Source of the DNA: a virus
Strand: one strand, 5' to 3'
Virus record (IMG/VR): IMGVR_UViG_3300006921_000024
Location: 1-48,690 of that record
Length of the DNA stretch: 48,690 bases
The notes under the pieces were generated by a model. It did not search any database and was not told the DNA's origin. It saw only the letters and a list, made by a program, of their open reading frames with translations. The position numbers and the translations under genes were made by a program. Shown here in pieces: positions 1 through 48,690 of the stretch (its first letter is position 1; every line of letters starts with the position of its first letter).

Positions 1-101
1 CTAGTGTGCTCAGAGAATGTATGGAACGTGCAGGTGATGTGTTCTGTAAAACAGTAAAATTAAAAGCCGAACCTGAAATAACAAAGTATTGGCAACATTA
101 A
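1..101 (+). CDS. C-terminal end of a probable family A DNA polymerase (partial, cut by window edge)
   Basis: Reading from base 3, an open frame of 32 codons runs off the left edge and stops with TAA at 99-101. The visible tail contains a Met-Glu-Arg-Ala-Gly-Asp stretch, then Lys-Ala-Glu-Pro-Glu-Ile and a final Tyr-Trp-Gln-His. This resembles the extreme C-terminus of family A (Pol I/T7-type) polymerases, where a similar helix is followed by a Glu-x-Gly/Ile-x-x-Asn-Trp...His ending. The position at the head of a replication module agrees. No catalytic motif is visible, so the family call is an inference from the tail alone. The next gene starts 11 bases downstream in the same direction. Confidence 0.5.
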   Translation, partial: SVLRECMERAGDVFCKTVKLKAEPEITKYWQH

Positions 102-111
102 AAACAATTAA
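100..111 (+). promoter_or_regulatory. A-rich translation-initiation leader (copy 1 of a 12-mer)
   Basis: The 12-mer AAAAACAATTAA lies directly against the ATG of the Mom-like gene. The same 12-mer occurs just before two other starts (5617-5628 and 11355-11366). There is no Shine-Dalgarno sequence. A-rich leaders of this sort are usual in Bacteroidota and their phages. Confidence 0.45.
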
Positions 112-783
112 ATGAAAATAATTAAAAATCAATGGGAAGTAAGACCTTTAGATACTAAAGGCACAGATAAAATAATTACTAAAGATTTTGTAGAACAATA
201 TCACTACCATGCAGGTATGGGTAATGTTTGTACAAATATCTTTGGATTATATTATAAAGGAGATCCTAATACTTTACATGGAGTATCTGTATGGAATGTT
301 CCTACAGCAGGAGCTGCTAAATCAGTAGGCAATAACCATAGGGCTGTGTTATCATTAAGTAGATTTTGTTTAGTAGATGATAGACCAGAGAACTCAGGTT
401 CTTTTCTTATTAGTCAAAGTATTAAAGGACTTGATAAAAGGTACAATATGATACTTACATATGCTGATACTGCACAAAATCATGATGGTGGTTTGTATAG
501 AGCTAGTAATTGGAACTATAATGGTCTAACAGGTAAAAATCCTTCATATATAGATCCTGTAACAGGTCGTGGTGTATCTAGAAAGAGCGGTAAGAATAAT
601 TATTCTAGACAAGATATGATAGATATGGGCTATCAATATATGGGTAGTTTTTCTAAACATAGATTTATTTATCGTAGAACAAATAGAAAAGGTATAGTAG
701 TTAACTCTAGACCTACAGATAACCTCATCTTTTCAAAAGATGGTAAAATAGTAAAAGATGACAAGAACAGAAAGACAAATTGA
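112..783 (+). CDS. Mom-like DNA modification protein (GNAT-type fold family)
   Basis: A 223-residue protein with the features of the phage Mu Mom family, which modifies adenine in phage DNA (carbamoylmethylation in Mu) and so blocks host restriction enzymes. The recognisable parts are LSRFCLVDD at 82-90 followed by an Asn-Ser-Gly-Ser-Phe-Leu-Ile-Ser run, and the signature ADTAQNHDGGLYRASN at 118-133 followed by W-x-Y-x-G. The length is close to that of Mu Mom. The gene sits inside the replication module directly after the probable polymerase and overlaps the helicase start by 26 bases. Family membership is read from the motifs. That this copy makes the same modification is an inference. Confidence 0.72.
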   Translation: MKIIKNQWEVRPLDTKGTDKIITKDFVEQYHYHAGMGNVCTNIFGLYYKGDPNTLHGVSVWNVPTAGAAKSVGNNHRAVLSLSRFCLVDDRPENSGSFLISQSIKGLDKRYNMILTYADTAQNHDGGLYRASNWNYNGLTGKNPSYIDPVTGRGVSRKSGKNNYSRQDMIDMGYQYMGSFSKHRFIYRRTNRKGIVVNSRPTDNLIFSKDGKIVKDDKNRKTN

Positions 784-2008
784 AGTCCTAAAGAAATGGC
801 GAGCGAATAACTTTAGAGGTATATTCCAAGCTGCTACAGGCTTCGGTAAAACCTATACTGCTATAATGGCAATACAAGGTATGGTTACAAAAGCAGGTAT
901 AGAATCCTGTTTGGTAGTTGTGCCTACTATTACATTAAAAGCACAGTGGGAGGCTGAGTTAGCTAAACATAAGATAAAGTTTGCAGAAGTGTTAGTAATT
1001 AATACTGCAATAAAGCAACCTCGTGACTATGATATGTTAGTGCTCGACGAATGCCATAGATATGCTGCAGATAGTTTCAAAAGAATATTTGAAGTAGCAG
1101 ATTGTGACTATGTAATGGGTCTAACAGCAACGTTAGAACGTGAAGATGGCCTTCATGATATTATACTAGATTATTTAGAAGTTATTGATGAGGTAACTGT
1201 AGATGATTGTCTAGATAATGGATGGATTAGTCCTTATACTGTATATAATGTTGCCGTGCCTTTGACAGATGATGAGCAAATGGCTTATAAAAGAGCAGAT
1301 AATAGTTTTAAGCATTTTGCTGCTTCATTAGGATTTGGTGGAGATGCATTTAGAAACGCTCAGAAATATTTAAAGAGTGGTTCTAATGAGCAGAAAGGAA
1401 AAGCAGCAATGTATTATAATGCTATGAGAAAACGTAAGACTATATGTTTAAACAACTCTAATAAAGTTGAAGCAACTTATGACATTATAGATGCTCTTGG
1501 TAAAGTAAACGGTCTTATATTTAGTGGCACTGTAGAATTTGCAGAATTGCTTCAAGATAAGCTTGGTGATATTTGTATGAGCTTTCACAGCAAAATAACA
1601 AAGAAAGACCAAAAGGCAATAGTAGCAAGGTTCAAGGATAAACGCACAAAAGTGCGGTACTTGAGCAGTGTACAAGCACTAAATGAAGGCTTTAACGTAC
1701 CTGATTGCTCTATAGCAATTATTGCTGGCTCAAACTCCACTAAAAGGACGTTTATACAACAATTAGGTAGAGTTGTGCGTATGCAAACAGGTAAACAAGC
1801 AGTAATAGTAAATCTATATACTCCTGATACACAAGACGCAGTTTGGACTAAAAAAAGACTAGACGGTATTGATAAAAATAAGGTAATTTTTTGTACCTTA
1901 GAGGAGTTTTTAAATCAACTTAATTATGAAAATACAGCTAACTCTGGAGCTACTCCAACAGGCATCCCTGACCCCAAATCAAATAGTACTCCTACAGCTT
2001 CTGTATAA
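758..2008 (+). CDS. SF2 DNA helicase (DEAD/ResIII, XPB/UvsW-like)
   Basis: A 416-residue superfamily 2 helicase with a complete motif set. Motif I is ATGFGKT at 26-32, motif II is LDECH at 96-100 (a DExH box), motif III is GLTAT, and motif VI is QQLGRVVRM at 334-342. A Q-motif-like start (TRTERQIEVL) precedes the Walker A. The compact two-domain architecture with no large insertion resembles UvsW/XPB-type enzymes, which remodel branched DNA or D-loops during phage replication and recombination. The start overlaps the upstream gene by 26 bases and the last 83 bases overlap the next gene. The final 25 or so residues are Ser/Thr/Pro/Asn-rich and probably not part of the enzymatic fold. Confidence 0.88.
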   Translation: MTRTERQIEVLKKWRANNFRGIFQAATGFGKTYTAIMAIQGMVTKAGIESCLVVVPTITLKAQWEAELAKHKIKFAEVLVINTAIKQPRDYDMLVLDECHRYAADSFKRIFEVADCDYVMGLTATLEREDGLHDIILDYLEVIDEVTVDDCLDNGWISPYTVYNVAVPLTDDEQMAYKRADNSFKHFAASLGFGGDAFRNAQKYLKSGSNEQKGKAAMYYNAMRKRKTICLNNSNKVEATYDIIDALGKVNGLIFSGTVEFAELLQDKLGDICMSFHSKITKKDQKAIVARFKDKRTKVRYLSSVQALNEGFNVPDCSIAIIAGSNSTKRTFIQQLGRVVRMQTGKQAVIVNLYTPDTQDAVWTKKRLDGIDKNKVIFCTLEEFLNQLNYENTANSGATPTGIPDPKSNSTPTASV

Positions 2009-2486
2009 TAAAGATTATGATAACATTGAAAAAATTTTCAAAAAAGACCTTGCTAACAGCTTAAGAAATTCTTTACAAGACACTCCTTATATATTATCTA
2101 ATGGAGGTTTGTTTATGGATACTGTTATTAGTAACGGGGAAATAGAAAAATTATTTGGTATACGTGGAGATCAAATTAATTTTTGGGAATTCTATCAATG
2201 TTATCCTGTAAGAGTTGGTACTAGAGTATTACGTGCATCTGGTGATATAGCCCAAGTAGCTAAAAAACATGAAAAGAAATATCTTTCTAGAGTTAAAAAA
2301 ACTGCTCAACATGAATTAGCTATTAAAGCAACTGAAGCATTTGTGAATACACAAAAACGTGCTAACAAGCTTCAATATTTACCTAACATGGAAACTGTCC
2401 TTAATAATTGTATGTGGGAACAATGGACCGTATTTATTCAAGATAGAGGAGTAGAAGAACAGGAATGGAATTCTGATCAAATTTAA
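1926..2486 (+). CDS. Conserved phage protein of unknown function next to DnaB-like helicase
   Basis: A 186-residue protein without a motif I can name. The N-terminus (LTPNQIVLLQLLYNKDYDNI) could be a winged-helix-like segment. The middle has FWEFYQCYPV followed by a basic stretch with KKHEKKYLSRVKK. The C-terminal part has NKLQYLPNMETV and MWEQW, then an acidic Trp-containing end. Lying 8 bases upstream of the DnaB-like helicase, it could be a helicase loader or replication accessory factor, but this is only a guess from position. The chosen start overlaps the helicase gene by 83 bases, and the next in-frame Met would remove about 60 residues of well-formed helical sequence, so the long form is preferred. 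Confidence 0.75.
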   Translation: MKIQLTLELLQQASLTPNQIVLLQLLYNKDYDNIEKIFKKDLANSLRNSLQDTPYILSNGGLFMDTVISNGEIEKLFGIRGDQINFWEFYQCYPVRVGTRVLRASGDIAQVAKKHEKKYLSRVKKTAQHELAIKATEAFVNTQKRANKLQYLPNMETVLNNCMWEQWTVFIQDRGVEEQEWNSDQI

Positions 2487-2494
2487 AAAACTAT

Positions 2495-3574
2495 ATGACA
2501 GCAAAAATCAAGCATTGGGATAAATTAAAACAAGACATAGAACGTGGCAAACAAGGATTAAATACAGGTATACCTTTTCAAGGTTTTACAACGTTAAGTG
2601 ATCATATAAAAAATATACAGCCAGGTCGTTATGATTTAATTTTCGCAGGTACAAGTGTCGGTAAAACCGCATTTGTAAATTCAACTTATGTGTATGGGGC
2701 TATAGATTTTCTACAATCTAATCCTGATTACATTCATGATCTAGAGATCATATATTATTCTCTAGAAATACCGCCAGCTTACCAGATAGCAAAACATATT
2801 GCTAGTCTTATATGGCGTGAACACGGTATACTTACTAATCTAAATGAAATAAGATCGCTAGGTTCTTCAGAGATACGTCCTGAAGTAGCAAGACTTATTC
2901 CTCAATATGAGGAAAAGATGAATGAGATACAAGATAAGTATTTACATTATCGTACTTCTCTTAGTCCAGAGTTCTTATATAAAGACTTAATGGGTTATGC
3001 AGAAAAACGTGGTCAAGTTATTAGAAACAAGGATGGAATTATTATAAATTATATTCCCAATAATCCTAAACTAATTACTCTTGTTGTAATAGATCATATA
3101 GGTCTTATAAACTACAACAACTACGCTAATCTAAAAGAAGCTATGGATAAAATATCTAGAACTCTAGTATTCTTTAGGAATATGTTCAACTTTAGTCCTA
3201 CAGTTATTTCTCAAATTAATCGTTCCTCAGAATCTATGGACCGTAGAGAAAAAGATAACTGGATGCCTATGTTGAGTGATATTAAAAACAGTGGTAATAT
3301 GTCAGAAGATGCTAATACCGTAATAGGTTTAGCTAGTCCATTTTATTATGGTGTAGACAAATGCCTAGGTTTTGATATTACAAAATATAAAAATAGATAT
3401 AGATTAACTAAGATCTGTAAGAATCGTGATGGCGATGTAAACTTATTAGCAAGCTTCCTATTTGTGGGTGAAATAGGCGGTTATTATCAATTACCTAAAG
3501 CAAACGAAATCATTGGAAAACCTAAAGAATTAAAAAGGATCCATGATTATTATTCAAGTTTAAATTCAAAATAA
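2495..3574 (+). CDS. DnaB-like replicative DNA helicase (RecA-fold ATPase)
   Basis: A 359-residue protein corresponding to the C-terminal ATPase half of DnaB-type helicases. Walker A is GTSVGKT at 52-58. The following YYSLEIP segment (87-93) matches the DnaB position that carries a conserved Ser-Leu-Glu. Walker B is LVVIDHIGL at 196-204, and a sensor-like SQINR with an arginine-rich continuation follows. The usual N-terminal primase-interaction domain of cellular DnaB is missing: only about 45 residues precede the Walker A. A primase gene lies about 2.7 kb downstream in the same operon. Its role is most likely unwinding at the phage replication fork. Confidence 0.85.
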   Translation: MTAKIKHWDKLKQDIERGKQGLNTGIPFQGFTTLSDHIKNIQPGRYDLIFAGTSVGKTAFVNSTYVYGAIDFLQSNPDYIHDLEIIYYSLEIPPAYQIAKHIASLIWREHGILTNLNEIRSLGSSEIRPEVARLIPQYEEKMNEIQDKYLHYRTSLSPEFLYKDLMGYAEKRGQVIRNKDGIIINYIPNNPKLITLVVIDHIGLINYNNYANLKEAMDKISRTLVFFRNMFNFSPTVISQINRSSESMDRREKDNWMPMLSDIKNSGNMSEDANTVIGLASPFYYGVDKCLGFDITKYKNRYRLTKICKNRDGDVNLLASFLFVGEIGGYYQLPKANEIIGKPKELKRIHDYYSSLNSK

Positions 3575-3575
3575 A

Positions 3576-4031
3576 ATGCCAATTGTAAAAAAAGAAAAAG
3601 GAAGCATCAGTGAAGCTTTCGAGGAGGGTAAAATACTTTTATTAGTTAATAATATTAACTGTACAAAAGACCCAAAAGATGATGAAAAGCCTGAACTATC
3701 TAAAAAGTTGTATGAAAAGTTTGAAATTGTAGAAGAAGTGCATAAAGCATTTCCTTTACCAGCTTTATATAAACTAGGAGACTATTCTGTTGCTAGCATA
3801 GCACAATCTGCTAGTGTATTAAATTTCTACACATCTCTTACAAATAACGAATTTGAGTATTCTGCTTTAAAATCTTGTCTTAAAAAACTATCTATGGAGG
3901 GTCTAAATAGTGGCCATTATATAGAAGTAGCTTTTTCTAAAAAGAATATAGGAGACGGTGAATGGAAAATGGTAGAGCAAATATTACACTTTCAAGAGCA
4001 ATTATTAATCACTGTATATGACAATGATTAA
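3576..4031 (+). CDS. Hypothetical protein, 151 residues
   Basis: I do not recognise this protein. It has mixed alpha/beta character, a Lys-rich start and no membrane segment or signal peptide. There is a hydrophobic ILLLVNNIN strand at about 20-28, and the C-terminal half is rich in aromatic and acidic residues. It starts one base after the DnaB-like gene ends and overlaps the next gene by 14 bases, so it is co-translated with replication proteins. An involvement in replication is only suggested by position. Confidence 0.7.
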   Translation: MPIVKKEKGSISEAFEEGKILLLVNNINCTKDPKDDEKPELSKKLYEKFEIVEEVHKAFPLPALYKLGDYSVASIAQSASVLNFYTSLTNNEFEYSALKSCLKKLSMEGLNSGHYIEVAFSKKNIGDGEWKMVEQILHFQEQLLITVYDND

Positions 4032-4314
4032 AGATAAATACCAATGGGTAAAAGATAAGCTTGTTAAACATCCAGAGTTGCGGGATTCTAACGAGCGTTT
4101 ATTCTATCATTATCTTTTAGACATTGGTTATGATGTAAATAAACCTTTCAAAGATGCTCTTAAAGACATGGAATCTAGAGGTATCCCATACATAGATTCT
4201 TTTGGCAGAGCATCTAGAAAGGTACAGGAAGAGCACCCACATTTAAGGGGTGAATTGTATAACAAACGTAAAAAGAAACAAGATGAAGTAAAAGAAGAAA
4301 TTAAAAGCATTTAA
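4018..4314 (+). CDS. Small basic protein, possible DNA-binding protein
   Basis: A 98-residue, strongly charged protein with a Lys/Arg-rich C-terminus (YNKRKKKQDEVKEE). The central part reads IDSFGRASRKVQEEHPHLRG, which looks like a helix-turn-helix-type recognition region in small phage proteins, though I cannot name the family. HPELRDSNERL at about 19-29 is a second recognisable block. The start overlaps the preceding gene by 14 bases. A second ATG 6 bases in (4024) is equally possible. It is the last gene before a 75-base gap with a hairpin and possible promoter. Confidence 0.65.
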   Translation: MTMIKDKYQWVKDKLVKHPELRDSNERLFYHYLLDIGYDVNKPFKDALKDMESRGIPYIDSFGRASRKVQEEHPHLRGELYNKRKKKQDEVKEEIKSI

Positions 4315-4324
4315 TCGCTGAAAC

Positions 4325-4340
4325 CCTTGTAAATACAAGG
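4325..4340 (+). other. Small perfect hairpin in the 4315-4389 gap
   Basis: CCTTGT and ACAAGG form a 6-bp stem around an AAAT loop. No T-tract follows, so it is not a convincing intrinsic terminator. The left arm supplies the TTG of a possible -33 element for the promoter proposed at 4327-4357. Confidence 0.45.
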
Positions 4341-4357
4341 TAAAATGATTATATTTA
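4327..4357 (+). promoter_or_regulatory. Possible Bacteroidota-type promoter
   Basis: TTG at 4327-4329 is followed after 20 bases by TATATTTA at 4350-4357. This is one mismatch from the Bacteroidota primary sigma -7 box TAnnTTTG, and the TTTG/TTG spacing to it is right. It precedes the Sak4-like gene, whose start is 33 bases downstream. In DNA this AT-rich such matches arise by chance, and the phage polymerase may use other promoters, so confidence is low. Confidence 0.3.
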
Positions 4358-4389
4358 TATAGTAGTAATTAATCAAAAATAGTAATTTT

Positions 4390-5064
4390 ATGGCACAATT
4401 AGTGTTCCTGGTTGGTAAATCAGGTATGGGGAAATCTACCTCGTTAAGAAACCTTAACCCCGAAGAAACTGTAATAATAAACACCGATCAAAAGGCGTTA
4501 CCATTTAAACAGTTTAATAAAAAGTATAATGAGGAAAAACGCAATTATCGTAAAACATCTGACGTAGCAATCGTACTTAACACTTTACAAAAAGTGAATA
4601 AATTAGAGAACGTCAAGACTGTTATTATTGATACTTGGTCAAGAATCATGACTGACACAGTTATGAGTCAAAAATTCAGAGCTGAAAAAGGTTTTGATAA
4701 ATGGTCAAAAATGGCAGCAAACCAATATGACCTCATCAATTTTATTAATGATTCTATGCGTGATGATATCATAGTATATCTTATGGCACATCCTGAAACA
4801 CATTATGATGATTCTGGATTTGCATCTGAACGTATTGGAGTTCAAGGTAAAATGTTAGAAAGATTTGTTCCTGAGTCTTTTAGTACAATAGTTCTATACA
4901 CAGAGGTTATCAAAAACCCTGGGCAACCAAATCGCCATGTATTTAGAACTGTATCATCGGGATCCGACACATGTAAAACACCTCTCGAAATGTTTGAAGA
5001 AGATAATATCGACAACGATCTTATTGACGTAAACAAATCTATTAGAGAGTATTATTCAATTTAA
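4390..5064 (+). CDS. Sak4-like single-strand annealing/recombination ATPase (AAA_24, RecA-like)
   Basis: A 224-residue P-loop ATPase with Walker A GKSGMGKST at 9-17 and Walker B TVIIDTWS at 77-84. A short strand then ends in YLMAHPE, where the sensor lies. This architecture and length fit the phage Sak4/AAA_24 group of minimal RecA-like proteins, which promote single-strand annealing together with an SSB. An SSB-like gene lies two genes downstream, which supports this. The C-terminus is acidic. The gene opens a new transcription segment after a 75-base gap that holds a possible promoter. Confidence 0.8.
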   Translation: MAQLVFLVGKSGMGKSTSLRNLNPEETVIINTDQKALPFKQFNKKYNEEKRNYRKTSDVAIVLNTLQKVNKLENVKTVIIDTWSRIMTDTVMSQKFRAEKGFDKWSKMAANQYDLINFINDSMRDDIIVYLMAHPETHYDDSGFASERIGVQGKMLERFVPESFSTIVLYTEVIKNPGQPNRHVFRTVSSGSDTCKTPLEMFEEDNIDNDLIDVNKSIREYYSI

Positions 5065-5086
5065 TTAATTTTTTAAAAAACACGAA

Positions 5087-5608
5087 ATGGAGAATTTCAC
5101 ATGGGATGCTGTGCCCTCACAAAGACAGCGTAAGACAGAAAAGTATAACTATCCTGTAATGACAATGTCAGCATTAACTAAACCAGGTGCTGGTAGAAAG
5201 TTTAGCTTTAATAAAGCTGCACAAGAGCTTATGAGTATTGAAGGAGAAGATAGAATATCTTTTGGTTTCAATGCTGATAGAACTATTGTAGCTGTTCGTA
5301 AAGCTGATGGAGAAAATGGTTTTAAATTAACCAAAACTTGTACTCTTAGTGATAAGAAAACTTTTGAGTTTATTTCTAAATCATTAGAATTATCTAATGA
5401 CGTAGAAAATGATTTTAAAGTTAATAATAAAGAAGGAATTTTTCTATTAAAACAAATTACTGAAGATTTAAATATAGATTTAAATAATCATAATGAAGAA
5501 TCAGAAGTAGCTGAAGTTACTTTAGAAAAAACTGAGGATGTAAGTACGTCTGAAGTAGAAGAAAAACTAGAACTTACTCCTTCTGAGGATGTAAATAATC
5601 AATGGTAA
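5087..5608 (+). CDS. Unknown protein with acidic, Trp-ended C-terminal tail
   Basis: A 173-residue protein with a basic N-terminal half (QRQRKTEKYNYPV near the start, then a Lys-Phe-Ser-Phe-Asn-Lys core). The last 50 residues are rich in Glu/Ser/Thr and end in NNQW. The layout of a folded, probably nucleic-acid-binding core plus an acidic tail with an aromatic tip recalls single-stranded DNA-binding proteins, and the next gene product ends similarly in NDDW. I cannot assign a family. It lies between the Sak4-like ATPase and the SSB-like gene, so an annealing or ssDNA-handling accessory role is a reasonable guess. Confidence 0.7.
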   Translation: MENFTWDAVPSQRQRKTEKYNYPVMTMSALTKPGAGRKFSFNKAAQELMSIEGEDRISFGFNADRTIVAVRKADGENGFKLTKTCTLSDKKTFEFISKSLELSNDVENDFKVNNKEGIFLLKQITEDLNIDLNNHNEESEVAEVTLEKTEDVSTSEVEEKLELTPSEDVNNQW

Positions 5609-5616
5609 TAATTTAT

Positions 5617-5628
5617 AAAAACAATTAA
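5617..5628 (+). promoter_or_regulatory. A-rich translation-initiation leader (copy 2 of a 12-mer)
   Basis: AAAAACAATTAA again abuts an ATG, that of the SSB-like gene, exactly as at 100-111. Confidence 0.45.
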
Positions 5629-6225
5629 ATGTACGATTTAAATGACAATGGCTTTGATGCCAAACAAGGTGCTACTATCTTTAATGGTGGTGTAGCAGGA
5701 TTAGTAAACGATCTAAAAATGTCTGTTTACAAGAAAACAAAAGAAGATAAGGAAAATGCTCCTGATTTTAAAGTTGTCTTTACAGATAGCAATGGCGGAG
5801 AATGTTCTACTTCTTACTGGTATGTTACAAAAGATACTCAGTATAGTACTATAGATGAGCAAGTAAGAAAGCAAGGTAAATCTATGAAGCATATTATTCA
5901 CGCAATATATGGTGCTGATCACCAAATTGCATTTAAAGCTTCTAATGCTAAAGAATTACTTGATCACGCTATGAAGTATATTAAAGATGGACTTGCTAAT
6001 GCAGGTAAATTTAGAATATTTGCTACTTATGGTACTTTAAACGCTACTAAAAAGTATATTCAGCCTCGTAGCTGGGTTCCTTTTGTAGAATCTATGAGTA
6101 TTGATGAAACTTCTACTCGTCTTAAATTAGCACCTACTGTGGATGCTATCGAAAGAATAGAAGAAAGTCAACCTACTTTAGCAAAAGCAGATGACTTAAT
6201 GGAAACATCAAATGACGATTGGTAA
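5629..6225 (+). CDS. SSB-like single-stranded DNA-binding protein
   Basis: A 198-residue protein with a beta-rich core (KVVFTDSNGGECSTSYWYV) and a PRSWVPFVESM segment. A Glu/Ser-rich linker ends in the acidic-aromatic tip SNDDW. Cellular SSBs carry a comparable acidic tip (DDDIPF in E. coli) that recruits partner proteins. The gene closes the recombination segment: a strong intrinsic terminator begins 18 bases after its stop. It most likely coats single-stranded DNA during phage replication and works with the Sak4-like ATPase. The OB-fold is inferred, not shown. Confidence 0.6.
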   Translation: MYDLNDNGFDAKQGATIFNGGVAGLVNDLKMSVYKKTKEDKENAPDFKVVFTDSNGGECSTSYWYVTKDTQYSTIDEQVRKQGKSMKHIIHAIYGADHQIAFKASNAKELLDHAMKYIKDGLANAGKFRIFATYGTLNATKKYIQPRSWVPFVESMSIDETSTRLKLAPTVDAIERIEESQPTLAKADDLMETSNDDW

Positions 6226-6243
6226 AATAATCTAATTAAAATA

Positions 6244-6272
6244 AGAGGGCTTTAATAGGCCCTCTTTTTTTT
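6244..6272 (+). terminator. Intrinsic (Rho-independent) terminator after the SSB-like gene
   Basis: AGAGGGC (6244-6250) and GCCCTCT (6259-6265) form a perfect 7-bp GC-rich stem with an 8-base loop, followed by eight T residues. It ends only 3 bases before the ATG of the primase gene. Confidence 0.85.
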
Positions 6273-6275
6273 ATT

Positions 6276-7283
6276 ATGGGAAAAATAGATTTAAATTCAA
6301 TAGTCTTTAATGATCTTATTAGTAGAGAAGATATTCTAAAGCATGTAACTCAAGAAGAGATATATAGTTTTTATATGGGAGAAAAGATAACCTCTTTAGG
6401 AGTATATCATAGTCCTTTACGTGAAGACAATATACCTTCATTTGCTTTGTTCTTTCACAGAGTAAATAGAGATATACTGATGTTTAAAGATTTTGCTACA
6501 GGTGATTGCGGTGACTTTATTGCTATGGTGAGAAAGCTGTTTAATTTAAGCTACGCTGAATCACTGCAAAAAGTAGCATATGATCTAGGATTATCTGATT
6601 ACAATGTATCTGGTACTAAACAAACTATAAACTATACTAAAATAACACAAAAACAAAGAGTAGAATTAGGAATAAAAATACGACCGTGGCAACAGCTGGA
6701 TAAAGAATTCTGGCAACCCTTCGGCATAAAAAAGTCTACGTTAGAAAAGTTTAATGTGTTTCCTATTAGTCACGTATTTTATAATGGTAATGCTGTCAAA
6801 ACTCATAAATGTGCTTATGCATATGTCGAGAAAAAAGATGGTAAACTAACTTACAAAATCTATCAACCATTTGAAGATAAACTCAAAAAATGGATTAACA
6901 ATGCAAACTATTCTGTTCACCAAGGCTACACACAATTGCCTAAATCAGGTGAACTATTAGTTATTACTAAATCTTTAAAAGATGTTATGAGTATCCATGA
7001 TGTTATTGGTGCTCCAACTATTGGTTTACAATCAGAATCTGTTATGATGAAAGACTCCGTTATGGACGAATATAAATCTAGATTCAAGAAAGTCGTATGT
7101 TTATTTGACAACGACGATGCAGGTATTAAACTCGCTAAAGAGTTTTCTAAAAGATATAATGTACCTCATTTCTTTGTACTGCCTATTTCAAACTCTAAAG
7201 ACTTTAGTGACTTTGTAAAAAATACTACGATAAACTTTAGTATAGAATTTTTCAATAAAAAAATAAAAAAGTTATATGAATAA
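6276..7283 (+). CDS. DnaG-like DNA primase (CHC2-like + Toprim)
   Basis: A 335-residue primase. The N-terminal part (YHSPLREDNIPSFALFF, then MFKDFATGDCGDFIAMV) matches the CHC2 zinc-finger region of phage and DnaG primases but lacks the zinc-binding Cys/His set. The C-terminal Toprim domain shows the first motif as ITKSLKDVMS at 230-239, with Lys where Glu is canonical, and the metal-binding motif FDNDDAG at 277-283. It should make RNA primers for lagging-strand synthesis with the DnaB-like helicase. The start codon lies 3 bases after a terminator T-tract, leaving no room for its own promoter or leader. The last 8 bases overlap the next gene. Confidence 0.82.
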   Translation: MGKIDLNSIVFNDLISREDILKHVTQEEIYSFYMGEKITSLGVYHSPLREDNIPSFALFFHRVNRDILMFKDFATGDCGDFIAMVRKLFNLSYAESLQKVAYDLGLSDYNVSGTKQTINYTKITQKQRVELGIKIRPWQQLDKEFWQPFGIKKSTLEKFNVFPISHVFYNGNAVKTHKCAYAYVEKKDGKLTYKIYQPFEDKLKKWINNANYSVHQGYTQLPKSGELLVITKSLKDVMSIHDVIGAPTIGLQSESVMMKDSVMDEYKSRFKKVVCLFDNDDAGIKLAKEFSKRYNVPHFFVLPISNSKDFSDFVKNTTINFSIEFFNKKIKKLYE

Positions 7284-8496
7284 GCAAGAATCGCTGAGTA
7301 AGATCAGCAAAGACTTAATGCTAAAAGAACCGTTCTACGGTTTCTTTCTAATAATGCTAAATAAAGTATGGCATGATGCTATTGGAACAGCAGCTGTCAG
7401 CAAAAACGGCATTAACTATCAGCTCACTATTAGTGAGAAATTTTGGGAACCTTTATCTGAGTTACATCGTATGGGTCTTCTTAAACATGAATTACTTCAT
7501 ATTGCATTTAACCATCTTACTACTTTTGATTTATTCAAAGATAAGAAGCTAGCTAATATTGCTATGGATATGGAAATCAATCAATATATTGATAAAACAT
7601 GGTTACCTGAAGGCGGTATAGATATAGATGATTATCCTGATCTTCATTTAAATAGAAGAGCAGGTAGTAGATATTACTATGATAAGCTTCAACAATTTCA
7701 AAAGAAGAAAAAACAAGATGGCAGCTGTGGCTGTGAGAATATGGATAAACTTCTTGATGCTGTAGAAAAAGGTCAATGTCAAGCTAAAATAGGAATGCCT
7801 GGAGGAGAAAGTAAAGATGTCAATATGCCCCATCATCCTTGGGAAGACTTTGAGAATTTACCTGATGCAGAAAAGCAGCTTATAGAAAAGCAATTGCAAA
7901 GAGTATTAAATGAAGTAAAAAATCAAGCCGAAAAGAAACAGGGTAATATCCCTGGTGAGATGGAAGGTATAATTAAAATTCAAGAAATAGTTCCTCCTAA
8001 ATTTAATTGGAAGAATTATCTCCGACGTTTTACAGGTATTAGTACTAAGATTTTTACGAAGAAGATTCGTAGAAAGGAAAATACTAAGTTTCCTGATATG
8101 CCTGGTATGAAGGTTAAGATGAAACAAAAGCTTATGTTAGCTATAGATACATCTGGATCTGTTTGTGATGATGAGGTTAAAGAGTTTATGAATGAGATGC
8201 ACCATATATATAAAACTGGTGTAGATATAACTCTTGTGCAGTGTGATACTTATATACGAGATATTAGCGAATATAAAGGTACATATGATCTTAAGCTTCA
8301 TGGCCGTGGTGGTACTGACTTTACTCCTGTTATAGAATATTTTAACAAGAATACTAGTTATACTAGTCTTGTATATTTTACTGATGGAGAGGCAAGTACT
8401 AGTGTTAGTCCTAGAGCCAAAGTATTATGGGTTCATTCTGAACAATCAGATATCAATGAAGACCTTCCTGGTTTAAAAATTAAATTAGAATTATAA
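7276..8496 (+). CDS. Putative metallopeptidase with C-terminal VWA domain (DUF2201-like)
   Basis: A 406-residue two-domain protein. The N-terminal domain has the zincin motif HELLH at 71-75, with NIAMDMEIN downstream as the likely third-ligand region. The C-terminal domain is von Willebrand factor A-like with a full MIDAS: DTSGS at 291-295, GGTDF, and FTDGEAS. This pairing is known as the VWA-like/putative metallopeptidase family, usually encoded beside a MoxR-type AAA+ ATPase, which is exactly the next gene. The middle linker is Lys/Gln-rich and contains a CGC pair. By analogy with MoxR-VWA systems, the pair may act as a metal-dependent chaperone or remodelling machine. Its substrate in a phage is unknown. 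Confidence 0.82.
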   Translation: MNKQESLSKISKDLMLKEPFYGFFLIMLNKVWHDAIGTAAVSKNGINYQLTISEKFWEPLSELHRMGLLKHELLHIAFNHLTTFDLFKDKKLANIAMDMEINQYIDKTWLPEGGIDIDDYPDLHLNRRAGSRYYYDKLQQFQKKKKQDGSCGCENMDKLLDAVEKGQCQAKIGMPGGESKDVNMPHHPWEDFENLPDAEKQLIEKQLQRVLNEVKNQAEKKQGNIPGEMEGIIKIQEIVPPKFNWKNYLRRFTGISTKIFTKKIRRKENTKFPDMPGMKVKMKQKLMLAIDTSGSVCDDEVKEFMNEMHHIYKTGVDITLVQCDTYIRDISEYKGTYDLKLHGRGGTDFTPVIEYFNKNTSYTSLVYFTDGEASTSVSPRAKVLWVHSEQSDINEDLPGLKIKLEL

Positions 8497-8508
8497 AAAT
8501 TACAATCA

Positions 8509-9678
8509 ATGAGTCAAGTAAAATTAAATGTTGATGAAATGAAAACTTTCATCAAACATATGGTTAATAATAACAAGTATATACAAGAAACAGGTAAAGT
8601 TCCTGTAGCTGTAAATATTGAAGGTGAAGCGGGCCTTGGTAAAACTTCCGCTATTTTGCAATTAGGCAGTGAGCTAGAAATGCAAGTAGTAAAACTAAAT
8701 CTAGCGCAGCTAGAAGAATTAGGTGATCTTGTAGGTTTTCCTGTTAAAGAATTCCAAGTTAAAAATAACGAAGGTAAATCTCTATGGGTTACTGAACAAG
8801 AAATCGATACTGCTAATAAGAAAGGTTTTAAAGTTGTAGACAAAAGAATGTCTCATGCTGCTCCTGAATGGATTCAGGGTCGTGGTGAAGGCGGATTCTT
8901 AGTTCTAGATGATTATACTAGAGCTGATCACAGATTTATGCAAGCATGTATGGAATTGATAGACAAACAAGAATATGTTAGTTGGAGACTTCCTAGAAAC
9001 TGGCATGTAATCTTAACTACTAATCCTGACAATGGTGACTATAATGTTACTAGTCTAGATAATGCACAAAAGACTAGATTTATATCTATAGACACTAAGT
9101 TTGACGGTCCTGTATGGGCTCGTTGGGCAGAGAACGTTGGTATAGATGGTCGTTGTATTAATTTCTTATTAATGCATCCTGAAGTAATTACCACAGATGT
9201 AAATCCTAGGTCTGTTACTACGTTCTTTAATTCTATAAGCTCTATAAAAGATTTTGAGAAAGAGCTTCCTCTTATTCAAATGATTGGCGACGGTTCTATT
9301 GGACCTGATGCGGGTGCTATGTTTGTCATGTTTATTAATAACAAACTAGATAAAATCTTAACGCCCCAACAATTATTAACTCTAGATGACGCAGATTTAA
9401 TTAAAGAAACAAGAGAGTGTATAGGAATTAACGACACATATCGTGCAGATATCGCTAGTGTATTAGCCACTAGATTAATAAATCATTGCTTAGTATTTGC
9501 TCAAACAAATGCTATAAACGACGCAATGAACAAAAGGTTAATTGATTTAACAACTAAGTATGACGCATTCACTGACGATCTTAAATATTATATCGTCAAA
9601 GAATTGTTGGGTGGTAATAAACCTAAGTTTGCTAAGATGATGTTAAATCAAAATGTTTTACAAATGAGTACTAAATAA
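8509..9678 (+). CDS. MoxR-type AAA+ ATPase
   Basis: A 389-residue AAA+ (AAA_5/MoxR-like) ATPase. Walker A is GEAGLGKT at 39-46, Walker B is FLVLDDY at 130-136 (Asp134 and Asp135), sensor 1 is ILTTNPDN, and a conserved ARWAENVGID block follows. MoxR ATPases work with a VWA-domain partner to remodel or insert cofactors into target proteins, and the partner gene lies 12 bases upstream. The leader is A-rich (AAAAATTACAATCA before the ATG). It is probably cytosolic. The phage target is unknown. Confidence 0.85.
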   Translation: MSQVKLNVDEMKTFIKHMVNNNKYIQETGKVPVAVNIEGEAGLGKTSAILQLGSELEMQVVKLNLAQLEELGDLVGFPVKEFQVKNNEGKSLWVTEQEIDTANKKGFKVVDKRMSHAAPEWIQGRGEGGFLVLDDYTRADHRFMQACMELIDKQEYVSWRLPRNWHVILTTNPDNGDYNVTSLDNAQKTRFISIDTKFDGPVWARWAENVGIDGRCINFLLMHPEVITTDVNPRSVTTFFNSISSIKDFEKELPLIQMIGDGSIGPDAGAMFVMFINNKLDKILTPQQLLTLDDADLIKETRECIGINDTYRADIASVLATRLINHCLVFAQTNAINDAMNKRLIDLTTKYDAFTDDLKYYIVKELLGGNKPKFAKMMLNQNVLQMSTK

Positions 9679-9684
9679 TAAAAT

Positions 9685-10863
9685 ATGTTAAATTTACAAC
9701 ACACACTTGAAATACATAGAGTATATTCTGCAAGTAATGGAGGCCGCGACATAACTGGCACAAGTGTTACACCAAACACTGAAAAAGAAATATTTGAATA
9801 TGATCCCGCAGATATTTCTAAGTTACTTGTTAAACAAGAATATTCTCCTAGTCCAGGAGATGTTCTATTTATAGGATCTGGATGCAATGTTCCTAGAATA
9901 AAGTTAAGAGATTTGCTATTAAATAATTATGCAAAAACTACTAATGATGTTACAAAAGCGACTCATATATTTGTAGATACTTCATTTCAAAAAATGGTTA
10001 GTTCTCTTTGGAGTAACACTGTAAGTAAAGCACAATTATTACAGTTTGGTGAATTACTGCATAAACATGATTATTTAAATAAAAGTGAATATGTAGTTTT
10101 AGAAAGTCTTATAAAAGATTTACCAGATGAAGAACAAATAAATGTTGCTAATCATGTTCAATACGAGATACAAAGAAGACAGTCTGATATGTTTAAAGGA
10201 ACGCCAATAATAGAAAATCCTAATAGTCGTTCTAGTTATGTTAATTATGTAAAAGGAGATCATGTAGACAGTTGGAAATATATAATGGATAATCTTGATA
10301 AAGTATATGATTATAAATGTTTAATTAGTCATATAAATGCGGAAGATTCCATAACTATAGATGAAAAGGTATTTCAGCAATTATGTAGTATGTTTGAAAG
10401 TCAGGATCAAGATAATCATATATTAGCTATGGAAATTATGGCTAATAGTAATTACGTCGATTCTCTTATGTATTTAGAAATATTATTTGTTGACCATGGA
10501 TATAGTATGAATGAATGTAAAACTAAAAGACATGTTAATTTTAAGTCTTTAGTAGATTATTTGGGTAAAAATCTTAACTATTTAGGAAGCAGTAGTTCTT
10601 ATACTGCAATTGATTCTTTAATAGAAAAAGATGTTATTACTCTAGATTCTGTAAAATATATTTTTGATAGATATAAAACTGAGTTCTACAGTTCTAGTGA
10701 TTATTTTGAAGTTAAACAAGTTACTCTTAGTGATAAGTTAGCAAAAATACTAAATGTCAATTATATTAAGACTGTTAAAGAAGACTATGTTCCAGAAGTA
10801 ATAGAAGAACAAGTAGAAGAAGAAAAAGAAGTAAAGCCTGAAGAATTTAATTGGGTCGAATAA
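9685..10863 (+). CDS. Unknown 392-residue protein in the replication module
   Basis: I do not recognise a domain with confidence. Residues about 55-95 read as a small alpha/beta unit: GDVLFIGSGCNVPRIKL, then KATHIFVD. Its pattern (buried strand, Gly turn, basic helix, THIFV strand) vaguely recalls a BRCT fold. The rest is predominantly helical with many Asp/Asn/Tyr residues and a heavily acidic end (EEQVEEEKEV...EEFNWVE). That end again gives an acidic tail with a Trp near the terminus, like the two proteins of the SSB segment. It starts 6 bases after the MoxR-type gene, so it may belong to that system. Confidence 0.75.
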   Translation: MLNLQHTLEIHRVYSASNGGRDITGTSVTPNTEKEIFEYDPADISKLLVKQEYSPSPGDVLFIGSGCNVPRIKLRDLLLNNYAKTTNDVTKATHIFVDTSFQKMVSSLWSNTVSKAQLLQFGELLHKHDYLNKSEYVVLESLIKDLPDEEQINVANHVQYEIQRRQSDMFKGTPIIENPNSRSSYVNYVKGDHVDSWKYIMDNLDKVYDYKCLISHINAEDSITIDEKVFQQLCSMFESQDQDNHILAMEIMANSNYVDSLMYLEILFVDHGYSMNECKTKRHVNFKSLVDYLGKNLNYLGSSSSYTAIDSLIEKDVITLDSVKYIFDRYKTEFYSSSDYFEVKQVTLSDKLAKILNVNYIKTVKEDYVPEVIEEQVEEEKEVKPEEFNWVE

Positions 10864-10878
10864 TTAAAAACAAGCAAT

Positions 10879-11373
10879 ATGGTAAGTGAAATTAAATTAG
10901 AATTTCCTGAATTCATAACGCATATTCCTGTAAGTAAAAACAAATGGGTAAAAATTGGATATAATAAAATTCACGCGTCTGTGCACTACACAACTAGGGC
11001 AGCTCTTGTAGCTGCCATGCACGGATATATTGAAAAACATATACCAAATAATCTAACGATTGAAGCACCCGTCGAAACAAAACTAACAGTATATGCACCC
11101 GTAAATTATGGAGTTATGAAAATGATAAAAGATAAAGTAACAGGAAAAAGAAAGATGAGTTGGAAACCAGCTGCTGATGATTATAAACCCAATTGGGATA
11201 TAGGTAATTTAGCTCTTATATGGTTAAAATGCTTAGATGATGTATTAATAAAGAAAGGGATTCTTCCTGATGATACAATAGAATTCTTACAAAGAACTAC
11301 ATACGAATTTGTACCTGTAGCAAACTTTAAAGATAGAAAATTAGCGTATCAAATAAAAACAATTAAACAATGA
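10879..11373 (+). CDS. RusA-like Holliday junction resolvase
   Basis: A 164-residue protein matching the RusA endodeoxyribonuclease pattern. A beta-rich N-terminus is followed by WDIGNLALIWLKCLDDVL (106-123), corresponding to the conserved D-x-x-N-x-x-K...D-A/D-L block, and then ILPDDT at 128-133, the conserved metal-binding Asp pair. RusA-type enzymes cut four-way junctions and clear branched DNA before packaging. The canonical Lys after the Asn is less clear here. The stop codon overlaps the ATG of the nuclease gene as ATGA, so the two are translationally coupled. Confidence 0.7.
   Translation: MVSEIKLEFPEFITHIPVSKNKWVKIGYNKIHASVHYTTRAALVAAMHGYIEKHIPNNLTIEAPVETKLTVYAPVNYGVMKMIKDKVTGKRKMSWKPAADDYKPNWDIGNLALIWLKCLDDVLIKKGILPDDTIEFLQRTTYEFVPVANFKDRKLAYQIKTIKQ
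11355..11366 (+). promoter_or_regulatory. A-rich translation-initiation leader (copy 3 of a 12-mer), inside coding sequence
   Basis: AAAAACAATTAA occurs 3 bases before the ATG at 11370, here inside the last codons of the RusA-like gene. It therefore serves as coding sequence and probable leader at once. Confidence 0.4.
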
Positions 11374-12434
11374 TAGATTACCAAACAATAAGTGCTCTTA
11401 ATCAAAGCACTTTAAAACAAATATTGGTTAGCCCAAAAGCATATATTAAAGCAAAAGAAAGACAAGAGGCAAGAGTTGAGTCTACTGAGCAACATTTTGT
11501 ATTTGGGTCATTAGTAGATATGATGTTGACTGAGTCTAAAGAAGACTTTGATAAAAAGTATGCGGTTATACCTGACGACACAGGAGTGTCTGAGACTATT
11601 GCTAAAATAGTTAGAGGAATATATGAATCTGCTATTGCTGAAGATAAATTATATGATGCAGATATTAAGTATTCTCCTACAAATTTAGAAGACTATCCTG
11701 AAGAAATATTGAAACATTGTAATTATGAGCTTTATCAATCTAGATGGAAAGACGAAACAAGAATTAATAAAATTATAGAACAGGGTTCTAAGTATTTTGA
11801 TATTCTTAAAAAATGTGGGACCAAAACTATAATCACAGAATCTGAATATGCTAAAGCAGTTAATTGTGTTATGGCTCTTAGATCTGATAAGCATACTAGT
11901 AAATACTGTCAAAAGAAATCCAATGACCCTAAAATAGAAATCATAGATAAACATGTAGTTGTATTTGAACATGATGGTCTAGAATTTAAAGGTGAATTAG
12001 ATAGAATTATAGTTGATCATATTAATAAAACTATAACCCCTATTGATTTTAAGACTACTAGTAAATCTGTTCTTAACTTTGAAAATAGTTTCTGGCATTT
12101 CAGATATGATTTTCAAGCAGCTGTATACACTTTAGGTTTAACTAAAGATAAATCAGAAAAGCTTAAAAATTATTATGAAGATGGATATAGTTTTAGACCT
12201 ATGTTGTATATTGTAGTAGAAACCTTTTTAAGTAATGCTCCTATGGTATTTGAGATAAGCAAAGCAGCTATTAACATAGGTTTGTATGGCAATGTAAATA
12301 AATCTTCTAGAGTTAAAGAAAACTTAGAAGGTTTTTATCAAGCAATCAAACGTTTTAAATATGCTACTGAATATAATGCTTGGGATTATCCAATGGAATA
12401 CGATACTAAAGGTAAAACTACAATACGATTATAA
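11370..12434 (+). CDS. PD-(D/E)XK exonuclease (RecB/Cas4/RecE-like phage type)
   Basis: A 354-residue nuclease. The N-terminus (LNQSTLKQILVSPKAY, then FVFGSLVDMML) is the typical start of phage exonucleases of the RecE/DUF3799-like group, with the helix that places the first acidic residues. The catalytic core reads GELD at 208-211, then DFKTT at 226-230, giving the D...(D/E)xK triad. It would process DNA ends to make single strands for the Sak4-like ATPase and SSB-like protein. Coupled by ATGA to the resolvase upstream, and followed immediately (0 bases) by the next gene. Confidence 0.82.
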   Translation: MIDYQTISALNQSTLKQILVSPKAYIKAKERQEARVESTEQHFVFGSLVDMMLTESKEDFDKKYAVIPDDTGVSETIAKIVRGIYESAIAEDKLYDADIKYSPTNLEDYPEEILKHCNYELYQSRWKDETRINKIIEQGSKYFDILKKCGTKTIITESEYAKAVNCVMALRSDKHTSKYCQKKSNDPKIEIIDKHVVVFEHDGLEFKGELDRIIVDHINKTITPIDFKTTSKSVLNFENSFWHFRYDFQAAVYTLGLTKDKSEKLKNYYEDGYSFRPMLYIVVETFLSNAPMVFEISKAAINIGLYGNVNKSSRVKENLEGFYQAIKRFKYATEYNAWDYPMEYDTKGKTTIRL

Positions 12435-13052
12435 ATGAAATTTACAAAAACTGCAACATTTTTGTTTCCGCTACTAAACGTACCAAAGTCTTTGTTTGAT
12501 TGTCATATATTAGATAGCTGGGGTCGACTTAAACATAAGTCCAGATTCCTCAATGCTTATCTAAAAAATGAAACAATCAGTAAATACAAAGAAGAAAATT
12601 ATATTTACATAGTAGTGCGGGGATATAGAGACACAGATTTTGATAAATTTTATACTACTGTACAAGCATTTCCTAATTTCATAGATGATTATGATATTAA
12701 AGAATGTACTGTATTTATCTTTAGTGTTCCGACTGATTTTCAAAAAGACTTTAATTTAATTATTAATGGTAAATATTCTGAAATAAGTGCTGAAAGCAAG
12801 AAACTTATTCTTGCTAATCATTATTTTTCAGGTAAATCTTACACATTACCTCTTATATTAAATAAAGCAATTGTTCTTAAAGAAAGTTGGGAAGAACGTC
12901 TTAGTAATCCTGGATCATCTGCTCAATTATATGATCAGGAAGTATGGCCTATTATAAATAATAAGGCAGAAATTTTAACAAATGAAGTGATTTCTAATCA
13001 CACAACAAATTCAAATTCAAAATTAACACCAACAGGGGACTTCTTCGGATAG
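12435..13052 (+). CDS. Unknown 205-residue protein following the nuclease
   Basis: No named domain recognised. The N-terminus FLFPLLNVPKSLF and the central VPTDFQKDFNLIINGKYS block look like a conserved phage family of unknown function, often found near replication genes in Bacteroidota phages (from memory, not checked). The end is Ser/Asn-rich and finishes with GDFFG. Its start codon follows the nuclease stop directly, so the two are co-translated. The stop codon (TAG, 13050-13052) lies inside a 7-bp hairpin. Confidence 0.72.
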   Translation: MKFTKTATFLFPLLNVPKSLFDCHILDSWGRLKHKSRFLNAYLKNETISKYKEENYIYIVVRGYRDTDFDKFYTTVQAFPNFIDDYDIKECTVFIFSVPTDFQKDFNLIINGKYSEISAESKKLILANHYFSGKSYTLPLILNKAIVLKESWEERLSNPGSSAQLYDQEVWPIINNKAEILTNEVISNHTTNSNSKLTPTGDFFG

Positions 13053-13057
13053 TCCCC
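13035..13057 (+). other. Hairpin spanning a stop codon
   Basis: GGGGACT (13035-13041) pairs perfectly with AGTCCCC (13051-13057) around a TCTTCGGA-type loop. The TAG stop lies in the right arm. There is no T-tract directly after it. It is the first of three hairpins ending in the terminator at 13093-13119. Confidence 0.6.
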
Positions 13058-13074
13058 TTGATTGGGTGCAGTTT

Positions 13075-13089
13075 AGATTATATTAATCT
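13075..13089 (+). other. Small AT-rich hairpin between two GC-rich hairpins
   Basis: AGATTA and TAATCT form a perfect 6-bp stem with a TAT loop. It is weak on its own but is placed midway between the stop-codon hairpin and the terminator. Confidence 0.35.
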
Positions 13090-13092
13090 GAT

Positions 13093-13119
13093 AAGGGCTC
13101 GTTAATTCGGGCCCTTTTT
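13093..13119 (+). terminator. Intrinsic terminator closing the plus-strand replication module
   Basis: AAGGGCTCG (13093-13101) and CGGGCCCTT (13108-13116) form a 9-bp stem with one G-T wobble and a 6-base loop, running into a short T-tract (13115-13119). It ends 28 bases before the next ATG. Confidence 0.82.
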
Positions 13120-13147
13120 ATTATATTTAAATAAAACAAAATTAACT

Positions 13148-13396
13148 ATGGCGAAAGACAGAAACGTACCAGACACAAACATTGATTTAGTAATAAAAGG
13201 AGAGCATCATGCTCGTAACTTTGCTTTAGAAGAATTAGTTAATAGGAAAAGCAAAGAAGGCATAAAGGATCTTAAAGCAGAAGTAATTCGTTTAAAATCT
13301 TTACTTAAAAATCAAGCAAATAATGAAGAAATTATGTTGCAAATACAAGCATTGCTAGTATTACAAAATGGATTAAAGTATAAAAATTCTTTATAA
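13148..13396 (+). CDS. Small charged helical protein, 82 residues
   Basis: A small protein starting with MAKDRNVPDTNIDL, followed by long charged helices (KEGIKDLKAEVIRLKSLLKNQ) that look like a coiled coil. No family recognised. It stands alone downstream of a terminator. A TATATTTA at 13122-13129 could be part of its promoter, but no good -33 element is present. The stop codon lies in the palindrome TTATAA, which also supplies the stop of the converging metallophosphoesterase gene. Confidence 0.65.
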   Translation: MAKDRNVPDTNIDLVIKGEHHARNFALEELVNRKSKEGIKDLKAEVIRLKSLLKNQANNEEIMLQIQALLVLQNGLKYKNSL

Positions 13397-14269
13397 AGGA
13401 AACTTACAAGAATCTACTTGACATAAATGGAAATCGCCTTTACGTCTGTATTCTATAGTTAAAATGCGACCTCCTGTAGGCTTAACGGGTGCGCCTCGTT
13501 CAACGTGCCACCCTTTACTTCCTGTACCATATTCTTCTTTATATGTTCCCGTGATCATCATATGAAGCTGTTTTTGCACATGTCTGTAACTACTGCCTCC
13601 GAGTACGCAAACGTCTCTCACATCGTTTCTTGCAGCGTTTTCGTGAATATGACCCATAGTAAATACATCAAAGTCTTCATACATTTCTAAAGCTCTAGTA
13701 AGATTAAGAGCCCCTTTAGTTACTACACCTCCTCCACCTGATCCGTGGAAATATTTTATTTTAATAGATCTTGTAGAATCTTTTGAATTAGGCTTTTTTC
13801 TTACAATTTGATTTACAATAAACCAACCACCGTAACCTCCTACCATCACATTAGAATGGTTTCTAAGATTAAGAAGTTTTACAAATCTAGCTAGTATATC
13901 AGTCTCTTGCCATTTAATAATTGCTGTCTCATGGTTACCGTAGCCTATAACTGTAAGTAAATGAGAATAAGGTGACCACCATTCTACTGCTGTTTCTACT
14001 ATACTATCTAAATACTTAGAGTTGTTGTGCTCTGGTCTTATGTCAGATTTATTTTTTCTTCTGTCTCCTTGACCCTGCATCAAGCAAAACATGTCTCCGT
14101 TAATGTGGATAGGAATAGATTCTTTTACACAATAATCTAAATCTTTTTTTAATAGTTTCCAATCACATTTAGGATTATCCCAATGTAAATCTGAAAACAT
14201 TGCAATGCGTGCTTTACTACCCCCTAATTTTAATTCGTGGATATTTTTAGCGTGTTCTATAAGTTTCAT
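13391..14269 (-). CDS. Calcineurin-like metallophosphoesterase
   Basis: A 292-residue enzyme with all the metal-binding motifs of the superfamily in order: SDLHWD at 26-31 (Asp27, His29), NGDMF at 57-61, GNHE at 112-115, FHGSGG at 175-180 and MGHIHE at 206-211. These coordinate two metal ions. The substrate could be DNA ends (SbcD/Mre11-like), cyclic nucleotides or phosphoproteins, and the sequence does not decide. Metallophosphoesterases are recurrent in crAss-like genomes. It is the last gene of the minus-strand run, 62 bases after the 1974-residue protein, with an A-rich leader (TTAAAAAATCAAT before the ATG). Confidence 0.85.
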   Translation of the reverse strand: MKLIEHAKNIHELKLGGSKARIAMFSDLHWDNPKCDWKLLKKDLDYCVKESIPIHINGDMFCLMQGQGDRRKNKSDIRPEHNNSKYLDSIVETAVEWWSPYSHLLTVIGYGNHETAIIKWQETDILARFVKLLNLRNHSNVMVGGYGGWFIVNQIVRKKPNSKDSTRSIKIKYFHGSGGGGVVTKGALNLTRALEMYEDFDVFTMGHIHENAARNDVRDVCVLGGSSYRHVQKQLHMMITGTYKEEYGTGSKGWHVERGAPVKPTGGRILTIEYRRKGDFHLCQVDSCKFPL

Positions 14270-14331
14270 ATTGATTTTTTAACTCTCGTTTTGTAAGATA
14301 CGAAACTTTATTTTAAGTAAAAAATTTACCG

Positions 14332-17300
14332 CTAGTTCCATCCATTAAATTCTTCTTCATTTTCTAACTCTTCTATAGCTTGTTCGTATATATCTTGCTT
14401 TTCTTGTTCTTGATAAGTATCCCAATCTCTTGCTTGACTAGGTAGTAAATTATTTTTAAGCCATTTTGTAAAAGAATATTGTTTTTCTGGATCGCTTTCT
14501 AACATTACTATACTAAAAGCTCCTTTGTTTACTAATTGCTTATAGAATTTATTTTTTTCTTCTGGATACTGTAATTCATATATATTTTTCCATCCAAAAG
14601 GAATTATTCTTTTTTGAACCCATTTCCATCTTTGTGTTTGTCCCTCATACGGTCCGCTTTCTACTTCTTCTCCATTGAACAAATATCCTAAATCAGTTAT
14701 AGATTTAAGCCACTTTGTACCTACTATAGGCTCATCTACTAAATCAGTCATTGTTGTAGGACTCCAAGGAGCTTTTTGTTCCATCAAAACCCTATTCATA
14801 ATTAAAGAAGTAAAATGAATAACAAATTCATCATCATCGTCTTCATCTGCATATTTCTGAGCAATTCCTGCTAAAACTGCAGCTATAAGAGTAGCTAATA
14901 GATCTAAAGCAGTTTTTTTAACTCCTCTTCTTTGGGCTTTGCTTAGTTGGTCGTAAGCTGCCCAACCTGCTGTAAGTCCTTTTCCATCTTGAAATTGTCT
15001 ATATATAGCAGGAATATATTTTCCAAAAAAGGATGTATAGTGTCCTATTTCTTCTTCTCCTGTAATCCAACTTGTTTTTTCTCCTTGAAACTTAGCATCT
15101 ACTAAATTAATAAACCAACCACGGTGCATTAATACAAAATCTCCTACATAAGTTCTAGCTAATTTACCTTTATCAGTTTCTCCAAGTAGTCCATCAACAT
15201 TATTACTTACATATTCTATTTTTCCTCTAACAGCATTTAATAACCCCTCATTAATATATGGTTTAAAATCTTTTTTAATTTTTAAAGTACCATTAACTTC
15301 TTCATATGCATTATATAAACTTTTTTCTCTAAGAGATTCCCATTCTTTTTGCACGGATTTTTCGTGAGCTTTATCTACTGATCTACTTTTTCCAAAATCT
15401 ACACCTGATTTTTTTGCAGTTTTTCTTAAAAAGTTTTCTTTAGTAATAAATGTTCCATCATATAATCTGTAATTATCATAAACGCTTAAAGCAATTCTAG
15501 ATTTTAATCCATAATCTCCTGTAGCATATGATACATACATAAGATCTCCACTAGCTGCTTTTCTGACTAACCTAGATTTATCACTTTCATATATCATAGA
15601 ATCTAAAGTAACTATATTCATGTCTTGGTTAATCAAATGCATTTTACTAGTCTGTTTTGTAGAACCAATTTGCCCAACAACAGTAGCTATTTCTTTTAAA
15701 AATTCTCCTCTAGCCCAGTTCTTGCTTTCAACAGTAGTATATAAACCTGTAGAATCCTCTATAATAGAATCTACATTTCCTTTAATATAACCTGCTAAAC
15801 TAGTAGGCACATTAAACGCAAGGTTATTGTTTCTAATATATCTAGCTATGTTAGATGTTATTTTAGTAAGAGAAACAGTTTTATTTGTGCCTGGAATTTT
15901 AGTCTCTGAAGTTTCTCTTTGTTGGCCATAAACTAATGAATCAATCATTTCTTTAACAGTAGCATATTCCATAGTTGCTTCTGACGCAACTTTTTCTTTT
16001 ATATTTCCTCTCTTAGTTTTATAATATTTTTTATCTTCTAAAGAATTTAATATGTTATTTGTTTGGGGAGAAATTTTAGTCATTTGATAAAAATTCTCAG
16101 CCATTTCTGCAAACATTACAATTGATCTTCCTATATCAGTAGATAATTTAGTAGGATCTTTCAATTCTTTAGTAAAAAATATAGGAACTGTGTCTTTATC
16201 TAATTCTCTTAATTCACCAAATTGAGTATCATCAGCTTCTATCATCACTCCTTCTTGAGCTACTTGTTTTATTCTAGTAAACATATTTCCATCTGCGTTA
16301 AATATTCTATCTAACGTACTTTTCATAACTGATGGGACCATATATAACAATTGATCTGTTCTAAAAGCTGCAGGAAGTTTAGCAATAGCTTCTCTTTTAA
16401 CTCTCATTATTTCTTCATAATGAAGTCTAAAAACTTCATCTTGCATTTTTTTAGCAAAATCTTTGTTTTTATATTTTTGATTAGGTACTTGCTTATACTC
16501 ATTTTTTACAAAGTATCCTTGTTTTTTCTTATTTTCTAAGTCACTTTCTTCTATCCAAATAGGATCAGCATTAGAATTTTTTTTCTGAACCATTACCTGA
16601 GTTCTTAAATTTCCTTCGTCATCTATATAATCTTTTTTAGCAGGTATTTTAATAGTTTCGGAATTTTGTGTATACCATTTTTCCCACATCTTAGAATAAA
16701 TCTCAGACTGTTCTTTTGTAAAAAAGTTTTTATTGATTAAAGAAGGATCTCCTTCTCCAGTTTCTTCATTTATAAAACCTAATGCTTTTGCTACTTCTTT
16801 TCTATGTTCTTCTCTATTTTTAAAATAATCACCTCTATTATATTCTGATTCAAAATAATGAGTTATTTTGTCGTCTTTTTTTTCTATGAGATCTTCATTC
16901 TTATATTTAGTAAAAAATAAAGTTTGAGAATTTAAAACTCTTCTAGCAGTTCTAACTGAAAACCTTTTAACAGTATTATAAGCATTGTAAATAAGTTTAT
17001 GCACTGCTCGTATTATAGGTGATTTAGCATTTTTATAATTTCCAAACTGGTATTTAAACCAATCCCACATACTTGTTTGAGAAGCATCAAAAGCTGCGTC
17101 TTCATCGTATTCTTCATCCATTACTTCTCCATCAGGAGATCTATTAATCCTTCTTATGTTTTCTTGGGCTTTTTCTTTTGTTAAAGGTTTTAGTCTAGTT
17201 CTAGCTTGGGCCAATAAATCTCTTAATTCAGAAACAGCTTTTTCTATATCATCTATCTCTCCTTCTTCTTTGTTAAGAGTAGAAACTCTAACGTCTTCTA

Positions 17301-20256
17301 CTAAACTATTTATTAGACTACTATATCCATCTAAAAACTTTTTATAATTTTGTATAGCTGTGTTAGAGAGCATTACTTCTCCTTTTTCTGCAGCATCTAA
17401 TGTTTTAAAAATTTCATAAACAGATTCTTTACTATTAAGTATCCACCTAGCAATTCCTAAATCATATCTTTTATTTGCTAAATCTAATTCAAGTTTATCT
17501 TTTTCTGCTTCTAATAAAGCTCTTGCTTTTTTACTGCTTTTACTTCTAGTTTCTTTTTGAGCTCTTTTTATTATAACTATCTTTTTTAAAAGTTGTTCTT
17601 GTACATCTTTTAAAAACTCTTCTTTTTTATTTATCTTTTTTTGGTCTTCTTTTTTTTGTTTTTGATATTTTATATCTTCTTTAGTAAACTCTCCTTGTCC
17701 TCTGTATTGTTTTAACTTATTATATTGTTGAAACTTACCGTAATCTCCTACTTGTTCTAAATTTAAAATATCTTGTGCTAAAGGAATAACAACTTGTTCT
17801 ATATCATTCCTACCTGCACTATCTATTCCTAGGGCCCAATCTAACCAAGCAGTAAAATCTTGCCATACTTGTTTAAGACTTTGCCAAAAACCAGAAGCTT
17901 CTTCTTTAATAAGCTGATCTGTTTGTTTAAATTGATTAACTATTTCAGCTGCTAATATTTTACCTAAAGCTTCTTTTCTAAAATCTTCTTCTGTTTCATA
18001 GATATCTTTATACTCTTCTTTTACTTCAGCATAAGTAGCCGTATCTACGACTTGTTCTAAAGCCTTTCTTACAGTAGGAGGACCTAAAATATATTCAGTT
18101 TCGTTTTCACTTAATAACTGCATTTCAATAGCAAAGTGAGCAACTTCTTCTGCCATAGTATCTATATTGGCTCCATCTGCAATTGCTATAAGAGAGTTCA
18201 TAAAATCAGATACTCCTAATGCATTTTCTTCAAACCTATTTGGAAATTTTTCCATAACAGATTTTAAAGATTCTACAGCAACACCATGTTTACGAGCCCA
18301 AGCAGCAAGTATTCTATCTAATTTAGCATTTGCTTTTTCAGTATTTCTAGAACTCATTTGTCTAAACATACCGTTAGCATATGGAGAATAGTAAGTATCT
18401 TCTTTTGCTGTTACATTAGCATTTTTATAACCTGCTATGTAATAATTACCTTGATAACTTTTACGCAGTCTCCAAGGCTGATCTCCAATCATATCAGACA
18501 TTCTTCTAAGCTTGCTATCTATTCTTATGATATCATTTTCTGAAAGTTCTTGTTGATATACTTCTTTAAAAAATAAATCTCTAGCTTGCTTAATTGCAGC
18601 TCTTCCTCTACTAGGACCAACTTGATATAAAATAGGAGCTGTATCTCTTTCTTTTTTTATAGTAACTTCATTCCAAGTATTACCGTTTTCATCAGTAATT
18701 TTTTCAATTTTATATCCTTGTTTTTTAAGAACATTAGTTACTCTTCTTTCATAAAAATTTTCAATAGGAGCAAGTTGTTCTATATTTTCATTTTTATATT
18801 GTTTTATTCGGTTTTCAAAAAATTTTATTTTAGTATCTATTTCTTCTCGTAATTCTGTTTCTTGGCCTCTTCTAATTACTCTACCTATTTTATTAACCTT
18901 TTTAGCAATTTTTTGTAATTCTTCTTTTGATTGTCCTTCGTATTTATAATCTTCTGAATATCTGTTTCCACTTTCATATTCTAATCTATAACTAGTAGAA
19001 GAATCTACAGGTTGATATCTTGACTTTACTACTATAACCTTGTCACTGAAATCAAACATTTCCCATTGATTATTTTTTTCAGGATTTTTAGGAGGTCTAA
19101 GTTCTAATTGTTTTGCCTCAGATAACAGCTCTTCTGTTTTTTTCATTTGGTTAGCAATAGTTTCTTGACCTTCTATTTTAGCAGCAGTTTCTCCTCTTGG
19201 AAACAATACTTTTTCATATCCTTTTCTAGCACTATCTTGAATAATTGATTTAATAAAAAATTTAATCCAATTACCATCTTTGTTTAAAAGTTGTAAAAAA
19301 TCATTTTCAGCGCTAGATCCTCCTGATTTAGTTAAAATTTCTTTATCTCTACCTTTTTGAAATAAATCAGATTGAAATTCTAGTATTCTACGGGTTTTAG
19401 AATCTGATTTGCTAAAATAACCATAACTTCCATCGGGTAAAGCTCTTACTTCTGCCTTACTATAATCTACATTACCTTCAGAATTTAAAGCCTCTTCTTT
19501 AGTTATTTGTTTAGTTGTTTCATCACTTCTAAACCAACCTATTCCTTTATCGGTACTAAAATCAGCATGACCTTTAATACCAGGTGTAATTTCAGGAGTA
19601 GATATTTCAGTTTCTATATAGTTTGTACCTCCTGGTACTGTTAAATAAGAATAATATTTAGTTGGTTCTTCTGTTATTCGGCTCTCGTTTGCTTCAATAA
19701 ATTCTTCTTTAGAAATTTCTTTATTATTTTTAGAATAAGAATATTTTGCGGGTATAAGTCCTTCTGGAGTACGGGAAAAATTTGATATTAAATTGGATTT
19801 ATATGTATCATTGCCTATTTTAAATTCCGATGCATACCAACCTGAACTATTTTCATTTGTAGCAATGTTAGTTTCAACACTAAAACTATTTTCACCAGCA
19901 ATAGCTATAGTTATATCTTCTTTAGTCATTCCTGGCTTCGCTACTTTTTTAAATATTGCTATTTGATTCGCAGGAATTCCTTGTTTTTGAAGATCATTTA
20001 TCCATCCTTGTTCTTTACCTTTTTTAAGTACGCCTCTATTAAGTTTAGGCAATATATCTATTATTTTTAATTGAGCAAGTACTCTAGAATCATCTAGACT
20101 TTTTTTAAGATTTAATTGATCTATACTAGGAAAATCTTCACTATTATTAGTATCCATCCAAACCCCTACTTTAGCAGCTAGAATAAAAGGATTGATATCT
20201 GTATCTAATAATAGTTCTTTGAACTCAGGATGGGATTTATTTATACACTTACTCAT
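14332..20256 (-). CDS. Giant polyvalent-type protein with degenerate zincin (1974 residues)
   Basis: The N-terminal third (about residues 270-540) matches the large polyvalent-protein-associated domain layout seen in phage and conjugative-element proteins. Its landmarks are GIGWFRSDE, then EFQSDLFQKGR at 293-303, NWIKFFIKSIIQDSARKGY at 329-347, a Gly/Glu turn, and FYERRVTNVLKKQGYKIE at 501-518. A zincin-like region follows with AEEVAHF at 702-708, in which the first His of HExxH is Glu. Two long Lys/Glu coiled-coil stretches (about 870-970) lead to a helical second half. The C-terminus has a hydrophobic helix (LLATLIAAVLAGIA, about 1780-1793) and an acidic tail ending in EEFNGWN. Its ATG overlaps the upstream stop by one base (TAATG). 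It is probably virion cargo ejected together with the polymerase protein. Confidence 0.85.
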   Translation of the reverse strand: MSKCINKSHPEFKELLLDTDINPFILAAKVGVWMDTNNSEDFPSIDQLNLKKSLDDSRVLAQLKIIDILPKLNRGVLKKGKEQGWINDLQKQGIPANQIAIFKKVAKPGMTKEDITIAIAGENSFSVETNIATNENSSGWYASEFKIGNDTYKSNLISNFSRTPEGLIPAKYSYSKNNKEISKEEFIEANESRITEEPTKYYSYLTVPGGTNYIETEISTPEITPGIKGHADFSTDKGIGWFRSDETTKQITKEEALNSEGNVDYSKAEVRALPDGSYGYFSKSDSKTRRILEFQSDLFQKGRDKEILTKSGGSSAENDFLQLLNKDGNWIKFFIKSIIQDSARKGYEKVLFPRGETAAKIEGQETIANQMKKTEELLSEAKQLELRPPKNPEKNNQWEMFDFSDKVIVVKSRYQPVDSSTSYRLEYESGNRYSEDYKYEGQSKEELQKIAKKVNKIGRVIRRGQETELREEIDTKIKFFENRIKQYKNENIEQLAPIENFYERRVTNVLKKQGYKIEKITDENGNTWNEVTIKKERDTAPILYQVGPSRGRAAIKQARDLFFKEVYQQELSENDIIRIDSKLRRMSDMIGDQPWRLRKSYQGNYYIAGYKNANVTAKEDTYYSPYANGMFRQMSSRNTEKANAKLDRILAAWARKHGVAVESLKSVMEKFPNRFEENALGVSDFMNSLIAIADGANIDTMAEEVAHFAIEMQLLSENETEYILGPPTVRKALEQVVDTATYAEVKEEYKDIYETEEDFRKEALGKILAAEIVNQFKQTDQLIKEEASGFWQSLKQVWQDFTAWLDWALGIDSAGRNDIEQVVIPLAQDILNLEQVGDYGKFQQYNKLKQYRGQGEFTKEDIKYQKQKKEDQKKINKKEEFLKDVQEQLLKKIVIIKRAQKETRSKSSKKARALLEAEKDKLELDLANKRYDLGIARWILNSKESVYEIFKTLDAAEKGEVMLSNTAIQNYKKFLDGYSSLINSLVEDVRVSTLNKEEGEIDDIEKAVSELRDLLAQARTRLKPLTKEKAQENIRRINRSPDGEVMDEEYDEDAAFDASQTSMWDWFKYQFGNYKNAKSPIIRAVHKLIYNAYNTVKRFSVRTARRVLNSQTLFFTKYKNEDLIEKKDDKITHYFESEYNRGDYFKNREEHRKEVAKALGFINEETGEGDPSLINKNFFTKEQSEIYSKMWEKWYTQNSETIKIPAKKDYIDDEGNLRTQVMVQKKNSNADPIWIEESDLENKKKQGYFVKNEYKQVPNQKYKNKDFAKKMQDEVFRLHYEEIMRVKREAIAKLPAAFRTDQLLYMVPSVMKSTLDRIFNADGNMFTRIKQVAQEGVMIEADDTQFGELRELDKDTVPIFFTKELKDPTKLSTDIGRSIVMFAEMAENFYQMTKISPQTNNILNSLEDKKYYKTKRGNIKEKVASEATMEYATVKEMIDSLVYGQQRETSETKIPGTNKTVSLTKITSNIARYIRNNNLAFNVPTSLAGYIKGNVDSIIEDSTGLYTTVESKNWARGEFLKEIATVVGQIGSTKQTSKMHLINQDMNIVTLDSMIYESDKSRLVRKAASGDLMYVSYATGDYGLKSRIALSVYDNYRLYDGTFITKENFLRKTAKKSGVDFGKSRSVDKAHEKSVQKEWESLREKSLYNAYEEVNGTLKIKKDFKPYINEGLLNAVRGKIEYVSNNVDGLLGETDKGKLARTYVGDFVLMHRGWFINLVDAKFQGEKTSWITGEEEIGHYTSFFGKYIPAIYRQFQDGKGLTAGWAAYDQLSKAQRRGVKKTALDLLATLIAAVLAGIAQKYADEDDDDEFVIHFTSLIMNRVLMEQKAPWSPTTMTDLVDEPIVGTKWLKSITDLGYLFNGEEVESGPYEGQTQRWKWVQKRIIPFGWKNIYELQYPEEKNKFYKQLVNKGAFSIVMLESDPEKQYSFTKWLKNNLLPSQARDWDTYQEQEKQDIYEQAIEELENEEEFNGWN

Positions 20257-23200
20257 TAGTTACATTTTAAAATATTTTCTTTCTCGTTAAGAGAAAGATT
20301 TTGCCACTCTATTTCTGTCATAATATCTTTAGTGTCTTTACCATTCATAGTTTTAATTCCATAAAGATAATCATTTAAATATTGCTCCAGTTGTCCTTCG
20401 TCATTAGCGTCAATCTCAAATTCTATAAATTCTTTATTTTCTGACAACCACGATTGTTGTTCTTTTCTTTTACTTTCATAAATTTCTTTTTCAATTTCTT
20501 TTTCTAGAGAATCATAATATTCTTCAATTTGTTCAGCTTGCTTATTTATCTCTATATTATAATCAACTAGACTATTTATTAATTTCATAGATTCATCATA
20601 AATTCTTTTGCCTTCTGGAGTATTTGTTTTTTTAGAAAATAAAGAAGTTACAAAATTTATAAATTTTTGCCAAATGCTTTCTGATTCTTGAGGAGCTTTT
20701 AAAGTTTTAACATGTTCTGCAAATTTTGCATTAGTAAAAATTTCTGCTACAAATTCTTTTTCATTAGTAAATCCATAAAAATCTATAGGATTACCGCTCA
20801 TTGTGTCTAAATCTTTTGCTTCTTGAAATAAAGCTTCTAGTTTTTTTCCAGCGTCGTTTTCTGCAGACATTAACTTATTCTTATAGACTTGTCTAATAGA
20901 AGTTTTATTGTTTTTAGTTAAACCTGTTAATTCTGTAAATTTTTCAGGAGTGATTCTACCATCAATTAAGTCTTCTTTTAAATCATCAATATCTGCTTTA
21001 TCAGTAACAGGACCTTCTGATACTTTTTGGTAACCTGAAAATTGTGAACCAAATCTTTCACCTGACGGCACTTCTTCAGAAACAAGAATTTGTTCTAAAG
21101 TATATCCATGTACCATTTCATGAAGTAAAGTATGTATAAAAACTGTTCCATTATAATTTTTTATTTTAGAAAGTGGTATAGATATTCTTCTAGTAGAAGT
21201 ATTATACCACATAATAGCGTTTACAAGAGATACATTTCTCTCAATTGCTTCCTCATATTCTTCTTCACTAAGCCATTTTATTTCAAAATCTACTTGACCT
21301 AATTTTTCAACTAATTTTGCTGTTGGAGAATCTTTAGTAATAGCTGGCCATAGTTTTCTAAGAATTTTTTTAGTACTATCATTTTTAGGATTTATAATAT
21401 TATCTATTACCATAGCTACTGATGGCCATGCTATGTCTGTAGTAAGACTGTCTGATATTAAAGTACTATCTGTTGTTAAAATACTTCTTTCTGCCTTACC
21501 TAATTGTTCTAATAATTGGTTATATAATTCTTTAAGAACTGGGTCAGTATCTGGAGTTTTATTTTCCCATTTTCTATCCATATTACGACCGCCATATACT
21601 TTAAATTCTCCTTGATTTATTTCAGCTACATATTTTTTATCGCGCCACTTTACTGTATATAATTTTGTAGTATCTTGTAATTTAGTTTTTTTAGTCGGTT
21701 GGGGTATAGGCACTTCTCCAACAGGAGGAACAGTTTTAGGTACTTCACTGTCATTTTTAATATTATCTGCTACTTCTTTACTTACTGCTAAATCAGCAAG
21801 TCTTTTAGCTTCTGTTTTCTTTTTAATATCTTCTGGAGAAGGTTTAATAGATTCTTTAATATCATTTAATGCATCAAAATCTAAAGCAACATTATTTATT
21901 CCTAAATTAGGAACTCTAATATATTTGTGTACTAGTATTTCATTATTATAACTATCTGTGATTGTAATAGAATCTGCCAATTTATAAACACTATTAGTAT
22001 AATGGTTATTTTGTTTTGTGTCAAATGCTCTAACATATTCAATAGGCTTATCATCTAAGTTTCTTAAATTTTTAGTAGCCTTATTATCCTTAATAAGTAA
22101 ATTTCCTTGTTTGTCTTTAATAACGTTATTACTTGCATAAACCTTTTGAGATTCTTCTGATAGATTTTCATAAGTAGTTTCATCTGAAGTAAAGTCAGAT
22201 TTATCATCTAATGTTTTATTAATTTTAGCAGTAGGAATAAAAGAATGTCTCCCTGAAAAGTTTCTTATAAATTGGTCCATAAATCTACCATTATATTCTC
22301 CGTCGTAATTTTTACTAAACAATCTTTTTTGCAATAATTCATTTAAAGTCAATTCTCCGCCACCGTCTTGTATCTTTAAATCATCTTGTGTAGATTGATA
22401 TTCATTTGTAAAAAACTTTACAGGAATTACATTAGCAAATGTATTAGGACCAAAATTAAATCCATTAGAAAAGAATGTATACTTAATTAAATTTTTAGCC
22501 ATTTGTACATTCTTAGGATCAGTATCTAATAACATTCTTTCCCAAGAAGCAGATAATGCTTCTATATCAGCCGCATCTTTTCCTGTTTGGTAAAACTCTA
22601 TCCTAGTTATTGGAGATCTTGCATCAGGACGAACAATATGTAATTGGTCCATTAAAGGTTTAAAAGAAGAGCCTTCTGGTAAATTTCTTTTAAATTTTAA
22701 AAGTTCTGCAGGTAAATTATTTAAGATGTCTTTTGATTGACTATGATTAAAAAACTTAAATTCACTAGCAATATAATTTAAATAATTTGAATTAACCATT
22801 TGACTTTCTTCAGCAGTTAATGTTCCTGAAGATTTGAAGTCTGTAAAACGTTCTTTTATTAATCCTAAATTAGAAAATATAATATTTGTAGGATCTGTTT
22901 CGTCAAGGTTACCAATAGTTGGAAATACTTTTTCATATACTCCTATAGGTTTATATAAACCATAAAGAGTAAATGCAGGATTCATTCTTTGTCTAGAATT
23001 TTTAGGAAGAATTATTTCATCTAATCCTAAAATTTTACTTCTACCTGCTTCTTCATCTTTTATAACTCTTCGTTGTGAGTTTAAAAATTCCCAGTCTCTA
23101 GCACCAGTTGAACCATATGCTGTAATAGCATCTGTTTTTGCTGCTTGAACTCCTCTAGATAATTCTTCTCCTATTTCATATAATTGTTCAAATAAAGCAA

Positions 23201-26200
23201 GAGCTGTTTTTTGTATTGCTGCAGATTTTGCAGTATCAGATTTTTGTAAATTACTTTCTAATAACTCAGTAGTTAATTCTTTAATAGAAGGCTGTTTTAC
23301 TTTAGAATCTTTAGTCATGTTATTACTAAGATCTTGTAGTATTTCGTTTTTAATTATACTCAATAATTGAGTCCTGCTCATAGAACCTTGTTCATTTTTA
23401 ACCCTTTGAGTAAGTTCTAAAATTGCAGGTTGGTTTATTAAAGCAAAAATAAATTCTTCGTCTACTCCTAGTCTATCTCCTAATGCTACAATATTAGCAG
23501 TAAAAGTATTAAAGTTTAAGAAAGCAGAAATAGGTTCTTTTGCATTATCAACAACCGCTGCTAATTTAGTTGCTAACGATCTTGAAATACGTTTATCTGA
23601 TTTTGATTTAGTTTCATGTAAAGAATCATAAGTTTCTCCATTAAATTCTAAAGTATCTTTTAATCTTAAATTAGTATACTGAGCTTTTGCATGATGAGTA
23701 TTATGATTTGCCATAATACCAATAAGATCTGCTCCATCCATATTACGTCTAAATAGTTCTAATTGAGTAGAAGGATATGCTATATTAAAGTCTCTATCTT
23801 TATCTAGTTTATCTGCAGCATCTCTTAATTTTTTTCCTGTTAACTTGGCCTCTTTAGTTTTGCCTGCTTTTAACAATCGTATTCGTGCTCCCATTTCTTT
23901 AAGAATATCAAAGTTACCTGGGTTAATAATTGCAGGAGCTGTATGTCTATTTTCTAAAATAGATTTTAAAATATTTATTTTATTGTTGTCTCTAGCAGCT
24001 CTTGAATTAAATTGAGTAATTTCTAGTTCTTTTCTCATCAAAGCTTTAGCAATTACATCTATAACTTGTTTCTTTTTTGCAAGAGCTTCTTCTAGAGCTT
24101 CACTTTTATAAACTAAATCTTCATCGTATTCTTCTTCATTTAAAATATCACGATAAGCTTTTATATTTTCTTTTGTTATTTGTCGTAAATCTTTAGCGTC
24201 TTGTGTACCTAATTCTTTAGATTTTTTAAGATCTTGTTTAGCCTTTCTAATTAATGCTTCTATTTCTTGAATACTAGCATTTTTATTTTTAGTAGCTAAA
24301 GCTAATTCTCTAACAACATTTTCTACCTTAGTAATAAAAAAAGGTTCTTTTGTTATTAAAGGACTTTTCGTTTGTTCTACTAACCTATCTAATAGTATAT
24401 CACTTCTAAAAATATTTTCAGCTAAATCTCTTGCTTGGTCTATGTTTTCAATACTATCGTAATACTTTACTATTTTTGGAAAATTATCTACAATTTTAAA
24501 TTGCTTAGATAAAAAATATAATTTATCAATATCAAAGTCAAGTCCTGCAATAGTAGTTACTTCTGGCGGCATTATAATAGTGTTTGCCATAGAAGGAGGA
24601 GTAAATCCTATTACTTCTATATTAAACATAGAATACTTGTCTTCCGTCGGAATTCTGTTTGCTACGATATCTAAAAGTTCAGGAGCATGCGTTTTTATAT
24701 AATCAAAATCAACTTTTCCATTTTTAGTAGGAAAAAACTTTTTAGAAGTATGGGGCATCAGTACTTGCCAAATAATTTTACCATCTTCTATTTTTAATTT
24801 AGGATGGAATTTTTCATCTACAAGCCCTAAAGCATCTTCTTCTGTTAAAGTACTTACTCCATATGAAGGAGTGTTAATTAATCCTCCTCCTTTAATTTTT
24901 TGTTTTACTACTCTATTTCTAAAAATAGAATGAAGTAAACTCTCTGTTTGGAACAAAATTCTTGGATGAAATAATGGAAGAGCCGTAGTAATTACTTGTT
25001 TAGTACCTCCTAAAATCTCATCGTTTACAGTTACTTCTACAGGAGCAATAGCTGCAAGATACTGATCTCCCATATTTCTTTCTATTGCATGTTCTCTTAA
25101 TAAAGGAATTAATTTATTGTAATTAAGAGTGCCGTCTGGATTTACCATCTCTTTTTCTACAGATTCAAAAGATTCTTTAAGATCGTCAAAAATAGTATCT
25201 TGATACATCTGAACTATTTTTTGACCAGTAACAACAGTGTTTTTTCCTCCTACATTTAAAGTATAATTTCCTTCTAAATTTATGTCTGAAATAATAAGAG
25301 TACGTAACTGAGATCCAAAATTACTTCTTTCATCTATATGGTGAGCAGGAGTTTCTTGCTGTTTTCTATAATCTGATCTATCTAATTGAAAAACTTTCAT
25401 TCCCTCATAACCTACACTTGGCTTATACCCGTCATCAGTAGACTCATAATGAGTAAATCTATTATCTGAAATATTTTTAATTCCTCCAACTTTTACTGCA
25501 GACTCAAAAAATGCTACTTCATATTTTTGATCTTGCATATCATTGTAAATAGCTGCTAGTTTAGGATATACTAGATTACCTTTTTTATCTTTTTTAAGAG
25601 CAAAAGACTTAGTTAAAACAGTTTCAGAGTTTTTAATTTGTATAGGAACTTGTGTACCATCTACATCTAATTTAGTAAACATAAAAGGTTTTAATGGAGA
25701 TGCTGGTGGATCTATTATTTTTAAATCTTCTATAGTCTCATTACCATTTTTAATTCTTTCATATGCTTTATCGTGAGCTTCTCCCCATTCTCCTAAACCT
25801 TGCAAAACTTTTTTACGGAAATCTAAAGAAACCCAAGTACCACCATCAGATTCATTATTTTGATCTTTTTTCTTACTACTTGCTTTTTCTTTCCACATTA
25901 TTTTTAATGCTTTCTTTTCAATAGCAGTCATATCTGATCTATCAATAATATCATAAATATGTTTTAGATTTTCTTGACTAGTAGGAACCATGCTATCTTC
26001 TAAAATAACTGCATCAAAAGTACCTGTGCCTGTAGTATAAGTACCAGGACTAAATATTTGTTTAAATCGTTTTTGATAATCTGTAGTACCGTTATAAAAA
26101 CTAGGATCTCCTGCAAATAAAACATTAGTTTGCATTTGGTAATAAAAAGTATTTAATAAATAATCTATAAATACTTCAGTCTGTTCAGCAGGGTTTTCTA

Positions 26201-29200
26201 ATTTTTTATCCATTACCCCTTCTGTAAAATTAATTAATCCTGTGTCTTGACTTATTGAATTTATAATTCCTGATTCTGTGTACTTTTTAACTTCTTGTTT
26301 AAAAAATCCATCTTTTTCTAAGTTAAACTCTAAAAAGTTTTCAATTTCTTTTTTTATTCCTTCTTTAGTTTTAAGGTTTTTTCCTGGAACATTATTTAAA
26401 AAAGTAAGTAATTGAAATTTTAATCCATTTTCATCAAAATTATCATTTAATAATAATGGATGTGTTGGATTATCTTTTTTAAGCTTCTTAATATATTTTA
26501 TTCTTTCTAATTCGCCAACAGCAGTTTCTGTTAATTTGTCTATAATTTCTTCTTTAGTAAGACGTTTAGCTTTTATATAATGAGCTGTAGGAGAATCAGA
26601 AGGAATTCCTAGTTTAATCATTATATTTTTCCTGTCTTTATATGCTGCTGATCTACCATAAAAAAGCCCTATACTAGTTGCTTCTAGTTCTATGTCAGAC
26701 ATCCTATTATAAGGCACAGCTTTATTTTGACCTTTTCTAGTAAGTCCGTCTAATATAACTGATGAAAATACACTTCTTAAATTTTCATCTTCTTGTAAAT
26801 CTTTTAATAAAGGAAGATTACTAAGTACTTTATCATTAGCTACAGATTTTATAAAAGCATCTAGTTGTTCTTGATTATTAAATTCAGAAAGCATTTTATT
26901 TATTTGGCCAGAAAGTATAATGTTATACTTACTTTTTCCACCAACTCCTCTAAAGCTAGAAACAAGTTCTGCATCTAATGCAGGTTCTATTATTTGAGCT
27001 AATTGTTCTACTAAACTTTTACCAGATTTTTTATCTTTACTATACTGAATATCTGTCTCAGGCATAAGACTAGTAAATGGATTCTTTCTTTTAGTAGCGT
27101 CTCTTACATATTTAGGAATATTTTTAACTACTCTTTTCCCATTTTCTACAACTTCTCTTTTTTCTATAGCATATGAATCTGCTCCTGTTAATTGTTTACC
27201 TACTTCTATAAGTACATTTAACAATTCTCCTATTTTGCCTCTCTTATATTTAAATTCTTTTCCTCCTGATTCATATATTTTCATTAGTTGGTCCGAACTA
27301 ATAGGAATATTTACTCCTGAAAGTATCTTAGCTATTCCTTCAAAATATTTACCGTTTTCAAAAAATGCTTGATTTCTTTCGTTTATTTTCTCGTCAGCAC
27401 TATCATTTATTTTATTATAAATAGCTTTAGCTCTAATAACACCATCAAAAAATTCTTTTGCTTTTGCAGCAATAATATTATCTGTAAAGTTTGACGCAGC
27501 TTTGTCTGCTCTAAATAAAGGATTAGTAGTAGATAAAAAGTTAGCTATTAAATCTTGTGATATAATATCTTTAATTCCTTTAGCATTAGAATTAAATACT
27601 CTAAATTCTCCATTAACTTCATATACACTAACAAACTGTGCATAATTTTTGCTAGCAAAATTAGTCCAAAATAATGTTCTTAATCTAGGATTATTATCAA
27701 ATATTTCAATAATATCTTTTTTCCAAGGTTTATTAAGCTTTGCAAGTTTTTCATTAAATTCTTGTAAAGTATAACTATTAGCCACTTGAGAGACTAAAGC
27801 AGCAAATACTGTTTGAGGATCTTCTACATCTTGTATACCAAAAGGAGTTACAGCTGGGCCTCCTTCAGAAGTATATTTAGGTACGTTTGCAAAGAAACTA
27901 ATTAGCTGTTGTCTCATCCCTTGTTTAGGATTCCTATTTATACTATTTGTTTGTGCTACCATATCAGTAGTAGTCTCTCCTTCTTCTACTTGCTTTATGG
28001 CTTCTTCTCCAGTAATTTGACCTGTTGAATCTTCTTGCCTAACAGCAGCTTCTGCATTATATCCCCCATAAGATATTTCAATACCTTCATTTGTTTTTAA
28101 AAATCTAGTAAATTTTTCTAATAAATCTGTGGATTCTAGAAACTCAATTTGTTGTCTATTGTTTTTTCTAACAGCTTTTTGATTGTTGGTTATTATCTTA
28201 TAAAACTTACTGTAACTATGTAGTAAAGAATTGTATTTAGCAACTGCTTTTCTATCTCCTTTAGCTTCTGCCTGTGTCTTTAAATTCTTTAATTTACCAA
28301 TATCCCTAACAACACTAGTAATAGCGTTAGTAAAAAGTACGTGTGGTCCTGATCCGCCTTTAACATTATTTTTAGGGTCTGCTTTTATTTTTAATTTATT
28401 AATAAGTTCAGGAACACTAAGCTTACCTTCTGGGTCTATCTGTTCTCTAAATCCTTGAAGAGCTTTTTTAATTTTTGAATTAAAAAATCTTAGCGCCCAT
28501 TTTTGTTCTATAGGATTAACGTATTTTCTATTAGGAGCAGTAGTTCTTTGAGATTGTCCTATAGATTGACGTATAGATCTTTTTAATACAGTGTTTTTAA
28601 ATTCAATAGAATCAGAATATACTCCTAAATTTATATTCTCAAAAAGATTATCAATATTTAAAACTTTATTCTTTTTAAAGAATACTTTAAGCATTCTATT
28701 TAATCCTTTAAAAAAAGAATTGGTATTTTTAAAATTAGCTACTCCTGCATTATATGCATCATAAGTAGGAACTCCTGTTAATCCGCTTTTCTTTTTTTCA
28801 AAAGATTCTTTACTTAATGGCTTAAGCTTATTAACTTCTTGGCTTTGTTCGTAAGCCGTAAATTTATCTGCTAAAAATTCTTCTAATTCAATAAATGTAG
28901 GCCTAACATATTGAACTTTTTTAGTGCCATCTTCTAAAGTAACTTCTTTTCTTGTCAAAGGAATCTCTTCTTGATACTTATAAAAAACTTCATTTAAAAT
29001 TTTAATTCTTTGTTCTAATGGAAGAACTAAATTAAATATAACATGGAATGCTTCGTGAGCTTCTGTGCCTGCAGGAGCAAGTTCTTGTATTAATACAGCT
29101 GCTGTAGTAAATAAACCATACAATTCATCACCGTGTTTTAAAGCTTCTTCAAGTTGCTCAAAAGATTCTTTAGGCAAATAGTTTTTTATATTTTCAAAAT

Positions 29201-30842
29201 TTCTTACAATTCTAACTGTACCACCTTTTCCTGATTCTCTTTTAAAAGATTCTCCTAATATTCTTTTAAGAGTTTCTAATCCTTTTTTTCTGGCTTTTTT
29301 AGCATCTTCTTTACTAGGAAGATCTGCTTTAGGACCCATTTTTGTTTTAAGGTTAGGATCTGCAAAAAAGTCTCCACTATCATCACTAAGACCGTCGGTA
29401 TCAATATCATCTCCTGTCTCTTCATTAGTATCTAAAAGAGTTTGTTGTTTAGCAGCTTCTTCTTCTAAAGCTTCTAATGTTTTATTTATGCCTTCTTGTT
29501 CTATTACTTCAGCACCTTCACCAGCTTCTCTTGCTTCTTGCTCTTTAGCTGCTTCTATAGCATTTTCAATATCTTCTAAAGACCCTTCTTTAAATACATC
29601 TTCTGAACTAGTCTTTTCTTTTGCTTCTTCTTTTGTTTCTTTTTTTTCTTCGGCTTGGGTAGCTCTAGCAGATCCTAATAAGTCATCCATAGATATTCCA
29701 AGACCAGCTAAATCTGCATCATCTGGAAATTCTTCGTTAAATAAAGGACTTTCTTGTTCTTTAGTAGAACTTACATCAGGATTAGGAGTACTTGCAGATT
29801 CTGCAGATTCTCCAAATTCTTCGTTAAATATTGGAGTATTTGATTTATCAAATTCTAATACTTGTTTTTTATAAGATTCTTTCTCTTCAGACGATAGTTG
29901 ATATGTTTCTAAAAAGAAAGAGCTTGAGTGAAAAAAGTTTCCATTATCGTGAAATAAATCTGTTTTAATAGCATTACTATTTGCTACTTTTTCATTATAA
30001 CCATCGCTATTAATTTGCCAGTAACTTACTTTTCTAATCCTGCCTCCTAAAAATTCAAATAAACCTGTTAAATCAGAACTAGGATACGATAAATCAAACA
30101 CTTTAACACTACCATTATCCTGAACTTCTTCCCATACTAAATCAAATTGTTCTTTTTGCCTGTCATATGTAACTTCAAATCTATATAATATATCTTCTAT
30201 AATACTTCTAGATTTTTGTATATCAGAAGGATCAGTTGCATCTCTTAAATTTTTTAATTCTTGTTTAAGAGGTTTAAAATCGTTAGTGTCTTTAACTAAA
30301 TTAGTAAACAATCTTACTGGATAATGGCCATATGCAGAAGGAACTAACATATAAACATATCCAGGTTTCATACTTGCAGCAAAATCTGTTTTACTGTTTT
30401 CTATTATTTCTTTAATTTTTTTAGATAATGGACCTGTTCCTGTATGAATATTTTCTAATCGAGTATCTCCTTCTGAACTATTTCCTAACTTAACACCTGT
30501 TCTAGTTTTTATAACAAGCATTAATTGATTGTCTTTATCTCCTCGTGCATCTGCGGCTTGTTGAAGTAAAGTAGCTGGATTATTTTTTAAAGGTTCTGAT
30601 CTGTTTTTAGGATTTTTACCTACATTAAGGTTTCTTTGAATTTTTCTTCTAATTCTTAATTCAATAGGTTTTTTAGTAATAGATGTTTTAGGTTGGTTTT
30701 TAATTTTAGAAGAATCTAATTCAAACTCTTTTAAAGAGATTACTTGATCATTTACTAATTGATCTATTAATCCATTTTCTAAAATAGATTTAAATTCTGC
30801 TTCTGTTCTAAATGAACCGTCGTACCAATATTTACAAGCCAT
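20256..30842 (-). CDS. Giant virion RNA polymerase-like protein with two zincin domains (3528 residues)
   Basis: Likely the phage-encoded single-chain RNA polymerase carried in the virion. The catalytic signature is LDFDIDKLYF at 2101-2110 (Asp2102, 2104 and 2106), preceded 39 residues earlier by RIPTEDKYS at 2063-2071. In bacterial beta-prime the order is RAPTLHR, then about 35 residues, then NADFDGD. N-terminal to this lie an acidic low-complexity linker (about 340-515) and a zincin domain with HEAFH at 596-600 and a likely third ligand in IELEEFLADKF (651-661). C-terminal lies a second zincin, LLHEMVHGYT with HEMVH at 3241-3245, plus EFVAEIFTN at 3363-3371. The start MACKYWYDG resembles other phage giants. 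Known crAss-like virion polymerases use the same DxDxD motif and transcribe early genes after entry. The protein is translationally coupled (TAATG) to the polyvalent protein. Confidence 0.85.
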   Translation of the reverse strand: MACKYWYDGSFRTEAEFKSILENGLIDQLVNDQVISLKEFELDSSKIKNQPKTSITKKPIELRIRRKIQRNLNVGKNPKNRSEPLKNNPATLLQQAADARGDKDNQLMLVIKTRTGVKLGNSSEGDTRLENIHTGTGPLSKKIKEIIENSKTDFAASMKPGYVYMLVPSAYGHYPVRLFTNLVKDTNDFKPLKQELKNLRDATDPSDIQKSRSIIEDILYRFEVTYDRQKEQFDLVWEEVQDNGSVKVFDLSYPSSDLTGLFEFLGGRIRKVSYWQINSDGYNEKVANSNAIKTDLFHDNGNFFHSSSFFLETYQLSSEEKESYKKQVLEFDKSNTPIFNEEFGESAESASTPNPDVSSTKEQESPLFNEEFPDDADLAGLGISMDDLLGSARATQAEEKKETKEEAKEKTSSEDVFKEGSLEDIENAIEAAKEQEAREAGEGAEVIEQEGINKTLEALEEEAAKQQTLLDTNEETGDDIDTDGLSDDSGDFFADPNLKTKMGPKADLPSKEDAKKARKKGLETLKRILGESFKRESGKGGTVRIVRNFENIKNYLPKESFEQLEEALKHGDELYGLFTTAAVLIQELAPAGTEAHEAFHVIFNLVLPLEQRIKILNEVFYKYQEEIPLTRKEVTLEDGTKKVQYVRPTFIELEEFLADKFTAYEQSQEVNKLKPLSKESFEKKKSGLTGVPTYDAYNAGVANFKNTNSFFKGLNRMLKVFFKKNKVLNIDNLFENINLGVYSDSIEFKNTVLKRSIRQSIGQSQRTTAPNRKYVNPIEQKWALRFFNSKIKKALQGFREQIDPEGKLSVPELINKLKIKADPKNNVKGGSGPHVLFTNAITSVVRDIGKLKNLKTQAEAKGDRKAVAKYNSLLHSYSKFYKIITNNQKAVRKNNRQQIEFLESTDLLEKFTRFLKTNEGIEISYGGYNAEAAVRQEDSTGQITGEEAIKQVEEGETTTDMVAQTNSINRNPKQGMRQQLISFFANVPKYTSEGGPAVTPFGIQDVEDPQTVFAALVSQVANSYTLQEFNEKLAKLNKPWKKDIIEIFDNNPRLRTLFWTNFASKNYAQFVSVYEVNGEFRVFNSNAKGIKDIISQDLIANFLSTTNPLFRADKAASNFTDNIIAAKAKEFFDGVIRAKAIYNKINDSADEKINERNQAFFENGKYFEGIAKILSGVNIPISSDQLMKIYESGGKEFKYKRGKIGELLNVLIEVGKQLTGADSYAIEKREVVENGKRVVKNIPKYVRDATKRKNPFTSLMPETDIQYSKDKKSGKSLVEQLAQIIEPALDAELVSSFRGVGGKSKYNIILSGQINKMLSEFNNQEQLDAFIKSVANDKVLSNLPLLKDLQEDENLRSVFSSVILDGLTRKGQNKAVPYNRMSDIELEATSIGLFYGRSAAYKDRKNIMIKLGIPSDSPTAHYIKAKRLTKEEIIDKLTETAVGELERIKYIKKLKKDNPTHPLLLNDNFDENGLKFQLLTFLNNVPGKNLKTKEGIKKEIENFLEFNLEKDGFFKQEVKKYTESGIINSISQDTGLINFTEGVMDKKLENPAEQTEVFIDYLLNTFYYQMQTNVLFAGDPSFYNGTTDYQKRFKQIFSPGTYTTGTGTFDAVILEDSMVPTSQENLKHIYDIIDRSDMTAIEKKALKIMWKEKASSKKKDQNNESDGGTWVSLDFRKKVLQGLGEWGEAHDKAYERIKNGNETIEDLKIIDPPASPLKPFMFTKLDVDGTQVPIQIKNSETVLTKSFALKKDKKGNLVYPKLAAIYNDMQDQKYEVAFFESAVKVGGIKNISDNRFTHYESTDDGYKPSVGYEGMKVFQLDRSDYRKQQETPAHHIDERSNFGSQLRTLIISDINLEGNYTLNVGGKNTVVTGQKIVQMYQDTIFDDLKESFESVEKEMVNPDGTLNYNKLIPLLREHAIERNMGDQYLAAIAPVEVTVNDEILGGTKQVITTALPLFHPRILFQTESLLHSIFRNRVVKQKIKGGGLINTPSYGVSTLTEEDALGLVDEKFHPKLKIEDGKIIWQVLMPHTSKKFFPTKNGKVDFDYIKTHAPELLDIVANRIPTEDKYSMFNIEVIGFTPPSMANTIIMPPEVTTIAGLDFDIDKLYFLSKQFKIVDNFPKIVKYYDSIENIDQARDLAENIFRSDILLDRLVEQTKSPLITKEPFFITKVENVVRELALATKNKNASIQEIEALIRKAKQDLKKSKELGTQDAKDLRQITKENIKAYRDILNEEEYDEDLVYKSEALEEALAKKKQVIDVIAKALMRKELEITQFNSRAARDNNKINILKSILENRHTAPAIINPGNFDILKEMGARIRLLKAGKTKEAKLTGKKLRDAADKLDKDRDFNIAYPSTQLELFRRNMDGADLIGIMANHNTHHAKAQYTNLRLKDTLEFNGETYDSLHETKSKSDKRISRSLATKLAAVVDNAKEPISAFLNFNTFTANIVALGDRLGVDEEFIFALINQPAILELTQRVKNEQGSMSRTQLLSIIKNEILQDLSNNMTKDSKVKQPSIKELTTELLESNLQKSDTAKSAAIQKTALALFEQLYEIGEELSRGVQAAKTDAITAYGSTGARDWEFLNSQRRVIKDEEAGRSKILGLDEIILPKNSRQRMNPAFTLYGLYKPIGVYEKVFPTIGNLDETDPTNIIFSNLGLIKERFTDFKSSGTLTAEESQMVNSNYLNYIASEFKFFNHSQSKDILNNLPAELLKFKRNLPEGSSFKPLMDQLHIVRPDARSPITRIEFYQTGKDAADIEALSASWERMLLDTDPKNVQMAKNLIKYTFFSNGFNFGPNTFANVIPVKFFTNEYQSTQDDLKIQDGGGELTLNELLQKRLFSKNYDGEYNGRFMDQFIRNFSGRHSFIPTAKINKTLDDKSDFTSDETTYENLSEESQKVYASNNVIKDKQGNLLIKDNKATKNLRNLDDKPIEYVRAFDTKQNNHYTNSVYKLADSITITDSYNNEILVHKYIRVPNLGINNVALDFDALNDIKESIKPSPEDIKKKTEAKRLADLAVSKEVADNIKNDSEVPKTVPPVGEVPIPQPTKKTKLQDTTKLYTVKWRDKKYVAEINQGEFKVYGGRNMDRKWENKTPDTDPVLKELYNQLLEQLGKAERSILTTDSTLISDSLTTDIAWPSVAMVIDNIINPKNDSTKKILRKLWPAITKDSPTAKLVEKLGQVDFEIKWLSEEEYEEAIERNVSLVNAIMWYNTSTRRISIPLSKIKNYNGTVFIHTLLHEMVHGYTLEQILVSEEVPSGERFGSQFSGYQKVSEGPVTDKADIDDLKEDLIDGRITPEKFTELTGLTKNNKTSIRQVYKNKLMSAENDAGKKLEALFQEAKDLDTMSGNPIDFYGFTNEKEFVAEIFTNAKFAEHVKTLKAPQESESIWQKFINFVTSLFSKKTNTPEGKRIYDESMKLINSLVDYNIEINKQAEQIEEYYDSLEKEIEKEIYESKRKEQQSWLSENKEFIEFEIDANDEGQLEQYLNDYLYGIKTMNGKDTKDIMTEIEWQNLSLNEKENILKCN

Positions 30843-30844
30843 TG

Positions 30845-30866
30845 ATTAAATTTTATCAAATTTAAT
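30845..30866. repeat. Perfect 9-bp AT-rich inverted repeat in intergenic gap
   Basis: ATTAAATTT (30845-30853) and AAATTTAAT (30858-30866) are separated by 4 bases and lie 2 bases from the start codon of the polymerase-like gene. This gap (30843-30874) is the longest between the giant genes. The element could be a weak RNA hairpin affecting initiation or an operator, or simply chance in AT-rich DNA. Confidence 0.4.
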
Positions 30867-30874
30867 GATTTTAA

Positions 30875-33800
30875 TTAACATTTCTTTTGTCCCACATACT
30901 GAGTCCCTTGCATAAGAGCTTTATCACCAAGAGCTTTTATAATACTTTTAAAGTTTTTATCTATTACTTTTCCTCTAGCACTCTGTTCTACTTCTGTTTC
31001 TACTTCACTAGTTTGTTGTGTTGGTTGTATTTCTGAAAAGTACTTATTGGTACTCACAACTTTACTACTGTCAACATTAGATAAAGTTTTGTCTATATTA
31101 GACTTCCATGAGTCTAAGTCTTCTGTATTATCACCTCTTTTAGTAGCCCTTTCTATAAAAGTTTCCTTGCTAGTATTTATTACTTTATCAAAGTCAGATT
31201 CATTTTCTTTTAAAAACATCATGTCGGACACAAGTAGCATTTTTCCTGTTTTCTTAGATTCAGAAACAGCTTTTTTCCAAGCTTTTCTCATTTCAACTTT
31301 AAAATCTTCTTCAGAATTGTTTTTTCTCCATTCATTTAAACCCTTGCTATTTTGCTTGTTTTTAGGCAAACCTAAAGCTTTAGCTATTGCGGGTTTAAAG
31401 TCAGTGTCAAAATCTATTGCATTTTCAGGATTGCTTTTTTTGAATGTAGTTTTACCTAAACCTGGATGAGCCCATATTATTTTGTCGCTAGCTTCTACTT
31501 CTGTTTCTGGTGCAACTTTTTTAGTTTTTCCAAAATCTATTTTATTTTCTGATAGTAGTTGTAATACTTGTGAATCAGAAAAAACATTTTTTATATCAAA
31601 TATAGAACTCTGTTCCGATATCTCGTCATATTCTTCTTTACCAACCCGTTTAAATCTCTCATAATATCTTCCTGATTGTTTAATTAAATCTAAATTATTT
31701 TTAATGAATTCGTTTATTTTATTGTCTACAAATTGTTCTATAGGATTCACTATTTGCACTAGAAAATCCATTACATCTTTATTATCTTCTAATTTTGTTA
31801 AATCTGGACGATTTACTTCATCAGAATTAATTAAGTCTTTTAAATCTTTTGACATGTTTAAAGGCTCAGTCTCACTCGCTTTAACGAATTGAAATTGCCA
31901 AACTATAGCTAATTTATTCTTTTCTTCCTCACTTAATTCTTCAAATGATTTTTTACTATTTAAGAAATTTATTATAGTTTTTTTATTAGCTTCTTCTTCA
32001 GCTTTAGTAGCTTTAGTAGCTTCTACTTTTACTTCTGCTTCAGGTGTAGTAGTTTCTTTAGTTTTTGTTTTAGTTTCAGATTTTTTCTGACTCCACTCTG
32101 CAAAAGTTTGATCAGTTTTTCCTTCATAACGTGCTTTAACAAAATCTTTAATGGATTGCACTTCATTTATAAAATTACCATAATCTCTAGCAAGTATTTT
32201 ACCTATAATATCTTGAGCTTTTTCAACAGTATCTTGTTTAAGAGCTTGTTTAATTTTAGATTCTATTATCTTATATTCTTGTTTTAAATAATCTTGATAT
32301 TCTTTATAGGTTTCTGGATATACTAATTCACCTTTTGCATTTACTACTTTTGGATATAGAGATTCTATTCCTGTAGCTCTTCTATTATTAAAAGATTCTT
32401 CACTGATTTCATATATTTGAATAGGATCAGATGGAACGATTCCCTCGTCTGTTAAAGGTAAATCTTTTCTAATATGTAGTTTTGTTATAGGAATTTTATT
32501 ATTTATGTCCCAATCTTTTGGCGTATCTGTAATAGGATCTTTAGTAGTTTCTGTTTTAGGAGCTGCAGGAACAATTACAGCTTGGTATCCTGAATATTCT
32601 TGAGTAACAGCAGTATCTTCTTTACCTAAAATAGTTCCGTCTTTATCGACTTTCCCGTTGTATAGCGCTTCTCTAAGAGCTATTGAGCTTGGATCAGAAG
32701 TTGCTACAGGAAGCCTTCCTATAAATACGTCTCCGTGAAAAACATTAATTCCTATATTAGAAGCACCATATTTAGTTTTGTCTCCATACTCATCTTCACT
32801 AAATTTAAATGTAGCTGTTACATTCTTTTTTTCTAGATATTCATTACTTAACCAATCAGGAGAATTAACCAACTTCATATTATATCCTTTAATATCAGGT
32901 TGATTAGAAGGTCCATCTTTATCATACCACTCTACTGGTTTTCCATCTGCCCCAGGTTCTGCACCTACTAATTTTTTTGTGTCTCGATCAAATAATATTT
33001 TTTTTTCATTTATTGTGGGAATAACTCCTTTAGTATCTTCTTCGATAAGCTCATCTAGCATTGAGTCTAGAGTAACTGCTTCTTTAGTATCTTCTTCAAA
33101 GCCTTCGTTGCTAGGTTCTGGAGTTGTATTTTGTACTTTTTTATTTCCAGGATTAGTTAATGCATCAGAAATTTCTTCTATAATATTTTCAAAATTATTG
33201 TAAATAGTAGCAAATGCATTAAGAAAATTATCTTTGAATTCTTGATTATCTTTAAATTGATCTATATTGTCTAAAGAAAATTTTAAACCATTAGGCATTT
33301 GATCTCTATTATTTAGTACTTCAAAAATATGTTCTATTAAATTTGTATTTTTTCCGTCTTTTAAAAGATCTATTATTTCTTCGTAACTAAAACTTTCTGT
33401 ATCAGATAATTTACTTTTTAGTTTATTTAATTGCTCTGTAATTTTTTCAGAGTTAGCAGGCAACTCCTCTTTAAATATTTGTCGATAATTATCTAAAACT
33501 GTTTTTAGGCTAGCAGCATCTTGTTTCTTTTCTACTGCTTCTTCAGCCTGTTTTCTAACATTGTCTAACAGCTCTTCTTGAAATCTATTTTCTAATTCTG
33601 CTTGTAACGTTAACCATTTATTAGCCCCTTTTTTTGTAAATAGAGTAGAATAAATTTCTGAAATTTTTGCTCTTCTAGATTTAATTTTAAAAATATCATT
33701 AACTAAACTTTTAATTTCATCTTTGTTTAAGTTATAATTTTCAAAATTTTCTTCTTTTATATTACTTAATATTTCAGAAATAAAACTATCTAACTTTTTC

Positions 33801-36346
33801 TTTCCTTCTTCTTCTGCAAAATAAATTTTATCTCCTTTTTCTAAAGCTGCTAAAACTTCTTTGTAGTTTTCATTTTTCATTAAAGCAGTTAGATTAGCAT
33901 TGGGAGCTAATTCTCTTAACCTATCTTGTAATTCTTTTTCTCTTTTTTGTAAATTATTAGTAGTAGATAGTAAACTAAATACTTTCTTTTTAAAAACATT
34001 TTGTTTGTTTCTTATATAATTTCTAACAGCTGCTTCTGTTTCAGGCTGATCTTTAACTGCATTTTTAATATCTTGAGTAGCAAACTCTTTTATAGGATTT
34101 AATCCTGTATAGTCTTTAGCAAAAAATCTATCTATCCAAGCTCTTTTGTCATTAAAAACAGTTTCTGTTGCATCAAAAGCTTTAACAGTTTGATCTACGT
34201 TTTCTTCAAAAGTTTCTAAATTTTTCTTTTTAGATTCTTCTGTAAATTGATAGTCTGCTTCTTTATGAGCAAATTGTTTATTAAACTCTTCTAGACTCAT
34301 TTCTTTAAGAGCTTCTATATCTTGATAAACTGTATCTAAAATACCGTTTTGCATTTTATTTTCTACATAGTTATGTAGTTCATCATGCTCTGCGTTTTTA
34401 TAATTATAAACATCTCCTTCTTCTAATGCTTTTTCTTTTTGTTCTTGTATAGTAACATTAGCCCTAAAAGCATCAAAGTTATTTTTTAATACTTCATTTG
34501 TTTGCGGTCCGTCATTGTAAGCTTTTATTGCAGCTTCTACTTCACTAATTTTTTCTCCTACTTCTGATATTGCTTCATAAAAACCCCCGCTCCATCCTAA
34601 ACCAACTTTACCACTTGCTTTAGTTTTTACCATAGGAATTCCCAAGAATCCCATTAAAAATCCTAATGTAATAGAATCTATTCCTTCTACTGATTTAACA
34701 TATTTTCTAGAAGCAGATCCCATTGCTTGTAAAAATCCAATAGAAGATTCTAAAGAAGTATCTGAATATGGAGCTGACCAATAATCAGCATATCCTTTTT
34801 CTATAACTCCTTGAGAAAATTCTTCAAAAGCCTCAGTACCCCCTGCTTTTAAACTAGGAAGCGCATATTTAAATACAAGCTTTTCAAAACCTTTTGCTTT
34901 AGAAAATCTACTTACTAATTTTCCTCCTTCCATAGTAGCTCCATATAATGGCCCTGTTTTAGAAAGAATTTTTTGTCCTCCTCTATAACTTGTTCCAAAA
35001 ATTTTAGGGAACTGAATCATGTAACTTGCTCCTACTAAAGGAATATTAGTTAGGTAAGCGGCTTTACCCGCACTTCTAGCACTATGTTCCATCTGTGCTA
35101 ATACTCCTGGAGGAATTCTTTGAGCTATTTGATCAATAAGTTCTTCTTGAGTAAGTTCTAAATTTCCAAACTCATCAGTGTTTTCTGCAATTAATTGTTG
35201 GTAGTCTCTAAGTAATTCTGGACTACTTTTTATATAACCGAATTTAGACTGCATTAAAGTATTGCTTTCAGTGTCATTACCTATTAACGCAGATTCATAA
35301 GCAGCAGAACGATACATAGTTGCAATTTTTCCTGCTCCTTTTGTCATAGCATTTGAGACTTTAATAACTCGCCTCATAGATTCTATATCACTTAATTTAT
35401 CTAAACCTCTTATTACTCTATACCCTTTTGCAAATTTTTGAGCTGTAAAAGCACCTGCTCTAAAAAATCCTCTGGCTAATTTACTAGCACCTATATGAAT
35501 ACCTAACCTACCTAAAATCATTTCTGAAGTTACAGCTCCTGCTACAAAAGCAACGGTAGGAACAATATCATCGTTAATAGATTTAAAAGGATGGCTAAAT
35601 AGTCTACTAAAGAAAGTTTGTTGTCCTACTACATTACCAGCATCATCAAGTTCTTTTCCGTAATCATATCCTCCATAAACTACAAATTCTTTGGTTATAT
35701 CTTCATCCATTTCTTCAAAGAAATCTATTAAGTTATTGTCTCGAATTTTAGTTGAATCATTGTTCATAAGCGCAGAACCTAGTCCATATATAGGAGCTAT
35801 CATATTAGCCCCTATTTTTGCTGTAGTACTTCCTAATAATTTAGCAAAGTTATTTCCTAAAGAACTTACCCAACCTTGATTTTCATCTAAATCATCTACA
35901 AACTTTTTTAATTGTTTTGGATAATTTTGTTTTCTATAACCTGCGTAATCTGCAATTTGTCTGTTAAAAGTTATACCATAAGTTTCAGGGTCTAATAACT
36001 GGGTCATCTTATTACCGTGCTCTTTAATATATTTAGCACGCTCAATAGGATCAGGAATTGCTTTAGCTAAGTCTACAGGAGTAAAAAGATTTTTAGCAAT
36101 AGGATCTATCGTAAAGTTAGTTCCTTTAATAGTATCACTAGTTACACCATTAACTCCAGCACTTGCTAAATCAGATATAAAACTTTGATCTTTAGTATCA
36201 GGTTTTATATAAGCATCAGAAGATGTTATCTTATCTTTTGAAGATTGTAATATAGGATTAGTTTCAGGTTCTCCGTCAGGATTAGCTGTATTTATTCCTT
36301 TTAAACCTGCAAGTTTTAATTCTTTTTCTGTAGATTCTTCAGCCAT
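30875..36346 (-). CDS. Giant virion-associated protein with membrane-like segments and C-terminal P-loop domain (1823 residues)
   Basis: The N-terminal 600 residues contain several Gly/Ala/hydrophobic helices that could insert in membranes (AKIGANMIAPIYGLGSALM; VAFVAGAVTSEMILGRLGI; ITLGFLMGFLGIPMV). The middle is long, charged and coiled-coil-like. Near the C-terminus a P-loop NTPase/kinase-like unit appears: WAHPGLGKTTF at 1625-1635, then AIDFDTDF, then KMLLVSDMMF as a second strand with an Asp. The last residues after a Glu-rich linker read ARGKVIDKNFKSII and end in QKKC. I cannot name the family. It lies directly upstream of the polymerase-like gene and its ATG overlaps the 1097-residue protein's stop by one base. 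A role as DNA-ejection or inner-virion protein with an enzymatic tail is inferred. Confidence 0.8.
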   Translation of the reverse strand: MAEESTEKELKLAGLKGINTANPDGEPETNPILQSSKDKITSSDAYIKPDTKDQSFISDLASAGVNGVTSDTIKGTNFTIDPIAKNLFTPVDLAKAIPDPIERAKYIKEHGNKMTQLLDPETYGITFNRQIADYAGYRKQNYPKQLKKFVDDLDENQGWVSSLGNNFAKLLGSTTAKIGANMIAPIYGLGSALMNNDSTKIRDNNLIDFFEEMDEDITKEFVVYGGYDYGKELDDAGNVVGQQTFFSRLFSHPFKSINDDIVPTVAFVAGAVTSEMILGRLGIHIGASKLARGFFRAGAFTAQKFAKGYRVIRGLDKLSDIESMRRVIKVSNAMTKGAGKIATMYRSAAYESALIGNDTESNTLMQSKFGYIKSSPELLRDYQQLIAENTDEFGNLELTQEELIDQIAQRIPPGVLAQMEHSARSAGKAAYLTNIPLVGASYMIQFPKIFGTSYRGGQKILSKTGPLYGATMEGGKLVSRFSKAKGFEKLVFKYALPSLKAGGTEAFEEFSQGVIEKGYADYWSAPYSDTSLESSIGFLQAMGSASRKYVKSVEGIDSITLGFLMGFLGIPMVKTKASGKVGLGWSGGFYEAISEVGEKISEVEAAIKAYNDGPQTNEVLKNNFDAFRANVTIQEQKEKALEEGDVYNYKNAEHDELHNYVENKMQNGILDTVYQDIEALKEMSLEEFNKQFAHKEADYQFTEESKKKNLETFEENVDQTVKAFDATETVFNDKRAWIDRFFAKDYTGLNPIKEFATQDIKNAVKDQPETEAAVRNYIRNKQNVFKKKVFSLLSTTNNLQKREKELQDRLRELAPNANLTALMKNENYKEVLAALEKGDKIYFAEEEGKKKLDSFISEILSNIKEENFENYNLNKDEIKSLVNDIFKIKSRRAKISEIYSTLFTKKGANKWLTLQAELENRFQEELLDNVRKQAEEAVEKKQDAASLKTVLDNYRQIFKEELPANSEKITEQLNKLKSKLSDTESFSYEEIIDLLKDGKNTNLIEHIFEVLNNRDQMPNGLKFSLDNIDQFKDNQEFKDNFLNAFATIYNNFENIIEEISDALTNPGNKKVQNTTPEPSNEGFEEDTKEAVTLDSMLDELIEEDTKGVIPTINEKKILFDRDTKKLVGAEPGADGKPVEWYDKDGPSNQPDIKGYNMKLVNSPDWLSNEYLEKKNVTATFKFSEDEYGDKTKYGASNIGINVFHGDVFIGRLPVATSDPSSIALREALYNGKVDKDGTILGKEDTAVTQEYSGYQAVIVPAAPKTETTKDPITDTPKDWDINNKIPITKLHIRKDLPLTDEGIVPSDPIQIYEISEESFNNRRATGIESLYPKVVNAKGELVYPETYKEYQDYLKQEYKIIESKIKQALKQDTVEKAQDIIGKILARDYGNFINEVQSIKDFVKARYEGKTDQTFAEWSQKKSETKTKTKETTTPEAEVKVEATKATKAEEEANKKTIINFLNSKKSFEELSEEEKNKLAIVWQFQFVKASETEPLNMSKDLKDLINSDEVNRPDLTKLEDNKDVMDFLVQIVNPIEQFVDNKINEFIKNNLDLIKQSGRYYERFKRVGKEEYDEISEQSSIFDIKNVFSDSQVLQLLSENKIDFGKTKKVAPETEVEASDKIIWAHPGLGKTTFKKSNPENAIDFDTDFKPAIAKALGLPKNKQNSKGLNEWRKNNSEEDFKVEMRKAWKKAVSESKKTGKMLLVSDMMFLKENESDFDKVINTSKETFIERATKRGDNTEDLDSWKSNIDKTLSNVDSSKVVSTNKYFSEIQPTQQTSEVETEVEQSARGKVIDKNFKSIIKALGDKALMQGTQYVGQKKC

Positions 36347-39300
36347 TATTTTATAATGTTATTCATTCTTTTAGGATCTCGATAAATACTAGGATTTAAA
36401 TTTGCCAAAACTAAAGGAACTCTTCTGCCTCCTTTAGTAGTATATTTTAAATTATTTGTAGCTCCTGTACCAAAAGTTAAATCTAACTTTGCTAAAGCAG
36501 TAGGCAAATTAACTTGGTTACTTATAGTAAGTGCGGGTAAATCTGTTTGACTTACTATTTCAAAACTATCTGCATCTCTTATTACTTCTGTATATTGTAC
36601 TTTAATTTCTCCGTCTTGTGTTTGATATCTAGCATTATATTCTCTAGTAACAACGTTTCCATTAGCATCTTGAAAAGGATCACTAATTACTCCTTGACTA
36701 GCTGCAGTTTGATTTATTTCTGAATCTATTCCGTTTAAAGCTCTGTATTGTAAAGTATTAGCAAACTTATTATAACTAGCAGCTATTTCAGGACTAGAGG
36801 CCATATAAAAAGGAGCATAATTTGCTCTTTGTTTTTCTATAAATTCTATTCTACTATCTTCGTTAGCTATTGTGCTAGCACTTTCTATATAATCTACAAA
36901 GTTTTCAGTAATTTGTTCAACAGGTTTTTGACTTAATCCTGCAGAACTTATATATAAAACGTCAGGATTATTTTTCTGCATCTTGTTTAAATCTGCTTGT
37001 GAAAATTTTACTTGTGCATTTTCTTTCATTGCTTTTCGAGTCGAAGCAGCAACAGGAGTACTTCCTTTATCTACGTATTCTTCCCATTCTTTAAGATTTT
37101 GATTTTGATCAGTAAGAGCAGATTTTCTATAAAAAGCTATAATAACATTATCATTTTGATCTATTCCTGCAAATCTAGGATTATCTGTTCTATAGGCATC
37201 TAATGTAAATGAATGTGCTAATCCTCCAGGGTCTAACTCAACACTTTGTCTTGTAGAAGGGTCCCAAAAAACTCTAAAGTTCTGAGAACCTCTTGATAAC
37301 ATACTATCCTCTACTAAAGATTTAAACTGCCCGCCAGAAAATTTATCAGAACTTTCGTCAATAACTATTTCAGGTATTTGATAAAACTGTTCAGTTCCTA
37401 ATGTTTTAGATTTTCTATAGTCTTTAAAAATTTTATTAATTAAAAGCTCTCCTGGATTAAAACCAAGATCTACATTTTTTAAAGCAGGCCCTATTTCACG
37501 ATCTAATTCTTCATATCTCATAAACAATTCTCCTCTAGCAGTTCTTTGTTCTTCAGGTAAATCTTCATACCCTTCCTCCATAGTATCTGTTCTCATCTCT
37601 AAATAATCTTCTACAAGCATAGTTTGCTCATCTTCAGTTAAATCTTCAAAGTTTTTTCCTAAAAATTGTACAGAAGCATCCTTTAAAAGTTGATCATATT
37701 CAGCATCAAGTTTTTGAGTTAACTCTCTGCCTTCTTTTTTAGAACTAGATTCTATTGTATTTAAAAGATTATTAAGAAATCGAGGACTACTTACAGTATT
37801 ACTATTAAAGTTTTCTTTCATCATTCTAACACTTTTCAAAATATCTTCATCAGACATTTCTAAAACTCCTGCGCTATCTTTTATAAGTTGAACTAATTCT
37901 TCTTCAGGTTTATCATGTAAATAATCTGTAACTAAATAATCTAAATCTTTTAATTGAGAAGTTTTTAAAAATTGAGCTTGGTATTTTTCTCGTCTATCAG
38001 TTGCTATTAAACTTTCTAATTCCGCTATTTCTTCATCTTTTAAATTAGGATCTAATAATTTTGTTTGATTTAATTTTATATTATCCCCTAATTTATTAAT
38101 TCTAGCATCAAACATTTCTTCATATCCTACAGTAGTTTTAGCATATTCATTGTTTTCAAATTCTATAAATCCTACAGCATCTGTTATTTTATTCTCTGAT
38201 CTTCTAGTAGGAGTTTCTTTTAAAGTACTTAAAACATCTGATGTAAAATATATACCATTTATTAATTGGCCGTCTGTAACATTGTTTTGATATAATTCTC
38301 CAACACTACTAGCAGGTTCTATAGTAACTGTTTTTTGAATTTCTTCTCCAAATTCATTTAAATCAGTCATAGTATATTCAACAGGTTCTAATTGTAAGTT
38401 TTCTTCTGCTGCTCCTGGCGCAGTTCCTCCTGCGCTAGAAGATTCTTTCATAACGTTAACAGGATTTAGTTGAGTATTAATAGTCAATGCTTGAGCTTCT
38501 TTTATTTTTTCATTCTTTTTACTATTTCCTCCTGAAAAAGTAATAGCCCCTTCATTAATAAAATCTACTACGTCAGCTCCTGCTAAAGCAATTTTATCAA
38601 AGTATCCCATTTGCTCTGCTAGATAAATTCCTCCAGCTTCTTGTTCTATTGCATCAGGGTCATTACTGTCTAATAAAGAATAAAGTTCTCCCATCTTTTC
38701 TTCATTCTCTTTTAGAGTTTGATTTAACGTTGCTTTTTGTTCTTCACTAAGATTATTATATTCTTCTTCGTTATTTTTTAATTTTGTAAGATCATCTACA
38801 ATTTCTTGTAGTTCAGGAATAGCTCTTTTTATAGCATTTTTTGAAAAATAAAGAGGATCTTCTTCTTCAGACATTCCTTGAAGCACTGCTTTTTTAGCTT
38901 GATCATTTTTCATAAAAAACTCCATCTGAGCTTCTTCAGCTTTCCAATTTTTAAATCTATCTCCTGTAAGAATAAAGTTTCTTATAGATCTTTGAACGTC
39001 TCCTATTTCTATAGATTTAATTAATTGTTGACTTACTTGTCCTGGATCAGCATTTGGATTAGTATTTAAAATAGCATTTAATTGTTGTGAAGAGTTTTCC
39101 ATGCCTGCTATTTGTAAAACTTTATCTTCTAACTCTTTCTCTAAATTAAAACTTTTAGGACTAAAGTCTCCAGTATTATAAGTTCCTGTTGCCTTATCGT
39201 AATTGGTTCCTTTAAATTTATTTCTAACATTATAATCCCAAAGCTCAAAATCTTTTTCAGTCATGTTTGTTCCATCTACTCTATCTCGCATAATTTTATA

Positions 39301-39639
39301 ATTCTCTTTATAAGAATCATAATTACTTCGCATTCCTGAAAGCTCTTTATTACTAGTAAAGAATTCATTTAATTGTTTAAGCTGTTGAGTAGCTTGTTTA
39401 TAATTACCTGATCTAGATAAATTTTGAGAAAGCTCATTTGTTTTTGCATCTAAATCTAATAACAATTTTTTTGCACGCTCGTCGTCTTTAGATAATCTTG
39501 ATAAAGCATATTTAGTTTTATCTATTTCTGATTTAGCAATATCAAACTTTTCTTGCATCTTAGATAAAGGCGCAGCAAAAGATTCTAATCCTAAAGGTTT
39601 GTATTCAGAAGTATATGGTGTAGATATTGGAGATAACAT
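36346..39639 (-). CDS. Large coiled-coil probable virion/ejection protein (1097 residues)
   Basis: The start MLSPISTPYTSEYKPLGL, followed by a long helical segment (SKMQEKFDIAKSEIDKTKYA, to about residue 95), resembles the N-terminus of a conserved family of large proteins in Bacteroidota phages (from memory, not checked). The protein is acidic throughout, with many short helices and no membrane segment or enzymatic motif I can see. The C-terminal 300 residues are more beta-rich. It sits in the cargo block, 3 bases from the preceding gene and with a TAATG overlap to the following one. It could be an internal virion scaffold or ejection-channel component. Function unproven. Confidence 0.72.
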   Translation of the reverse strand: MLSPISTPYTSEYKPLGLESFAAPLSKMQEKFDIAKSEIDKTKYALSRLSKDDERAKKLLLDLDAKTNELSQNLSRSGNYKQATQQLKQLNEFFTSNKELSGMRSNYDSYKENYKIMRDRVDGTNMTEKDFELWDYNVRNKFKGTNYDKATGTYNTGDFSPKSFNLEKELEDKVLQIAGMENSSQQLNAILNTNPNADPGQVSQQLIKSIEIGDVQRSIRNFILTGDRFKNWKAEEAQMEFFMKNDQAKKAVLQGMSEEEDPLYFSKNAIKRAIPELQEIVDDLTKLKNNEEEYNNLSEEQKATLNQTLKENEEKMGELYSLLDSNDPDAIEQEAGGIYLAEQMGYFDKIALAGADVVDFINEGAITFSGGNSKKNEKIKEAQALTINTQLNPVNVMKESSSAGGTAPGAAEENLQLEPVEYTMTDLNEFGEEIQKTVTIEPASSVGELYQNNVTDGQLINGIYFTSDVLSTLKETPTRRSENKITDAVGFIEFENNEYAKTTVGYEEMFDARINKLGDNIKLNQTKLLDPNLKDEEIAELESLIATDRREKYQAQFLKTSQLKDLDYLVTDYLHDKPEEELVQLIKDSAGVLEMSDEDILKSVRMMKENFNSNTVSSPRFLNNLLNTIESSSKKEGRELTQKLDAEYDQLLKDASVQFLGKNFEDLTEDEQTMLVEDYLEMRTDTMEEGYEDLPEEQRTARGELFMRYEELDREIGPALKNVDLGFNPGELLINKIFKDYRKSKTLGTEQFYQIPEIVIDESSDKFSGGQFKSLVEDSMLSRGSQNFRVFWDPSTRQSVELDPGGLAHSFTLDAYRTDNPRFAGIDQNDNVIIAFYRKSALTDQNQNLKEWEEYVDKGSTPVAASTRKAMKENAQVKFSQADLNKMQKNNPDVLYISSAGLSQKPVEQITENFVDYIESASTIANEDSRIEFIEKQRANYAPFYMASSPEIAASYNKFANTLQYRALNGIDSEINQTAASQGVISDPFQDANGNVVTREYNARYQTQDGEIKVQYTEVIRDADSFEIVSQTDLPALTISNQVNLPTALAKLDLTFGTGATNNLKYTTKGGRRVPLVLANLNPSIYRDPKRMNNIIK

Positions 39640-39642
39640 ATC

Positions 39643-42600
39643 TTATTTCTTTTTATTTTTCTTTTCTTTTCTTTTCTTTAATAAGTCACCTAGCTGTTCT
39701 ACTAAAGTTTGGTATTCTACTTTTCCAACATTTTCTGCTCCCATTGCTGCGTATTGTTGAGCAAGTTCATTAGCTTGATTAGTAGTTGCAATATCTTGAA
39801 ATTGTTTAGCAGCTGCCTGTAAAGATTTTCTTTTAGCTTCTTCAAAACCTAATTGAAGTTCTTTTTTAGTTTTTTCTAATCTTTGTTTTTGAGCATTATT
39901 AAGTTTTTCTGCTTCAAATTCTAATTTAGCATTAATAACATCAATTTGTTGAATTGCCTGTGCTTCTAAACTATTTGTTTGCTGACTTAGTGCTAACATA
40001 TTACTAGGATTACTTCCTACTTTCTTAAAAGCTCTTTTAGTCTTAGCAGCATTTCTTCTAATACTATTTATGCTTTCAGTATAATCTAATTTAGGAGCTG
40101 TTGTTTTTTGAAACTCAAGCTCAAATTTAGGGTCATATTTATCAAATAATCCTGAATATAAATTCATCATAGGAGCTGCCATCTTAGCAGCAAATTGACC
40201 AGGACTTTCTTTAAAAGTATAATCTCTATTTACATCTGTTTGGTCCACATCTACATCAACTTCATTATCATCTTTATCTTTATTAGGGTCTACTACTCCG
40301 TCTACTCCTGTTTTAGGAGGAGCCTGTGTTTTAGAAGTTTGTACAACAGTAGGATCTACAAGAGTAGGTTCGTTTTCTATGATAGGTGCATCAGGAATAA
40401 CCATTTGTTGATTAGTTTGTGGTGCGGTTAACATTCCTGCAGGCAATACAGGCATTCGTTTTACTTGCGGCATATACTCTGATTTTTCTCGCATAGTGTT
40501 AATTGTATTTTCAATTTCTTCTTTACGATCTGCCTCTTCTTGTTCTTTAAATTTATTTATATAAGAAATCATTGCAGGATTTTCTTCTGTTTCAGGATTT
40601 AAAACTTGATTTGCTATAGTTCCTATAGGATCACTTATTGAAGTAGGAATGTTGCTCTTTTTAAATCTATTTGCAAAAGCTTGTCTAGTAGCTTCTTTTC
40701 CTCCGTACTTATTAACCATTTCTGTATCAGCTAATAATTCTTCCATAGAATTATAAGTAACATCTTGTTCAATAGTAGTTCCATCGGGATTAGTTATACT
40801 TTTCTTTAGAGTTAAGGGGCCGCCCGTATTATACAAACGTCCGCCTCCTTTATAAAGTTTTTTTCCGTATCTAGCGACTGTTGGATTATAATAAGAAGAA
40901 GTAGGATCATTAGTCATCATCATTTCTCGTTCTATTCGCATTCTTTCTGCTTCTGTTAATCTTTCTGCTTCTTTTTTATCTGCTGCAGTTCCTACTGCTT
41001 GTGTAGCCATATTAACTCCTGCTTGTACACCTTTGTTACTTGCTATTTCTCCTACTTTAGCAAACTTAGCAGCTTGTGCAGCTTTAGAAGCTGCTTCTGC
41101 TGTTTTAGCAGCTTCAGCTACTTTTGCACCTGCACCTAATGTACCTGCACCAGCAGCAACGGTTCCTGCCCCTTCAGCAGCTTTACCTGCAGCAGAGCCT
41201 GCACCGCCGCCTCCTATAAACATTCCTGCAACTTGTCCTGCACCTTCAACTCCTTTACCTATTTTACCTAAAGTTTCATTTCCTGTTTCTTCTCCAATAG
41301 CTCCGAGCATATCTCCTGTTCCTTTAGATCCTTGAGATACTGCAGAACCTGTAGTAGCACCTCCAGTAAGAACGGCTCCTGTTGCAGCTCCTGCAACATT
41401 TGCTCCTCCTCTAATAGCATCTCCAACATTATCTTCTCCTTTCATTGGGCCTATTTCTTGTAAAGCTTCATATCCTTTATCGGTAAGTTCATCTGTTAGA
41501 CCAAAAGTTAAAGTATCTAAAAGACCTTCTCCTATTCCGTATAAACCTGATCCTATACCTGCGACTATCTCACCACCTGTTGCCATTTGGTTCATACGAC
41601 CTCCGTAGTTGTGCATAGCACCTCCACATCCGTAACACATTTTTCCTCCTCTACGCATTTGAGAAGCAAGTCCTTGATTAAGATTAAGATTTTGTTCTGC
41701 TAAACCTCCGCTTAACATACCTCCCATATTAAAAAACTGATTCATTCCTTGCATAGGGTTTAATCCAGCTTCTTGTCCAGATTGCATTAAGTTACCACCC
41801 ATAGCATAAGAACCGTCATATTCTCCTTGTACTAAAGGAAGTTTTCCTTTATTTGCCATTCTAAACATTTTTACACGGTTTCCTGTAAGTTTAGATTGTT
41901 TAGGATCATTTGGATTTATAAAAACTTGTTGAGTGACTTCTGGATTATTTGGATCCATAATATATTCTTTTTGAAATCCTTGGTTTTCGTAAAAACTATT
42001 TAAAGGATTTCTTTTTTTAGCACTATTATCAGAAAATTTATAAGTAAAATCTCCATCACCTACTGAATTGGCTCTACTAGTAGTAGCCATATTAGGTGGA
42101 GGATCTCCTAAAGTATTAGTCGTCCCCATAAAACCACCTGGTGCATATGAACGTTTTGAAAAAGAACCTTTTCCATCTCCTAAATATCCACCTAACTTTT
42201 CAGCTTCTGGAGCTAACTTGAAATCATCAGCCCTATCAAAAGAGTAATATTTAGATTTAGGAGTGTTTACCATTTTTCGATAGTCCTCTAATGAAACATC
42301 TTCCCAGTTTAATGGTTGCATTCTTACCAACTTTTCTGGGTTAAATGTTAAATCAGTTTCATAAGCATATTTTTTAGCTCTTTTGTAATCATCTTGTAGT
42401 TCGCTTTCTTTTTCAGTTATAGGACCATATGGAGGATTTAAAGGCCCTCCTGCTCTCATCATACCTTCTTGTTGACCCATAGCCATATTTTGTTGCTGTT
42501 GCATCATAGCCATTTCTTCAGGAGAAGGTTGACCTCCGCCTCCTTGTTGCGCCATCATTTGTTGTTCCATCATAGCTTGTTCATCCATAGGGGCTTCTTG

Positions 42601-43119
42601 CATTTGGCCTCCCATTGCTGGATCACCTTGAGGACCGCCTTGTGGTTGTCCTTGTCCCATTAAAGCAGGAAGAGCGTTAGGATCTAATTCAGCAATTTCT
42701 TGTAGCTTTTCTTCTATTCGTGCTTGTTTGAAAGCTTCTTGTGCTTCCATTAGATTTGTTAAATCTTTTTCATTAGCAGCTTCTTCTATAGCATCTCCCT
42801 CACGCTTAGATTTTTTACGACCTGCCATTTTACTTGCATCTGCAAAAGTTTTACCTACCATCTTAGGACTAAGGTTAAAAGCTTCTGCTAATTCTTTATC
42901 TACTTTTAATGAATCAGAATAAATATAATTCTCAGCATCGAACTTAGTTTCTCCCTCTTCTACTAAATTCATTTGCCCATCAGGATTCATTCCTTGTGGA
43001 ATACCTCCCAAACCATTTTCTTCATGACGACCTCCTTCATTAAACTCAGTCAACTGTTCCATAGGCATAGCTCCGCCAGCTGCAAAAGTTCTACCGCCAT
43101 AATTCATATATTTTTTCAT
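39643..43119 (-). CDS. Gly-Gly-motif virion protein with Gly/Ala-rich membrane segment (1158 residues)
   Basis: The N-terminus carries FNEGGRHEENGLGGIP (26-41), VEEGETKFDAENYIYSDSLK (53-72) and FNLSPKMVGKTFADASK (81-97), which I recognise as a recurrent block in large proteins of Bacteroidota phages. A Met/Gln/Gly-rich low-complexity stretch follows (about 154-222). Short motifs of the type x-[Asn/Ala/Pro/Arg]-Gly-Gly-x-[Leu/Met/Ile] recur at about 223, 328, 441, 466, 491, 499, 506, 515, 758 and 766. One pair encloses two cysteines (CYGC, 495-498). Residues about 515-715 are a long Gly/Ala-rich, glycine-zipper-like stretch that could insert into a membrane. The C-terminus is Lys/Gln-rich coiled coil ending in poly-Lys. 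It is probably an ejected, membrane-spanning or processed virion protein. Confidence 0.78.
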   Translation of the reverse strand: MKKYMNYGGRTFAAGGAMPMEQLTEFNEGGRHEENGLGGIPQGMNPDGQMNLVEEGETKFDAENYIYSDSLKVDKELAEAFNLSPKMVGKTFADASKMAGRKKSKREGDAIEEAANEKDLTNLMEAQEAFKQARIEEKLQEIAELDPNALPALMGQGQPQGGPQGDPAMGGQMQEAPMDEQAMMEQQMMAQQGGGGQPSPEEMAMMQQQQNMAMGQQEGMMRAGGPLNPPYGPITEKESELQDDYKRAKKYAYETDLTFNPEKLVRMQPLNWEDVSLEDYRKMVNTPKSKYYSFDRADDFKLAPEAEKLGGYLGDGKGSFSKRSYAPGGFMGTTNTLGDPPPNMATTSRANSVGDGDFTYKFSDNSAKKRNPLNSFYENQGFQKEYIMDPNNPEVTQQVFINPNDPKQSKLTGNRVKMFRMANKGKLPLVQGEYDGSYAMGGNLMQSGQEAGLNPMQGMNQFFNMGGMLSGGLAEQNLNLNQGLASQMRRGGKMCYGCGGAMHNYGGRMNQMATGGEIVAGIGSGLYGIGEGLLDTLTFGLTDELTDKGYEALQEIGPMKGEDNVGDAIRGGANVAGAATGAVLTGGATTGSAVSQGSKGTGDMLGAIGEETGNETLGKIGKGVEGAGQVAGMFIGGGGAGSAAGKAAEGAGTVAAGAGTLGAGAKVAEAAKTAEAASKAAQAAKFAKVGEIASNKGVQAGVNMATQAVGTAADKKEAERLTEAERMRIEREMMMTNDPTSSYYNPTVARYGKKLYKGGGRLYNTGGPLTLKKSITNPDGTTIEQDVTYNSMEELLADTEMVNKYGGKEATRQAFANRFKKSNIPTSISDPIGTIANQVLNPETEENPAMISYINKFKEQEEADRKEEIENTINTMREKSEYMPQVKRMPVLPAGMLTAPQTNQQMVIPDAPIIENEPTLVDPTVVQTSKTQAPPKTGVDGVVDPNKDKDDNEVDVDVDQTDVNRDYTFKESPGQFAAKMAAPMMNLYSGLFDKYDPKFELEFQKTTAPKLDYTESINSIRRNAAKTKRAFKKVGSNPSNMLALSQQTNSLEAQAIQQIDVINAKLEFEAEKLNNAQKQRLEKTKKELQLGFEEAKRKSLQAAAKQFQDIATTNQANELAQQYAAMGAENVGKVEYQTLVEQLGDLLKKRKEKKNKKK

Positions 43120-43143
43120 TCCGTACTTTTTTATAAAGTTAAC

Positions 43144-45621
43144 TTATTTTTTTTGCATTTGAGACATATACCATTTTATATATGCATCATTGTGTTCTTT
43201 TTGCTTCCTACCTTTTCTTGTATCAGGATATCCTTCTCCTCTAATAATATTACTAGAAACTTTGTTTTCTAAAAGTCCAGGCTTTTTAATAGGCAACTTA
43301 TCTAAAGGTATTTGTGATCGTTCATAATTTCTTATAAAGTTTCTAGCAGAATTATTGTCAAATCCATAATCTTTAAATAAATCTTGCCTTATAGAATTAT
43401 AATATGGAGTATCTCCTCCATATCTAGTAAGTAGATTTCCTGAACCTGATTGATTAGAATCATCATTTAATGTACTCCCTTTAAATGTTTCGTTGTAAGA
43501 AAGACTGCCTCCTATTTCTCCTGTATTAAATATATTATTTATCCCAATAATATCATTTTTGTCGTCTACCCAATTATCATTTTCGTCCCAATCTCCATTA
43601 TAAATAATATCTTGTTCTTTAAATGTACCTACTCCTTTATTATGACTTTCATTATTTTTTGCTGTTCTAACTATTTTATCATTATTTTCACCATCTCTTC
43701 CTCCCTGCATATATCTATCTCCTTCTAATATAGGCTCTCCTGGAGCAACAGCACTCATTCCTAATTTTGGAAATTGGCTTACATAAGTAGCACTTCCTGT
43801 AATAGTAGGAATAGCTTCTCCTGCTGCTTGTGTTGATGTGTTCCTAGTATTTCCTCTAGAAGACTTTTTAGTAATATGTGTTCTATTATCTACTTTACCC
43901 GTTACCTCATTTAATTTTCCATAATTAGGATTTTCTACTCTAGCAGTTGGAAATATATTTGGTCTAAACTCTGTATTTTTATATGTTTCTCTAAAGCCTT
44001 CAGGAGCAGTATTATTTTTAAAAGGTAAAATTTGATTAGTAGTTCTATCTTCTTTTGATTGTACAAAATAAGGAATAGTACTTTGATTTATATAATCTGC
44101 ATTAGCTGCTTGCTCACGAGTAGGCTCTAAACAGCCTGATGATCCTGCCATACAGCCTGCAAATTCACCGCCTTTATTACCAGTTTTTAAAAAATTTACT
44201 ACATTGCTAGGTAACCATTCTTCATTTTTTTGGCCTACTAAAGAATCTGTTCTTTCTGCTATTTGTTTTTGTGCTGCTAAAGATCTTTGATTTTCCATGT
44301 TATAAAAATCTTGACCCATTTTTAATCGGTTATATACAGCTTCGTTAGAAGTATTATCCGTTCCCATAAATCTTTCTCCTATATGACTCATCATACCTGT
44401 AGTATCTCCTTCATACGGAACATTAGTAACGTTAAAAGAATTAGTATTAGGATCGTATATTCTTAAATTCCCTGTAGCTGCATCTACTTGATAATTAATT
44501 GGATTTTTAGGATCATCTCCATTTAAAGAACCACCAGGATTATAATATTTTCGTTTTGGATACATAGCTCCTCCATTATTAAAACGGTTAATATATCCTC
44601 CCGTTCTTTTATCAGTACCAAAAAGCATTCCTTGTCCAAAAGAAGGATTGTTATCTTCCATAATAGACGCATTCATTATTTGCTGCAATTGATTTTCTTT
44701 TTTCATTTGTTGTGCAGCTATTTGGGCATTTTGTTTTTCTGTTTCTTCAGAAAAAATTTGAACTTGGTTATTATCTGCACTAGCTAAGTCGCGGTTAGTA
44801 ATCATTGATTCTATATCAGCATTATTAGAATCTGTAAGATTTAAAATGCTTGCAGTAGTTTGATCTAAAGTATTTTGATTAGGTATTGCTGCAGTATCTT
44901 TTTTTGCTTTTGTTTCATAAGCATCAAATGTTTCTTTTTGTGTTTGCGCAAAATCTTCTCCTAAATTTTCTTGTACAGATCTAGGAACTCTAGTAATTTC
45001 TTGAGAAGATTCTTCAGCATTTAATGCATTTGCAAATTGTTCATTATTATTATAGCTATCTTGAGAAGCATACCATTCATTAAGCGCTTCTTGATTTCCT
45101 CCTCGTTTTAATCTAGGCCTAATTGTGCTTCTAACAAAAGAAGATAATTTTGAAACATAGTTAGCATCTTCTGCATATCCTGCAGCTTTTACTCTAGCAA
45201 AATGTTCATCAGCATTTTTAGCAGTCAATACTCCTGCTTTAGCATATCTAGAATTTACATCAGGTAAATAAAATTCTACTTGAGCTTGAATACCCTTTAA
45301 AGGACTATCAAATACTCTATAATTATAAGTTTTTCCTGTAAAAGGATCATTTTCTACAGTGTCTACAGGACCTTTCCAAGCTTTGCCTGCAGTAAGTCCT
45401 CCAAAATTATTAGACTCTTTTGCAAGACGAGATCCGCCCCAGCCGCTTTCAAGAATAATTTGAGAAGTAATTCCTTCTGCATTTAAATCCATTCCTTCAG
45501 GAATTCTTCCAGATGCTTTTAATCTAGCTATATGATTAACTACTTCATTATATACTAAAGCTAATCTATCGTTTTTAGATAAATCAGTTAATTTGGGGGG
45601 ATCGTCTACATTAATATACAT
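43144..45621 (-). CDS. Virion-associated peptidoglycan hydrolase (glucosaminidase, GH73-like) with Gly-Gly motif tail (825 residues)
   Basis: Residues about 20-170 form a mannosyl-glycoprotein endo-beta-N-acetylglucosaminidase-type lysozyme domain. The key part is ITSQIILESGWGGSRLAKES at 51-70 with catalytic Glu58, followed by NNFGGLTAG, then the YRVFDSPLKGIQAQVEFYL segment at 101-119. GH73 enzymes cleave between GlcNAc and MurNAc. The remaining 650 residues are Asn/Gln/Asp-rich and contain Gly-Gly motifs at 174-175, 341-342, 350-351 and 363-364. There is no signal peptide, which fits delivery by the virion rather than a holin-endolysin role. It likely opens the host wall during genome entry. 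Confidence 0.82.
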   Translation of the reverse strand: MYINVDDPPKLTDLSKNDRLALVYNEVVNHIARLKASGRIPEGMDLNAEGITSQIILESGWGGSRLAKESNNFGGLTAGKAWKGPVDTVENDPFTGKTYNYRVFDSPLKGIQAQVEFYLPDVNSRYAKAGVLTAKNADEHFARVKAAGYAEDANYVSKLSSFVRSTIRPRLKRGGNQEALNEWYASQDSYNNNEQFANALNAEESSQEITRVPRSVQENLGEDFAQTQKETFDAYETKAKKDTAAIPNQNTLDQTTASILNLTDSNNADIESMITNRDLASADNNQVQIFSEETEKQNAQIAAQQMKKENQLQQIMNASIMEDNNPSFGQGMLFGTDKRTGGYINRFNNGGAMYPKRKYYNPGGSLNGDDPKNPINYQVDAATGNLRIYDPNTNSFNVTNVPYEGDTTGMMSHIGERFMGTDNTSNEAVYNRLKMGQDFYNMENQRSLAAQKQIAERTDSLVGQKNEEWLPSNVVNFLKTGNKGGEFAGCMAGSSGCLEPTREQAANADYINQSTIPYFVQSKEDRTTNQILPFKNNTAPEGFRETYKNTEFRPNIFPTARVENPNYGKLNEVTGKVDNRTHITKKSSRGNTRNTSTQAAGEAIPTITGSATYVSQFPKLGMSAVAPGEPILEGDRYMQGGRDGENNDKIVRTAKNNESHNKGVGTFKEQDIIYNGDWDENDNWVDDKNDIIGINNIFNTGEIGGSLSYNETFKGSTLNDDSNQSGSGNLLTRYGGDTPYYNSIRQDLFKDYGFDNNSARNFIRNYERSQIPLDKLPIKKPGLLENKVSSNIIRGEGYPDTRKGRKQKEHNDAYIKWYMSQMQKK

Positions 45622-45632
45622 AATTTAAATTT

Positions 45633-48347
45633 TTAAGGAATTCTTGTAGTTATTTTATCTGTTTCTATTGTTGGAGAAACGTATTTGTCGTCATCTTGGA
45701 AGCCAGCCACTTTATCTCCAATCTTAGAAGTTTTACTTATTTTTCCTGCAGGAGAAACTACTTCAGCTATTTTAGGAGCCATTTTAGATTCTGCTTGAGC
45801 TACGCCTACTTTATACTCACCTCCTATATTTTTAAAATAATTAAATTTATCAGTTGGACTCATATTTTTTAATTCAGAAGTTTTTTTAACAGGGTCAAAA
45901 GCAAATTTATTTGGTAATAAATATTCTGATTTATTTGCAGGAGCAGATCTTAATAAAAATCTATTTACTGGATCTTCTTTAAATGTTTTAAAATCCCAAT
46001 AATTATTAGGATTTTTTACAAGTTCTTCTATTTGTTTTGCCCTAGCTTCTCCAAAATTTCTTCTTACTTCACTTACATAATTACGCATCTTAATATCACC
46101 CATACTTCCAATACTTCTTTCTACTGCTACTCTTTCTGCTTCGCTAACTTTTTTACCAGCAGCCATTCTATTTTGTATAGCTTCTAAATTATATTTTTTT
46201 ATAGCAGCTTCTGACCCAGTAAATCGTCTAGCATTAGGATTTACTTTAGGATCACTGTAAAGATGCCAATCAGGATTACTTTTATCTTGATACCATCTAT
46301 TTTTTGTAACATCTCTTGTAGGATCTGCTTTTACATTACTTCTAAGAGATGTTGTTTTAGGTTTTTCAAATCTGTAAACACTTCTTTGTTTTCCTAATTC
46401 ACTCCATCTATAAGGTTTATTCCAAACTTCTTTTATTCCTGTTCCTGCAGTTCTTACTTGAGGAACATTATATGCAGTTTTTGCAGCTCCAATAACTTTA
46501 GGAGCAACTGTTCCTGCTGTTTTTAATAAAGTACCACTTGCTCCTAAAAAAGGAAAAGCAGTTGCGCCAATTGCTTCATCAATTGTGCCTAAATTAGGAT
46601 CTTTTGCTACATTTCTCCAAGACTTTCTCATATCAGAATTACTATCTCCTAATTGATCTCCTAAATAATAAGCACCGTATCCTTCTATTGCTAAACCAGG
46701 AGTTAACCATTGTAAAGCAGGAGCAGCTCCTGAATATAATCCAGTACTAGTAGTACTTCCTATAATAGGTTGTCCTAAACTTGTATAAGCATGTCCTAAA
46801 CCCCTTCCTATTGAACTTATTCCACCAGCAATTTCTGGAGCAAAAGCGCCCATACCTCCCATTAAAGGAGCAGCCATAGCAAATTTATTTACCATGTTTA
46901 TAAAGTCTGGATAATCTTTTCCCCACATTTTTTCAAGTTTAATACCATCATAAACTTTATTAGGCCCCTTTCCTCTAGCCATATAAGGATCATACTCATT
47001 AGCAAAATTATCATAATAAGTACGAAATCTATCAGTACTAATTTTATCATTTTTTTGTAAGCTTAAAAGACTTTGATAACCTTCTGGAGAAAATACGTCT
47101 GCAAGTTTTTTATCTTTCCATGTGTCTGGATAATGTTTTTTAAGATCTTTTAAAGCTATTTCTGCTTTTGCGTATCTTCCTTTTTCTTTTTCTAAGTTTT
47201 CTTTATAAGCGTTTATATTTTGACGCAATCCACTTATACCACTATTAGGGTTTTGTTTTAAAAAGATTTTACCAAAACCTCTATCACTATAATATTTTTT
47301 AGTAGCTCTTTTTAGTTGATCTAGTTTTTGAAAAAGATTTCCTTGTAATTTCTTTTTTTCAGGAGAACGGTATACAGTAGTTTCTGAAATATTAGTAACT
47401 TTTCCAAAATCATCTCCTTGTATAGCATCAGGATTATTTTCTAACCAATGGCGCATTCTTCCTGCTGCTAATAAATCTCCACCATTATCATACATAAAAC
47501 CTCCACTACGATTCCATTTAGAAGCATTACGTGCAAAATTAGCTTGTCTTCTTGTACTAGGAGAATAAGTTCCTTCTGATGCTCCTAATACTTTATCAGC
47601 AAAAGCTTGTACTCCCATACCTGCAGTATTTGCTTTAGCAGTAAACTTTCCTTTATTTTCAGGTTTAATACTTATAGACCCTCCTGTTTTAAAAGGCAAA
47701 GCAGTAGTATCTCTGTAAATAGGAGTTCCTTTAGATTTATAATAAGTAGGAATAATAGGGGCCATTGAGCCTCCATTTTTTAATGATTTTATTTTTCCTT
47801 CAGCTTCTGCTTTTTTTAATTTATTACTTCCTTCCCATCCATATTTTTCTGCCATTTCTAAATAAGTCATTCCCCAATCTGATTTAGGAACTAGTCTAGC
47901 AAATTCTTCTAAACTTATCCTACCTGCACCTCTTCCTTGATTGTGAATTTCAAAAGCTTCTTCTAGACTTAATTTTCCTCCATTTCTTAAAGCAGGAGAT
48001 ATTCTTTTATAATTTTTAGCAAAATATCTTGCATCTTCTTCTCTATCAAATCTTATTGCTTCATTTGCTCTGGGACCTGTCATTTTCAAAGTACCATCTA
48101 CATCTTGTATTTCAGGAATAGCATAGTTATCATAACTTGACATATAATGAGTTCCTATATAACCGTTATCAAACTTATATGGATTATCTGTAGGAGCAAC
48201 CATTCTTTTGGCTGCAGGATTACCGTGCATATATTCATACGCCAATCTTGCTTTCATCATAGCATTCATAGCATCCTTTTCTTCTTTACTTTCTTTAGTA
48301 GAAGTTTTAGGACCAGAAGTATTATATGGAGGTTTTTTATCTGGCAT
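45633..48347 (-). CDS. Gly-Gly-motif probable virion protein with hydrophobic middle (904 residues)
   Basis: The first 300 residues contain five Gly-Gly motifs: RNGGKL (121-126), KNGGSM (190-195), KTGGSI (220-225), RSGGFM (280-285) and DNGGDL (287-292). Two related acidic helices (LSLEEAFEIHN and ISLEEFARLV) flank a GRGAGR turn. A long Lys-rich coiled coil follows. Around the middle comes a Gly/Ala/Ser-rich hydrophobic region (FAPEIAGGISSIGRGLGHAY; TPGLAIEGYGAYYLGDQLG; ATAFPFLGASGTLLK) that could be membrane-active. The C-terminal third is basic and soluble-looking. No enzyme motif was seen. It is the first giant gene after the structural-protein tail, with its ATG directly following that gene's stop. 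Confidence 0.72.
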   Translation of the reverse strand: MPDKKPPYNTSGPKTSTKESKEEKDAMNAMMKARLAYEYMHGNPAAKRMVAPTDNPYKFDNGYIGTHYMSSYDNYAIPEIQDVDGTLKMTGPRANEAIRFDREEDARYFAKNYKRISPALRNGGKLSLEEAFEIHNQGRGAGRISLEEFARLVPKSDWGMTYLEMAEKYGWEGSNKLKKAEAEGKIKSLKNGGSMAPIIPTYYKSKGTPIYRDTTALPFKTGGSISIKPENKGKFTAKANTAGMGVQAFADKVLGASEGTYSPSTRRQANFARNASKWNRSGGFMYDNGGDLLAAGRMRHWLENNPDAIQGDDFGKVTNISETTVYRSPEKKKLQGNLFQKLDQLKRATKKYYSDRGFGKIFLKQNPNSGISGLRQNINAYKENLEKEKGRYAKAEIALKDLKKHYPDTWKDKKLADVFSPEGYQSLLSLQKNDKISTDRFRTYYDNFANEYDPYMARGKGPNKVYDGIKLEKMWGKDYPDFINMVNKFAMAAPLMGGMGAFAPEIAGGISSIGRGLGHAYTSLGQPIIGSTTSTGLYSGAAPALQWLTPGLAIEGYGAYYLGDQLGDSNSDMRKSWRNVAKDPNLGTIDEAIGATAFPFLGASGTLLKTAGTVAPKVIGAAKTAYNVPQVRTAGTGIKEVWNKPYRWSELGKQRSVYRFEKPKTTSLRSNVKADPTRDVTKNRWYQDKSNPDWHLYSDPKVNPNARRFTGSEAAIKKYNLEAIQNRMAAGKKVSEAERVAVERSIGSMGDIKMRNYVSEVRRNFGEARAKQIEELVKNPNNYWDFKTFKEDPVNRFLLRSAPANKSEYLLPNKFAFDPVKKTSELKNMSPTDKFNYFKNIGGEYKVGVAQAESKMAPKIAEVVSPAGKISKTSKIGDKVAGFQDDDKYVSPTIETDKITTRIP

Positions 48348-48690
48348 TTAAAATATTTGTGGGTCATAATAAGAAACTAATCTATTCATGATTAATTCTT
48401 TATTATAAGTATTGTCGAAATATAAAGTTAATAAAAAATGTGTAGATCTAAAACGTCCACTAGTATCTTTATCTCTAGGTAGTTTAATTCTCCATTTATC
48501 AAAACGTCTTTTTAATCTTGTTAATGAATTAGGAGTAGTTTGGTATATAACATCACTAGATTGTGTCTCTGTAGTAATTTTAAATCCTGTAATAGTTTTA
48601 GTTCTGTCTATTACTTTATCGTCGTCTCTAACGATACTATTAAATTCTAAAAATCTAAGAACTTTATTTATATCTGCTTTAGGATTAATA
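48348..48690 (-). CDS. C-terminal end of a probable structural protein (partial, cut by window edge)
   Basis: An open frame of 113 residues enters from the right edge and ends with TAA at 48348-48350. The visible end reads LKRRFDKWRIKLPRDKDT, then SGRFRSTHFLLTLYFDNTY, then MNRLVSYYDPQIF. The pattern Arg-x-Pro-Arg-Asp, Arg-(Phe/Met)-Arg-Ser, hydrophobic strand, Phe-Asp-Asn and a final helix with Tyr-Tyr resembles the C-terminus of a large tail/neck (muzzle or stabilisation-type) protein of crAss-like phages. This is from memory and not checked. Its stop codon touches the ATG of the 904-residue gene. Confidence 0.55.
   Translation of the reverse strand, partial: INPKADINKVLRFLEFNSIVRDDDKVIDRTKTITGFKITTETQSSDVIYQTTPNSLTRLKRRFDKWRIKLPRDKDTSGRFRSTHFLLTLYFDNTYNKELIMNRLVSYYDPQIF

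Follow-up and report, generated by a model that had tools for sequence, protein, structure and literature searches.

A crAss-like virion-type RNA polymerase and its giant neighbor proteins carry terminal cysteines that suggest a chemically coupled train

Introduction

Does a DFDID motif within a protein of 3528 residues mark an RNA polymerase, and how might a phage carry such a protein, together with two further giants encoded beside it, into its host? These questions are raised by a linear virus record of 48.7 kb, the whole of which was analyzed in the present study and is referred to below as the window. A preliminary description of this DNA regarded the protein as a strong candidate for a virion RNA polymerase (RNAP) and considered that this identity explained a crAss-like gene layout. 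RNAPs with a DxDxD motif have already been published for crAss-like phages (PMC7886860), and the presence of the enzyme in the virion and rifampicin-resistant early transcription are known for phi14:2, and partly for crAss001, only (PMC10136315, PMC10172136). We herein describe the evidence for the identity of the polymerase and a pattern of terminal cysteines that links it to its neighbors.

Materials and Methods

The RNAP (protein B) and its neighbors, the gp47/g067-like protein A and the gp49/g065-like protein C, were compared with sequences in the PDB, Pfam, PHROGs, phage records, and IMG/VR. A profile including phi14:2 gp66, which retrieved the gp66 structure 6VR4 at 5e-228, was circular and was replaced by one constructed from the window protein and 34 IMG/VR relatives, with gp66 itself left out. 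In the analysis of cysteines, a Cys was counted when it lay in the first 12 or last 10 residues of a protein; homology served to assign A and C, and the motif to assign B. This rule was fixed before it was applied to a held-out set of 73 new loci, which were less than 90% identical to the discovery set and to each other.

Results

Gene block of the window

A plus-strand replication block encoding an SNF2-type helicase, DnaB, Sak4, a primase, an AAA ATPase, and an exonuclease converges on a minus-strand virion block, which encodes a glucosaminidase protein, a cargo protein 1 domain, and the three giants A, B, and C (Table 1). The order A-B-C (gp47/g067-, gp50/g066-, and gp49/g065-like genes) is that of g067-g066-g065 in phi14:2, and, taken with the PF25725 domain and the convergent replication block, it bears out the crAss-like layout that had been proposed. 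Protein C also matched a virion structural protein in PHROGs (phrog_37651, E 1.8e-23), and no sequence match was found for the 1097-aa protein beside protein A. The 48.7-kb fragment does not contain the Crassvirales capsid block (TerL, portal, MCP, IHF, and gene 75); the cargo protein 1 domain and the transcription block are present.

Table 1. Positions of the features discussed in the window
Feature	Position	Strand	Basis
Giant crAss-like virion RNAP (protein B), 3528 aa	20256..30842	-	homology to 6VR4, phage and IMG/VR relatives
RNAP catalytic core as modelled, aa 1440-2630	22953..26525	-	AlphaFold2 and Foldseek
DFDID, Mg-binding Asp triad D2102/D2104/D2106, aa 2102-2106	24525..24539	-	alignment to gp66, invariance
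RIPT, aa 2063-2066, R2063 and P2065 invariant	24645..24656	-	motif scan, alignment
Zincin-like metallopeptidase domain, aa ~540-800	28443..29225	-	homology to crAss001 gp47 C-terminus (2125-2325)
HEAFH, zinc-ligand motif, aa 596-600	29043..29057	-	motif, invariance
Second HExxH (HEMVH), aa 3241-3245	21108..21122	-	resembles N-terminal part of phi14:2 g065
Cys3 of RNAP, junction-facing N-terminus	30834..30836	-	
Cys3527 of RNAP, junction-facing C-terminus; only other Cys in 3528 aa	20262..20264	-	
Protein A, gp47/g067-like giant, 1823 aa	30875..36346	-	blastp crAss001 gp47 E 1e-19, Dulem41 E 2e-24
Cys1823 of protein A, last residue, only Cys	30878..30880	-	
Protein C, gp49/g065-like giant, 1974 aa	14332..20256	-	blastp crAss001 gp49 E 3e-19, phi14:2 g065 E 2e-14
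Cys4 of protein C, only Cys	20245..20247	-	
Probable second cargo protein, 1097 aa, no Cys	36346..39639	-	position beside protein A
Cargo protein 1-like (crAss_CARG1, PF25725), 1158 aa	39643..43119	-	E 5.3e-28

Several additional features of the window were noted. The cargo protein 1-like protein contains an isolated CxxC (aa 495 and 498), unusual in a nearly Cys-free block, and this may be a redox or zinc site. Parts of this protein and of the protein at 45633-48347 match adjoining segments (299-417 and 237-304, respectively) of one Dulem virus 41 protein; cargo protein 1 thus also appears to be split in the window, with the glucosaminidase gene in between, and there is no terminal Cys at the break. 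A plus-strand gene at 7276-8496, directly 3' of the primase and ahead of the AAA ATPase, encodes a DUF2201 VWA-like protein or putative metallopeptidase (PF13203, PF09967) with an HELLH motif, and crAss001 gp52 is likewise annotated as VWA-type. A Mom-like DNA modification protein (PF25680, E 4.5e-25) is encoded at 112-783 on the plus strand.

Identity of protein B

The translation of the ORF confirmed DFDID at Asp2102, Asp2104, and Asp2106, with RIPT 39 residues earlier, as first described. The 3528-aa protein contains three DxDxD motifs (aa 479, 2102, and 2347) against a chance expectation of approximately 0.95, and the bare motif was dropped as evidence for an RNAP. Since DxDxD alone is not above chance in a protein of this length, the motif needed independent support, and it is homology that identifies the protein. 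A structural protein in which the motif is decayed or due to chance would be in keeping with this count and with the lack of any match to protein B in Pfam and PHROGs, but this reading is contradicted by the sequence, fold, and invariance evidence given below and may be dismissed with near certainty.

A phmmer search of all PDB sequences returned one strong match, 6VR4, the virion RNAP gp66 of phi14:2 (E 3.7e-24), in the alignment of which DFDIDK stands opposite DFDIDK and RIPT opposite RIPN. A tblastn search with aa 1500-2700 matched 98 phage records, the majority of them from crAss-like phages; crAss001 gp50, annotated as a "putative RNA polymerase", and phi14:2 g066, annotated as a "catalytic RNA polymerase subunit", were among the matches. 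Relatives in IMG/VR were found at 13 and a further 80 loci. The profile without gp66 matched 6VR4 at E 1.3e-206 over 1085 positions. Single-query scans with the RNAPs of Suoliviridae and Intestiviridae found almost nothing.

In an alignment of 35 sequences with a mean identity of 22%, only 13 columns were invariant, and these include R2063, P2065, S2071, G2100, D2102, F2103, D2104, D2106, and K2107. The spacing from R-x-P to DFD is the same in nearly all of approximately 85 related loci. The replacement by Ile of the Gly in DFDGD, which had been pointed out at the outset, is real and is normal for the family, phi14:2 having DFDID and crAss001 DFDVD. The protein does not meet the criterion for a multisubunit-type RNAP, namely, a canonical NADFDGD with separate beta and beta-prime subunits, because DFDID lies in a single chain.

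The AlphaFold2 model of aa 1440-2630 (pLDDT 85.2, pTM 0.84) had 6vr4_A as its sole significant PDB match in Foldseek (E 3.8e-38, TMq 0.69, probability 1.0), and cellular RNAPs appeared in this fold search only at E > 0.2. It had been argued that a fold without a double barrel, or an unrelated one, would refute the assignment; the match to 6VR4 means that this did not occur, although the barrels were not inspected in the coordinates.

The view of protein B as a strong virion RNAP candidate is supported by four independent lines, namely, homology, fold, invariance, and synteny, and its identity as a crAss-like virion-type RNAP homologous to phi14:2 gp66 and crAss001 gp50 is scarcely open to doubt. 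The RNAP itself is a new member of a known family. Its location in the virion and its activity are inferred from phi14:2 and crAss001 only; delivery in the virion, which has not been demonstrated for this phage, is very probable on this analogy, and identity and delivery taken together are held with the same high confidence. DFDID is the true active site, where Mg binds, of a DNA-dependent RNAP of the crAss-like virion type that has both barrels in a single chain. By analogy, the enzyme probably travels inside the capsid, enters the cell along with the DNA, and transcribes early genes prior to the takeover of host transcription.

Zincin domain and sliding gene borders

Regarding the N-terminal region of the RNAP, aa 564-782 matched the C-terminus of crAss001 gp47 (blastp E 1e-6), and the zincin residues H596, E597, and H600 and the distal Glu, E655, were invariant in 38 sequences. 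The model of this domain (pLDDT 71) had no neighbor among PDB structures; therefore, the metallopeptidase call is based solely on the HExxH...E pattern and its invariance, together with the zincin annotated in crAssphage. The crAssphage annotation, carried over to cr110_1, already names a zincin fused to an RNAP-associated protein. The gene border follows the zincin domain in crAss001, Dulem41, and L050 and precedes it in the clade of the window, and the region of the second HExxH shows weak similarity to the N-terminus of phi14:2 g065 (E 3e-4 to 2e-3). Pieces that belong to the neighbor proteins in other crassviruses are found in the first ~900 aa and in the C-terminal tail of the RNAP. The shift of the zincin and the similarity to g065 indicate sliding borders between the giants, which occur in every state of fusion (A|B|C, AB|C, A|BC, and ABC). 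Variable borders were previously noted for the zeta group (PMC7886860).

Among the relatives, long-form RNAPs (3,000-6,060 aa; L048, L061, L068, L095, and others) have an HEA[FYE]H zincin approximately 1,250-1,550 residues before DFDID, and some have additional HExxH sites; short-form RNAPs (approximately 2,000-2,500 aa) are without a zincin. A tail motif of approximately [ED]x[WF]xxLSxxEKxxxI..C is located on the RNAP in the clade of the window and on A in Dulem41, L050, and crAss001, and this common motif resembles a portable docking tag.

Cysteines at the junctions of the giants

Proteins A, B, and C of the window comprise 7,325 aa with only four Cys, one at each end that faces a neighbor protein. 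The chance of four Cys landing one in each five-residue junction tail is approximately 5e-12. The replication-side proteins have 10.3 Cys per 1000 aa versus 0.7 for the whole virion block.

The same pattern was observed in the relatives. In the discovery set (approximately 85 loci), a Cys was present at 216 of 227 junction-facing ends versus none of 124 outer ends, and in the held-out set of 73 loci at 171/172 versus 0/101, the single miss being a Cys 11 residues from the end; both sets together give 387/399 and 0/225. Fisher P was < 1e-74 in each set. As the sequences are related, counts matter less than lineages; single-linkage clustering of the discovery RNAPs gave 17 groups at 35% identity and 32 at 40%. 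Several of the 11 discovery exceptions have probable technical reasons, namely, unrecognized AB fusions (L061, L068, and L078), a frameshift (L023), a wrong start (L047: MKIYC), and an interrupted ORF (L049). In protein A, the Cys is 31 residues from the end in L082 and 11 in L230, and the split RNAPs of L033 and L083, which may reflect frameshifts or introns, have no Cys at the new break.

Complete A-B-C fusions (n=8, three from the discovery and five from the held-out set; e.g., 5,005-5,639 aa) have no Cys, either internal or terminal, and extra pieces arising at extra breaks have one at both ends (L068, 1167 aa, C4 and C1166; L011, 288 aa, C4 and C287). ORFs of 157-165 aa lie between the giants in several lineages, in the A-B gap (L006, L008, L009, L012, L013, L020, and L026) or the B-C gap (L031 and L044); they were rejected as members of the chain because they lack terminal Cys, and are probably not virion parts.

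The rule holds in Steigviridae, Suoliviridae, and, after start correction, Intestiviridae; the corrected starts of crAss002 gp33 and cr110_1 gp40 both read MSC.... Protein A is encoded on the opposite strand in crAss001, DAC15, and cr116_1, and, among the A C-termini examined, the Cys is kept in crAss001 and cr116_1. The terminal Cys are also retained in gut lineages that have as many as 21 internal ones. The codons of the junction-end Cys are TGT in 199 cases and TGC in 17. The Cys pair goes with the cut between one protein and the next, even when domains lie across it, and not with a domain, a gene strand, or a codon. The rule is almost certainly a real, selected feature.

Discussion

Comparison with known systems

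Among the closest known systems is phi14:2, the gp66 of which shares the catalytic core, the DFDIDK motif, and the gene order of the window. It also has a single Cys per junction end (g067 C1797; gp66 C3 and C2179; g065 C3). However, gp66 has 2180 aa against 3528 in the window RNAP, with a core identity of 23-26%, and has neither the N-terminal zincin domain nor the long C-terminal tail. In crAss001, gp50 and its partners gp47 and gp49 are homologous to the three giants and have terminal Cys at the junction ends; differences from the window are that gp47 is encoded on the other strand, the zincin is C-terminal in gp47 instead of N-terminal in the RNAP, and the motif is DFDVD.

The vRNAP of phage N4 (gp50, 3500 aa), the fold of which is that of a T7-like single-subunit RNAP, is similarly a giant injected virion polymerase without internal Cys, but it has no terminal Cys either (0 Cys) and stands outside any three-protein chain. 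In Thermus phage P23-45, gp96 is a giant virion protein with a two-barrel DxDxD RNAP and also a metallopeptidase domain (PMC10770324), as in the window RNAP, whereas it is clamp-less and belongs to a tape measure protein in a phage with a long tail; no match was found between the two sequences. QDE-1, a eukaryotic RNA-interference polymerase, is a two-barrel single chain with structural elements in common with gp66 (PMC10770324). The window RNAP had no direct sequence match to QDE-1, and the likeness is only via gp66.

A proposed disulfide-linked train

On this reading, the RNAP is one of three giant cargo proteins, A, B, and C, the genes of which lie side by side. We propose that, at each cut, the C-terminal Cys of the upstream protein and the N-terminal Cys of the downstream protein may form a disulfide in the virion, which would give A-S-S-B-S-S-C, functionally equal to the fused forms. 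Head-to-tail coupling would maintain stoichiometry and order in packaging and in a threaded, partly unfolded ejection, in the manner of a train, and the reducing host cytoplasm would then set the separate enzymes, including the polymerase, free. Previous findings on crAss001 are consistent with parts of this model: mass spectrometry found gp47, gp49, and gp50 in virions, and inter-protein disulfides are present in the tails (PMC10172136).

The main rival, which is not excluded, is that the terminal Cys coordinate a metal (Zn or Fe-S) where A meets B and B meets C, or attach the proteins to other virion parts, without a disulfide. The pattern shows only that each junction-facing end requires a Cys, and a nearby His is conserved in some protein C heads (CINxSHPEF). 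However, each end has a single Cys, and neither a second Cys nor a His is conserved across lineages; a four-ligand site is thus not evident, and a pair of single Cys fits a disulfide best. We consider metal binding or anchoring to be possible but rather unlikely.

Considerably less credible is a role outside the protein, with the Cys as relics of former polyprotein ends or as translation or recoding signals at gene borders. The occurrence of A, B, and C fused in all combinations may be cited in its favor, but both TGT and TGC are used, the rule persists with gp47 on the other strand and when the cut crosses a domain, and Cys are absent at outer ends and in the unrelated small ORFs between the giants. 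Equally improbable is the avoidance of Cys alone, whereby injected giants must be Cys-free and leftovers persist at the ends, where they do least harm: N4 vRNAP, like its neighbors gp51 and gp52, is entirely free of Cys, and the lack of Cys reported in N4-like vRNAPs has been tied to passage through the tail (PMC3715699, PMC3915230), but avoidance predicts no Cys or random ends and is already contradicted by the outer-end control, and the retention of terminal Cys beside up to 21 internal ones indicates that it is not the cause on its own.

Disulfide coupling as the chemistry of the rule, which is inferred because no disulfide has been shown, is hence somewhat favored. A point against it is that bond formation would need to take place either after assembly, within a host that is reducing and often anaerobic, or following release. 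For the overall reading, a redox-releasable train held by inter-protein disulfides, with gene fusion as an interchangeable substitute, in most or all RNAP-bearing crassviruses, we estimate a probability of approximately 0.55. There has been no experiment on this phage, and virion location, activity, and any disulfide remain unproven. The terminal-Cys pattern is new here, its occurrence being observed and its chemistry inferred; no earlier report was found in the crassvirus literature that we were able to cover, which did not extend to the phi14:2 structure paper or to most subscription papers.

Implications for crassviruses

The rule is of practical use in annotation because it flags start codons in need of correction, such as those of crAss002 gp33 and cr110_1 gp40. 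If the proposed coupling is true, it would represent a device for delivering very large proteins under redox control, which may be usable in the design of protein delivery. Crassviruses are among the most abundant viruses of the human gut, and the mechanism by which they package megadaltons of protein and eject them ahead of the DNA is open. Partial unfolding and extrusion have been proposed, but not how order and linkage are kept (PMC10172136). The near-exceptionless Cys rule across the order suggests that the RNAP and its two neighbors travel as a chemically coupled train, and it offers a concrete, testable mechanism for this process.
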